A stretch of 64,000 nucleotides of DNA. It comes from Chamaelirium japonicum. Taxonomy: Eukaryota > Streptophyta > Magnoliopsida > Liliales > Melanthiaceae. The position numbers were made by a program, and so were the translations under genes. The stretch covers positions 52,893,428 through 52,957,427 of the forward strand of contig OX393552.1 in the NCBI GenBank assembly GCA_947650365.1, written 5' to 3'. Positions 1 to 64,000 of this stretch are shown piece by piece. Every line of letters begins with the position of its first letter. Positions within the stretch are counted from its first letter, which is position 1. The notes under the pieces are model-generated. The model did not search any database and was not told the DNA's origin. It saw only the letters and a program-made list of their open reading frames with translations.

Positions 1-617
1 GAGAGAGAGCGGGTGCGAGAGAGAGCCTTCGGCGAGAGAGAAGGTCCTCGCGAGAGAGAGTGGGTGCGAGAGAGATCCGTGCGCGAGGTCCTTCCTCTTT
101 CCATCTCTCTTGTGCTGTGCTATGGGTCGGACGGCTGTTGCAACAGCGGTGGTCGATGCTGGGTGCGGACGGCAGTGGCTGGAGGATGCACATGGAAGCC
201 GTTGACATGCGAGGAGGGACACCCGGGTGTGGTTCGCTGATCCCCTCTGGGTTGGCTTGGGCTGCTGCGAAGAGGACATGCGGGGTTGCTTCGGGTCGCT
301 GTGAGACAACACGCACGGAGGGGTCGCCTCGGTCCGCTGCGAGACGGAGTGCGCGGCAGGGGAGGATGAGTTAGGTTCGTCATCGTCGCCGTGTGACGAA
401 TTACATGAGGAGAATGCGCGGGAGGGTGCTTTGTTCATTCGACCCCCTATTCCCATTCTGATCGGTTGTCGCCAAGAGCACGTACGTGTGGGCCGGGAGA
501 GGTGCAAGTTCTTCTTTCATACCCGGCGCTTGGCCTGCTACGAGTTGGGCGCGTAACGAACCAAATTGAGGGCGTGAGCGCATCCGTCATTGCCGTGTAA
601 TTATTCTGATGCTAGTC
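1..617. other. No gene recognised; GA-rich start
   Basis: The first ~90 bases are purine-rich (GAGAGAG with GTGCGAGAG). The rest is GC-rich with short open frames on both strands and no recognisable protein family. It could be LTR or 5' untranslated sequence of a retroelement reaching in from outside the window. I see no RNA gene or clear repeat. Confidence 0.4.
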
Positions 618-935
618 TTCGAAGAAAAAGACCTTGAGACCCTCTGACAGTCATAACTTTTCATACGCTTGTCGGATGAATGCGTATAAGGTGTTATTGC
701 GTAGGCATCGAAGAAACGGTCAAAGTGGATGTGAAAAATTGTTCGCCTTGACGTGTAACTTTTCCGTTGCTCAGCTTCGGGGATAAGGCACTCGAAAACC
801 TCTGACAGCCATAACTTTTCATACACGTGTCGGCTCAACGCATATAAGGTGCCATTGTGTCGGTGCCGAAAAACCGATCAAAGTGGATGTGAAACATCGT
901 ATACCTTGACGAGTAACTTTTCCGGTAATCACCTT
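618..935 (+). repeat. Two diverged ~160-bp direct repeats
   Basis: Two adjacent copies share the blocks CTCTGACAG(T/C)CATAACTTTT, the AAAGTGGATGTGAAA run and GTAACTTTTCCG, starting near 618 and 780. They differ at many positions, so the duplication is old. Such blocks are common in plant LTRs and untranslated leaders, but no termini were found. Confidence 0.6.
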
Positions 936-1269
936 CATAAAGAGATGACTCTAAAGAACGCGTTGACCGAGTGTCCTACGCGCGTCTTGAAGAGGCATCG
1001 ATACGCGGTAACTCATCCGTCTCTGTTCGACACCCAACTGCACCTAGTTACTGTATTCACTAGGGACTGCAGTCGGGCCCTAGTGATGACGCGGCGGTTA
1101 CCACGAGTCCACCCCCAGATAAGAAGGAGGAATTTTGCTTGTGAAGTTTGTACAGCCAACTCAATAGGTTTGGTGGAGATGCTATTCAACCAACCCAATG
1201 GAAGATAACTCTTCGTCTTTGGCTGATCCTTGTGTGCGAATGCCACTTGAATTGGATTGACTAATAAGT
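936..1269. other. Unassigned spacer
   Basis: No gene, terminal repeat or RNA gene was recognised. Short open frames here show no family signature. It may be the left flank of the neighbouring Tat-like remnant. Confidence 0.35.
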
Positions 1270-1650
1270 TTGGATGACGCCGAGCACCCCCCCCCCTCGG
1301 TTTTCTGACGAAACCAAGGGGTGGGTTGATGGTGTGCTGTCACCCCCTTCCCACTCGTTTTTTTTTGTGCGAAACCGAGGGGGGTTGCTTGTTGATGCCG
1401 GCACACACTCCCTCTTGGTTTTCTGACGAAACCGAGGGGTGTGTTGCTGATGGTGTGCCGTCGTCCCTTCCCCACTCGGTTTTTTGTGCGAAACCGAGGG
1501 GGGGTTGCTTGTTGATGCCGACACACACCCCCTCTCGTTTTCTGACGAAACCGAGGGGCATGTTGCTGATGGTGTGCCGCCATCCCTTCCCCACTCGGTT
1601 TTTTGTGCGAAACCGAGGGGGGTTGCTTGTTGATGGTCGTGGGTTCGAAT
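1270..1650. repeat. Tandem repeat, ~112-bp unit
   Basis: About three and a half copies. Each unit has two copies of an inverted motif around CGAAACCGAGG, separated by TTGCTTGTTGATGCC and GTTGCTGATGGTGTG. The unit can fold into hairpins (CCTCGGTTTTCTGACGAAAC pairs with itself). The array directly abuts a primer binding site, so it fills the leader of the Tat-like remnant. Open frames across it are repeat artefacts. Confidence 0.75.
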
Positions 1651-2006
1651 CCCACAGACGGCGCCAAAGATTGTGGGGGGAAATTTCCGAGCCACCTTGA
1701 TCGAGAATCCCACCCCACATCTTTGATTGAATTAGATTGTTTGTAGAGTTAGAGATTAGAAAGTAGAGAGATAAGAATGACACGTGGAGTTGTTGTCGAA
1801 GTTCGGTCTTACGACCTACATCTCCGGGCGAGAGGTGCCACCTAGTTTCCACTATAATAAATATAAAGATGGGGAAGCGTTCTCTCGACAGGCCGAGAGA
1901 AGCCTTTTACAGTGGGGGTTGCACGGAGCAACAAGAAAAGAACTAGGAGGAGAGAAGTAAGCTCTAGCTCTGAATCCTCTCTTCCACTGATTAAATGGCC
2001 AACCAC
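1651..2006 (-). mobile_element. Truncated Tat-like LTR with tRNA-like primer site
   Basis: Positions 1672-2006 match the 3' part of the LTR at 4444-5042 over about 335 bp. The LTR end reads CCCACA on the minus strand; the primer site occupies 1651-1666 after a 5-base spacer. Beyond the primer site, minus-strand complementarity continues into a tRNA-like T-arm (stem GTGGG/CCCAC around TTCGAAT at about 1639-1655). The other copy of the primer site lacks this extension. The LTR copy stops where the 67-bp array begins. Confidence 0.7.
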
Positions 2007-2990
2007 TGACAGAGTCGCCTCGGATTTTGTCTTCGAATGCCAAGGGCTGGGCCTTGGGCTTGTAGAGTGCCGAGGCGTTGGTCGCCTCAAACTTTGTCTT
2101 CAAGTGCCAAGGACTGGGCCTTGGGCTTGTAGAGTGCTGAGGCGTTGGTCGCCTCGGACTTTATCTTCGAGTGCCAAGGGCTAGGCCTTGGGCTTGTAGA
2201 GTGCCGAGGCGTTGGTCGCCTCGGACTTTATCTTCGAGTGCCAAGGGCTAGGCCTTGGGCTTGTAGAGTGCCGAGGCATTGGTCGCCTCGGACTTTATCT
2301 TCGAGTGCCAAGGGCTAGGCCTTGGGCTTGTAGAGTGCCGAGGTGTTGGTCGCCTCGAACTTTGTCTTCAAGTGCCAAGGACTGGGCCTTGGGCTTGTAG
2401 AGTGCCGAGGCATTGGTCGCCTCGGACTTTATCTTCGAGTGCCAAGGGCTAGGCCTTGGGCTTGTAGAGTGCCGAGGCATTGGTTACCTCGGACTTTATC
2501 TTCGAATACCAAGGGCTGGGCCTTGGGCTTGTAGAGTGCCGAGGCATTGGTCGCCTCGGACTTTGTCTTCGAATGCCAAGGGCTGGGCCTTGGGCTTGTA
2601 GAGTGCCGAGGCATTGGTCGCCTCGGACTTTGTCTTCGAATGCCAAGGGCTAGGCCTTGGCTTGTAGAGTGCCGGGGCATTGGTCGACTCGGACTTTGTC
2701 TTCGAGTGCCAAGGGCTGGGCCTTGGGCTTGTAGAGTGCCGAGGCATTGGTCGCCTCGGACTTTGTCTTCGAATGCCAAGGGCTGGGCCTTGGGCTTGTA
2801 GAGTGCCAAGGCATTGGTCGCCTCGGACTTTGTCTTCGAATGCCAAGGGCTAGGCCTTGGGCTTGTAGAGTGCCGGGGCATTGGTCGCCTCGGACTTTGT
2901 CTTCGAGTGCCAAGGGCTGGGCCTTGGGCTTGTAGAATGCCGAGGCATTGGTTGCATCGGACTTTGTCTTCGAGTGCCACAGATGTCTCC
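2007..2990 (+). repeat. Tandem repeat, ~67-bp unit
   Basis: About 14-15 copies of a unit containing GTGCCGAGGCATTGGTCGCC, GGACTTTGTCTTCGA and TGCCAAGGGCTGGGCCTTGG. Period is about 67 bp, with one unit shortened near 2660. The same unit, same orientation relative to an adjoining coiled-coil ORF, reappears at about 23,515-23,620, so it belongs to the element family and is not a local satellite. Open frames across it on both strands are repeat artefacts. Confidence 0.85.
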
Positions 2991-3062
2991 TTAAACTTGG
3001 TGCATGTCAAAGCGGCGACGTCTGCCCTGGACTTATTCTCATCGCCTCGGATAAGTATAGTT

Positions 3063-3930
3063 GATAGTTTAGCTTGACTTGGATTGTCAGGAGCATTTTT
3101 ATCTGACTTTCGCCTTGAAAGGGCGTAGCTGAATTGCCTTCGAGCTTCCGACTTGAATGGGCAGAATCGAAGGTCTTTGGTTGACCTGGGTTGCCAGGAG
3201 CCTTTTATCGAACTTTAGCCTCGAGAGGGCGTAGCCGGATTGCCTTCGAGCTTCCAACTTGAATGGGTGGAATTGAAGGTCTTTGGTTGACCTGGGTTGC
3301 CAGGAGCCTCTTTATCGGACTTTAGCCTTGAGAGGGCATAGCCGAATTGCCTTCGAGCTTCCGACTTGAATGGGCGGAATCGAGGGTCTTTGGTTGACCT
3401 TGGTTGCCAGGAGCCTTTTTATCGGGCTTTAGCCTCGAGAGGGCGTAGCCGAATTGCCTTCGAGCTTCCAACTTGAATGGGTGGAATTGAAGGTCTTTGG
3501 TTGACCTGGGTTGCCAGCAGCCTCTTTATCGGACTTTAGCCTTGAGAGGGCGTAGCCGAATTGCCTTCGAGCTTCCGACTTGAATGGGCGGAATCGAGGG
3601 TCTTTGGTTGACCTGGGTTGCCAGGAGCCTTTTTATCGAGCTTTAGCCTCGAGAGGGCATAGCCGAATTGCCTTCGAGCTTCCGACTTGAATGGGCGGAA
3701 TCGAAGGTCTTTGGTTGACCTGGGTTGCCAGGAGCCTTTTTATCGGACTTTAGCCTCGAGAGGGCGTAGCCGAATTGCTTTCGAGCTTCCGACTTGAATG
3801 GGCGGAATCGAAGGTCTTTGATTGACCTGGGTTGCCAGGAGCCTTTTTATCGGACTTTAGCCTCGAGAGGGCGTAGCCGAATTGCCGTCGAGCTTCCGAC
3901 TTGAATGGGCGGAATCGAAAGTCTTTGGTT
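3063..3930 (+). repeat. Tandem repeat, ~107-bp unit
   Basis: About eight copies marked by GGTCTTTGGTTGACCTGGG, GTTGCCAGGAGCC and CCTTCGAGCTTCC. Alternating units differ by shared variants (GGCGGAATCGA versus GGTGGAATTGA), suggesting duplication of a two-unit block. It abuts the gag-like segment. The join with the 67-bp array near 2990-3060 is a short unrelated stretch. Confidence 0.85.
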
Positions 3931-4422
3931 GGTCTTCATCAGCAGTTGGAGAGTTGTGGGCCACAACCCCCGCTCTTTCAGCTACCTTCTTTAGGGAATC
4001 CCTCTCTTGCTCGAGGGCTGCGTTCCGCTTGAGAAGGTTCAACAGCTGGAAATCAGCAGCCGAAATTTGGTATGTAGTTAGATCGTTGTCCCCTTGGGTG
4101 GCGTGCTCTTTGCCAGATTGTTGCCTCGGGAATGGTGGGTCCTGCCGATTGCTGTGGCTTCCCGGATGACTTCCTTGTGGCCCCAGTCGCTTATAAATAT
4201 TTCTTCGATTGGTTGCAACCGAGACTTCTTGTTCTTCTTCGATTAGCACGTTGATTGTCCGATCAGCACCCGCCTTTGGTGGGTTGGTGCTGGCCTTCAC
4301 CATTGAGCGTGTTGATGTCGGCGTGGTGAAGGCTTTGAGGTTGATTTGGAGGAGGACTTGTGGCTCGTCACCACAAGCTGAATAGGAGTCGGTAGAGGTG
4401 TGGGTAAGACCTCTATCGGTAT
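3857..4422 (-). pseudogene. Tat-like gag N-terminal remnant
   Basis: Immediately after the primer site an open minus-strand frame encodes a hydrophilic stretch with a leucine-rich coiled-coil segment (ISAADFQLLNLLKRNAALEQ, then charged residues). This is the usual look of the poorly conserved gag start of Tat-lineage elements. It then runs into the 107-bp repeat block without the rest of gag-pol. I assign it by position and composition, not by a catalytic motif. Fossil, broken. Confidence 0.5.
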
Positions 4423-5042
4423 CCCACAGACGGCGCCAAAGATTGTGGGGGGAAATTTCCGAGCCGCCTTGATCGAGAATCTCACCCCACAGCCTTGATT
4501 GAATTAGATTGTTTGTAGAGTTAGAGATTAGAAAGTAGAGAGATAGGAATGACACGTGGAGTTGTTGTCGAAGTTCGGTCTTACGACCTACGTCTCCGGG
4601 TGAGAGGTGCCACCTAGTTTCCACTATAATAAATATAAAGATGGGGAAGCGTTCTCTCGACAGGCCGAGAGAAGCCTTTTACAGTGGGGGTTGCACGGAG
4701 CAACAAGAAAAGAACTAGGAGGAGAGAAGTAAGCTCTAGCTCTGAATCCTCTCTTCCACTGATTGAATGGCCAACCCCCCTCCTGGATGCCTTGGGGGTT
4801 CTTTTATAGCGTAGGCACGTGCCCGATATGGCAGTGATGACGTGGCGCTGATGACGTGGCACTGGTTCTGGGCCTCCTTGCTGGGCCCTTATTGGGCCGT
4901 TGTTCGGGCTCAATAAGGGGTAGGGCTTGATCTGCGAGCCTCGTAGAGTGGGCCCATGTGAGCCCAGGCGGGCTTACCCATTTGGGCCGTTGTGCGGGCC
5001 CATGCTGCTCTGATCTGGTCCGGTACAATTTTTGCACCCACA
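4423..5042 (-). mobile_element. Tat-like LTR and primer binding site
   Basis: LTR about 599 bp. On the minus strand it starts TGTGGGTGCAAAAATTGT at 5042 and ends CCCCCCACA at 4444, giving short inverted ends (TGTGGG/CCCACA). The primer binding site TGGCGCCGTCTGTGGG follows at 4438-4423. A TATA-like ATTATAGTGG/TATAAATA region lies near 4625-4640. The 5' edge adjoins copia gag sequence. Confidence 0.7.
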
Positions 5043-5393
5043 CATGTCTTCACCGATATTGAGTAACTCTTCTGTTAATTGATTGAACACCGAGAGATGC
5101 TCAGTGATTCTCGTACCTTCCGCCATTTGAAGATTGTAGATCTTCTGCTTCAGGTACAATCGGTTCGTGAGCGGCCGGGTCATGTACATGCCTTCCAAAG
5201 TTTCCCACAACTTTGCCGCAGAAACCTCTCGTGAGAAATAACCAACACGACCTTCGTGAAACACATCCGAATCATGCTCGATACCTTCAAATCATATTTA
5301 ATTCACTCGTCATCCGATATCTTGTTTGTCTTGACGCCCTTCAGAGCTTGATGCAATCAGGAATCATCCAACGAGAAAAGCTCTGATACTAGC
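5043..5393 (-). mobile_element. Ty1/copia gag start and primer site, interrupted
   Basis: On the minus strand, after LTR end CCCAACA, an initiator-Met-type primer site (AGTATCAGAGC) lies at about 5380-5390. A gag-like frame follows with the copia UBN2-type signature (MTRPLTNRLYLKQKIYNLQM at about 5190, then EHLSVFNQLTEELLNIGEDM). The frame stops matching gag exactly at the Tat-like LTR edge (5042). Fossil; only the beginning of the element is present here. Confidence 0.75.
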
Positions 5394-5946
5394 TGTTGGG
5401 AATTTTGATCCCACCACCGAGGCTCCTCGCAACGAAAAAAGAACGTTGAAGGTGCGAAGAACTGTACCAAAAGATGGCGCACACCAATTTCGAGAAGAAC
5501 GAACGATCAATGCATACCGAAGCACCAAACACTAGATGATTTCCGGCAACGACGATCTATGGATTCACTTAGAAAATGAATACAAGGAGTAAAACTCCAA
5601 CCAATCCCTCGCTCTAACCCGATGATGGCTACCCTCTCTTTGATCTCTCAAAGAGACTTTAGATCCTTCCTTCTCTTTCTTCTTCTCATCCCTAGAGGTC
5701 CTTTTATAGTCCCAAGTTCATGCAGGACATAGGAGAGAAGATAGAAATAAACCCCTACAAGTTATCTCGAAAACCCATGAAAATCGCAACCGAAACCGTG
5801 TCCCTCCGCATGCCTATATGATGCCTGGCGTCCTGGGTGCTAGTTTCCTGCGGACATGGCTGGGTCGCATCGGGTTGGCGCCCAGGGCGTCAGGCCCTGT
5901 TTTTAGCCTTTTTTCTCTCCGTCTTCGCTTTGTAGCTGCTCCATCT
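5394..5946 (-). mobile_element. Ty1/copia LTR, cut by the CACTA element
   Basis: The LTR 3' end on the minus strand is at 5394 (ATTCCCAACA), next to the copia primer site. The sequence runs to the CACTA terminus at 5947, where TCT target bases occur. Its outer end is not certain: it may resume after the CACTA element at 21,052, but I could not confirm that. An alternative edge at 5975 was considered and rejected. Confidence 0.6.
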
Positions 5947-5959
5947 CATTACACCAAAA

Positions 5960-6420
5960 GCAAGCATTCCTAACAGTTTATGACAGTTAGAAAAATAATT
6001 ACTCACGGATAAAAATCATTAGGAATAGACCGTGGGTAATTATCCTAACGGATTTTCTCACGGTTAATTACCATTAGTATTTAATTGTTCCTAACTGTTG
6101 CTGACTGTTAGTATTTAAATTCTAATAGTTTCTTAATCGCATTCTTTGGTTTGTTTTGGGTATATTTCTAACGGTATTATCTGTTAGAAAATATAGTGAC
6201 GGACTTCATGCGTTAGTAATTACGCACACTTATTCAAAATTGATTTGACCGTTAATAATTGCTTACTATTTTATGACCATTACTAACGGTCTAAACCGTT
6301 AGTAACCATGTACATTTATTCAAAAAAATGACCGTTGTTATTACTAATGATAGTGTTATTCATTTCTAACAGTTTTTCTCTATTAGTAATTACATTCAAA
6401 AATTAAAAAAATAATAATGT
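5960..6420. repeat. CACTA left subterminal repeats
   Basis: AT-rich sequence dense in short direct and inverted motifs related to CTAACGGT, CGTTAGTAATTAC and ACTGTTAG. Clusters of 10-15-bp subterminal repeats are where the En/Spm TNPA protein binds in known elements. Related motifs (CTAACGGATTT, CAACGGTTTT) occur inside the right end, at about 20,860-21,010. Confidence 0.65.
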
Positions 6421-8231
6421 GGAATGTTACAACCAAAGCAAAACTATACATTTCATCTCAGCATCAAGATAGATACATCATCAGCTCCATCAACATACCC
6501 CAACACAGATACAAGCTTCACTCCATAAATCCATAATAGATCAATCTATATTAAGATCAGCAGCAACACTAATAGACAATTTTTTTTTTTGGGGGTGGGG
6601 GGGGAGGAGATAAAAAAAAATAAAGGTGATTACAAACTAGGCTATGCCCAGAATGGGCAAGCATAGACCCAGCTTCAAGTAAAGCAAACAAAAAATACAT
6701 GCAAAATACAGTTGAGCAATCCAAAAGATATCTCTAAAACCAGGCAAGCTAATGCACATGTTCTTCAATAGCTTATAGAGGAAAAGCAAGCTCAAACACA
6801 AATGCAGAAATAACCCAAGTGTAAAAATTTGCACTAGTGCAAACCAGCAAAAAACTCACTGTGACCACCCCCTTTACTTCTTGTGGATTTGTCAGTAGTA
6901 CCCTTTGGCCACTTCTCTTTTATTCTCTTCACCATTGGATGAAGAGGGGCTGCACTTGGTGACTCAGCTGAGAAAAAAACACCCAAATCAGGAAAATTTT
7001 CTAGACATTCATTCGCAAGAGCCTTAGCCAAAACCTCATCAGCTATGAGATCCTCTTTTATTAGTCCCTAACATCAATCCCAAATTCTACAAGATTTGCT
7101 CCTAAGACTTGCTCCTGAGCCTCCGGGCAAATAGAGGCAACACCAACCTGACCTATCTCCACAAATAAAGCCTTAGATGCTCCTATGTACGTTCAATCTT
7201 TAGTCCCATCAAAAGTTTTTCTATTTCTTTCATTCCATATAGCCAAGATAGTAATGTTCAAAACAATTCTTGTTGTATAAACCTTGCTACCTTGTTAGAG
7301 TCGTAGGATAAAACTGGAAGAATTTTGCATCGAGTCCTTCGTTGCATCCAACCTCATAAGGATCTGGGACCTTCAAGGTAGTTCCATGGGGTTCTTTGAT
7401 TGCAATTTTGGTTTCATTCTGCATATAAAAAACAATGGAAAAAATAAAATCAGTTGATATATGCTTCCTAACAATAGCAAACATATAGCCTTAATGGTAA
7501 TGGGAGTAGCACAATCCTACATTGTAAACACAAACCAAACATGAAAAAGGGTGATGGCCCTTGATGTCATCATCAGTCAGTAAAATCCACCAACATGCAG
7601 TAGAGAAGATGACAATAGAAAGAAACTAAGAGAGTTGTGGTTAACTGGAGTCTAGTTAACCGAGTATAATAACACATACTTCTGATTATTTTCAATTTCA
7701 CTAAGCTCGCTTAATCTTTCGCTCATTTTGCAGCAAACAATTTATAAATTTTAGGATGATTGATAAGAAACCATAGATGACAATACATAATAGTTTCACG
7801 AAAGTCAGCCTTATACGATCATCTAAGTTGCGCTCTTATAGATCAGCCCACCAAAATATCTGTAGAATTGCAATGTCTTTGCCTTCATCTTTTTCCCTCC
7901 TCCTTTATCCGGGCTTGGGACCGACAATGCAAACATAAATCATTACATTGGCGGAGTTAAAAAAAAAATTACCTGATACAATAAAAAGTAAATCATTTAG
8001 TGGTCAGAATATACAACAAATATAACAAACATAGTCATAATAAATATTATCCATAACAAATCATCCAAATATACTTAATGTTACATACGTCCAAACATAA
8101 AACATAAATAAACCATGTCTTTAAGTTTCAAGAGAAAGCTAAGATGAAGATAATCAAACATACTTCAATCAACATTCAAGCCATATAAGAAACCCTCCTT
8201 GAACATAACTTGTCAGAGTATAATGTCCATC
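6421..8231 (-). other. CACTA interior with a LINE-like relic
   Basis: AT-rich sequence downstream of the minus-strand CACTA gene. A minus-strand frame ending near 7195 encodes RIVLNITILAIWNERNRKTF, resembling the C-terminal tail of plant LINE reverse transcriptases (W-x-E-R-N-R). It stops after FDGTKD. The rest (6430-7030, 7300-8230) has only short frames; a T9/G-rich run sits at 6580-6612. The relic could be a small LINE tail that landed in the CACTA element or a captured fragment. Confidence 0.45.
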
Positions 8232-8578
8232 TTATGGAGGATCCCACAAACAAGCATCACGCTTAATCACTTCCTCAGCATATACTTTCTTTTCGCCAAT
8301 TCCAACCCGTTTGGAGTGACATATTCCAGCTGTCGCATCCGTCACAATATACCCCTTAGCCAACTCATTACCAAACTTATCGACTAAGATGACTGAGGGT
8401 TTATCAAATAAAGTGGTTCTAGACTTAGTTGGATAAGAAACACCCACTGTGTTGAAGATATTATCCAAGTTTTGAATGATATGAGAAGGACGACTTATTG
8501 AGTTAGAACCAAGCTCACTTCTAGGTGTAGTCACCATTGGTGGGGCACTCTCCTTCTCATTCAATAATTTATGAAGAA
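8232..8578 (-). CDS. CACTA TNP1/En/Spm-type protein, C-terminal part
   Basis: This minus-strand frame encodes about 115 residues ending at DACLWDPP. The segment VILVDKFGNELAKGYIV, then ATAGICHSKRVGIGEKKVYA fits the TNP1/EN/SPM transposase-associated domain pattern (xVALVDxxGxxVAKGxL, then the H-x3-LG core and a V-x-V-D-like close). It ends with a stop at 8232. Upstream the frame runs to the copia insertion at 8584, and the same frame resumes at 18,645, so the gene was split by that insertion. In known elements this protein binds subterminal repeats and does not cut DNA. It is part of a transposon, not a host gene. Confidence 0.65.
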
Positions 8579-8583
8579 CATTA

Positions 8584-10914
8584 TGTTGGAAATAAATCCA
8601 TGGTAGAGGCCCGCAGCGGAAGCAAAGTGAAGGTCCGAGGACCGTGAGCGGTGTGCGTTACATATCAAAATTTTCATCGAAACGATCTACATATGCGTGT
8701 ATGAATCTAGCATGGCAACTACGCGAACCCCTAACGATGATCTAACGCGAAAGAACAAACTAGCATGAATGCATGTTCTAATTATGTTAGATCTACTTGT
8801 TAGAGGTCATACCTGCATGCGGAATCTTTCACCGTGACAAATTTCTTCTTTGTCGATGGAGACGGGCTACGGATCTGCTCGACATAGCTTCGGTGCGACG
8901 GCCATAACTTTCTGCTCCGAACTCCGATTGGGCTGAAATTTGGACTGCAGGTAGCCAACTTCGAGACGCAACTTTTCCAACAAGTTTCACATCGTTTGGA
9001 CTTCTGTAGCTCCCGGAACCGCAGAAACAACGTTGATTTTCTGTGCAGATTCTGGACAGCAAAAGGTTGCGGGAGACGCCTTCTAGTTCACCCGATCTCA
9101 CACGATGCACGGCACCTCGTCGATGGATCTCTGAGTGCCTCCATACGAAGAGCCTTCTCCTTCTACAAAACACCACGTGAGGAAGACGAGTCGCCATCCA
9201 ATGGCGCAAGCGAGAGAGCGAGAGAGACGAGAGAGGAGATGCGAAGAGAGGAGAGGGGGCGGCTAGGGTTTCCCCATGCCATGGCCGGCCCTAGGGCTTG
9301 CATGGCTCTATTAATTTCGTGCCCCCTCTCTCTCCTTCTCATATATATAGCCGGCCTATCCATATGGATAAGGACAGTATGGATAAGGATGATTGATTCA
9401 AGCCTTATCCCTATATATCTCTTCTTTATCTCTATCCTTTCCTTGTTTTCGAAAACGGTCAAAACCAGCCCGTTTTCTGCGCCTCATAACCGGCCCCTTC
9501 ATCGGAGGCAACAACCTCTCGAAACTAATGGGGCCGGCCTTGACCAGTCTCTCAACACTTAGGGCCGGCCCCCTTAGTGCATAGTGGCGCATGGTATGAC
9601 CAAAACGCCCTTATGCCACTAGTTGGCCGTTCCTCGTGTACGAGACTTTGCAAGGCACACATAAGTGAAGTGCACCAGTGATTTCACTATTCTCTGAGGT
9701 TCCCGTAGGGTGCCCCTAGTGAAGTCAACTAGTCAACTCGCAACATGTCCCGGTGCATCGCACCCATATGGCAAAGTCCACTTATGGCAAGGAATTGCTA
9801 CATGCGTCTCTGCACTAACCTAGGGTTTTCCCTTAGTGCACACACGTAGCTACGCATCTACCGAGCACTAGTGCAAAGCACTCACGGAGCGTATGCTTGG
9901 ATTTCTCGCTTCCTCTAACTACGTTCTGTGTTTCGATGAGATGGTATAAGAACCATACATAATGTCGATAAGGTGGAACCTTCAGGGACCAGGGTTCATG
10001 GCTTCCAACTCAGACTCGATCGACACACTACCCGAGTGTACCATCGATCCTCTGAGTCTGAGTTAACCTGCGTAGCCACCCAGAGTGCGACGCAGGCTGC
10101 ACTCCAATCCCCCCGGACTTACTATGTTCTCCCACATACCCCTGCTCTCCGCTTAGTATGGTAAACTCGCTGTCCCTCCACTGGTGCCATGATGCAACTC
10201 GAGCGGTGGAGAATACCGTCAGACTCGAGTGCTCATATGACTCGGTTCCTTCCAGGTTGACCACATACATCGTACCTCCGATTACTCTTTCGAGCAACCG
10301 GATCCGTCACCAGTCCAACCGATGACCACCTGGCCAGGGTTTAATACAATGTAGGTCAGACCAAGGAACGCACCTCCCGTTAGGGGTGTGGATAGCCTGC
10401 AGGAGTGACACGCTGATGCAACGCCAGCCGGGTAACCCAGTACACCGTGGTTTTGGATCACTGTATCCGGATCCTCACACATTGGTGCGCCAAAGCACCA
10501 CACAACTGGTTAGTCCACCAGACATGGTTCCTCAGGGTTTAGGACCGTTTTACCCTAAGCAGAAACACGGTTTAGTGCACCGATGTCTGCTCATCGATCT
10601 GTGCACCGTGTTGGTTCCGTTCGGCCACAGACACTGTGCCTGGTAATGACCGTGGTGGAGACACCCACGCTCTGTCATCCCAACAGCTTAACCTGATAGG
10701 GCGACCAACCCTAATCAGAGCTGCGAACGTATTTAGGTTACATGGGACCAGTCCCTTGAGTCTCCCACTCAAGTGGATTACCATGTAGCCATGGCTCTCT
10801 GTTCTGTAATCAGAACACGTACTAAGGTACGTACCAATATGCAATCATATACTATCAACCATACAAAGCTAAACACTAGGTTTTTACGAGCTATAGACCT
10901 CTCCAATTCTAACA
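8584..10914 (-). repeat. 3' LTR of the copia element
   Basis: 2,331 bp, same length as its partner at 16309-18639. A TATA-like stretch (ATATATATAG) lies near 9341 and GA-rich tracts near 9212-9255. Apparent frames inside it, including a 188-codon one, are duplicated exactly in the other LTR and lack family signatures, so they are not annotated as genes. Confidence 0.9.
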
Positions 10915-13900
10915 ATCTCCCACTAGGTCTAACGAGGAATAACGGTGTTGAGCTCTGTAGCTTCTACATGCTGCCCAAAAAGCCTTTGCAGGAATTCCCT
11001 AAAGGAATTGGCAACATTGTCTGTAGATTCCACCTCAGTACCGCTACTTGCATTTCCTCCTATAACTGTCAGATCAAGTGGAGTTTGTACTTGATGGGTT
11101 TCCCCTAACGGTGGTGCCTAGTCTCCTTGGACCTTGCTTACCGCTCTTCTATTGTAACAACAGATAACTGAGCCTCTGGTACGCGTCCCAAGTTCTCTAA
11201 GAACTTCCTAAGCCTTACCACCTGATATACTACTTCGCACGCAACAACGTGTTAAGCCTCTGCGGTAGAGTCTGTGATGCACTTGCTTCACACTCTACCA
11301 ACTACCGCTTCTAATCCCAAGATAAAAATAATCCCTGAAATCGATTTTCTGGAACGCACATCTGACACCAAAGTCAGATCCAGTGTGTCCAATCGATATC
11401 AGGACCTGTGAAGTGCAAACTAACTCACAATCCTTACTTAATGAGGATTTATGAGTATACCCTTCACATTGGTCCAGAGATCTGGACCCGGGTTCAACTG
11501 AAACCGACCCATCATTCCTGCTACGCAATAGATATCTAGCCTCGTAAAACGAATCTGGCTAGAATCTTATCTTCATGCGTAGCCTGTGACAGCAAGAGAA
11601 CCTTGCTCTGGTTATCTAGAGTTACCTTGATTCCCAGAGCATAACTCGCCTCACTAGGGTCTTTCACATCGAATTGTGATGACTACAAACCTTTACCGTA
11701 AACAATATTCTTACATCATTTTCAATCAGTAGGATATCGTTAACGTAAAGTACTATGTACACCATTGTAGCTTTTTCACCTTTCTTGTACCCACTTGGTT
11801 TATCATCATTCTGATCAAATCCGTGTGAGCGGATTCCCTTGATCAAAATAGATATTCCAACCTGGATGCTTGCATCAGTCCATAAATGGACCGTTGCAAC
11901 TTGCATTCCAAATCTTCCTAACCTACTGACACAAAGCTTGGGGCTACATCATCCATATGTCCTTTCTAAATTCCCGTTAGGGAATAACTGTCTTGACATC
12001 CATCAACCAGATCTCCCAACTATAATGGGCTGTGATGGATTAAGAGGATCCGTTATAGACTTAGGCATAGCTACCAGTGAGATGGTTTTGACATAGTCAA
12101 TCCCTTCTCCTTTGGTAACTAATCTAGCTACTTAAGTCTTAACCGGGTGCTCTTCTTATACACCTCCTACACCCCGAAGGGTGATAGTGCTATAAGTGTC
12201 AAGACTGTTCCAAGGGACATTGATGCAAGCTTGCCTCCATGGTCTTTTGTCAGTCAGAGCTGTCGGAAGCTCCCACTACTTCTTCGTAGCTCTAGGGATC
12301 ATCCTCCTGAAACTCTGGATTAACTATCAAAGTTTCTCCATAGTATCCTTCAGGAGCTCTGATGGTCCCACAACGATGAGGTGGTGGTGGTACAAAGGAA
12401 GCTCCCACTACTTCTTCGTAGCTCTAGGGATCATCCTCCTGAAACTTTGGATTAACTATCGAAGTTTCTCTATAGTATCTTTCAGGAGCTCTGATGGTCC
12501 CACAACGACGAAGTGGTGGTGGTACAAAAGTGAATTGTTTCTACAGTGTCTGGTATATTAGTTTCTTGTATCATCTACTCCCACTACGTTTTCAAATGCG
12601 CACTCTCTACCAGTACCCAGTAGTTCACCCAGAACTACCTTACTGATAAACTTATGGTCTATAATATAATCCTGATCTAGGTAGATGGTGTTCGTAGAAA
12701 CGATTACCTTCCAAACCTCAAGATCATAGAACAGTCCACCTTATGCCTCCTAAGGGTAACCTACAAACAGATATACCTGGAACTATATCTCCATCTCATC
12801 CCTCTTGTCCTTTTGCACAAGTGCAGGACAACCCTATATCTCGAGACACTATAGTGTCAGCTTTCGCTTAGACCATAGCTCTCTATAGGTCTGAGGTGCT
12901 GATCTAGATGAGAGATAGTTTCAGATATAAGCTATTGTTTTAAGGTGCATCCCCACCAAAAGGTAGGTAGTACACTTGGCAATATTCATCATACTATGGA
13001 CCATGTCAAATAGGGTCTGATTCCTTCTCTCGGAGACTTTATTCTGACGTGTCATCCTTGGAGCATTTAACTGGGAGCTAATCCCATGCTCCCTCAGGAT
13101 CTTATGGAACTTGTCCGATAGTGACTTATTCCTTCGATTAAATCGAAGAGACTCCTATCGTCTGGACGTTCTTGGAACCATAGACGTCAAAATTAACTAA
13201 CTCCCATACCTTCGTGGCCCTTTTAGTTATTCTGCCTTCCAGATTACACTCATAGGTTAGAAGGATCTCCGATGATTCTGTGAACAGAAACTCGGCCTTC
13301 TTCCACTTCTGAATTTATCTAAGGCAGAATATCTAAATCAGAGGGGTCACAAATGGGACAGCTTCTCCGAAGGATTTAGATGAATTTAAATTAGACGCTG
13401 CAGCTGTCATGAAATCTATTTCCGAATTAGGATTATATATAAAGAGATTATTCTGATCTATTTCTCTAGTAATGAAGCTATCTATTTAGTTTAAGATACA
13501 CACCTACGGTGCTGTCTAAAACTAAAAACTTCATTTACCAAAGAGGAAACATAACTACATCTCTAAAAAACAAAATCCGTATTTCGGAAAAACTAAGACA
13601 ATCATATCTAACAGCTTCCGCAGCGGCTTATGGCATCAGTACCTATGTTAGGATTAATTCACTATAAAGTAGCCTTCTGCTTTCCTTGAATCTCTATAGA
13701 CCCGAAGTCTACATTCCAAGAAGCATAAGAACTGCTACTAGATAGCAACTCAACTCCTAACATCCTGAGGCCATACTCAATCTTCAAATACCCCCTACAC
13801 TCGCCAAAGCGGAAACACTTCCGTCCTTAGCGTTACCAAACTTAGGAGTCCATACTAGTTTCTGCACTAGAATAGTATTCGATCTCTTATAAGTTACTCC

Positions 13901-16308
13901 CTTAGGTTCTTCTATAGAAGACCTAGGTTAAGCACTAAAGGCTTTGCCTTTAATCTTGATCCCATCCTATGTCTCTTGGAAATCTCCTTAGAAGTTCTGC
14001 GTTTATCATCTCTAACTTATTAAAGCTAAAGTCTCTGATAACGCCTTCGAAGGTTCCAGACAAGGACGCAAGACAGACGTCTTCCACCACCTCGTCATCT
14101 GGTACTATGTCTTTGGAATCTAGTTCGATCTGGAACTCAAGTATGTGTTCCCGAACAAGCATACCCTTAGACATCTCGGTACCGACAAGTATCTTGGTGG
14201 AAAGGCGATGAGTCGACTGACTTCGCCTTCCAGACATCTTATGCAAGTAAAACTTTATTAGAGAAGACCCGGCATATCTTTGACTCGCTTCTAAAGAGTT
14301 GTCCGCAACTCTGCTATAACACATAACATGCACATCTCCTCAGACTCTCGCTAGTCGTTATATGCCCTAGTTAGTGCCCTAGTGATATCTGGACCCATTA
14401 GGTCTAGTACAGGGATATTAAGATTAGAAGCCAATGTACGTTTACTACCCTATGCATAAGCTAAAGTTAGCGCTTCCGCTCTACGTAGTTAAAGACCCGA
14501 TAACTGGTTCTCTTATGGGATAGCGGATAGGGGAACTATATGGTTGAATGAAAACGAATGCATAATAACTTATTTTATGGATTTTTAAAACAAGCTAATT
14601 ATATCCAAATGCCAACGCTACCCTCACAGCGAAGACACATCTATGGATTAATTTAACCATGTATGTAAGATCTCGGAATAGGCTGCACCTGTCCGAGGGG
14701 GCAGTGTGCAGGTCATCCGCTTACACGGGTCTTTCCCTTGACCCTATCCAAATCTGCCAACTAAGGGCTTTGATGGACCATGGTTATCCTTTTGGCCAGT
14801 ACCACGTGATCACCATTGTCTTCGCAACGAATACCTCACGTGTACTTCGGATGCTTAACCACGAGCCTAGGCAATTACGGAACGGAAGTTCTAACGGCCC
14901 CCACGAGGGTGAGTAAAGCCTGAACCCTTGGCGCCATAACCGCCATATCCCGAGGGAGAACACTAAGTAGCTTGGCATGGAAAAACACAGCTCTCACCCG
15001 AGGGGGTTGTTGAGTTATGCCCTCCCACCCGAGCACGAAGTGATTGGTCGTGGAGGCCAGAGAATCTCTAAAAGTCCTCTCTTACATCCCTTATTAAATT
15101 TGAGGGTTATTTAATGCAAGTATGAGTGTACACTAAGGTCACGACAACCTATACACTAGACCCTGGTCATACCGTGCTCCCACTAGTGTTTCAAGCCTTT
15201 CGCGAAGCATTAATCGATCTCGGAATATCATAGTCCCTGCCTCAAGTGGATTTCTCCACTCAAGGGTCACATTACATATCCTAAGAACATCGATGCTTCG
15301 CAAACTTGGCTATTACGCTAATGCCCTGGAGCCTAGCCTAAGGTCAGACTGACAGGAAAGGTCTTCCACTATCATGGTGCCTCGCTTATAAATTTGACGA
15401 ATGATGTCATAGTAGAATTCCAACTCATTCTAGGTTTCGATGCTTGCCAAATAAGCACACCCGACTAATCGGGTGTTGACCTAATGGGGGCATAACCAAA
15501 TGTGAGAAATTCATGCTATCATCAAGGGTCAATTAAATAATAGGCGTCACTTAGTAGAATCCTATCCTAATAAGGTCGCTAGGACCCGAGGGGAAAGGGC
15601 ATCCCTCTAACATAGATAATTAAATTATCGCATCGGGGTTCTTTACAGAATTATAAAGAACTACTGAAAGAAACAAGCACACAACTGAATCAAGTTCAGG
15701 GTCCGACCCCTGAACCTGACTAGCACAGCGCAGGCTCTCTGTCTCCTTCGCAAGGTCCTCGACCCGGTGCAAGCCTCTGTATACGATCTCCTGACGCTTT
15801 CTGCCCTTTGCCGTCATCGTGTACGCTTCGCCGGATCGCCATCGTCCTCCAAGGTTCTGCTCATCTTCCCGGTGGTGGATCTCTACGGCAAGTCCTCCTC
15901 TTCAATCTGTAACCGAAAAAGATCTAGTACGCTTCGAGCAAGTGCTCGCTCGTACACAATTTCCTAGAAAGAAAAGGAAAACAAACCTAGCAAAAGCCTG
16001 GGAATCAAGGGTGGTAAATCTTCACCTCTTGCCCGACTATGGCTCTAAAATCTATCCACACATAGAAGAAAAAACATCCAGACAAAATTGCTAACACGGG
16101 GTCCGACCCCCGGTAGCAAGCAATCACATATCCAGAATAATTTTTAGAAGCGGCGCCCTGCAAGAACGATTCATAGAACACACAAAAAAATATACTATGC
16201 ATGATCTACTCGTAGAACCCCGATGGCGGCACATACTATTCATGCGCGCACATGACAGTTTCATGAAAAAAAATAAAACACACACCACTAGCGTGCTCTG
16301 ATACCAAT
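10915..16308 (-). pseudogene. Degenerate copia internal region
   Basis: Minus-strand traces only: a reverse-transcriptase YV-x-D-box-like piece (VLYVNDILLIENDV) near 11,700-11,760, and a gag-like piece near 13,950-14,330. A long non-coding leader separates the primer site from gag. The coding part carries many breaks, out of proportion to the near-identical LTRs, so the copy probably moved with proteins supplied by another element. Confidence 0.7.
12270..12530 (+). repeat. Tandem duplication, ~129 bp x2, inside copia
   Basis: Two adjacent copies both start GAAGCTCCCACTACTTCTTC and end near GTGGTGGTGGTACAAA, with a few differences. It lies within the copia internal region. Its presence in the source copy cannot be judged from this window. 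Confidence 0.85.
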
Positions 16309-18639
16309 TGTTGGAAATAAATCCATGGTAGAGGCCCGCAGCGGAAGCAAAGTGAAGGTCCGAGGACCGTGAGCGGTGTGCGTTACATATCAAAATTTTC
16401 ATCGAAACGATCTACATATGCGTGTATGAATCTAGCATGGCAACTACGCGAACCCCTAACGATGATCTAACGCGAAAGAACAAACTAGCATGAATGCATG
16501 TTCTAATTATGTTAGATCTACTTGTTAGAGGTCATACCTGCGTGCGAAATCTTTCACCGCGACAAATTTCTTCTTTGTCGATGGAGACGGGCTACGGATC
16601 TGCTCGACATAGCTTTGGTGCGACGGCCATAACTTTCTGCTCCGAACTCTGATTGGGCTGAAATTTGGACTGCAGGTAGCCAACTTCGAGACGCAACTTT
16701 TACAACAAGTTTCACGTCGTTTGGACTTCTGTAGCTCCCGGAACCGCAGAAACAACGTTGATTTTCTGTGCAGATTCTGGACAGCAAAAGGTTGCGGGAG
16801 ACGCCTTCTAGTTCACCCGATCTCACACGATGCACGGCACCTCGTCGATGGATCTCTGAGTGCCTCCATACGAAGAGTCTTCTCCTTCTACAAAACACCA
16901 CGTGAGGAAGACGAGTCGCCATCCAATGGCGCAAGCGAGAGAGCGAGAGAGATGAGAGAGGAGATGCGAAGAGAGGAGAGGGGGCGGCTAGGGTTTCCCC
17001 ATGCCATGGCCGGCCCTAGGGCTTGCATGGCTCTATTAATTTCGTGCCCCCTCTCTCTCCTTCTCATATATATAGCCGGCCTATCCATATGGATAAGGAC
17101 AGTATGGATAAGGATGATTGATTCAAGCCTTATCCCTATATATCTCTTCTTTATCTCTATCCTTTCCTTGTTTTCGAAAACGGTCAAAACCAGCCCGTTT
17201 TCTGCGCCTCATAACCGGCCCCTTCATCGGAGGCAACAACCTCTCGAAACTAATGGGGCCGGCCTTGACCAGTCTCTCAACACTTAGGGCCGGCCCCCTT
17301 AGTGCATAGTGGCGCATGGTATGACCAAAACGCCCTTATGCCACTAGTTGGCCGTTCCTCGTGTACGAGACTTTGCAAGGCACACATAAGTGAAGTGCAC
17401 CAGTGATTTCACTATTCTCTGAGGTTCCCGTAGGGTGCCCCTAGTGAAGTCAACTAGTCAACTCGCAACATGTCCCGGTGCATCGCACCCATATGGCAAA
17501 GTCCACTTATGGTAAGGAATTGCTACATGCGTCTCTGCACTAACCTAGGGTTTTCCCTTAGTGCACACACGTAGCTACGCATCTACCGAGCACTAGTGCA
17601 AAGCACTCACGGAGCGTATGCTTGGATTTCTCGCTTCCTCTAACTACGTTCTGTGTTTCGATGAGATGGTATAAGAACCATACATAATGTCGATAAGGTG
17701 GAACCTTCAGGGACCAGGGTTCATGGCTTCCAACTCAGACTCGATCGACACACTACCCGAGTGTACCATCGATCCTCTGAGTCTGAGTTAACCTGCGTAG
17801 CCACCCAGAGTGCGACGCAGGCTGCACTCCAATCCCCCCGGACTTACTATGTTCTCCTACATACCCCTGCTCTCCGCTTAGTATGGTAAACTCGTTGTCC
17901 CTCCACTGGTGCCATGATGCAACTCGAGCGGTGGAGAATACCGTCAGACTCGAGTGCTCATATGACTCGGTTCCTTCCAGGTTGACCACATACATCGTAC
18001 CTCCGATTACTCTTTCGAGCAACCGGATCCGTCACCAGTCCAACCGATGACCACCTGGCCAGGGTTTAATACAACGTAGGTCAGACCAAGGAACGCACCT
18101 CCCGTTAGGGGTGTGGATAGCCTGCAGGAGTGACACGCTGATGCAACGCCAGCCGGGTAACCCAGTACACCGTGGTTTTGGATCACTGTATCCGGATCCT
18201 CACACATTGGTGCGCCAAAGCACCACACAACTGGTTAGTCCACCAGACATGGTTCCTTAGGGTTTAGGACCGTTTTACCCTAAACAGAAACACGGTTTAG
18301 TACACTGATGTCTGCTCATCGATCTGTGCACCGTGTTGGTTCCGTTCGGCCACAGACACTGTGCCTGGTAATGACCGTGGTGGAGACACCCACGCTCTGT
18401 CATCCCAACAGCTTAACCTGATAGGGCGACCAACCCTAATCAGAGCTGCGAACGTATTTAGGTTACATGGGACCAGTCCCTTGAGTCTCCCACTCAAGTG
18501 GATTACCATGTAGCCATGGCTCTCTGTTCTGTAATCAGAACACGTACTAAGGTACGTACCAATATGCAATCCTATACTATCAACCATACAAAGCTAAACA
18601 CTAGGTTTTTACGAGCTATAGACCTCACCAATTCTAACA
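16309..18639 (-). repeat. 5' LTR of the copia element
   Basis: 2,331 bp, about 99.2% identical by eye to 8584-10914. Its inner edge (16309) adjoins the initiator-Met primer site ATTGGTATCAGAGC; its outer edge (18639) adjoins the CATTA duplication. Confidence 0.9.
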
Positions 18640-18644
18640 CATTA

Positions 18645-19530
18645 TGTATAACACCCTCGAAAGCAGCAAGTCGCGAGTTTACTTGAGTGATGATTTCATT
18701 TTTCATTTGAGGTAACTTCTTCATTTTGCCTTCTTATATTGTTGAATTTTATCTTTGCCACCCCCACATGAACTAGTTGCTTCTTAGAGACATGGAAACC
18801 CACTGCACGAACTCCTCCTTTTGTGTCCTTGTTGAATACTTATGTTAACTCATCGGTGTCAATGTCTCCATAAGTATTGCCACTTCCATCTCCACTCATG
18901 CTTGGGCCTTTTCTTTTTTTTCGACAGCCTTTAGTTCATCCTATAGTATTTAAATATGGATAATGTTAAAAAGCAAAAATCTTGCACTCATATATTAACA
19001 AAAACAAGGCAAGATATATATTATCATTCTTCAATTATAGAACTGATAAAAAAATATTTACTCACATATTTACTCCTAGCACTCTCCAGATCGGTTCAAT
19101 CTTTATATTCAAGTGCTGCATACCATCTGTCTAACTGTCGTATATCCTTTTCAGGCACATCTTTTTGCTGATGTTCACATTTCATAAGTTAGGTAAGAAA
19201 GTGTTGTTCAGAATAAAAATTATAATAAAATCGATACATACCATTAGATATTTTTTTTGGGCATATGAACGACGTCCAAGACAATGAAAAAACTCTAACT
19301 TTTTTCAATTCTCGGTATTCTTAATGTTTTACTCCTTTTTTTTGAATCGTTCTCATTTTGCACAACTTTTTCCAAATTTCAGGATCAATTCCTAATGGTT
19401 CAGCTCCAAGAGGATCAGCATCCTTCAAGATGGCACGCAATGTATTTTTGAATGTTCTAAATTTTTGAGACCAAGACTTCTCCAACAATGGGCGAGCTAC
19501 GTCCGACGGAACATCAACCTCAAATTCACA
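18645..19530 (-). CDS. CACTA TNP1/Transposase_24-type protein, N-terminal part
   Basis: Read on minus, separate coding blocks appear. About 19,530-19,330 encodes FEVDVPSDVARPLLEKSWSQ, then KFRTFKNTLRAIL and EIWKKLCKMRTIQKK, the W-K-x-L-C/KF-x-xYK type pattern of plant Ptta/En/Spm Transposase_24 proteins. About 19,165-19,080 encodes DVPEKDIRQLDRWYAALEYK. About 18,900-18,740 encodes KGGVRAVGFHVSKKQLVHVG. About 18,730-18,645 encodes a coiled stretch (KMKKLPQMKNEIITQVNSRL) that continues in frame into 8232-8578. The blocks are partly exons and partly separated by stops and a frame change near 18,730, so the gene is no longer functional. It belongs to the CACTA element. Confidence 0.55.
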
Positions 19531-20780
19531 CTAGTAGCGGGTAAGATAATTAGGAAGCATAAAAATGTAGAGTACCAATCAAAGTATTCACATTAGAAGT
19601 AAAACAAATATTGACCATCAATAAAGGATTGAAACACAAAGAATAATTACAAGATAATAGCTTCTGTCAAAAAAAATACCCAATCAAAGATATTGTAGTG
19701 AACAAATCCTTCCAACCATGATAATCCGATATAGTAGTGTAGCTAGGAATTTCTGAAATGGAGGACTTAAAGTTATAGCACTAATAGATCTATTAAATGT
19801 ACGACATTTGTACCCAAAAAGAAGAAAAAATGATGGTGAAGAAGAATGCATACATCTGTTCTATTCTTCAAACCCAATCCACAACATATATTATCAGAGC
19901 CATGGCCTTAAGGGCTTTATACCTAAAAGGGTAAAGTTAGAGAAAGGAATCTAGGGCTAAAATAAAAACCCTAAACAAACTTGTTACATAACATCATTTA
20001 TGCACTATAAACATATTCCAAAAAAACTCAAATAAAGATCATGTACTTTCCTTTCAAAAGCACTATAAAAATAATTTTTTAAGAAAATAAAATTTGTTTT
20101 CACAAACGTACAGGGTGAAGCAAAGACCTCATCGGATTTTGATTCATCATGCCCAATAAAAAAGGAATTTTCTTTCAAACCCTAGAACCCAAAATCCCCC
20201 ATAAGGCCTGGTAGGGCTTTGATTCCTCCTCGTCTCCGGAATCGAAGAGAGGGGAAAACAAAGGCCAACATACAGCCTGAGCCTAAATAACAGGCTGCCT
20301 AGCACCTGAGAATAGCAAAGGATGAGAGGCCGACAATCAAGATGAAAGGATCTAGTGAATGGGATCGGATTATTGCCTATTTTTAAAAAAAAAATCCCTA
20401 AACTCGGATGTGATCCGCTGACACTACATATTTGAAGAATGAAAATCATAAACTCACAGTTAATTAAGCAATGAAACATAAAGATCGTTCCTCCGCGATA
20501 GGGATTGAGTCGTAAAACGTCTTCTACTCTTTGCTTCTCTTCGATGGCGGCCGCTGTTTTGATGAATGGGTTTGGGGAGATAAAAGGCTCCTCTTCGATG
20601 GCGGCCGCTATTTTGATAAATAATGAAAGCTCCTCTTCGATGGCAGTTGCTGTTTTGATGAATGAATTTGGGGAGATGAAATGATGCAGGTTTAGGGTTA
20701 TGTTCATTCGTTGTAATACCCAATATGCCCGTCACCAAACAACTATCAAGGGCGCGAAAATCTAAAACCGCCTCCCAACC
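19531..20780. other. CACTA interior, upstream of its gene
   Basis: AT-rich. No further conserved domain was recognised. A short tandem repeat of about 53 bp (three copies: CTCCTCTTCGATGGC with TTTTGATGAATG) lies at about 20,528-20,690 and probably forms part of the transposon gene's leader; the minus-strand frame across it is repetitive. Confidence 0.5.
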
Positions 20781-20789
20781 CCTGCGGGA

Positions 20790-21051
20790 AAAATTGGTAA
20801 ATTTTTTTACTTTTTAATTTCAAGCTCCTTCAAAATCTGGCTCCATAATTTGGGTTTTAATAATTCCCAACGGTTTTACAATGTTATAAATATTATCAAA
20901 AAGGTTGAAAATTTAATAAAACTAAATGAGTTAAACTCCTAGCGGATTTAGGGATTTATAACACTTATCTTCCGTTACAAATCTCTAACGGATTTTAAGG
21001 GTTAGGAAACCGAAATTACTATTGTTACAAGTTATCCATTTTGGTGTAGTG
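20790..21051. repeat. CACTA right subterminal region and terminus
   Basis: Contains CAACGGTTTT, CTAGCGGATTT, CCGTTACAAA and CTAACGGATTTT motifs, related to those at the left end, and finishes with TTTTGGTGTAGTG next to the TCT duplication. Confidence 0.65.
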
Positions 21052-21505
21052 TCTTCTGCCATCCTTCGCGCCCGAACCTTGGACATGTTGAGGGCTTGTT
21101 TTAAGCCAACATCCTCAACAAAAGCAGGCGACGCCGAAGCTTGGAGGGATGAGCCTCGGATGGAGCTAAGGACACCCCCTGCCAGGTTAGTCCTCTTTTC
21201 CTCCCCCCCCCCCCCCCCCCCCCCCCCCCCCTTTTTTTTTTTTTGTTGTTGTGGATGTTGAGACCGACCGTACCCACCCCTTTACCTCTTATTCCCATGC
21301 CACGGCCATGGCCACTGGCCATGTGGCCGGCGATTGTAAAGCATGTGAGACCCGACCAAGCCCCCATCGGCCACCAACTATGTGGCCGACGACTAAGCAA
21401 TAACATCCAACTACCATGGGTAGCCCGACCACCTGGCCACCCCATTGACCACCCAACTGTTAAATCGAACCCCTCGTCTAGTCGTATTCCAACCCTGTGT
21501 CTCTC

Positions 21506-21537
<32 letters not shown>

Positions 21538-21800
21538 GGGGGGGGGGTGTTGTTGGATGAAGAGTCCTTCACCTTTTTTTTTTCCAATTGTGGTGGCCCT
21601 GTGTGTGTGCTAATGAGAGGATATTGTCGATGAGAGGATAATACAGGTTTTGTTGGGTGAAGTGATTTAGGTTGGGTGAAGCAATTCAGGTTCTACCCCG
21701 TTCATCACGGAGGGGCGAACCTGCTCCACAAATTACCCCACCGGTACATGGATAATGATACAGTGTACTCGGACTACAAAGATGACAAGTGGGCGCAGTA
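21052..21800. other. Retroelement-like spacer with homopolymer runs
   Basis: A long C run (about 21,203-21,230) followed by a T run (to 21,244), and a (GT)n then 27-base G run (about 21,507-21,547). Plus-strand text near 21,100-21,190 (DAEAWRDEPRMEL) looks like more of the Tat-type extra ORF region, but no domain is certain. The homopolymers may be length-variable or mis-sized. Confidence 0.45.
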
Positions 21801-21819
21801 GCACCTGACGAGCGACAAG

Positions 21820-23312
21820 TTGACATGGAAGGAAAAGGAGCGGCCGAGGAAGACATGGACTGAAGCGAAGTTCGTGTCCAAGAAGGCCAAGCTTATCCTG
21901 ACCATGGAAAAGGTCGTTATCGGACAAAGCAAGACCCCTAAACGAGCTCCCAAGGCACGGAAGCCAAAGTCTCCTCCTTTCTTAACTCAAGAGGAGATCG
22001 AGAAGCTGAGCACCCATGTAAAGAGCACAAGCGAGGAGGAGTCGGGAGAGGAGGAGGAAGAAGAAGAAGAGAAAGAGGAGGCCGAGGCGGAGAGGAGAGC
22101 CAAGGTAGCTATGGATGCTGATCCTCAGCCTCGCCAAATGGAGGACTTGGAGAAAGAGTCTCTGGAGGGGACGAAGCAGGCCGAGATGGCCTTTGATTTT
22201 GAAGTCGCACAATGGAAGCTACCGAAGAAAAAGAAAGGAATCGAAGAGGGGGAGATAGAGAAGGAAGCTTCTGGGGGGTCCCCCCTCAATCTCAATGACC
22301 CCATCTTCGAGGTCAGGGGCGGAGCTGGCGCCACCCCGCCGAGGGTCGACGAAGAGGGCCCAACAATTATCGAGCCGGCTAGAGTGGCGGCAGAGATAGT
22401 TGACAGCCCTGGTGAAGGGGAAGAAGGTTGTGGAGGAGACGACCTCTACTCATTCCCCACTCCAGCCGGACCAACCTTCCATTGTCGAGGCGACAATCGG
22501 TTAGTGCTTCTACTCTGACTGTGACAGTATTGTTCTTCCCTTGTCAGCGAATTGATCGATCTTCTTTGCAAGTGCAGGTACCCCCGTCGTTGAAGCTCGA
22601 TGAGGGGATGAGCGGGTGGTTTCCTTGGTTGTGGCCGAGAAACCAAGTGCCCTCTCCTCCGAGGTGCCGAGGCGAAAGGGGAGAAAGCAGGTCGCCAAGC
22701 CATGGACGAAGAGGTTGGCCGAGGTGGAGGCGGAGATAGAGGCACAGAAGGCCACGGTTAGGGTGGCATAGGAGGAGCTGGCTGCTCAGCTCGACCCTCG
22801 GTTTTATATAGCTGCCCTAAGCCGCCTCGTTAGAGCCTTTGAAGTCGATTCGAAGACCTTAGTCGAGGACGCGGCGGACTTGGTGAGTGCATCTCCACTT
22901 TGCATGGTATAACTTGACTTGAAGTTTGTTGACGATTGTCTCTGTGTTGATGTCCTTCGGTTTGATACGGATAGCTCAGAAGAGCGCTCGCTTGGAGCAG
23001 CAAGCCGAGACCGAGGTTGTCTCGAAGCTCTTATCCAAGAGGACAGTGGAGCGGTCGGCAGCACGGGACAAGGCCTTGGCGGCGAAGCATGAGGCGCCCG
23101 AAGCTCGGGTTCTGATGGAGTCACTCCAGAGTCGTCTCGTTGTTCGCTGCTTAGAGTTGGAGGTGGCTCAAGCCTTTGTCGAGGAGTTGAAGGCTCAATT
23201 GAGCATTGAAGCTACCTCCAGCGTCTCTCGAGAGAAGAAGGTCAAGCAACTCGAGGTGGACAACGCCAGCCTAACGAAGACGGCGAGCGAGGCTGTAGCA
23301 TTTGTGACTTAG
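21820..23312 (+). pseudogene. Tat-type extra ORF, acidic coiled-coil protein remnant
   Basis: A plus-strand frame from 21,820 encodes a lysine/glutamate-rich protein: basic start (KRAPKARKPKSPP), an acidic run (EEESGEEEEEEEEKEEAEAE), then low-complexity text. A second coiled-coil segment lies at about 22,970-23,310 (LEQQAETEVVSKLLSKRTVE and ELKAQLSIEA). Intron-like GT-AG boundaries, which extra ORFs of this lineage are known to use, appear near 22,884 and 22,975. No enzyme motif. The 67-bp repeat follows directly, linking it to the Tat-like remnant at the window start, where the same repeat lies antisense to gag. Fossil, broken in several places. Confidence 0.55.
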
Positions 23313-23509
23313 TGCACGGGTGGCTAGTCTTCAAAGGAGTCTGGCATCGACAAGCCTTAAGGTAGCTTGTACTTTATTATCTTTTTTGAGTATGTGGTCA
23401 TGTCTTGTACTTCCTTCTCTTTTGATAATAAAAGATCACCCTTCTGACTTGGATGACTTGTCTAAATTGTCTTTTGAACGTCTTGAATGTTTAATGAATG
23501 CTGTTATCT

Positions 23510-23625
23510 TTGGATGTTTTCGAGTGCCAAGGGTTGGACCTTGGGGTTGTTGAATATGCCGAAGCGTTGGGCTCTTCGGACTTTCGTCGAGTGCCAAGGG
23601 CTGGGCCTTGGGATTGGTTTTGATG
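23510..23625 (+). repeat. Two copies of the 67-bp Tat-like repeat
   Basis: CGAGTGCCAAGGG(T/C)TGG(A/G)CCTTGG occurs twice with GCCGAAGCGTTGG and CTTCGGACTTTCG between. It matches the array at 2007-2990 in sequence and in orientation relative to the coiled-coil ORF. Confidence 0.75.
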
Positions 23626-23644
23626 GAGATTAGAATTCAGAGTA

Positions 23645-25045
23645 TTTGACGACTAAGATCCAACAGGCCAAGAGCCAAGACTGCTGAGGCTGTGATGTCA
23701 AGATGGATAAGGTGAGGTGAGGTGAGATATCCAAGGCCATGAGTTAGCCTCATATCGCCTGGAGAGAAGGAGATCCTGATCTACTTATATAATTTCCCCT
23801 CCCAAACATAAAAGATGCATTTTAAAACCATGCGCTACTATGGATTTTGTAAGAACTCCGTAGTTACGCAGCTCGAGAGAGAGTAGTGCTAAGATGGGTA
23901 ACCTCCCTGGAAAGTCCTTGTGCCGGCATAAGTAAAGCGGAAAATATCTTGTGTGTTTGGGGCAGATGTTACAAAATGGTATCAGACCCGGTTCTTCTCG
24001 CAATGGGGGGGTCTAACCCTACACGTGGATGTATAGCCCTTAAGGGGGATGGATTGTGACGACCAAGATCCAATAGCCAAGACTCCTGAGGCTAGGATGC
24101 CAAGATGGATAAGGTGAGGTTAGGTGAGGTGTACAAGGCCACGAGTTAGCCCCCACATTGCCTAGAGAGAAGAAGATCCTAAGCTACTTATATAATTTCC
24201 CCTCTCAAACATAGAAGACGTATTTTAAAACCGTGCGCCGTTACGGATTTCGTAAGAACTCAGTAGTTAAGCGTGCTCAGGCGAGAGCGGTACTAGGATC
24301 GGTGACCTCCTGGGAAGTTCTCGTGCGGGCACGAGCAAAGCGGATAATATCTTGTGTGTTTGGGGTGAATGTTACAAAATGGCATCAGAGTCTGTTCTCT
24401 TCACAATAGGGGGGTCTAACCCTACACGAGGACGTGTAGCCCTAAGAGGGGTGGATTGGGATGACCAAGATCCAATAGGCTAAGAGCCAAGACTCCTTAG
24501 GTTGTGATGCCAAAATGGACAAGGTGAGGTGAGGTATCCAAGGCCATGAGTTAGCCCCATATCGCCTAGAGAGATGGAGATCATGAGTTACTTAAATAAT
24601 TTTCTCTCCCAAACATAGAAGACACATTTTAAAACCATGCGCCACTACGGATTTCGTAAGAACTCCGTAGTTAATCATGCTTGGGCGAGAGTAGTACTAA
24701 GATAGGTGATCACCCTAGGATATCCTCGTGCAGGCACGGGCAAAGCAGATAATATCTTTGTGTGTTTGGGATGGATGTTATAAAATGGTATCAGAGCCGG
24801 TTCTCCTCGCAATAGGGGGGTCTAACCATACACGTGGACGTGTAGCCCTTAAGGGGGGTGGATTGTGACGACCAATATCCAACATGCCAAGATCCAAAAC
24901 TCCTAAGGCTGTGATGCCAAGATAGATAAGGTGAGGTGAGGTGTCCAAGGACATGAGTTAGTCCCATATCATCTGGAGAGAAGGAGATCATGAGCTACTT
25001 ATATTATTTCTCCTCCCAAACATAGAAGACGCATTTTAAAACCGT
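23645..25045 (+). mobile_element. Cassandra TRIM multimer, plus orientation
   Basis: LTRs at 23645-23973, 24055-24376, 24457-24782 and a cut one at 24864-25045. Each starts TGTGACGACCAAGATCC (variants) and full copies end GGATGTTACA. Between them lie about 80-bp inner domains with a TGGTATCAGAGC-type primer site and an AAGGGGGGTGGAT-type polypurine tract. Each full LTR holds a 5S rRNA-like segment (GTTAAGCGTGCTTGGGCGAG with AGTAGTACTAGGATGGGTGA). This is the hallmark of Cassandra, a non-coding terminal-repeat retrotransposon in miniature. LTR-inner-LTR chains like this arise by recombination. Confidence 0.85.
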
Positions 25046-25238
25046 ACCCGCATGAGAACTTCCAGGTCACCCATCCTAATACTGCTCTCACCCGAGCACG
25101 CTTAAGTATGGAGTTCTTACAAAATCCGTAGCGATACATGGTTTTAAAATGCGTCTTCTATGTTTAGGATGAGAAATTATATAAGTAGCTCAGGATCTCA
25201 TTCTCTCTAGGCGATGTGGGGCTAACTCATGGCCTTGT
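25046..25238 (-). mobile_element. Cassandra LTR fragment, minus orientation
   Basis: Directly after the plus-strand partial LTR, the sequence continues as a Cassandra LTR on the opposite strand, from within the 5S-like block to the CCTTGTATACCT segment. The rest of this LTR resumes at 27,532 after an insertion. The head-to-head join is at about 25,045. Confidence 0.8.
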
Positions 25239-25259
25239 ATACCTATGGGCACCGAAATT

Positions 25260-25560
25260 AGCCCACTGATAGAACCGGACCCGCATGCAAAATTTGGCCC
25301 ACACACAACGGCCTGCATGCGAAATTGGCCCACACACAATGGCTCGGATGCGATACCTGGCCCGCGCATAACGGCCCACATGCGAAACTTGACCCACACA
25401 ATACGGCCCGCATATGAAACTTGGCCCACACACAACGACCCACATGTGAAACTTGGCCCGCATGAGAACCCGGTTCACACACAATGGCCCGAATGCGAAA
25501 CTTGGCCCATACACAACGGCCCGCATGCGAAACCTGACTAACACACACCTGACTCGACTC
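25260..25560 (+). repeat. Tandem repeat, ~33-bp unit
   Basis: About eight degenerate copies of GCCCGCATGCGAAACTTGG followed by CCCACACACAACG. The unit has the palindrome-like GCATGC. Open frames on both strands here are repeat artefacts. Confidence 0.75.
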
Positions 25561-25965
25561 AAGCAAACCCATGCAAAGGGGCCCACCAGCCCCTCTCTTG
25601 GAAACCATACCCCCTCCCCCATGGGGAGGTGTGATAGGCCATGAAGAAAAGGAAAAGAAAAAAAATATTAACCGCCTCGATGCGAGGGGAGGTGGCGTGG
25701 ACTTTTACGCAACCATAGATCCACGATGATCCCTCGATCTGGCGGACAAGATGACGTCGTGTTGTCATGCAATCGAAAAGTGCAAAGATGATAATATATC
25801 TCCAAAGATCAAGCCATATCTTGCCCATAACCATCCCCACAAAATAAGGAAAGGGATCAAGGTTGTTTCCCCCAAAAGAGAAAATAATATTTTGATGGTT
25901 ATGGAGAGAGATATTGAATTGATGCAAAAAATCACAGTCATATCTCTCCCAACCTCCCTTCTTTG

Positions 25966-25979
25966 TTTATAAATAGAGG
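25966..25979 (+). promoter_or_regulatory. TATA-like box in the 2.3-kb insertion
   Basis: TTTATAAATAGAGG after a pyrimidine-rich stretch matches the plant TATA consensus and is followed by G-rich sequence. It could be the U3 promoter of a solo LTR. Confidence 0.4.
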
Positions 25980-26384
25980 GGGTGGGGAAAGACATCGAGG
26001 GTCGAAAAAAATAGACGTGAAGGCTCTACAAAGAAGAAGTTCCAACGCTTGACGATTGAAGGCTTCGCGGGGAACGAGAAGGCGTATCCCAACAACTCGA
26101 AGTCGCCTATTGAAGTCCTTATCAAAGCGAAGGCCTTGCACTCGAAGATCAAACCTTTGACTCTTTGCACGAAGAAGAAAGCTTGGAGAAGAAGGCCCGT
26201 ATGTGTCATCACCTCAATGTCTCCAACGATCCTTATCAACTCCGAAGACGCCAAAAGCAAAGGCCGGAGGAGAAGATCGAAGCCGACAACACCCCGTCGT
26301 CTTCAATAAAGGCGTCGACTCCTCGCACGAAGAAGAAAGCTTAGAGAAGAAGGCCCGAAGCTGGTGCTACCCTCGCCATTTTAA

Positions 26385-26640
26385 TCAACAAAAGCCGACG
26401 CCACAATCGTCACACGAAGCCGGTGCTATCCCTGTTGTCTTCATCAATAAAAACCGATGCTACAATCGTCGCATAAAGATCGGTGCAACCCCTACCATCT
26501 TCATCAACAGAAGCCGATGCCACAACCGTCGCATGGAGATCGATGCTACACCTACCGTCTTCATCAATAAAAGTCAATGCTATAACCGTCGCATGGAGAT
26601 CAGTGCTACACCCACTATTTTCAAAAGAAGCCTTCGACTC
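26385..26640 (+). repeat. Tandem repeat, 60-bp (20-codon) unit
   Basis: Four to five copies of a unit with TCTTCATCAA, AAGCCGATGCCACAACCGTC and ATGGAGATCGATGCTACA. The 60-bp period keeps one frame open for 146 codons, with repeats like INKSRCHNRRMEIDATPT. No known protein has this repeat to my knowledge; a non-coding origin is more likely. Confidence 0.7.
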
Positions 26641-27531
26641 TGATCACGATAAAGAAGCCCGGAGAAGAAGAGAAGCAAAGTCAATGCCACAACCGTCACA
26701 CGGAGATCGATGCTACATCCATTGTCTTCAAAAGAAGCCTTCGACTCCAATCGCGCCAAAGAAACCCAAAGTAGAAGAAAAGTCAACGCCATCGCCACAA
26801 CCACCATTACCGAAATCCATCCCTAAGAAGCCGGAAGAATAAAGAAGTCTTGAAGACATCGTCATCATCGTTCAAGAAGAAGATCGAGCCAATGCCAAAG
26901 CAAAAGCCAATGCAAGAAGCCGAAGCAAAAGTATCGGTAAAGCCCATGCCAAAGCAACGCACGTGCTAAAGCCAAGCAACTACGACGGTCACGAGCAAAG
27001 CACCGCATGTTCTAGCAGATATAACGCGAAGTCTGAAAGAACTACAGCATCACAAGCCTCTACCCGTCTACTTTCAAGTGCAAGCGCCAAAGCAAAGCAA
27101 AAGCCATAGCCACGCCAAAACAAAGCCAAAACCGACGCCAAAAGCAAGATTAACATCGCGAACCGACGATCAAGGACGTCGAGATCTAGCTAGAGCCGAG
27201 GGAGACACAAAAACTGAGGAACGAAGCAAAAAGCCCCCTAGTCGAGAAAGCACGAAGCACGGAAGGGACAAAAGTAACGACGAAGACTCCTTAGTCTCTC
27301 AAAAAACCGTCACCCTGTAAAGATCTCTGTCCTAGGCAACCCCTTCAGAGCTCTTGCACGAAGTAATGTGGAGACACGGATCAAAGGGACCCTCCAGACG
27401 ATCTCTCCCACAATCTTCTGATCAAATCTTCATCGCACCCGGCTCACCACCCCGAGTCCTCGGGTCCCGCCCTTGTAATCTCTGTGTGCTTATAATAAAG
27501 ATGACTCATCTTTTTTCCACGCATATAATAC

Positions 27532-28829
27532 CTCACCTCACCTTATCCATCTTTGCATCCCAGCCTCAGGAGTCTTAGCTCTTGGCTATTGACTATTGGA
27601 TCTTGGTCATTACAATCCACCCCTTAAGGGCTACACGTCCACGTATAGGGTTAAACTCCTATTGCGAGGAGAACCGACTCTAATACCATTTTGTAACATC
27701 CGCTTCAAACATACAAGAAATTATCCGCTTTGCCCGTGTCCGCACGAGGACTTCCCAGGGGGGTCACCCATCCTAGTACTACTCTCACCTGAGCACGCTT
27801 AACTACGGAATTCTTACGAAATCCATAGCAGCGCACGGTTTTAAAACGCATCTTCTATGTTTGGGAGGGGAAAATTATATAAGTAGCTCATGATCTCCTT
27901 CTCTACAAGCGACGTGGGGCTAACTTATGGCCTTATACACCTCACCTCACTTCATTCATCTTGGCATCCCAGCCTCAGGAGTCTTGGCTCTTGGCTATTG
28001 GATCTTGGTCGTCACAATTCACCCCCCTTAGGGCTACACATCCATGTGTAGGGTTAGACCCCCCCCATTGCGAGGAGAATCGGCTCTACTACTATTTTGT
28101 AATATCCGCCCCAAATATACAATATATTGTCTGCTTTGCCCGTGCAGGCATGAAGACTTCCCAGGGAGGTTGCCCATCCTAGTACTACTCTTTCCCGAGC
28201 ATGCTTAACTACGAAGTTCTTACGAAATCTGTAGCGATGCACGGTTTTAAAACGCGTCTTCTATGTTTGGGAGGGGAAATTATAAAAGTAGCTCAAAATC
28301 TCCTTCTCTCCAGGCGATATAGGGCTAACTCATGGCCTTGAACACCTCCCCTTACCTTATCCATCTTGGTATCATAGCCTTAAAAGTCTCGGTTCTTGGC
28401 TCTTGACCTGTTGCATCTTGGTCGTCACAATCTACCTCCCTTAAGGGTTACACGTCCACGTGTAGGGTTAGACCCCCTTATTGCAAGGAGAACCAGCTCT
28501 GATACCAGTTTGTAACATTCACCCCAAACACACAAATATTATCCGCTTTGCCCGTGCCCGTACGAGGACTTCCCAAGGTGGTCACCTATCTTAATACTAC
28601 TCTCACCCGAGCACGATTGACTACGGAATTCTTACAAAATCCGTAGTGGCGCACGATTTTAAAACACGTCTTCTTTGTTTAGGAGGGGGAAATTATATAA
28701 GTAGCTCATGATCTCTTTCTCTCCAAGCGATGTGAGGCTAACTCGTGGCCTTGTACACCTCACCTCATCCATCTTGGCATCCCAACCTCAGGAGTCTTGA
28801 ATCTTGACTATTGGATCTTGGTCATCACA
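27532..28829 (-). mobile_element. Cassandra TRIM multimer, minus orientation
   Basis: Remainder of the split LTR (27532-27614), then LTRs at 27692-28016, 28098-28429 and 28511-28829 with three inner domains between them. The 5S-like block reads on minus (for example near 27,745-27,815). Primer site reversed: GATACCA next to TTTGTAACA. With the plus-oriented set this makes eight LTRs, four each way. Confidence 0.85.
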
Positions 28830-30130
28830 TAGTACTTGGCGTAGTGTCCCAATGTCGATCGACTTAGGTGAAGCACCGTTTTGGTCAAGTCAATATCAGG
28901 ACACGTAGCGTTGTACTGGTACAGGTTAGCCGGTCTTGTCTTAACCTGAACCGGATTAACTGTGGCGATGCATGGGAGCATGAATTCTTACATAACTCAG
29001 GAGCATGTGCGACGTTAAAGATTCGGAGTACTTAGTGTAGTGCCTATGTATTGGTTGACTTAGGCTTAAAGCCGTTTCGATCGAACATATGTCTAGGGCA
29101 CATAGTTTTGTACCGTTGCAGGTTAGTCGACCGTGTCACAACCCGAACCGGACTAACTGTGGCGAGGCATGGGAGCATGAGTTCTTATATAACTTGGGAG
29201 CATGTGCAATGCCAAGGATTCAGAGTACTTAGTGTAGTGCCCGCGTATCGGTTGACTTAGTCTTAAAGCTGTTTCAGTCGAACCTATGTCTTGGACATGT
29301 AGCTTTGTATCGTTGCAGGTTAGCTGGCCGTGTCGCAACCCGAACCAGATTAACTGTGGCGAGGCATGGGAGCATGAGTTCTTACATAACTCGGGAGCAT
29401 GTGTGACGCCAAGGATTTGAAGTACTTAGTGTAGTACCCATGTATCAGTTGACTTAGGTGTAGAGTCGTTTCGGTCGAACCTATGTCTAGGGCACGTAGC
29501 TTTGTACTGTTGCAAGTTAGACAACCTTGTCGCAACCCGATCGAATCGGACTAACTGTGACGTGGCATGGGAGCATGAGTTTTTACATAACTCGAAAGCA
29601 TGTGCGACACCAAGGATTCAGAGTACTCAACGTAGTGCCCGTGTATCGGTTGACTTAGGCTTAGAGCCGTTTCGGTCGAACCTATGTCTATGACATATAG
29701 CTTTGTATTGTTGCAGGTTAGTCGACCGTGTCGCAACCCGAACTGGACTAATTGTGGCAAGGCACGAGAGCATGAGTTCTTACATGACTCGGGAGCATGT
29801 GCGACACCAAGGATTTAGAGCACTCAGCGTAGTGCCCGTATATTGGTTGACTAAGGCTTAGAGCCGTTTCGGTCAAACCTATCTAGGGCACGTAGCTTTG
29901 TACCGTTATAGGTTAGCCGGCCATGTCGCAACCCGAACCAGACTAACTGTGGTGAGGCACGAGAACATGAGTTCTTACATAACTCGGGAGCATATGCGAT
30001 GTCAAGGATTCAGAGTACTTAGTGTAGTGCCCGTGTATTGGTTGACTTAGGCTTAGAGCTGTTTCAATCGAACCTATATCCAGGGCACATAGCTTGGTAC
30101 CATTGCAGGTTAGCCGGGCGTGATATATAT
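28830..30130 (+). repeat. Satellite array, ~198-bp unit
   Basis: About six and a half units. Anchors GGTTGACTTAGG at about 28,855, 29,050, 29,248, 29,447, 29,647, 29,845 and 30,037 give spacings near 198. Shared blocks: GAGCCGTTTCGGTCGAACCT, GTTGCAGGTTAGCCGGCCGT, GGGAGCATGAGTTCTTACAT. Copies differ by about 5-15%. It begins directly at the last Cassandra LTR edge and stops at a copia 3' end. Confidence 0.85.
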
Positions 30131-30472
30131 CATGAAGTATGTCACGCATTTTGAAGTATGACAAGCGTGTTTTACGCTCTTTTTTCTTGTTGGACTGGTT
30201 TTTCTCACTAGGTTTTCCTACCAAAATATTTTAAAGAGGCAGCATGATGTGTGTTAACTATTGTTCCTGAAGAACATTATAATTGGTGGACATCCAAGGG
30301 AGAGTGTTATGAGATCTATGGATTTTGTGACTGTCCACCATCCGATCTCTCTTATGGAATTAGGGTTTTCCATGGTTGCTTGGGCCCTAAGTTTATTCAC
30401 CCTATAAATAATATATGACCCTAAGGATGGGGGTATGGTTTTGGACATCTCCATCTCGCCCATCTCACAACA
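30131..30472 (+). mobile_element. Ty1/copia 3' end with a 168-bp LTR
   Basis: A polypurine tract (CCAAGGGAGAG) lies just before an LTR at 30305-30472 with inverted ends TGTTATGAGA/TCTCACAACA (one mismatch). The LTR holds a TATA-like CCCTATAAATAATATATG near 30,403. Upstream is a short internal piece (AAGAACATTATAATTGGTGG) typical of the 3' end of small copia elements. Fossil, truncated on its left by the satellite. Confidence 0.6.
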
Positions 30473-31077
30473 ATCCAAACAAACAGTGGAAGTGAAAAAT
30501 TATAGTTTTTGGCTTGACGACTTCCATCAAAACAAACAACGGAACTAGGACTTTCGACCGAAAGTCCCAATCAATACTTCCACCAATTCCGCCGCTTTCT
30601 ACACTTCTGTGATTTTTGAACAACCAAACGGCCCCTAAGGCAAGAGGAATGGCCCGATTTTTAAGTAGCCCCAATCATTTTTTCTGAACCCTTTGCATGT
30701 CTAACCAACCAAGTATCAGCTTTTTTTAGAGTATCCATCATCGTCATATCTGAGAGGGGTTAGGCATAGGGGAGCAATCCTTGACCTGACCAGAGTTAGC
30801 GGATTTGGGTTTGGACTAAACGGGTTCAGGTCATAAAAGAGTTGACCTGGTTGACCCGTTTTTTTAATGGGCTGGGTTTGGGTTTGGGTTTGGGTTTGGA
30901 TTTGGGTTTATCCTTATAACCCGATTGAGCCGTCCACTAACCGGACCCACCAACCGGAACCGACCGACTAGAGGAGATTTGAACTCCTGCTTCCTAGGTT
31001 AGTAGTTTGTTCAGCCGTCACTACTCTTTCGCGCAAAGGCCAATACCCTTCCCTTCCGTCTCACTAGCATAAAAGGG
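30473..31077. other. Upstream region of the argininosuccinate lyase gene
   Basis: Contains a MITE-like piece with AACCAAACGGCCCCTAAG near 30,621-30,640, an imperfect (GGGTTT)n run at about 30,865-30,910, and at about 30,965-31,020 a minus-strand tRNA-like remnant with a T-arm (GGAGTTCAAATCTCC). No clear TATA box precedes the ATG; the start of transcription cannot be placed from sequence. Confidence 0.4.
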
Positions 31078-34000
31078 ATGGACTCACTGTTCCAACCCCA
31101 CCGCCCGATCCTCCCAACCCTCCGGAAGCAGCACCCGTCCGCCGCCGGATCTCGCCTGCCGCCGCCGGGCTCCCATCGCTGCGTCCCCAACAGCCGGCAA
31201 AGGCTCGTGGCCGCTTGCCTGGCCGACGGCATGGCCGCCGCCGTCCGCTCCGCCGACCCCGAGGACCGGCAGAAGCCCAAGGAGAGCAAGTTGTGGGGCG
31301 GGCGGTTCGAGAAGAGCGTGACCGACGCCGTGGAGAGGTTCAGCGAGTCCGTCTCCTTCGACAAGGCGCTCTACAAGCAGGACATCATGGGTAGCCGGGC
31401 CCATGCCACCATGCTCGCCCAGCAGGTGGCGATTCTGCTCTTAGATGTCCATGTTTGTTTATAGTTTATCAAATTACGTTTCGCTCGGATTTCGCACTCC
31501 AGGTGTTTGAAGAAATGGTTTCTCAGCATCTTGGGTGACATTCATTTCCCTTAGGTGCGGAGGGCGATGGTTCTTTCAAATCAGAACATTTGATTCTCAA
31601 ACTATTGATGGACATTGAAACCGAACACAAACAATCGTTTTGGTGAGGCTGTGTAACAGAGCTAAGTTTAGGGCTATGTAAGTCTATAAATGTCGGTATT
31701 GATCAATCAGGGGTCATGCAATCTTGGATGCCGGTTTTATGCATTGATCGGTAGATGAAGGTAACTGAAGAGAAGTTGCGTCGTGTGAATCCACAGATGG
31801 AAGATCCAGTAAGAATGGTGTCTAAAGGGCCAATATTTAAAGGTTTAACATACATAATCAATTGACATAGAGTAGGCCCAACTTCTTGGGCTACTTTTGC
31901 TCTCATCCCAAGAGAACTATGAAGCCATTGAAATCCTGCCATCTTTGTAGAAACCCTTGACCACATAGAGAAGAATGATACATAGAGATTTTGACCATGA
32001 CATTTGATTTTCGGCATGCACTTTGAGTGCAACTAATGTGTGTCAGGAGTGGCAATTGATTACGATATTAGTATTTTTAGCTTAACTTTGCTATTTTATT
32101 AATGGGTTAAGAGTCACTCCAATAATCTTGTTGAAAGCTTCTCATCTGGATGAATAAAACTTAATAACAATGCAACCCTTAAATCAATTTTAAGCAGATC
32201 TTGGATCACCCACTTCCTCTTTTTTCCATTATATCGTCTTCTGATGGTGGGTTGCTTTATGTTTTCAGGGTTTGATGACTACTAGTGACAGAGACAGCAT
32301 ATTGCATGGTCTTGATAATATAGAGAGAAGCATTGAAGCAGGAGAGTTTGTGTGGAGGTCAGATAGGGAGGATGTTCACATGAATATAGAGGCAGCACTC
32401 ACAGACATGATTGGTGAACCTGCAAAAAAGCTCCATACTGCTAGAAGTCGAAACGATCAAGTTGTCACAGACCTTCGACTGTGGTGTCGGGAAGCCATTG
32501 ACAGAATTCTCATGCTCATCAAACAACTTCAGGTTTCTTCTAATTTTTGAACTGGACTTATTAATGTTGAGTTGTTACTGTTTTTTTTTCCATTTTCGTT
32601 GATTCAAATATGTTCACCTACTGAAAATTAGCAATACCTCAAGTTCCTTTTTTTTTTTTTTTCATTTTCTCTTCTCTTTTACATTTACAATGTCCACTAT
32701 ACTGGTACCAAATGGGCCAGTCATGCTAGACGATTGTAATAGAGAAGCTGGGACTCTTATGTTTTCTCTTTGAAGTTATATCCTAATGCTTGCCGTTCTT
32801 TTGTATCCTTTGTAAACTGTAGAATGTATGTTTATATCTAAGTAGATTGGGTGAAAAAATGTGCGTTCGGAATATGTTAAACTGTTGATCACAAAAAATA
32901 GGACTGCCCAAATATGCTGCAGGGGAAGAACACAATTTCTTATAGTCAAACTAAAGATATGATAAAGATGATTGTTTCCACATGCTAGGATTGTAAGAAA
33001 CTGAAGCAAACAAGTTATCTAGCAACGACAACCATTATTCTTCCTATGAATTCCAACCATGTTTTGCAATTTCACATACTGCAGAACTTTAATCATGTGA
33101 TATGGTGAGTACATAAATGGAGAAATTCGACCATTGCCTTGTCCATTACTAACGAGATCCAACTACTTATGGAAGTCATATCTAATACATTTTGCAAACT
33201 CTCGTGTTAAATGTCGATCAATCAGAGCATTGTCTGCGAACTCCATATAGTGATGGCAATATCTTAAATCTGCTTCTCTAATTAAGAATCAAAATATATT
33301 ATTACAAAATATTAATGTTTAGATGTACATATATTTTTCGTTTATGTCATTTCCATTACATGTATTTTTTCTTTTATTGTTGTGTGGTATTCTTATCCGT
33401 TGTGACCACACCCGATATATCACTTTATATTCTGACCTGGGATCCCTAGTTAATTGAGCTTGGCCCTTGAGGTCTTCTCCCCATGGTGCGCCCTTTGGGC
33501 CTTATTCTCCCATGGTATCAGAGCTTGGCTTTGAGCCACTTCGGTTTCTCCTCTTTAGGTTCCCCCTTCTCGGAGTTAGAGTTTTTGGATCCCTCCCTTA
33601 GGAGCTAGGTTCTCCCGTGTCGGCATCTTCCTCCACTTTCGACTTCCTCGTCTCAGATCGTCTTTATCTTCTCCAACTAGTTCTGGTTACTCTCATCTTC
33701 TCTGGTGGATCCCCTTTGTTGAGATGCAATCAACATCATCAATTCCATGATAGATCTCCGAAGCTCCATGCAATCATCTTTCAACGCTTTCACTCCACGA
33801 CTGATCTTATCACAACGACTTCAACTTTCCATCATTCAACCTTGTCTGCTTACGTATTTGGCAGTTTTATTACGAAATTTGCAGGTGCATCATATCCTAG
33901 TTCCACCATTGCTCAGTCATCTTCAACCATTTGAGCTAGTAGTAACAGACCTACATCTCCATTATTTTTGGGTGCTCATCTTCCAGAAAGACGGCCATGG

Positions 34001-37000
34001 TTTTCGATTCCGATTCTTCACAATTCCACATTGTTCACCTGCATTGGAGAAGTGGAGGGCGACTACCTTCACCGTTGATGTAGCAGGCTAGTAGCGTCGG
34101 CGGTAAATAAGGGAAAGAACCAGATTGCTTTGATTGAAGGAAGAAAGAAGCTTTAGAATGATAGAGGTGAGAAGGGTTTTTGATTTTAGTCGTTCTTCTA
34201 ATTCAACAACCTATGATTAAGGTTAGTTTTGTGCATCTTGCCCGTTAGTTCGGTTAAGTCGGATCAATGTTTTAAAAAACGGAAGGCGGAAGCCAGGCGG
34301 TCAAGTGGTTTCAAGGCGGAAGGCGGAAGGCGGACGACTAGGCGGGCGCCCGGAGAAAAAGGCGGGCGCCCACCTATATAAAATATATTATATATATTCT
34401 ATATGTATGTATATATATAAATTCATAATTCTATATAAAAAAACAATATTAGAAAGTTTTACATATGCAAACATTAAAACTACCGATCTGAATATAAAAG
34501 TTTTATGAAAAGGGAGGAGGGGATTGGGTGGGTAGGGGTATTTCGGTATGGTTACCTCAATACCTATACCCGATTGTCCCTCTAACTTGAGTATACTAGA
34601 TAATACAGTTGTACTCCAACTTTATTGTGATGTACCCAAATTTCAACCAATCATATATTGTTATCCAAATTCTATCCAAACTCATACCATACAAGAACCA
34701 ATATAGTAAAAAATCGTAAGAGCTTCTTAAACATTTCATCACAATACATTGAAAAAAAAAATTCCTCAAGCAATTGCATATGGTGAAGAAACAGAAAATT
34801 CATTACAGAAAAAAAAATTTCCTCAAGCAATTGCATACAGTGAGACCGCCTAGGCGCCCGCCTTTTACCCGCCTTTGTTCAACCCGCCTGCAGTGCCGCT
34901 TTTTGCTGAAGCGGAGCGGCCAACCCCCTAAAACGCCTAGGCGGCCGCCCAGACCGCCTTTTAGAACAGTGAGTCGGATGTCCATTTTTCTTATCTGAAG
35001 ATGAACTTGATCCAAGTTTTTTCAAATCATTTGGACTACTCGATCAACTTATGTGGTTGTAGATCCGACTCGACACTGTTCATCTCCTTCTCGAATCCCA
35101 TCGATTTTATGTCACCGCACCCCATGTTGCCGGTTTGAACATAGTCCAATCTACAATGAGAAAACAGATCTACTGGGTTGGATTCCAGCAACGACGGCCA
35201 CATCTCATATCCTTTTCAGATCGACTGTTGTTGTCGAGCTCGGAGCTCCCGATGAGCCACCATCCGTTGTCCTTCGAAGGGGATGTTGTGCTAGCACCAA
35301 ATTGAGATGATATGAGGGAGACAATTGCGGGATTTTGAGCAGTAGGCTGATCCTTAAGTGTCGCACAAGCTCTTTGCTTGCAATAGTGTTTTTCATGACA
35401 TTAAGATTCTCCTCCGAGCTCTGGGAATTAAGGGTGTCGAAGATGATGTTGATGGCAACTGCACGATCATTGTTGGCCATATGGAGAGCACAAATGGTGT
35501 CTATTTGGAGAAATCACGAGCACTTGATGTTGATGCCTATGGTCAAGCTGCATTTACTTTGGTCTTATGGAGGATCCAAGGTGTTACTTTGCTGCGTTGT
35601 TGTTGTTGTTTGCTTCTGGCTACAGAGGTGCCGCTGATTCCAGTGGGTAACATCTACGTTACTACTTTGTTATGCTGATTTAGGGCTGTGCGCACCAGGC
35701 GCTAGATGTTTGCTGCCACTTCTTGATCGTTGTTCCAAGCCATGATTCTCTCTTCTGGTGTTTGCACTTTGTTGCCGTCGGTCTTACCAAATTTGGTATT
35801 GGGGTGCTGCCCCTGGTTCCTTGCAACGGGTGCGCTCAATTAAGTTCACATCCCCCTAGACCCCTCGAAGCTTTAATAAGAAGCAGTGTGGCCCTACTCC
35901 GTTGTTCTTCTTTACCAGCCATAGTCACAAAAATCTCCGATTTATTGAAAAAATCGCGTTTAAAACGCGACTAACAACTCTGCCGATTTTTTGCCGATTT
36001 TAACCCCGATTTAATCAAGTCACAAAAATCGCCGATTTATTCGGCGATTTTTTGAATAAAACGGATTAAGTTGGCCGCTTTTTGTGACAGTGTGATTTTA
36101 TTTTAAGTTATTCTGCGGGTCTATGTTACCGCATGATTAATAATCAACTGGCCACTGTTCTCTGAGAGTAAACAGTTTGATCCCTCTCTTCTCCGACCGC
36201 GAGGCGACATAGGGCCACAGGCTAGGGCCCCGAACTTGCTGAATTTTTTCAAATTTTACCCTCGCCGATTAAAACCCGAACCCGTTTTTTTTGCCGACTT
36301 TTACCCGTTTTTTTCCCGAACTTTCCGATTTTCACCGAACTTTACCGAATTTTACCCTCGCCGACTTATTGCCGAACCCGAACTTGGTGACTATGTTACC
36401 AGCGACCCTTGTTACTTGAGGCCAAGGTCTTTCTAGCCCTTCTTCGGCCAAGATCTTTTTTGATGCCAAGTTCTCCTTCATCGTCGGTGACTGTCTTCAC
36501 TTTCGAGAGCTAGGGTGTGAGAGATGCTCACCCACCTACGATTAAGAGTTTGGGTAAGGAGGTTGGGTAAGGAGGAGTGGCTGTGATAAAAGAGGGAATA
36601 TAGTCTGAACATCAATTAAGAGAATTAATGAGAGAAAGAAGGGGTGCAACCTGTCTTCAAAGCCTTGTGTTGTTGTCCTCTTTTAATGGGATTTAAATTC
36701 ACCTATCTAATCTCTCCATATCCAAACATCAATCACCTCCTTTGTGGTTCTTCAAATCAACATGCCTTATCCACCCTTGATTCTCATTCGTGTGATGCAA
36801 TTCTCGTTTGTGGGGATCGAATTCTTTCTTGACCCATCCGACTCACCTCGATTCACACCATGTGTCATAGCTTGTAGTGGTTTAATCACTTCTCATTGCA
36901 TGGACATGATGTATCCTGGCTACAGATCTTGTTAATGGGCTTGATCACCTACAAAATAAATATAAAATAAGGTCCATTATTTCCCCCAAAAAAATAGAGA

Positions 37001-40000
37001 AAAAGAATAATATTAACTATCGACCTCTATGTTTTTCATGCAGGCAAAGTATGAATGTGAACCGATATGCTATTGAGTTCATAACTTCATATGACAACCT
37101 ACAATGCAATGGTACAAAGAAAATAGCATGCTTTGCGTGCATTATGGAAGTTTTACGTAGAAGACTGATGATGATGCAATAGCAAATTAAGGAGTAAAGA
37201 TGTAATTTTCATGACTCAACATCTTTCATGACCTTTTAAGCTCCGTGTTCTTTGCGTGCATTATGGAAGTTTTACATAGAAGACTGATGATGATGCAATA
37301 GCAAATTAAGGAGTAAAGATGTAATTTTCATGACTCAACATCTTTCATGACCTTTTAAGCTCCATATTTCCTCCTAGATAATGTATTTGCACGTCAAAGA
37401 AGAGCAACCAGCCTACGCATATTTACGTCACGTAGGCAACTACATCACCCGTCTTCAACATGGAGAAGTTTAATCAATACATAGTCAATTCCAGATTGAT
37501 AATAGTGCTAGGTACTCTCTCCCGAGCTTCTAAATAGGTCTGAGAACCGACAATGAAAAATTATCATCTAATAAATCTATCATGTTAATGACGCCTATCA
37601 GATGGTGGTAAATATATAACATGAGTTGTAGCGGTCTTTAGTTAGGAGAATTGGGTTCCGATATGGAGAGGTCACTTATTGATTGATGATGGAGATGATA
37701 ATAATAAGTTAAGAATTAGTCCAAATCTTTGACTTATATGCCTTTCCCTGAAGGCAAAAGTGAAGTTGTCAGTTATTTCCATGATCAACCAACAAAGATG
37801 TTGATTAGTTGTGCATATAATCTCTTGCCATTCTTTTTGTGATTTGGAGTTTCTACTTTTCTCATGGTGAAGAATTCCATATTTTGAAGGTGGACTGTTT
37901 CTTCAGGAAAGCCTAGGTGATTACTCATTTCGTCTTTAAGACCATCCTATCTTGAATCATTTACTTTATCCTTATAAAGTCCATCCTTACTCATATATCC
38001 TTCTAATTTTTACTTAAATCTGCTCCCTTTATTAAAAACCCTAGCACCGAGCTTTCTTCCTGCTTCACTCTAATCAAACCTTGGTTTTTATCCTTTTTTT
38101 TTTATTCTCTATCCTTTAAATGTCTAAAACTTTCGTACCAATATCTCATATATTACGCCCTTATAACACCAACTAAGCCATCTATTACGAAAATCTCGAC
38201 ACAGGGATCCTTACCAGCAAACACAACCTTGAGTTCAATACCCTTTATTGACAAATAATTTTTGGCCATTCCAATTGCCTGGGCCTAAAACACGAAGACT
38301 CTAGCTAGCAGACCTAGCAACCCTTTCGTGCATTGCTTGCCTGGAGTCTCTTTTATGCTATTATAAATCCCATCTGCATTTAATATTTCCATGCAATAGA
38401 ATCCTCACTGTAAGTCTTAGGCAAATTCTCAGCCACTACTTAGACAAGTTGGAGTTTCTTGCACAATTGCAACTCCATCTTACTAGATTCCTCCCCGTTG
38501 TTTTTTGTTTGAAGGCCTTTCATAATTTTGAAACTGTTTACTGATATATATTGTCAAATATATGAATAATATGCAATGTAGCATATAGCTCATTGGGACT
38601 GTATGTAGACTTCTTTATGATTTCCAATGAGTTTTATTACATTTTCATAGCAGTTGATAGTACCTCTGCCGATAAGTTCACAAAAAATAAAAAGAAAAAG
38701 AAAAAAAGATCAAGAACTTGTTAATTGGATGCACTTTTTGTGATTGATGCCAGCTGATATATAATGTTTAAAAAGTACTATATAGATCTTTAACGTTTAA
38801 TTTACTCTTTATTCCTTCTAACATTGCTGATATTTTTCTTTCCTACAACTGTTTTTTATACTGTTATTTTGTTCATACATGATGTTTTGAACATTATATG
38901 ATAGGTATTATTAGCTTATTTGTTTTTATGCTTTCCATTGATCCCGATGAATAGTTTATTTGCACATATTCTAATTTTCCATCCTTTCAATACTGCCATA
39001 CATCTTTTTTCCAAATTACATGCTTTTGTCTGATAGAATGAAGTCAAATTATATAATTTCAGGTGGCGCTAGTTAACTTGGCTATTGAAAATGAAGGCGT
39101 GATAGTTCCTGGATATACTCATCTACAGAGGGCACAACCTGTTCTGCTGCAGCATCTTCTGTTATCATATGTCGAGCAGGTAGAATATATGCATCATTAG
39201 TGACTTACAATAGATCCAGATACTTTATATTGTAGTACTCTTTTATGGTTTAACCAAACACCAGGGACTACAAATTTTACATCTAGGATTCATAAGTTTA
39301 GAACTAATGTGTTGATTTGAAGGAAGTACCCAGTATTAATAAATCATGTACTTCTAGATCAAAAATTTTATATTCAGTTGAAGAAGTTAGATCTCGCAGC
39401 TGTCAAATCACAGAATGTTTAGCTTTTATTTCATACAGAAGGCACCATAATCATAACCAGCAAGTGTTATTCTATCAACTACAGTATTTTGAAAAGATTA
39501 GATGGGGTGAAATCAAATGTTTTGCTGCTATTTCGAGCTAAAGATACCGCAATCATAACCAGCACATGTGATTTTCTAGTTACAACTTACAACAATTTCA
39601 AAAAATTAGATGGACACTGAAATGATGGAAAGATGAAAGGGGCAGGTGGAACGTTTCGACATGCTCCAAAGGTAAGTGAAAACATTTCAGAAAAAGAACC
39701 AGGTCCATTTTTTTCATTGTAAAATTTTAAACGGTGCACCACCTATTTTCTATTCCTTGGGGCATAGTAGTTGATTAGAACCTTTGCTTATTGAAATGCG
39801 ATTTGCTTATTGATATACGAGAATGCTGATGGCCTACATTACCACAACCTCTTTTATGCTGGCTCCGAAATGCTGAAAAAAGAGAGAAAGAATGATAATA
39901 ATTTGTAGTTCATGCCTTAATCTCGTAATCTATCGAGAAAATACACCTGGAAACTTAGTTAGAGAATTCGAATAACAGGACATATGATTTTTATTCTTTT

Positions 40001-43000
40001 TTCACCTGGGAAGACAGTTGTTTTAGCTTTAGAGTTGCAAAGTAGAACGTATGGGGCATAATTACTGTTCATGATATCTTCATTGCTGTCCTTTCACCTG
40101 GGCTTCATCTGTTGCCTAGGTTGATACATAAGCCTTCACTGGTACTTCACATGCGATCTATCTGAACATCAAGTGAATGGACAAGTATATGTTGACAAAA
40201 TTGGCTTCCAGGTTCAGTTAAACAAACAAACTTCTAAAATGAATCCAAATCTAGTTTTTAAGTTATCTTCACATTCCTTAATGCAAGAGATGAGCCAAGT
40301 GACAGTTACGTTGTGTGAAGCAAAATTTGCTGTAGATAATGACATGTGATGGCCTAATCTGTTGTATATACGTTTGATGAAGAATCTTATAAATCTTTAT
40401 CTACAGTTTCATCATTACAATGTATGTTAATGCCATAGCCAAACTGATACTTTTCTCAAATAAATTGAGATACACTCTATTACCTTTTTTCGTTGCACCT
40501 GTTTTCACACCTTTAAAATAACACAAACTAATGCATCAACCCATAGCAACTGCTTTACATGTGTCAATTGCTTTAGTTTTTAGTCTTATTGAGGAGAATA
40601 AGAATAAGTTTTTCTTGATCAAAGTTTTGTTATGTCCTTTGTATCTCTGGCTAATGTAATATATGCGCGCCTAATGGATTTAGTTTACATAAATCTCACA
40701 TGATAGTAATGATTTTTTGTAGCTTGAACGTGATTATGGTCGATTTGCCAATTGTAAAGATCGGATGAACTACTCCCCCCTAGGTGCTTGTGCTTTGGCT
40801 GGTACTGGCCTTCCTATCAATAGATTCATGACTTCAGATGCATTGGGGTTTACTGCACCTTTGAGGAACAGGTACATTATCATTCTCTAAAATATTCCTT
40901 GCATTATTATCCCTAGAACCCAATTGCATGGCTAGTTGGTTTTAAAGTCTTGCTTTTTGCTAGTTGAAAGCTTCACCAATTTGAATTATTGGTGCTTTGA
41001 TTAGTCCATATCATTCTAAATTAAATTCGTCTAGTTTGTGTTACCCCCTCAGATGTAGTATATAGTATATACAAATCACTAAAATTGACAGTTTTTTATT
41101 CAACTGGCCTGATTTTGTTCAGATTTGGATTATGTAGATGTTGGTTTTCTAATCTTTGGGATTTAGGTTAAGAATTCTGACCTGATTCTTAAATGGATCA
41201 GGCACTGGTCATAGAATTGACCAGTTCGGCTCATTCTTTGTCTACATTGATTTGTCATATAGGGCATTCAAATCACTTGCCCAAATGCGCAAATGATGGT
41301 CCCAACAAAATGGTCTCTGACAATTGATATCATTAAGAGAAATCCTAAACTTAACTCCTTGTTTTCTCTTTTCTTTACCCATTTGATCTCTTCTATCCAT
41401 GGTTATCAACTTCATATCTTCGATGTTGAAAGGGATAGTATTAATGCCAACCCTCCCCTCTCATCCATTTTCTTCCTCTTTTTGAGCCAATTCCAAACCA
41501 AAGTTGATTACCCGTCTCTTCACAAGTCACAACACCCCGTACTAATCTCTCTTCACAAGTCACAACACCCCGTACTAATGTATGTGTTTATACTTCATAG
41601 ATCTTATACATATTATAATTTTTTAGTTACCTTTCAGTGATCTTGATTATTTGTGAATGAATAGTTTTTTGTGAATTTGTTGCAAACATGTTCCTTTTAA
41701 GAAGATAGGATATTGTTTCTTTAAACAATTTGGCTGGGTACTTTGTTCGAAGCACATAGTTGGGTTGTGTGTTGGGCCTAGCTTGCTAGTTGTTTTGGTT
41801 GAGTCGTGTAACCCTATACTTGTTGACATGGAAGTTGACCTGACCCAACTCATTCCCACCCATAGGAGTCACCACTTCTTTTGAAATGCAGAAAAGTTCA
41901 TCAAATTATTTGGAACTACAAGTTGGTTTAAAAGTATTAAAAAATTCAGTTGGTTTCCCCCTTTGATACTAGCTTGCTAGTTGTTTAGGTTGCATTGCAT
42001 GAGCCTAGACTTGTTCATATGAGGTTGACCCGATCAAGCTCATTCCCATCCATAGGAGTCCGACTTTTCTTTCAAAATGCGGTAAAGTGCATAAAATTAT
42101 TTAGAAAAATAAGTTGGTTTGAAATTATACAAGAAATTAAGTTGATTTCCTACCAATATCAAGTTGGTAAGGAGTGAACAAAAATGAGATGATAAGGAAG
42201 CAAAAAAAGGAACTCAATGCTTAAGATCTATATCAAGATGAGTGGTAGACCAAGAGGGAAGGTAAACATGATATTCCTCTAAATGCCATCAATATATTGA
42301 TGTGATAACGAACATTTTTCTTTCCTTTATATTACCATGGGAGAAAGCCTTAAGGGACTGCTTCATGAGGAGAAACCCATAGCGCTTGCTCAAATGTATT
42401 AGGACACAAGGGGCCAATATATAAGGACTTACAGTTAATGCAAGGTGTGATCACCTATGGGTGAAACTGCCACATAACAAAGAAGGAAAAATACATAAAA
42501 GGAGAGGGATTAACTATATACATAATCCCCCACGATGCCCTCTCTCTCTCCCTCTCTCTTAAACTCAGGATGTGTTACACATGGAGTTTTCTGAAGCTGT
42601 GAGGGCAAAAGTGTTAGACCGATCTACAAGCAGGCTGTTCTAAAAACAGGTAGACTTGCAAGCAAGCCGACTTAGAGACAAGCCATGGATTGGATGTTTG
42701 AGCCTTCCATAGTATATGGAGGACAGGAAACCTAAAGCGAAGTAATCACCTCTCCCATACTTCGGCACATGTTAGTTTTCAAAGGTAAACCCAAGTCGAT
42801 AATCCATAATATCTCAATGAAGCAGTAAGTTCCATATATCCTCATCCTCAGGGCAAATTTCTCACTTCCTGTTTGTAGAGAATGTAGTCCTACCCTGTAT
42901 ACCTATCCATGGAAAAGTTGGACCTTATGAGATACTACCTTGTTCCAAACAACTTATAGCTATTTAGAATTTCTCTATAGAGAGGAATGATTCGGTTAAG

Positions 43001-44087
43001 AATGACTTTAGTATTCCATCTCCACTCTTTAATGTTGGCATAATCGCTATTTTAAGTTATCCTAGAACTCAAATGAAGGAAGTGCTACCTTCCTGCACTT
43101 ATCTTGCATCCTCTTTTGAAGATAGATAGTCAAAAGTTTGCTTCCCTTCCCTAATAGAATAGAGCTCTAAGATTGGAGGCAATTTGAAATAGCTCAAGAA
43201 AAAACTAAGGTTTAATCAAATCACCACAACAAAGAACAATGCAATACTAGAGTTTATCACACCATTCAACCTTAAACTTTACTCTTCAAATTATTCTGGA
43301 TTCTTCATGATATTATTGCATTCCTCCACACCAGAATATTATACCTCAATCTGATCATCTTTTCTTCTGATTAATTCCGCTCTCCTTCCATCTCTTATTT
43401 ATGGTGTCTCCCTCTGATGACCTTTTGTTAGCCATTTTAGCTTAAAAGGCATATTCACCATCCTTGAATTTCACTTCGCACAAACAACGTGTCCTTTTGA
43501 GAACTCATACTTTTTACCCTGCCATAGAGAATCACTATGAATATTTTAATCTTAAACAAATTGGTGGCTAAGTTAAATTGAAGTGAGATAATTGGGTCGT
43601 TAGTTAACATCATCATGACAAGAATTGTTCTTTATCCAAACATAAGTAATTTTCTTTCGTCTTGCCAATCTTTTGTCAAATTTCTCCGCATCCAATTTGT
43701 GAGTCTTTAAATCTTTCCACTAGTTGGGTCAAATAAAAACTCACATCTTGATTCTTACCCCAAGTAATATAATGATGACATTGTGTGAGATCCATCCTCC
43801 CATATTATAATCAGGGCATGTTTACTGGATTTACTATTGACAGTTATCCACTTACAGGAAAACAAGCTGTCATTATAACTTGTCCCTCATTTCCACATTT
43901 GCAAGCAAAGATCAATAATAATAGGACATCATTTTTTGGCCAGTTTTTGCGAGGACTTTGTTTAAAAGAGCCTCCAAAAAAAAAAAATACGCATCGCATT
44001 GCAACCTTCGGTTTTATTGAAACTCTACTCCGCCTATCTAGTATCATTGTCTAACAAGTGAAGCCCCATAAAAGTCCATTTGCATCC

Positions 44088-44160
<73 letters not shown>

Positions 44161-45788
44161 AACACACACACACGGCATTCAGACCCTATTATATATACTC
44201 AATTCTTCATCTAAAGATACTGTTTGATGCAGAAAACTATACCATTACTTATCAAATACAGTAAGGGAAAGAAGATTTGTTGATGATGCCATTTTTCATC
44301 GGTGTGAAAGTCTTGAGTTCAAATCTTTTTAATATATACTACAAAAAATGAGCAAACCAACTCTCTTCTGCTGAGTCTTTTATCTTCCATGCCAAGTCCA
44401 TAGGAACCTAGGTCACCAAAGATGACATAAAATAGTTGAGTAAACTGGACTGTGGATTGACATTCAAAGAATAACAAAAAAATCAAGGAAGAATTGCTGT
44501 GCATCTTTGCATGAGTTATCAAGACAGTTCCTAGTATAATATTATCTTATGACAACTTTCTTCCTTGAGTTTGTGGGGTATAAGAACCCTGTAATGGAAG
44601 GGAAAATAATTGCTGTATAAATTTTCCAAATTGTACATAATTAAAGTTTCTGCTTTCCCTGACGGCTTTGTTACATTATACAGCATCGATGCAGTATCAG
44701 ACCGTGACTTTGTCTTGGAGTTTCTCTCTGCCAATTCGATTACTGCCATTCATCTGTCAAGGCTCGGTGAAGAATGGGTTTTGTGGGCATCGGAAGAGTT
44801 TGGGTTCTTGACCCCAAGTGACTCAGTTTCCACTGGAAGCAGCATCATGCCTCAGAAGAAAAATCCAGATCCGATGGAACTCGTCCGTGGAAAATCCGCT
44901 AGAGTTGTTGGAAATCTAGTTACACTTTTAGTCCTATGTAAAGGGCTCCCACAGGCCTACAATCGTGATCTACAAGTAAGACTTCTCTCATTAGCCAATC
45001 AAAACCATCCTCATAGCCAATTCTCTTTGGAGACGTGGATCGGCTTGTCGCTTCCATTTTCTGCCCATATCTGATGATGATTGATCTTTTTGTTGGAACA
45101 GGAAGACAAGGAACCTCTGTTCGACAGTGTTAAAGCTGTCACGGGAATGCTTGGAGTGACTTCTGAGTTTGCACAGAACATCATTTTCAATCGCGCAAAA
45201 ATTGCAAGGGCTCTACCAGCTGGGCATCTCGATGCCACGACCCTTGCTGATTATCTCGTGAAAAAGGTAAAACTGATTCTGTAGTTACTTGCTAAGTTCC
45301 AATAACCAGTGTTACTTCCAAATCTTATGCCATCAAAAAAGCTCAAGGTAGATGACAGCTTGGATCATCATTCACTAGATTGGTGACCATTTAGATCTGT
45401 CAATTGTTCGATAGCTGTGTTAAATTGTTATTCGTTTGATAGTGTCTGGATCCCCCTATCCTTTCTTGTTCTTCTTCTGCGTAACTTGTCAGCAAATGTG
45501 CAGCTCATCTTGCCATTTTCTGTCTTTTGTTTTGTACAGGGGGTTCCATTTAGAACCTCACATGATATAGTTGGAAGATCTGTTGCTCTATGCATCTCAA
45601 GGAACTGTCAACTTATTGATCTTACTCTTGATGAGCTACGGGGCATAAATCCTGTGTTTGAGGAGGACGTTTATGAGTTCCTTGGAGTTGAAAATTCAGT
45701 TAAGAAGTTCTGCTCCTATGGTTCAACAGGTTCAGAATGTGTGGCCGAGCAAATCAACTTCTGGGTGTCGAAGCTTCGGATCAGTTAG
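31078..45788 (+). CDS. ASL: Argininosuccinate lyase, chloroplast-targeted, 7 exons
   Basis: Splits argininosuccinate into arginine and fumarate, the last step of arginine synthesis, working as a homotetramer in plastids. Exons: 31078-31425, 32269-32532, 39063-39179, 40723-40871, 44684-44975, 45102-45266, 45540-45788; frames join to 527 codons and every intron is GT-AG. Residues 1-51 are rich in Ser, Pro and Arg with no acidic cluster before residue 50, as expected for a transit peptide; a second Met at 52 could give a shorter form. LWGGRF is at 72-77, [10 protein letters not shown] at 148-157, HTARSRNDQ at 172-180, [10 protein letters not shown] at 221-230 and the fumarate-lyase signature [11 protein letters not shown] at 344-354, whose serine loop is catalytic. 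[16 protein letters not shown] and the PVFEEDV tail match the C-terminal lid domain. Length is close to other plant enzymes. It looks intact. Very confident. Confidence 0.97.
31426..32268 (+). other. Intron 1 of argininosuccinate lyase
   Basis: 843 bp, GTGGCG donor and TTTTCAG acceptor. I see no transposon or gene in it. Reading through gives a stop after 12 codons. Confidence 0.85.
33383..35910 (+). mobile_element. Ty1/copia-derived segment in intron 2
   Basis: An LTR-like end (ATTCTCCCA) is followed at 33513-33524 by TGGTATCAGAGC, the initiator-Met primer site. Downstream sequence resembles a copia leader but no gag or pol domain is clear, so this may be a non-coding derivative. The second LTR was not found; the right limit (between 35,910 and 36,950) is uncertain. 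Fossil. Confidence 0.45.
34265..34971. mobile_element. hAT-like non-autonomous element, GGCG-rich ends
   Basis: 707 bp with perfect 8-bp duplication AGTCGGAT at 34257-34264 and 34972-34979. Ends CAATGTTTTAAAAAACGG and (reversed) CACTGTTCTAAAAGGCGG are inverted. Both subterminal parts are packed with GGCGG and GCCTAGGCG motifs; the middle is AT-rich. An 8-bp duplication and CA start fit the hAT superfamily. No transposase. Same build as 63026-63748. Confidence 0.8.
35920..36395. mobile_element. hAT-like element, CATAGTCAC family, short copy
   Basis: 476 bp with perfect 8-bp duplication TTACCAGC (35912-35919, 36396-36403). Ends CATAGTCACAAAAATC and GGTGACTATG. Inside, repeated TCGGCGATTTTTT motifs in both orientations form hairpins. 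It closely matches both ends of 61525-62593 and lacks most of that copy's GC-rich middle. No coding capacity. Confidence 0.85.
37131..37368 (+). repeat. 119-bp tandem duplication in intron 2
   Basis: Two nearly identical copies starting CTTTGCGTGCATTATGGAAG at 37131 and 37250, with two or three differences. A recent local duplication. Confidence 0.9.
39180..40722 (+). other. Intron 3 of argininosuccinate lyase
   Basis: 1,543 bp, GTAGAA donor and TTTGTAG acceptor. A diverged repeat of about 110 bp sharing AATCATAACCAGCA lies at about 39,448-39,590. Nothing else recognised. Confidence 0.85.
40872..44683 (+). other. Intron 4 of argininosuccinate lyase
   Basis: 3,812 bp, GTACAT donor and TATACAG acceptor; splits a Ser codon (AG/C). 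It contains a 35-bp tandem pair near 41,510-41,580, a diverged ~190-bp tandem pair near 41,775-42,130 (sharing CTAGCTTGCTAGTTGTTT and CCATAGGAGTC), and a (TC)n(AC)n microsatellite at 44,091-44,173. No gene seen. Confidence 0.85.
44091..44173 (+). repeat. (TC)n(AC)n microsatellite
   Basis: Pure TC repeats to about 44,121, then AC repeats to about 44,173 with one interruption. Open frames across it are artefacts. Confidence 0.95.
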
Positions 45789-46218
45789 GCCATGAGAAAG
45801 AGCAAATCACCGTACTCAGCATTATCCGGATCCAACATTTTTTCTGAAATGCGGAGTCTTCGTTAACCAAGGGAGTGAATAATTTTCTTTTATTACAACA
45901 TATAAATTAGAATAGTATGGAATATTTCCTGTTGTCTGTACTCTTTCCTGAAGGCTGAAGCCATAGTGTTACTTCACAGACATGTACTTGCTGATTGGTC
46001 AGCTCCATTTCTCATAATATTATTCCCATTCATTGATAAAGGTTCAACAGCAAAGTGGTTTACTAGATTTTATATTAGTGCAACTATCAATTCAAGGGAA
46101 CGCCCTTTAGATTGACCAGGATATATTTATCTATGGAACAGTTTTTTTTATTTTATAAATAGGTGTTCCATTAACTTCTCCGCCATTGAAATTCAAACAT
46201 TTACCTTCCAAAAATAAA

Positions 46219-46258
<40 letters not shown>

Positions 46259-47670
46259 TTTGGGAAAATTAATTCAGGGTCCAAAGTCTGCCCAAATGTA
46301 ATAAAAAATTCACCGTCGAAAGATATTTAAAGCCCGTCCCAAAATCCCGTGTTTTTTAAAGCTAGGTCCATACCCATCAACCACACTATTAGGGAAATAT
46401 AAAAAGATCAAAATAGCTCCAAAAAAATATAAAAAGATCAAAATAGCTCCAAAAAAACTACGAAGTAAACACAATCTCCCAATTTCTTGCCATTGGTCGT
46501 CGTTGCACGTATTCTGCTCCAATTTTCTACCATATGGTCCATATCTCTACCTGTATATGGGTAAACTTGTCATAAAATCTATTTTTTATCTCCATTTTTC
46601 ACAACAAAGTTGCGCCGCTTACTCCTGAAGATATGTCTCAATAAAAGAAACATATGTTTTAAGACAATAACAATACTTTTACATAGCAGTAATATACGTT
46701 GTGAGATCATAATATACGTTGTGAGACCATAAATATACGGTTTTAGGACACACCTGAAGATAGTTCTCAATAACAGTAATATGCGTTGTAAGATAATAAC
46801 AATATATTTGAATAACAATAGTATATGTTGTGAGACCATAAATATACAGTTTTAGGATACAAGCTTAAATGCATTATATGTTCGTTCACTTATATAAAAT
46901 ACGACGGAGGTGTCGTGCCTGAAGATATTATTTCTTGGGAACTTCATATTTGCATATCGACCCTTGAAAAGTAGATTACATGTGCATGTCGACCCCTTAG
47001 GTTAACAAACACCTATTTGCAAGGAATATTTGTGGTTCGTCGTTACCGGATAACCTTGAACCATGGTCAGCCATTTACCCAAGGTCTCAAATGACCATTT
47101 TACGCTTAATACCACTTAATCCAACCTTATATGTTCTTCATTTGCCCTAGTTTAGGGTTTTTATGTGTGATTCTCCATTTCTCCGAACCTAACTTTTCCT
47201 CATTTAAGGGTAAAATCATCTCATAAAACCATCTTATGAAAGTAACAGTCAAACAACGAATATACCAAATAGACGTCAGTTAACCTGAGAGGCCGATTTG
47301 CACGTGCAATTTAGTATCCATGGGGTCTATCTGTAAATATGAACTTTCTAGGGTTAATATACAATTAGCCTAGTTTCTATAGGACTATATGCCAAAAACC
47401 CTTAGAAACAAAAATTCTCACAATCTTAAAGTACAGAAGAATTCTCTAGTTTCTCAATTGTATGGATTTAATGGTATATGACCCCACAATAATGTCTGAA
47501 AAACAGGAAATAATAGTACAATAATTAGCAAGTAACATAAAAAAACACTACCTTAAAAAATACATTAATAAAACCAAAGAAGAGAAATCTATAGAAACTC
47601 AGACAACTAGTGATTTTGCCTTGCAAACCATTTACATGAGGAAATCACATTTGTACACAACATATGTCCA
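45789..47670. other. 3' flank of the gene, no further gene
   Basis: The argininosuccinate lyase 3' untranslated region starts here. AATAAT near 45,878 is a weak polyadenylation-signal candidate. An (AT)n microsatellite lies at 46,222-46,258. A 26-bp tandem pair (AAATATAAAAAGATCAAAAT) lies at 46,396-46,455, and short diverged repeats with ATATACGTTGTGAGA at 46,680-46,840. The rest is AT-rich and featureless. Confidence 0.6.
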
Positions 47671-47674
47671 CCTC

Positions 47675-47827
47675 TTTTTTTTTTTTTTTTTGACATCGGC
47701 AGGTGTGAAATATTTCGGGCAATAAATCCACTTCGGGCACCGATCTACTCAAAAGTTTCCCTACGCACTCTTAGATAACTCAAGTGTGGGTGTGGGTAGG
47801 CGTGGGGGTGGGGGTGGGGGTGTGTGT

Positions 47828-47858
<31 letters not shown>

Positions 47859-47940
47859 GGGGGGAGGAATTGAACCCAAACCTCCTCACCAAAGCATCAG
47901 TTGCTTACCAACTCCTTTGGTTGTTGCAACTCATCCAAAC
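47675..47940 (-). mobile_element. tRNA-derived SINE, minus strand
   Basis: On the minus strand the head has an A-box-like AGTTGGTAAGCAACTGATG (about 47,895-47,913) and a B box GGGTTCAATTCC (47,866-47,877), the RNA polymerase III promoter of tRNA-derived SINEs, and ends in an A run (47,675-47,691, T on plus). A CA/C-rich microsatellite, poly-G on plus at 47,842-47,864, has grown between. Target duplications were not identified. Confidence 0.55.
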
Positions 47941-48477
47941 CTAATACACTCATTGCTCACTCTTATCTTAATTTCTGCACCACTCATTTGGCTTAATGGT
48001 GCATTTTCACGGCCTAATTTGAAAACTATATAACGCCACCCGAAAAAAAAAAAGAAGGAAAAGAAAACCCCAGCTGGAACTTGATTGGACTACCTTTTTT
48101 TTTTTTTTGACATAATCATAAAACCGCATTGTTTGGCGGTTGACAGCGGCAGGTTGCTGACGGAGCAGTGGACGATGGCCGGCAGGTGGTGGTTTGCTGC
48201 AGGCAGTAGTTGATAGTGGGTGTCGGCAGCCAATGGTGGTGAGCGAAAGAGTTACAACTATATGGGTTTGTACACCTATCTTTTTGGAATGAGTTTTTTT
48301 TTCATAAAAATTTTCAACTGATGCAGTTGGAACTCATCCCAAAATTCATGTTTGTTTTGGTTTGAAGACCACCCAAAGCTTGCTGATGTGTTAAGTTTGA
48401 AGACCATGTTACCCATTATTATGCCAAAAGCAAAGTTACTTTCATTGTATATTTTTTAATACCTATTCTACCCTTGT
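47941..48477. other. Spacer, nothing recognised
   Basis: Contains a T run near 48,095-48,109 and a GGC/GTGG-rich stretch at 48,125-48,240 of unknown origin that loosely resembles 53,790-53,930. No gene. Confidence 0.4.
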
Positions 48478-49185
48478 TGTGACGATCAAGATCCAAAAGC
48501 CAAGACTCTTGAGGCTGTGATGCCAAGATGGATGAGGTGAGGTGTCCAAGACCACCGAGTTAGCTCCACATCGCCTGGAAAGAAGGAGATCCTGAGCTAC
48601 TTTAATAATTTTCCCTCCCAAACATAAAAGATGCGTTTTAAAACCGTGCGCCTCCACGGATTTCGTAAGAACTTCGTAGTTAAGCGTGCTTGAGCAAGAG
48701 TAGTACTAGGATGGGTGACCCATCTAGGAAGTTCTCGTGCGGGCACGGGCAAGCGGACAATATTTTGTGTGTTTGGGATGGATGTTACAAAATGGTATCA
48801 GAGTTGGTTCTCCTCGGGATAAGGGGTCTAACCCTATACGAGGACGTGTAGCCCTTAAAGGGGGTGGATTGTGACGACCAAGATCCAATAAGCCAAGAGC
48901 CAAGACTCCTGAGACTGTGATGCCAAGATGGACGAGGTGTCCAAGGCCACCGAGTTAGCCTCACATCACCTGGAGAGAAGGAGATCATGAGCTACTTATA
49001 TAACTTCCCTACTCAAACATAGAAAACACGTTTTAAAATCGTGCGTCACTACGGATTTTGTAAGAACTCCGTAGTAAAGTGTGCTCAGGCAAGAGTAGTA
49101 CTAGGATGGGTGACCCCCCTGAGAAGTTCTCATGCGGGCACGCACAAAATGGGCAATATCTTGTGTATTTGGGGTGGATGTTACA
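48478..49185 (+). mobile_element. Complete Cassandra TRIM
   Basis: 5' LTR 48478-48789, primer site TGGTATCAGAG from 48793, polypurine tract TTAAAGGGGGTGGA, 3' LTR 48870-49185. Flanked by CTTGT and ATTGT, a 5-bp duplication with one change. Each LTR carries the 5S-like block (for example AGTAGTACTAGGATGGGTGA at about 48,698). The two LTRs differ at roughly a tenth of positions, so this insertion is old, several million years at usual rates. The element codes for nothing, as the family never does. Confidence 0.9.
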
Positions 49186-49489
49186 ATTGTATTGTTTAAC
49201 ATTGTATAGATTTCCACATAAAGATGAAAACAGTTCTGATTTAGACCTGACCTTTTTTTCATAAATTTTGACAAAAAATCTGATTGACTTTCTGGTATTT
49301 ATTTTTATTTATGATGTTAATGTCGTTTTGTCAACCCAATTGACAGGAGCTCAAAGGGTAATTTCAAAGGGGCGGGGGGAGGAGGAGTGTAACAAACTTA
49401 AACTTCAGAGGCCAAAGTGTAATTTACCTTATTTAATATATTAAGACTATAATATTTATAAACTTTGTTTAACACAAAATTTTTATTAA
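49186..49489. other. Spacer
   Basis: AT-rich, with a G-rich run at about 49,371-49,388. A phrase GGCCAAAGTGTAATTTACC near 49,410 resembles the end of a small MITE also seen at about 57,760, but no full element is visible. Confidence 0.35.
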
Positions 49490-49752
49490 ATTAAGGTTGC
49501 ATCCCAGTGGCAAAGCATTTACCACCGTTCGATGGGTTGTGGTGTCAAATCTTGTTGGTTTTCCTCCGGCCATATGGCAAGCCTATTTTTATGACGGATT
49601 TATTTGTGTTCTTGTGTGGCAATAGTACAGCCGTGGTATGATTCAATCCCTGGCTTGTCTTGTGCTATAAGCATTAATGAGTGATATGCTGACTCGTGAG
49701 TTTCCTTCCGAAAGAATGATTTTATTTTATATAGGGCCTTGTTTTTTTTTTA
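49490..49752 (+). mobile_element. SINE-like sequence with terminal T run
   Basis: A-box-like CATCCCAGTGGCAAAGCATT at about 49,500 and B-box-like GGTGTCAAATCTTG at about 49,551, then a body and a T run at 49,741-49,752. CCCAGTGGCAAAGC followed by a B box and a T tail is the build of plant Au-type SINEs. No target duplication found, so moderate at best. Confidence 0.4.
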
Positions 49753-49792
49753 ATATGGAGTTTCATGCTAGTTAAATGGGTTCGAGCCAGAT

Positions 49793-50047
49793 TTTTCAAA
49801 ACCAGACCGAAAGGCGAACCGAAAAGGCATACGGTTTGGTCCAAATCGATTCAAACCGGTGGTTCAACACCGTTAGAACCGCATAAAAATATATTTTTTA
49901 AAATAGATATTTACTAAATTCTTTAATGACAAGGTTTGATTCATGGGTTGGCAAACAAACCGATTTATTCAAAGACCGAACCAAAAACATGTTCTGGTTC
50001 CACTCCAAACCGGTTGAACCGCCCGGTCTAGTCCGGTTTTGAAAACA
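49793..50047. mobile_element. MITE with ~18-bp inverted ends
   Basis: TTTTCAAAACCAGACCG at the left and CGGTCTAGTCCGGTTTTGAAAA at the right are inverted with a few differences. The interior has further CCGGTT/AACCGG motifs. Length about 255 bp, no coding. A clear target duplication was not found, so the superfamily is open. Confidence 0.6.
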
Positions 50048-50437
50048 CAGGTTGGAGCCTTAGGTTTTATGAGATAGTTTGGACCTTGAGGGTTTTCTTT
50101 TCATACAGGCCCCCTAGGCAACAACTCTAGTGACCTTATGGTTGAGCCGACCTGCGACCTTACTTAGATTTTGACCCATTTTTGATACTTCAGTTGGTTG
50201 AAAATGATATTTGCAAACATGTGTTTTTACATAAATAAAGGAGAACCAACAAATGGTATAGCACACAAATGTGTAGAAAAGAAGAATTATATAACAAAGT
50301 ATTCTATACATATTAGGACAAAGAATTTCACAGAAAATAATTAGTAAATATAAGAACAAAAGTAGTCCAAGATTAACTACATTTAAGCAAAACTGTCATA
50401 GACTTAGTGATTTTGTATTGCACAACCCATGATCTTC

Positions 50438-50440
<3 letters not shown>
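50048..50440. other. Spacer
   Basis: AT-rich with no recognised gene or repeat. Confidence 0.4.
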
Positions 50441-50506
<66 letters not shown>

Positions 50507-50525
50507 ACGCGCGCGCGCACATGCA
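50441..50525 (+). repeat. (TC)n followed by alternating GC
   Basis: About 27 TC repeats then CGCGCGCGCGCACGCGCGCG. Alternating purine-pyrimidine GC runs can adopt Z-DNA. Open frames here are artefacts. Confidence 0.95.
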
Positions 50526-51040
50526 CACAAAAGAAAAGGAGATGTCATGGAAGAGAACTTTATTACTTGAAAGACTGGTTGCCCGGCATATGCATTACAC
50601 CAATTGAGCAAAGATTCTTTAGCATTGAAATATTTTTCAAACATCTATACAAACTAATTAATTTTTGAAAAACTCGTGGATAACATTTTCTTGCTATAAA
50701 CACATATTGTTAGGCTAATCATGCAAATAATTTTCAAAAAACTAAACAAAACACAACTAATTTTAAAAAAACTCACTAACAATATTTTCTCTCTCCCGAA
50801 TGCACGTGCCCCTTGGGCAAAGATTCTTATAGAATACGCCATGCATATAGTTTTCAAAAGATATGCAAAATGTCAAGGGTCTATTTGCCGTTTTTAATTA
50901 GAAATAAAAAATATGAAAGTGAAAACATGTTTGACCAATTATTTTACTTTTTATTTTTCAAAACAGAAAGTAAATATTTTGAATACACAGAAAACAAAAT
51001 GGATTATTCTCTTTCATTACTTAGGGTGCATTCGAAAATA
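50526..51040. other. AT-rich spacer
   Basis: Short frames only; CTAATTTTTAAAAA-like motifs recur. No gene recognised. Confidence 0.4.
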
Positions 51041-51535
51041 TTACCTTTACAATATTTTCTGTCTATATTATCCTCTATCTACATTACGTATTGTCTCTTT
51101 ATAACATTCTCTCTCTAACAATTCTTTTCATAAAATACATTCTTTCACTACAATATTCTCTCTCTACCACATCTATTCCCTCCTTTTCTCCCCACACAAT
51201 TCTCTTTCTGTAATACTTTCTCTCTCCCTACAACATTTTATGTCTGCCATTTTCACTATACACCATATATCCTACTCACAATATTTTCTTTCTCTATAAT
51301 ATGTACTCTCTAAAACATTTTCTATATAATATTTTCTTTCTCTATAATATGTATTCTCCCTATAACATCTTCTTTATCTATAACATTTCTCTACAACATT
51401 TACTATCTTCATCCTTTTCTCTGTATAGTATGTTTCACTCCCTAAACATCTCTCTATAGTACTTTCTTTCTATAAGATTTTGTACAACATTCTCTCTCTA
51501 CAACCTTTTTCTTTACAACATTCTCTCAATTACAT
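51040..51535 (+). repeat. Degenerate CTCTCTACAACATT repeat region
   Basis: About 500 bp of irregular units such as TTCTCTCTCTATAACATTTT, CTCTACAACATTCTC and TCTATAATATGTA. No fixed period. It ends at the LTR that follows and looks like a decayed microsatellite. Confidence 0.65.
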
Positions 51536-52850
51536 TGTTGTTGCCCGTTTAATTGCCTTCATCAGACAATCGAGTACAACTCACGCAACAAAACTCAGCA
51601 CTCATTAGGATCGATTTCTTGTATCAGATGGCCAAGTGTAATTTCCTTCATCAGATGCTCGAGTGCGATTCACTGCACCAGAACAAAGGAGCACATGATA
51701 GAAAATATATCTATTACCACATATAATTGCAAATAGATCCTCCAACGAATCAATTGCATAACACAATCACAATCTTAAGCAATAGAAATAATAAAGCACA
51801 GAGCAAGAAAAAAAAAATCCAAAATCCAAACACAAAGTACAAAGAGAAGGAACAAATATTTTATGTGGAAACCCTTGTGGAAGAAAGCCACGGACGAAGA
51901 TGATCGATGATCCACTATAATGCTGAAAACAGGAAGTTACAAGTAACACTCAACCTCAATGAGAAGACCCTAATCCCCCCAGGGTTTCTCTTCCTATCAA
52001 GAATCTCACCAAGTCCTTCTCAAATAGCTCGTCTTTAAGTTTGGCCCCAAAGTACTATTTGTATAGTATATTGTTTACAATACACAAAAGACCCAAAACC
52101 CAAAAGGAATGGATTCCTGAAGAGAAACTGATCGGTTGGTCTTAAGATCCAATCGGTCGGTTAAACCTCAACCTGAGAAAACATTGTCATGAGTAAATCT
52201 GATCAGTCTGTAATAGAAATTGATTGGTCTTCTAGAACATATATTTCATGTACAACAAAATCTATTGGTCGATTTAGACTACTGATCGATTGTGCAATAA
52301 GTTTCCCTATAATTTATAATTTAGCTATAACTCAACAATTCTTCACCTTGGCGAAATTTTTCCTCGGATCTAATCGTCATCTCCACTGCACCCTAAAGGT
52401 ACAAAACTCTGCGGTGTTCGAAAACATATCCTGAAGATGCACCAAAACACCCTAACGGTGTTAGCACCCCAAAGGTACAAAACTCTTTCAAATCATCCTG
52501 ATTAAGTTCAAGCAATGCTTAAACTTTAGTAACTATAGCCAAATTTGTCAACATGTTGGGAGGATCTTGCATGTGATTATTCTTTACAGAAATAACCCTA
52601 TCCTTGATATATCGTTTGAACAAAGTGATACCGGATATCAATTTTGTTTCATCCGTGAGTGATGAACCTGATCATCATTCGCCAAATAGATAGCGCTCTG
52701 GCTATCCAAAATATCACAACATTGGACTACGAAAGACCAAGCTGACCAACAATGTATTCGAGCCAAATCGCCTCCTGGGACATCTTTGTTATAGGCTTAT
52801 AGCCGTGTATCTTGCCCTTGTCATCGACAATGCAACATTGTTATGTGACC
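51536..52850 (-). mobile_element. Ty1/copia LTR and 3' end
   Basis: On the minus strand the LTR starts TGTTGAGTTATAGC at 52,337 and runs to about 51,536. Its left limit is less sure. Just before it lies a polypurine tract (AAGGTGAAGAAT). From 52,338 to 52,850 the minus strand carries remnants of the copia C-terminal (RNase H) region. The rest of the element is absent. Fossil, broken. Confidence 0.6.
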
Positions 52851-54479
52851 ACAAATGAAATGATTTTGATTCGATCCGTTTGGTGAAGTCAAGGCCAAAA
52901 GGGCCTTTATAAGTTGGTTCTTGGAGTCCAGTGTTGCTTTTAGTAAAACCACTGGGTTTCTATCAATAGTCAAGTTTGCTTTATAAATTAGGTTTCAATT
53001 TATAAATGGATTTAGTTCTATTTAATTGATCGAACCAATTTGGTTGATTGAACCTATTGGACTAAATCCAATTCAGTTAGTTGGGGGCCCAATTAGTTCC
53101 ACCCAAATTAAATTAGGCGGATCTCAACTATTTCGGTCAATCCATTTTAGGTGGCTGAGCCCGATTGGTTGAACCTATTATACTACTAGTGCATGCCCGT
53201 GCTTGTCGGCACTGCAGCGGGCCGCCTTCGGCGGCAACACACCTAAACACCTTTGGTAACAAAACACTTTCGACGATAACACCGACATTCATAGGGACAC
53301 CCATTTCCTCAGCCGTGTCGATGATTGGCATGAAGCGGGCGCCTTCGGCGCGACCAACTCCGTCTCCCCCTATAATCGATCAATCACAGTTATTTCTATT
53401 CGAACGGATTCCTCGAGATTGAGTCGATGGTTTGGGACGGTTGAAATTTCAGCAGGCGGGTTTATAGCCGTTGATGCGAACAACGATCACGAAATGAACG
53501 GTCAAGTTTAGCGCAGTTTAAATGGGCCGGGATTTTAGAGGTTTAGTGCATTTTAAATCGGTCGAGATTTGAAACCAAGGAGAGGGAGTTGATTGACTGC
53601 GAAATAGAGATCGTGCGTTGATTTTTGAATGAATGGTTAGATCTATTCGGTTCATTTTTGTCCAGTCAGCTTCTGTTTTGTCTAGTCAGCACAAAATCGA
53701 CGTGCCATACATGTTATATAAATTTCAGCTAATTCAATGATGTAGAGGGCTTAATCGTCAACCAGGTTCGAGTGGTGGTTGAATTGACATCGATTGAAGG
53801 CGGGGCGACGGTCCGGTAGGTGATGGACGATGGTCGGTGGTGGTTTGATTGGCAGTAGAAGACGGTAAGCGACGGTCCGATGTGGGGTGGCCGACGGGTG
53901 GCGTCCAACGACGACGATGGGGGTCGGGTGGCTCGTTGATTAGGGAGGGGAGAGGGCTCCTTGGGATTTGTGTAGGAAATGAGTGTAGGGAGGCCTATAT
54001 ATAGTGTTTTTGTTAATATGAAGAGTTGGACGTTTATTTCATAAATTTCCTATATTTATAACCTTTTAAATAAGTTTAGGTTAAAAATAAACAATCTCCT
54101 CTCTGCTGTAAAGAGGAAAGCTGAATGTTTTTTTCGCTTATATGACCCTTTAGTTTAATAGGATTGTTTATATTGCTTTTCTATATTTTTAGTAATAAGA
54201 GGCTTAGGGTCTCATGGTTAAGAATGAGAATTTTTATCTGGATGACTAGGGTTCAAATCCTACAATTGAGAATTTTCTTTTATTTTTGTCATCTATCAGT
54301 GATCGTCAAAAAATATCAAAATTATATATGAAATTGAACGATTAGACCAACCCGATGCAATGGTCACATTGGATTTCGAATTTGGTATTTTTATAGTTTG
54401 AAACATGTTTTGACATTAGTAAATGGATAAGAATTTTCATTTTGTCTCGGAGCATTATTTTTTACCAGATTTTCCTTTA
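52851..54479. other. Mixed repeats, no gene
   Basis: At 52,860-53,170 an AT-rich stretch with repeated TTGATCGAACC/TTGGTTGATTGAACC. At 53,173 ACTACTAGTGCATGCCCGTG begins a GC-rich segment of unknown origin with GCCTTCGGCG motifs twice (53,225; 53,342). A 60-80-codon frame on either strand (53,137-53,422) has no recognised family. GACGG-rich text follows at 53,790-53,950. Confidence 0.4.
54170..54310 (+). mobile_element. SINE-like tRNA-derived fragment
   Basis: A-box-like GGTCTCATGGTTAAGAATGA near 54,208 and B box GGTTCAAATCC at 54,250-54,260, about 40 bases apart as in a tRNA, then a T-rich tail. No cloverleaf, so not a working tRNA gene. Confidence 0.45.
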
Positions 54480-54669
54480 TTAACCTGACGTGGCATGATC
54501 ATAGCCATTCGTTGCACCCAGTGAATCACACTTAGCCCCAACCGGCAGTCAAAGGGAATATTATGATCGAGTGCATGTAAATTTAGGTTGGTGAAAAGAA
54601 AGTTGAAAAAACGAGTTGGCAGAATAGCGTTGCTCATTTAGTAAAACTAGTGGGAATCCCAGGCAATGC

Positions 54670-54745
<76 letters not shown>

Positions 54746-56048
54746 GTTATTGTGGTGCTATAGTAATGAGAGTAAACTTTTTTACTAGCCACTTAGTGTT
54801 AAGTCCCTGACAATAGATATGCTTGATGATAAGGACATACAAAGAGATGGTTTTGCACCAGCTCACTCCCAAAAATATGTATTTACAACCAGTCCCTCTG
54901 TTGACATTTTCTCTTCGTTAAATGACAAAACTGCCCCTAATCCTAAAACCACAAATGTTACTCGTCATTGTAGTGAACAATAACAATATGCAATTGTTAC
55001 TCTTTAGCTATAATACTTTGCAAATTGTTACTCTTTTGATACAATGATTTCACTATAGCATCTATAGTGACTGCTACATTGACTTCATTGTAGCAAAAAA
55101 TAACAATCTATAAAATACTATAATCTGTAGCAAAGAGTAACAATCTCAAATTCTTGTAGTAGATTGTTACTCTTTGCAACAATGAAATCATTGTAGCAGT
55201 CTATAGTGATATCACTGTAGCGGCTATAGTAAAATAAATATAGCAGCTACACTGAAGTGTGATTTCAAAGAAATGCAACTCTTTTATTGCCGAATTGTTA
55301 TTCTTTATGTGATTTCCCTGTACCCTTACATGTAGCGGTAAAATGAGCATTTTCTAAACTGCAGGACCTAGCGCTAAAGCATCTCTTTGCCTATCCTTAT
55401 TGTTAAATACGATATGTTTGACAGACTATAGACCACTTTACCCAAATCCAAATTCAGCTATTGTAGTGATATAATAGCCGGAGTATCAAACAATCCTCGT
55501 CGTCTTCCCACTTATTAGCGCTACACTAACTGGGGGGTTTTGTTATATGAGGCCCCCTCTAGTGCGATCCTGCTGGTGTGACCCAATTGGTGCGATTCGA
55601 GCACTGTGAGCCATCCAATTTAATTTTTATGGTTGTGATGCATTGTTTGGGCGGTGCATGCATCACAACTAACATATGTTGGCTCGTTGTGGGCTGTTGG
55701 ATTTAATTTGTATGACTGTGGTGCATTGTTTGGGTGGTGCATGCATTATAGCTTACATCCATATATTTGCGGTGCTTTATTGTATATGTTGCACTACTTC
55801 CATTGCATATGTTACAATAGGCGGCTGGGCGGGCTGGACGGTGCATGCACGCTAACATCTATATGTTGTTGTGCTCCACTACATATGCATACTTTCAATG
55901 CATATGTTACTCGTCAGGGTCGCATCAAATGGATCACACCAACATGATCGTACTTGAAGGGTTCTATTAGTTATATTAGATATATATCAAATTACAAAAA
56001 AGTGCTATTTAACCCCGATGGTCTACACATTTCTTTTAACGAGAATGA
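54480..56048 (+). repeat. Large tandem repeat, copy 1
   Basis: Copy 1 of a unit repeated at 56,049-58,046. Both share TAGTGGGAATCCCA, a (GA)n tract (54,672-54,740 here), GTTATTGTGGTG, CTACTAGCCACTTAGTGTTA-like text, a cluster of GTAACAAT/ATTGTTAC motifs near 55,000-55,300, and two copies of a ~105-bp subrepeat with GATGCATTGTTTGGGCGGTG. No protein family recognised. Confidence 0.75.
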
Positions 56049-56229
56049 TGTGTCCCGATCATAGCCTTCCATTGCACTCGGCCCCGCCCAATGAATTGCA
56101 CGATGTGATTGGATACCACGTCATACCTGATGTTATTTGTGTTTTTTTTGTAGGTAATTAAGTTGTTATTATTTGTTAACAAAATAGCATTGCTAATTTA
56201 GTAATACTAGTGGGAATCCCAGACAATGC

Positions 56230-56294
<65 letters not shown>

Positions 56295-58046
56295 GGTTAT
56301 TGTGGTGTTACAGTAATGAGAGGAAATTTTTTTACTAGCCACTTAGTGTTAGGTCCCTGACAACAGATCCGCAAGATGAAAAGGACAGACAAAGAGATGG
56401 TTGCACCAGCTCCTTGCCAAAAATGATGTATTTACACCAAGTCCCTCAGTTAACATTCTCTCCGTTAAATGACAAAACTACCCCTAATCCTAAAATCACA
56501 AATGTTACTCTTCATTGTAGCGAATAGTAACAACATGCAACTGTTACTTTTTAACTCAAATACTTGCAAATTGTTACTCTTTTGCAAAGAGCAACAATCT
56601 CAAAGTTCTGTAGTAGATTGTTACTCTTTGCTACAATGAATTCACTGTAGCAATCTACAATGATATCACTATAGCGGCTACATTAAAATTAAATATCACT
56701 ATAGCAACATCAATAAAACCAATGTAGCAGCTACAATGAAATGTGATTTCAAATAAATGCGACTCTTTATTACTGAATTGCTATTTTTTATGTGATTTTC
56801 CTGTACCCCCTACATGTAGGGGTAAAATGAATATTTTCTAAACTGCATGACCTAACGCTAAAGCATCACTTTACTTGTCCTTATCGTTAAATACGATCTA
56901 TTTGACAGGCTATAGACTACTTTGCCCAAAATCAAACCCCAGCTACTATAGTGTTACAATAACCGGAGTATCGGGCAATCCTCGCCATCTTCCCTCTGAT
57001 TAGCGCTACACTAAATGGGGGTTTGGTTATATGAGGCCCCCTCTAGTATGATTCTGTTGATGCGATTCAAGTACTATGGGATGTCCAATTTAATTTTTAT
57101 GGCTATGATGCATTGTTTGGGCAGTGCATGCATCATAGCTAACATATATATGTTGGCTCGCTGTGGGGCGTTGGATTTAATTTATATGTCTGTGGTGCAT
57201 TGTTTGGGTGGTGTATGCATCACAGCTAACATATGTTTGCTCGCCAACATCTATATGTTGTGGTGTTCTATTACATGCGTTGCACTGTTTCCATAGCATA
57301 TGTTACACTAACCAGCTGGGGCGGGCTGGATGGTGCATGCACAATAACATCTACATGTTGCTGTGCTCATCTACATATGCATGGGCGGATCTAATAGTTG
57401 GCTCGGCCGGGCTATAGCCCAGCCGAGTTTTGAGAAAAACTAATCCATATTATTATATTATTAAGTACATGTCTTAGCCCGCATCAACCCAGTGAGGCCC
57501 TTAGCACCTTGCGACACGTACGTGAATCTCGTGCTATCGCCTCTGAGTCCTCACGAAACGTAAATGGCTGCCAAAAACACTTAACCCCCCTATAGTTTAC
57601 TTTGTTCCAAAACGCTCCCTAAAGTTTAAAATGTTAGCACAATACTCCTTTTGTCAACTACTTAATTTCTCCCATTTTGTAATTTTTATTTGACTTCAAT
57701 GGGGCAAAATGTAGTTTTTTAACTATAGAGGGGTTAAATGTTTTTGAGCTAAAATTCAGGAGGACAAAGTGTAATTAACCCTTTTTTATATTAATATAAT
57801 TTCTAGTACCATCGATGTTCGCTTAAAAAATTTTGCTTAGTATTTCTTTATAAAGTAAAAATTTTATTGTAAAAAAAAACTAGTTTTGTTTTAGCCTAGC
57901 CCAAAAAAAATTTCTGGCCCCTGTACATATGTTGCATTTTCCAAGTGCATATATTGACAGGGTTGCATCAAGTGGATCGTACTTGAGGGATTCAATTGGT
58001 TATACTAAATTATGGAAAATACTTTCTATTTTTTTTTAATGTGAAT
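56049..58046 (+). repeat. Large tandem repeat, copy 2 (with insertion)
   Basis: Second copy of the unit; (GA)n tract at 56,232-56,292. It is longer than copy 1 because of the hAT-like insertion at 57,380-57,923. GATGTGTCCCGATCAT marks the junctions (about 56,049 and 58,047), with a diverged version at about 54,489. The copies differ by about 10-15% by eye. Confidence 0.75.
57380..57923. mobile_element. hAT (Tip100-like) non-autonomous element
   Basis: Perfect 8-bp duplication TACATATG (57372-57379, 57924-57931). Ends CATGGGCGGATCTA and CTGGCCCCTG are near the CAGGGGCGGA consensus of Tip100-type hAT elements. 544 bp, no coding. A smaller MITE-like sequence (ACTTAACCCCCCTATAG ... CAAAGTGTAATTAACCC) appears nested at about 57,577-57,783. 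Copy 1 of the surrounding repeat lacks the insertion. Confidence 0.8.
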
Positions 58047-58370
58047 GATGTGTCCCGATCATAACCGTCTGTTGTACTCGGCCGAATTGCACGCTGTGAT
58101 TGGATACCACGTCATTCCCAAGTAAGCTGCTGTTATTATTTGTTAAGCTCGGAAAGCAGCATTAGTTTAGGGGATAGTCCACATCATCCTTGACTGTCTA
58201 CCTCATCACGTGACCATTTGCACGTGATGAGAGAGATCATGAGGTCTTATACGTAGTCTAGCGAGCGTACGATGGGTAGTTCCGTAAATAAAGAGAATTT
58301 AAAGGGTATATTAGAGGCGCCCGTTCCCTACTAGTATCCCGTCGGCTTTCTGAACCAAGGGCGGGGAAGG
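58047..58370. other. Spacer at the end of the tandem repeat
   Basis: Starts with a partial third unit (to about 58,145: GATTGGATACCACGTCATTC), then unassigned sequence. Confidence 0.4.
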
Positions 58371-58637
58371 TGGAGAGAGAGAAAGAGAGGGAGGGAGGGA
58401 GAGCGAGAGGGGTAACTAGGGTTTCTGCGCCGTTAATGGCGGTTAGGGTTTTGTACTGATCTCCAACGACCAGGCCTCGTCCCCCTTGTAGCGGCGCTGG
58501 AAATCCTTCAAATCCCTCTCCTTGACTGCAAATCCCTCGGTAGCGACTTCCAGTCCATCGTCAAGAAGCTCCTGCAGTGAGGAATTAGCGATGGGCCCGC
58601 AAGGGAAGCCGTCCAATACTTCGAATTCTATGCAGGT
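58371..58637 (+). other. Possible orphan first exon of a host gene
   Basis: A GA-rich leader, two AGGGTTT motifs, then a GC-rich block ending at a good donor (TATGCAG/GTTAGT, 58,636). ATGGGCCCGCAAGGGAAGCC at about 58,590 opens a short frame (MGPQGKPSNTSNSMQ) to the donor. A second frame just upstream reads LDCKSLGSDFQSIVKKLLQ and, after a stop, SDGPAREAVQYFEFYA, which looks like real protein text, perhaps a captured or decayed exon. No following exon was found before the gypsy remnant. I cannot name the family. Confidence 0.3.
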
Positions 58638-59400
58638 TAGTATTTTTTAGGGTTCCGAGCAGTGCAAATTTTGTCTTTTTTATGCCCTAGATTCGTGTTG
58701 GGTGGGTTTTTCTCCTATAATCAACAGTAGTCGAATGTATCCATGATCCATTATAGTTTCCTTTAAAAGGTTTGCTATCCTTTTTACCCAATTTTGTAGT
58801 TTGAATGATGATAGGGTTACTAGTTAACTAGGTTTTGGCACTGAGTTTGGCATATTTTCTGCTCTGCTTCTTTTTTTTTTTTCTATGCAGATTGATACCT
58901 CTAGTTAACTTTTTCGATTGATAATGCACAACATGCACACGTTATGCTGTGTTGTTCTATTGAATTGTGGGTCAGGTCTGCCTTAGCTTCAATTCCTTAA
59001 CTTGGTATGCTTCTCAAAGTTTTGGGTGTGATATCATGATTAGATTGGATGTTGGTGACGAGGTAATGTAGTTTATTATGAGCATCATCTGGCCGACAAA
59101 GAAGTGGAGTATTTTTCAATGGTGAAGATATTGGAGAAGATCATTTTGATCCCACCCATAAAGCTGAAAAAGACAAATGTAGCAGATCGTTGCCACTAAA
59201 CGGACTCGCAGTTTGCCTCGGAACAAGTTGGGATGGATTCTATGATTTTATCCAAAAAACATGTAGACCCAGCTTGTTCGGAGTGTTGGAGAGCTTAATA
59301 TTAGCTTGGAGCCTTGGCCAAATCAGGAACTGGGGTATCAGTACTTGTCCAAAATTCAACTCAATTTAGTCCTTCTTGGAGACTAAAGCAAACTTCTTCA
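58638..59400. other. Spacer or intron-like sequence
   Basis: AT-rich with a T run near 58,870. No exon with both splice sites or domain recognised. 59,100-59,400 may be the degraded 3' end of the gypsy element. Confidence 0.35.
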
Positions 59401-60166
59401 AAATCTGGACAAGTACTATAACTTTCCATCATTCGTTCGGATTCAAAAGCGTCGATACTTATGGTAGTTAGCATAATGATTCAACGACTTAAAGCATCTA
59501 CCGCTTTGTTCTCAATTCCTGCTTTATGTTTCAACACGGAAGTATATTCTTGTAAGAATTTAGCCCATTTTCTCTGACGTGAATTTAACTTCTGTGAATT
59601 AAGGTATCTCAATGCTTCATGTTTAGAGAAAAAGAACGAATCTTTGAGGTAATAAGTAATGACACCCATTCCTAACGACTTGTAATACCGCATAAATTCC
59701 TTATCATATGTAGAGTACCTTAATTTCACATCATTTAGTTTTTCACTGAATTAGACCACTGTACTTAGGACACCACATATTCCAATGGCAACTACCTCAA
59801 AGACTTTCATAAAATATGGTAAATTCATAACTTGCTCTTTCGTTATTTTAAACTTAATTTCCTCGAGTGTTTTAGCAGCAACATTCGTATATTGAAAGTC
59901 TTTTTTCTTCACCCAATTAGTTAAGTTACTGTACTCAACTCTCTAGTGACTCGACAATAAAATGTGGCTAAGATATGAAAGCTTCGTGCATCATGAATAT
60001 TCTTTGGTTCATGCCAATCAATAATAGGCTCTATCTTTCGAGGATCGGTTGCCATGCCTTCTGACGATACAATAAATCCTTGAAAAATAACTTGATTGGC
60101 AAGAAATGGGCATTTCTTCAAATTGACAAACAAGCTATATCACCTCAGGGTTTTGTATACTAGACG

Positions 60167-60300
60167 CAAATGAATCAATTGTTCTTCCGGCCTTTTACTC
60201 TAGATCCTAGGCGCAAATGAATCAATTGTTCTTCCGGCCTTTTACTCTAGATCCTAGACGCAAATGAATCAATTGTTCTTTCGGCCTTTTACTCTAGATC
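60167..60300 (+). repeat. 47-bp tandem triplication inside gypsy pol
   Basis: Three adjacent copies of CGCAAATGAATCAATTGTTC with CTTTTACTCTAGATCCTAG. It lies between reverse-transcriptase segments, so it arose after the element had lost function. Confidence 0.9.
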
Positions 60301-61524
60301 AAGATATCGAATTTCCCCATGTAGGGACTAAGCACGTGAGTTATGACACGCATAAACATGCTGGGAGCATTTTTCAACCCATATGGTATAACCATCCACT
60401 CGTATAACCCATCATTGGTTTTGAAAGCAATTTTCCATTCATCTCCTGAACATATGCCAATTTGGGGATAGCCACTTTTCAAATCTATCTTTGAGAAGAT
60501 AGTGGCACCAACCATCATGTATAACGTGTTGTCTAGCCAAGGGATCGAAAAACGATATTTAACTGTTAATTTATTGATGGCATGGTTATCTATACACATT
60601 CTCCAAGACATATCCTTGTTTGGGGTAAGTAGTGCATGTACAATGCAAGGGCTGTGCCTCTCTTACAAATCCCTTTTTTTTAAAGTTCACTCACTTGCCT
60701 TCTTAATTCTGCATGTTAGATAGGGTTAAGTCGATAATGAGGTAAGTTTGGGAGGGTTGCTCCCGGGACTAAATCAATGTGTTGTATATCACACATAGGA
60801 GTGACTAGTGAGTACATTCAGAATGACTTCAGGAAACACATCCTGGAATTCTTTTAGAACAAGTTGGACCTTTTTTGGTTGTTCCTCTTCCGATTCTTTG
60901 GTTTCTTCTTTAAAGACAAGCCGGACATGATGTATTCTTGGTTCAAGCTCTGTTCAAATTCTTTTGGAGTGATCATGTGAAAATTTTTATCGGTCTTCTT
61001 TTCTTCCTTCTTTCCTGAGGTCATTGACTTGGGAGGTAAATGATTTAACCTTATCTTTTGCCTTCGTGGATGGAAGAACACACAAATTGGATTTACCAAT
61101 GGTAGCATCGATATCATAGAGCCTTGGTCTACCGAGGATGATATGTCCTACATCCATGGGAAGGACGTTACACCATACCTTGTATTTATTAGAGGAAAAA
61201 TTGAATTAGGACAATCGATTGCTGTGTAATTGCTATTGGCGTCGTATCAACCCAAGACACTTTGTAAGGATTAGGATGTAGAACTATCTTAAGCTGTAAA
61301 CATTTTACTGAATTGGTTGAAACAACGTTGGTACGGCTTCCACTATCAATGATGATCTTGTAAGTGTTGTCGCCACTATTAATAAACACATGATAAATAG
61401 TGTTGTGATGCCAAACATCATCTTTCTTGGGTTGCACCAAAGCACAACGAACTACTGCTAGGGAAGTAGTCGTTTCAGCGGGATCAACATATCGAGATGA
61501 ATGTATCCCATACGTTCTTCCATG

Positions 61525-62593
61525 CATAGTCACCAAGTTCGGGTTCGGTAATAAGTCGGCGAGGGTAAAACTCGGAAAAATTCGGCGAAAATCGGAAAGT
61601 TCGGGAAAAAAACAGATAAAAATCGGGGGAAAAAATAGGTTCGGGTTTTAATTGGCGAGAGTGAAATTTGGAAAAAATCAGAAAGTTCGGGGCCTTCAAA
61701 CGTCAAGTTTTTAGCCTATATTTATGCAACTAAGCCTAATTCTACGGTACCTGCTGGATAATTGAACTATAATGAACCAATCAAGCATTCCACAAAAAAA
61801 AACAAATGCCTAAAATTATCGAAACTGCAATCTATGGAACTTCTAGCATTAGAATTTGATTCAATTAGTAAGAATTATCTCACAGAGCATTTAATGCCTT
61901 GGATGGGATGAGATGATTTCTTCCAAAATTAAATTGATGCATTCAAAGCCTCGGATCATACCTGAAAGGCTGAAATTGGGGCTAAAAACAATTTGAGGAA
62001 GTAGCAAAGGAGTTGTTGCCTAGCTGGGCTCGGACTGCTTGCTGATCAGCCTGATTAGCTGGTCGTCGGGCTCGTCTACACACAGAGCAGCAGCAACAAG
62101 ATCAGCAGCTTCGGCCTGCTGTGGGTGTGCGGACACACAAAAAAAGAAAGAAGACCAGAGGAAGAAGATGAGGGAAAGACGATCGGAGAAGGGGCATCGC
62201 CTGTCGTCGGTTGGAGCAAAGGCCGCCTGTCGTCGATCGGAGCAGAGGCCAGCCTGTCGTCGCATCGTCGGTCGAAGAAGAGGGAGGAAGAACCTGCGAA
62301 TCAAAACCCTAACCTGTTTCGCCTCGCGGTCGGAGAAGAGGAAGGAAACAGCTCGCAATGGCTAGCCGATTATTAATTGGGTGGTACAATAGACCCGCAG
62401 AACAACTAAAATTAAAATTTCGTTGTCACAAAAACAGCCGACTTAAATCCGGTTTATTCAAAAAATCGCCGAAAAAATCGCCGATTTTTGTGACTTGATT
62501 AAAACGGGGTTAAAATCGGTAAAAAATCGGCAGAGCTATTAGTCGCGTTTTAAACGCGATTTTTTCAATAAATCGGCGATTTTTGTGACTATG
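61525..62593. mobile_element. hAT-like element, CATAGTCAC family, long copy
   Basis: 1,069 bp with perfect 8-bp duplication CTTCCATG (61517-61524, 62594-62601). Ends CATAGTCACCAAGTTCGGG and ATTTTTGTGACTATG. Subterminal sequence is rich in TCGGCGATTTTT/AAAAATCGCCGA motifs. The middle (about 62,030-62,360) is GC-rich with CGTCGGTCGGAG repeats, possibly captured host DNA; frames of about 108 codons there match nothing I recognise. Inserted in the gypsy element next to its protease region. Confidence 0.85.
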
Positions 62594-63025
62594 CTTCCAT
62601 GTCTTATGTTCTTTCAGTATTGAATTCAGGTTCACAAACTTCTTCGTCATACTCTCCATTTTCTTCTTCTTCTTGCTCATCTAGAACTAAGTTCTTGATT
62701 GGAGGTTTTGTGGGGCATTGTTTCCAGTAGAAAGGGGTCTACTAGTTGTTTCTCGGGATTCAGAACACACGAACATGGGTTGCTTTACAAAGCGCTCAAA
62801 ATCTTGCACTACTTGATAGGCATGTTTCAACAAATTTATTTCTCTCATGATAAGTTCTTTTATAAATCTTCCCCAAGGCCAGACCTAAATCTTGACAGTG
62901 TAACTTGAAACTCTTCCCGAACCTTACTTCTCATTAGATATTCATCAAAACGAGCAATATACTTGATAGCATGTTTACTTCCTTGATTTAATTTCTGCCA
63001 TTAGTCTAATGAACGTTGTCTATAG

Positions 63026-63748
63026 CAGTGTTGTCAAGGCGCAGTAAGGCGCGCTCCTCAGGTGCCCCTCGAGGTGAGGCGCTGATATGTGCCTCAGGCG
63101 CATTCTGGCGAGGCCCGTGCAGCTAGGCGCGTGCCTTAGGCGCCCTTGACACAAGGCGCAAGGCGGCCGAGGGGTATGTCTTGATGCATTTTGGGTTTTG
63201 ATCAAGTTTTAATTTTTTTTTTGTGATTTTGGTTTATTTTGGTTTTTTTTAGGTTTGTTTTTAGTTTTTTTTTTGGTTTTGGTTTTTTTATTTCGATCCT
63301 TTTTGGTTTGAATAAAAGAGCCAAACTCTCCTTAGAGTCCGACTCTTTTGTTTTGTTACTCAACATTATTTATGAGTTCTCATTTATCAGTTATCACTTA
63401 TGAGTATTGCATGCATTTAACTTATGAATATGATGTTGGCATGTTGCATAATAACTTGTGAATTATTATTCACTCAAATTGTTCATTTGATGGCCACTAG
63501 TTATGAGTTATAACTTATAAGTATTGTATGCCTTTATTGTGTTGATTTAATTGCATTGTGATTATATCTCTTTTTTTCATAAAATATAATTTTTTTATGA
63601 TTTTTAGTTTTTTTTAATAATTATTATTAATTTTTTAAAGAAAAAAATATATTTTTGCGCCTTACACACTAAGACATGCGCTTATTTGCGCCTCAGGCTC
63701 CAGTGGCACCTTGCGCCTCAAGCACGCCTCGTCGCCTTGACAACACTG
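63026..63748. mobile_element. hAT-like non-autonomous element, GGCG-rich ends
   Basis: 723 bp, ends CAGTGTTGTCAAGGCG and CGCCTTGACAACACTG perfectly inverted over 16 bp. 8-bp duplication G(T/C)CTATAG with one change (63018-63025, 63749-63756). Subterminal GAGGCGC/GCGCCTCAGG motifs, AT-rich middle with T runs. Interrupts the gypsy gag. Same build as 34265-34971. Confidence 0.85.
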
Positions 63749-64000
63749 GCCTATAGGAAGTAGGGATATATTTTTTCTTGAGCTTCTCTTTCATCTCATC
63801 CCACGTCTCAACGAGCTCTTGTCTTGCTCTATCAACCAAGCGTTCTACATTGTTCCAATGTAGTTTTGCTGCACCTGTAACTTGCATTTTTGCAAATTTC
63901 ACTTTTTAGGCATCTAACATATCATACCACTTTAAATGGTGGTCCATATTAGCTAACCTGTCTATGAAAAGCTTTGGGTCCAAGCGACTGCAAAATTAGA

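Follow-up and report, generated by a model that had tools for sequence, protein, structure and literature searches.

A cluster of eight Cassandra LTRs, four on the plus strand followed by four on the minus strand, occupies positions 23645-28829 of a 64,000-nt stretch of the Chamaelirium japonicum genome (hereafter the window) and represents one integration with a 5-bp target-site duplication (TSD) (Table 1). As an earlier note on this DNA had claimed, the two arms meet inside an LTR, at 25041-25046 (about 25,045 in the note), and an inner domain with a primer-binding site (PBS) and a polypurine tract (PPT) separates the LTRs in all six neighboring pairs within the arms. The head-to-head orientation given there is wrong: both arms point at the join, and the arrangement is tail-to-tail with the U3 ends outward. 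Alignments of one cluster unit with the other units reach E values down to 1e-131, beyond chance. The minus arm is not contiguous because a later, non-Cassandra insertion, bounded by the TSD ATACC at 25239-25243 and 27528-27532 (read by eye), splits minus LTR D. The cluster differs from an ordinary direct TA-TRIM, whose units share one orientation between a U3 and a U5 outer end. An intact Cassandra in the same window, flanked by cTTGT and aTTGT (4/5 match), was used as a reference.

Table 1. Features of the inverted Cassandra cluster and of the reference element (window coordinates)
Feature	Position	Strand	Basis or remark
Left TSD, GAGTA	23640..23644	.	Host-repeat relatives
Plus LTR 1	23645..23973	+	Alignment; outer U3 end at 23645, TT in place of TG
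Inner domain with PBS and PPT	23974..24054	+	Alignment
Plus LTR 2	24055..24376	+	Alignment
Inner domain	24377..24456	+	
Plus LTR 3	24457..24782	+	Alignment
Inner domain	24783..24863	+	
Plus LTR 4, cut ahead of its own 5S block	24864..25046	+	Alignment
Inner part of minus LTR D, carrying a 5S block and cut after GCACGG	25041..25243	-	
Nested insertion, 2,284 bp, solo-LTR-like	25244..27527	.	Read by eye; class inferred; AATAAA near one end
Minus LTR D, outer part	27528..27614	-	Alignment
Inner domain	27615..27691	-	
Minus LTR C	27692..28016	-	Alignment
Inner domain	28017..28097	-	
Minus LTR B	28098..28429	-	Alignment
Inner domain	28430..28510	-	
Minus LTR A	28511..28829	-	Alignment; outer U3 end at 28829
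Right TSD, TAGTA	28830..28834	.	Host-repeat relatives
Intact Cassandra, reference	48478..49185	+	LTR 48478-48789, inner 48790-48869, LTR 48870-49185

The cluster is a single integration of an inverted multimer

We conclude that the cluster was integrated once because the empty site is contiguous in relatives of the host repeat and contains one (G/A)AGTA. All eight retrieved relatives (seven distinct) are unbroken across the site, with GAGTA in six and AAGTA in two. The joined flanks of the cluster are 74.1 to 81.6% identical to these relatives, with 1 to 18 gap bases; the closest one (L034) spans 374 columns with a single gap base. When both TSD copies were kept in the alignment, exactly 5 gap bases were added in each of the two relatives tried (L034 and L030). 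Of the six further 197-bp units adjoining the right TSD copy, TAGTA, four have GAGTA at the same phase. Since both outer ends of the cluster are U3, the integrated molecule was an inverted multimer, and oppositely oriented TRIM units lie inside one TSD, as in maize SMART.

The assignment of the cluster to Cassandra, also made in the earlier note, holds for the 5S-derived block, for the PBS and PPT, and for the inner domains, which are short (77 to 81 bp) and non-coding. All six inner domains in the cluster carry a PBS with 0 to 3 mismatches to TGGTATCAGAGC as well as a recognizable purine tract. A 5S block had been ascribed to each LTR; seven of the eight possess it, the exception being the plus LTR at the join, which ends before the block. 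Five of the seven LTRs still carrying the block (P2, MA, MB, MC, and MD) and both LTRs of the reference Cassandra match model positions 1-120 of Rfam 5S_rRNA, at 26.1 to 36.1 bits, none of which reaches the gathering score of 38; the same search gave no match in plus LTRs P1 and P3. Box A and box C are exact or have one mismatch in P2, P3, MB, MC, and MD, as well as in E5 and E3; P1 has no matching box A, that of MA has two mismatches, and only one of the seven cluster LTRs with a 5S block has both boxes exact. LTR ends of the TG...CA type and a 5-bp TSD, both typical of Cassandra, were found as well. Among the 11 non-inverted loci scored for TSDs (L002-L007, L044, L045, and L047-L049), five (L002, L003, L004, L007, and L049) have a 5/5 TSD, L047 has one as well if the last two positions of its LTR are placed by eye, and L044 has 4/5; the TSD is absent in L005 and L048, and one end is missing in L006 and L045.

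The join between the arms

The two arms overlap by 6 nt, CCGTGC, now written CCGTAC (read by eye from the sequence and alignment), and the reverse complement of CCGTGC is located on the opposite side of the 5S block. When window LTRs are joined at random in inverted orientation, 0.16% of the joins have an overlap of 6 nt or more. Inspection of the sequence revealed no duplication at the join, which is therefore not a nested insertion of Cassandra into Cassandra. CCGTGC is shorter than the longest inverted words in the majority LTR (two of 8 nt), and the predicted RNA stem CCGTGC/GCACGG is strong in two out of eight whole LTRs, partial in three, and hardly formed in three. One join end lies at the motif GCACGGGC in four of six inverted joins (window, L056, L046, and L043; the L008 joins were left out of the count), but not in L058 and L057; with the window as the index case and L056 retrieved by a query made from the window join, the count becomes two of four, and GCACGGGC as a hot spot for joins is suggestive only. 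A search with the pattern TTTTAAAACCN{80,110}GGTTTTAAAA found six places, three of them Cassandra by their letters and the window among these (control, 2), and with N{50,80} spacing none of 13 places was Cassandra (control, 8); the exact ten-letter words overlook decayed copies, and L057 was missed.

Other inverted Cassandra insertions in the same genome

L058 (4275-5596) is a young inverted dimer of the U3-U3 type with a perfect 5/5 TSD, GAGAG. Its outer LTRs are 98.2%, its cut LTRs 99.1%, and its inner domains 100% alike; its join lacks a clear overlap and carries ~4 added bases (by eye). A second U3-U3 insertion, L046 (962-1804), is bracketed by a 5/5 TSD, ATAGC. Two further insertions are of the U5-U5 type: L043 (5/5 TSD, CTTCC) and L008 (5/5 TSD, GTGGC), the latter a patchwork that switches orientation three times and jumps twice on the same strand, its switches lying at or near the borders between LTR and inner domain. 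Inverted joins are also present in L057 and L056, whose outer ends are confused and to which no TSD was assigned; the L056 join is at the same place as that of the window by alignment, its letters now CCGTAT, and the L056 flanks match nothing beside the window cluster. Overlaps read by eye amount to 5 nt in L043 and ~3 nt in L057 and L046. Direct chains occur too, L002 with five LTRs (TSD GCATA) and L007 with three (TSD GAGAA). The inverted class makes up 3 of the 14 further Cassandra loci laid out (L002-L008 and L043-L049); 40 of 5643 and 40 of 3328 candidates in the DNA searches were scored, and all counts are lower bounds. These insertions suggest that the copying step of Cassandra sometimes doubles back on itself.

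Relationship between the arms

The earlier note had proposed that arms diverged to the extent of random Cassandra copies would show independent insertions. The LTRs of one element are identical at insertion. Plus-minus LTR pairs of the cluster have a mean identity of 84.6%, compared with 84.1% for pairs of a cluster LTR and an intact-element LTR, and are as divergent as that test demanded; the test does not discriminate, however, because the once-identical LTRs of the intact Cassandra are now only 85.0% alike, and the meaning attached to it is contradicted by the empty site.

Mirror pairing of plus and minus LTRs ranks 23rd among the 24 possible pairings. In constraint tests, in which lnL varied from one step to the next, a topology that keeps every mirror pair together was disfavored (AU p 0.013), and single mirror pairs gave p values of 0.063, 0.036, 0.045, and 0.006; a shifted pairing, the alternative tested, was no better (AU p 0.011), and separate plus and minus arms were disfavored as well. 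Placing the two reference LTRs apart from all eight cluster LTRs was not rejected (AU p 0.37), a topology that fits one origin of the cluster and is no proof of it. Examined for mirror copies, the LTR tree had none of its seven inner branches well supported. Fixed multifurcating trees were set aside, as their lnL values must be wrong, with mirror below star. A split into two subtypes (P1, P3, P4, and MB versus P2, MA, MC, and MD) seemed real on inspection and was not rejected (AU p 0.37), yet no more than 2 of the 18 informative sites favor it, and the split was not retained.

Possible origin of the inverted multimer

We infer that reverse transcriptase made the join. The best explanation, and probably the right one, is a strand switch (fold-back) of this enzyme at short complementary words, followed by integrase action on two like ends. 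The enzymes for Cassandra cDNA synthesis would presumably come from an autonomous partner. The growing strand would switch to a same-sense strand, or fold back, at the CCGTGC/GCACGG words flanking the 5S-derived block, and copying back to the start of U3 would yield two chains joined tail-to-tail as a dimer, each with its U3 outermost. These two like ends would then be joined to the target by integrase, leaving the 5-bp duplication. The chains may have been 4+4 at insertion already or may have grown soon after; the units would subsequently have decayed and another element entered minus LTR D.

The main rival, to which we assign a real but rather low probability, is microhomology end joining between the U5 ends of two linear Cassandra cDNAs (or two chains) before integration, with integrase using the remaining U3 ends. 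Such end joining would give the same product and make fold-back copying unnecessary; it accords with the loss of the 3' parts of both cut LTRs, with the short overlaps at the window, L043, L057, and L046 joins and the filler bases in L058, and with mirror arms that are not each other's closest copies. A simple cis snap-back leads one to expect mirror partners as the closest copies, which is the case neither in the cluster nor in L058, where the closest LTR pair is the non-mirror one of outer minus and cut plus LTRs (202/202). Non-mirror closeness is compatible with snap-back only if the units were nearly identical at birth; otherwise a two-molecule join fits better. On the other hand, the switches and jumps of L008 within one TSD are easier to obtain by template switching, and the U5-U5 cases require the joining of opposite ends.

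Inversion of part of an ordinary direct chain after its insertion is very improbable: direct chains do exist, but an exact U3 terminus abuts the TSD on the right, where a breakpoint would fall only by chance, and no remnant of a U5 end was seen there. We give still less credence to two separate insertions in opposite orientations fused later by a deletion. The arms have diverged like unrelated copies, and Cassandra is numerous (5643 first-look candidates), yet in all eight retrieved relatives the outer flanks come together in an unbroken empty site, the same 5 bp would be needed twice, and perfect TSDs surround the same architecture in L058 and L046. An assembly artefact is negligibly probable. 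Inverted repeats can be misassembled and our data are assembled sequence, but no two cluster LTRs are more than 88.0% identical, which makes reads separable, the TSD and empty site make biological sense, and the minus arm was itself entered later by an element that has a separate TSD.

Long double-stranded RNA from the cluster, as proposed in the earlier note, is possible: a 381-nt RNA across the join is predicted to fold at -177 kcal/mol (z -14.7). Tracts of four T, at which Pol III can terminate, adjoin the join on both strands. A long Pol III hairpin RNA as the function of the cluster was considered but not accepted; the fold is strong, but there are the T runs at the join and the promoter boxes have decayed.

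Relation to known systems and significance

Contrary to the earlier note, which knew of no such arrangement, an inverted pair of TRIMs bracketed by one TSD has been published, and the multi-LTR inverted Cassandra chain is a variant thereof. A figure of PCR-tested arrays includes Zma-SMART of maize, a tandem TRIM array in which two inverted TRIMs lie inside one 5-bp TSD, CTTCA (Gao et al. 2016, PMC4717578). Unlike the window cluster, it spans 559 bp, two whole 280-bp TRIMs by the printed coordinates, and lacks multi-LTR arms; join and mechanism are not discussed in the sections on these arrays. The same source found 5S sequence in no TRIM besides Cassandra. It is the one precedent in the literature on inverted TRIMs and inverted cDNA insertions as far as the accessible texts go; Yin et al. 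2014 and Maiwald et al. 2021 could describe inverted Cassandras. Cassandra tandem arrays share the LTR-inner-LTR chains, the 5S block, and the PBS TGGTATCAGAGC with the cluster but are direct in the text consulted, "inverted" in the relevant passages referring to primers or PCR; template switching is one route proposed there to concatenated cDNA, and self-complementarity of LTR and 5S is predicted (Kalendar et al. 2020, PMC7215508). Nested antisense EVADE likewise has opposite LTR copies as possible hairpin sources for silencing, but arose by a second insertion into the first (EMBO Rep 2024, PMC11624286), whereas the window cluster is one integration. The tandem LTR retrotransposons of rice are direct, with "inverted" appearing only in a cited title in the text available (Mob DNA 2025, PMC11899658).

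The passages concerned of PMC7215508 and PMC11899658 do not decide whether chains of TRIM and LTR elements originate in reverse transcription or from subsequent recombination, the latter paper asking for rice whether tandems arise before or after insertion. An inverted chain in one TSD is impossible by unequal crossing-over between LTRs alone; therefore, inverted multimers can precede integration. Insertions bounded by two U3 or by two U5 ends suggest an integrase that can do without a U3-U5 pair. The mechanism and the idea of hairpin-derived siRNAs can both be tested on inverted copies that are young and nearly perfect, such as L058. It is tempting, if only tentatively, to go further and regard the 5S-derived block, in addition to its promoter role, as a built-in strand-switch point, with Cassandra regularly making palindromic and patchwork cDNAs that the integrase of the partner element would take by two like ends (U3-U3 or U5-U5). 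If so, inverted insertions would be a sizeable class, as among the loci sampled here, and the hairpin loci left behind, nearly perfect in cases such as L058, could be a source of siRNAs that silence the family.

Structure of the inverted Cassandra cluster

Alignment of the window (C4:52893428-52957427 in the 1.52-Gb assembly) placed eight Cassandra LTRs and six inner domains in a single cluster, four LTRs on the plus strand and four on the minus, bearing out the arrangement that an earlier note had read from the sequence. Whole LTRs measure 319-332 bp and inner domains 77-81 bp; the LTRs begin with TGTGACGACC and finish with GATGTTACA, or variants of either, and are followed by a primer site resembling TGGTATCAGAGC and a purine tract. 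Because the arms face each other, U3 starts lie at both outer ends. The 5S block that the note had assigned to every LTR is kept by seven: P4 is truncated ahead of its block, and D just past its own. One of these seven (C) matches both box A and box C exactly. The insertion within D, with GC-rich 32-bp tandem repeats near one end, AATAAA near the other, and ends that are not plain TG...CA, appears solo-LTR-like.

Features of the window and of related Cassandra loci (L0xx; locus coordinates where marked)
Feature	Position	Description
Inverted cluster	23645-28829	Plus arm P1-P2-P3-P4(cut), followed by minus arm D(cut)-C-B-A
Insertion within D	25244-27527	2,284 bp; target-site duplication (TSD) ATACC, by eye
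Host repeat of cluster	28830-30122 with 23380-23644	67-bp units then 197-bp units; many genomic relatives; served as empty site
Second Cassandra, intact	48478-49185	Reference element
L046		TSD ATAGC; U3-U3; join at GCACGGGC; LTR parts 90-94% alike
L043		TSD CTTCC; U5-U5; overlap CGTGC; left end and flank also duplicated
L008	1405-3264 (locus)	TSD GTGGC, perfect; U5-U5; minus-plus-minus-plus, three orientation switches, two same-strand jumps
L037	974-2310 (locus)	Plus pieces after minus chain; clear duplication absent
L039, L038	C5:26574869-26575641, C5:26592598-26593370	Opposite-orientation Cassandra copies ~17 kb apart, identical match scores; probably part of larger inverted duplication
L057	~4490-4520 (locus)	LTR directly after stretch resembling gypsy-type 3' end and purine tract (by eye); possible recombinant or trace of autonomous partner
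Direct repeat	1649-1948, 4421-4720	98%; around one 67-bp and one 107-bp tandem array; 67-bp unit also at cluster's left flank
Twister ribozyme match	7891-7963, minus	Type-P1 (Rfam); 68.3 bits, gathering score 67.2; E 2e-13
Direct repeats	~8584-9562, 16309-17287	7,725 bp apart; 99% alike over 300 nt compared; probably LTRs of young retrotransposon
Lyase gene pieces	~31006-45788	Argininosuccinate-lyase-like by reading; Pfam Lyase_1 at 44610-45074, sole match among five window ORFs submitted

A single integration

The cluster is one insertion with a 5-bp duplication. GAGTA precedes it and TAGTA follows it; random window 5-mers agree at four or more of five bases in 1.8% of draws. To its right lies a tandem repeat with a 197-bp unit. 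The ten bases that end the left flank (a length picked after inspection) match the majority unit of this repeat in exactly the required phase; elsewhere in the window, the array left out, none of 126,596 positions does so. The left flank recurs elsewhere in the genome (at least 285 matches). In all eight non-self places that reach its last base among the matches listed (L029-L036, of which L031 and L032 are identical in sequence), it passes through a single GAGTA (six) or AAGTA (two) into the right flank. The joined cluster flanks align across the insertion point with all eight (74.1-81.6%, 1-18 gap bases); the closest relative fetched, L034, needs 1 gap base in 374 aligned columns, or 6 when both TSD copies are retained. 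Such unbroken sites with one copy of the 5-mer indicate that the whole cluster entered once. Most other whole Cassandra copies here have a 5-bp TSD: among 11 non-inverted loci, five agree at 5/5 bases, a sixth by eye, and one at 4/5, while two have none and two lack an end. An exact U3 end abutting both copies of the duplication is not what two separate insertions, or an ordinary chain inverted late, would be expected to produce.

Cluster LTRs, whole and cut, are 80.8-88.0% identical, with means of 85.2% within plus, 84.1% within minus, and 84.6% between them; the cluster-to-reference mean is 84.1%, and the reference LTRs share 85.0%. On these values the cluster is of about the same age as the reference insertion. 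The arms are as unlike as random Cassandra copies, an outcome that the earlier note would have taken as a sign of independent insertions, but such insertions are contradicted by the empty site. Pairwise alignment, which the note proposed as a check on whether the chains are copies of each other, left mirror pairing at rank 23 of 24, so that mirror partners are not the most similar LTRs, and constraint tests tend to disfavour copying of one arm from the other. Given this rank and the divergence of all pairs, sequence cannot show arm-from-arm copying.

The join and other inverted insertions

P4 can be followed to CCGT(G/A)C, where the sequence passes into the opposite strand of an LTR, starting at the complement of GCACGG, with an overlap of 6 nt. 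When inverted joins were drawn at random from these LTRs, 0.16% overlapped by at least 6 nt. CCGTGC and GCACGG lie either side of the 5S block, the layout of a fold-back with the block as loop. The LTR has other inverted words, two of them 8 nt, so that length does not distinguish this pair. Arms at 24939-25043 and 25140-25244 are 88% complementary across a 96-nt spacer. The 381 nt spanning the join are predicted to fold strongly, at -177 kcal/mol (100 shuffles: mean -91, sd 6), as a consequence of the inversion itself. TTTT lies beside the join on both strands.

A search with the join sequence, in which 40 of 3328 candidates were scored, returned the window and two further near-full-length matches, L041/L056 and L042/L057. 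L056 aligns with a break at the same place as the window join, in flanks unrelated to those of the cluster; the inverted break of L057 falls inside the 5S block. A clean case, L058, was added through a two-word pattern search: in 1,322 bp, LTR-inner-cut LTR meets cut LTR-inner-LTR, with GAGAG on both sides and U3 at both ends. Its outer LTRs are 98.2% alike, cut LTRs 99.1%, other LTR pairs 96.0-100%, and inner domains 100%. Three of 14 further Cassandra loci (L046, L043, and L008) are inverted within a perfect TSD. This is no genome-wide rate, because the 14 were selected for their resemblance to the cluster rather than randomly; they exclude the window copies (L001, L040), join-spanning L041 and L042, and hand-picked L037-L039. 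The patchwork of L008 may contain a nested inverted dimer.

Origin of inverted multimers

Chains of Cassandra and TRIM units in direct orientation are well documented, and both LTR recombination and template switching have been proposed for them (PMC7215508; PMC11899658). The earlier note knew of no description of a near-symmetric inverted pair of chains; a figure legend does present one inverted SMART pair, with TSD CTTCA (PMC4717578). Inverted Cassandra insertions turned up nowhere in the literature searched, whose coverage was incomplete.

The loci show that an inverted multimer is integrated as one unit whose outer ends are both U3 or both U5. Such multimers most likely arise by copying, during reverse transcription, through strand switching at short complementary words, the switches often falling, it would seem, in or beside the 5S block; the best argument for copying is L008. 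End joining of cDNAs might also have made the multimers, and its best arguments are the filler bases of L058 and the absence of mirror pairing. The chains of the cluster may have been multimers at the start or have grown soon after insertion; they show no recent growth, and no LTR pair is young by pairwise identity.
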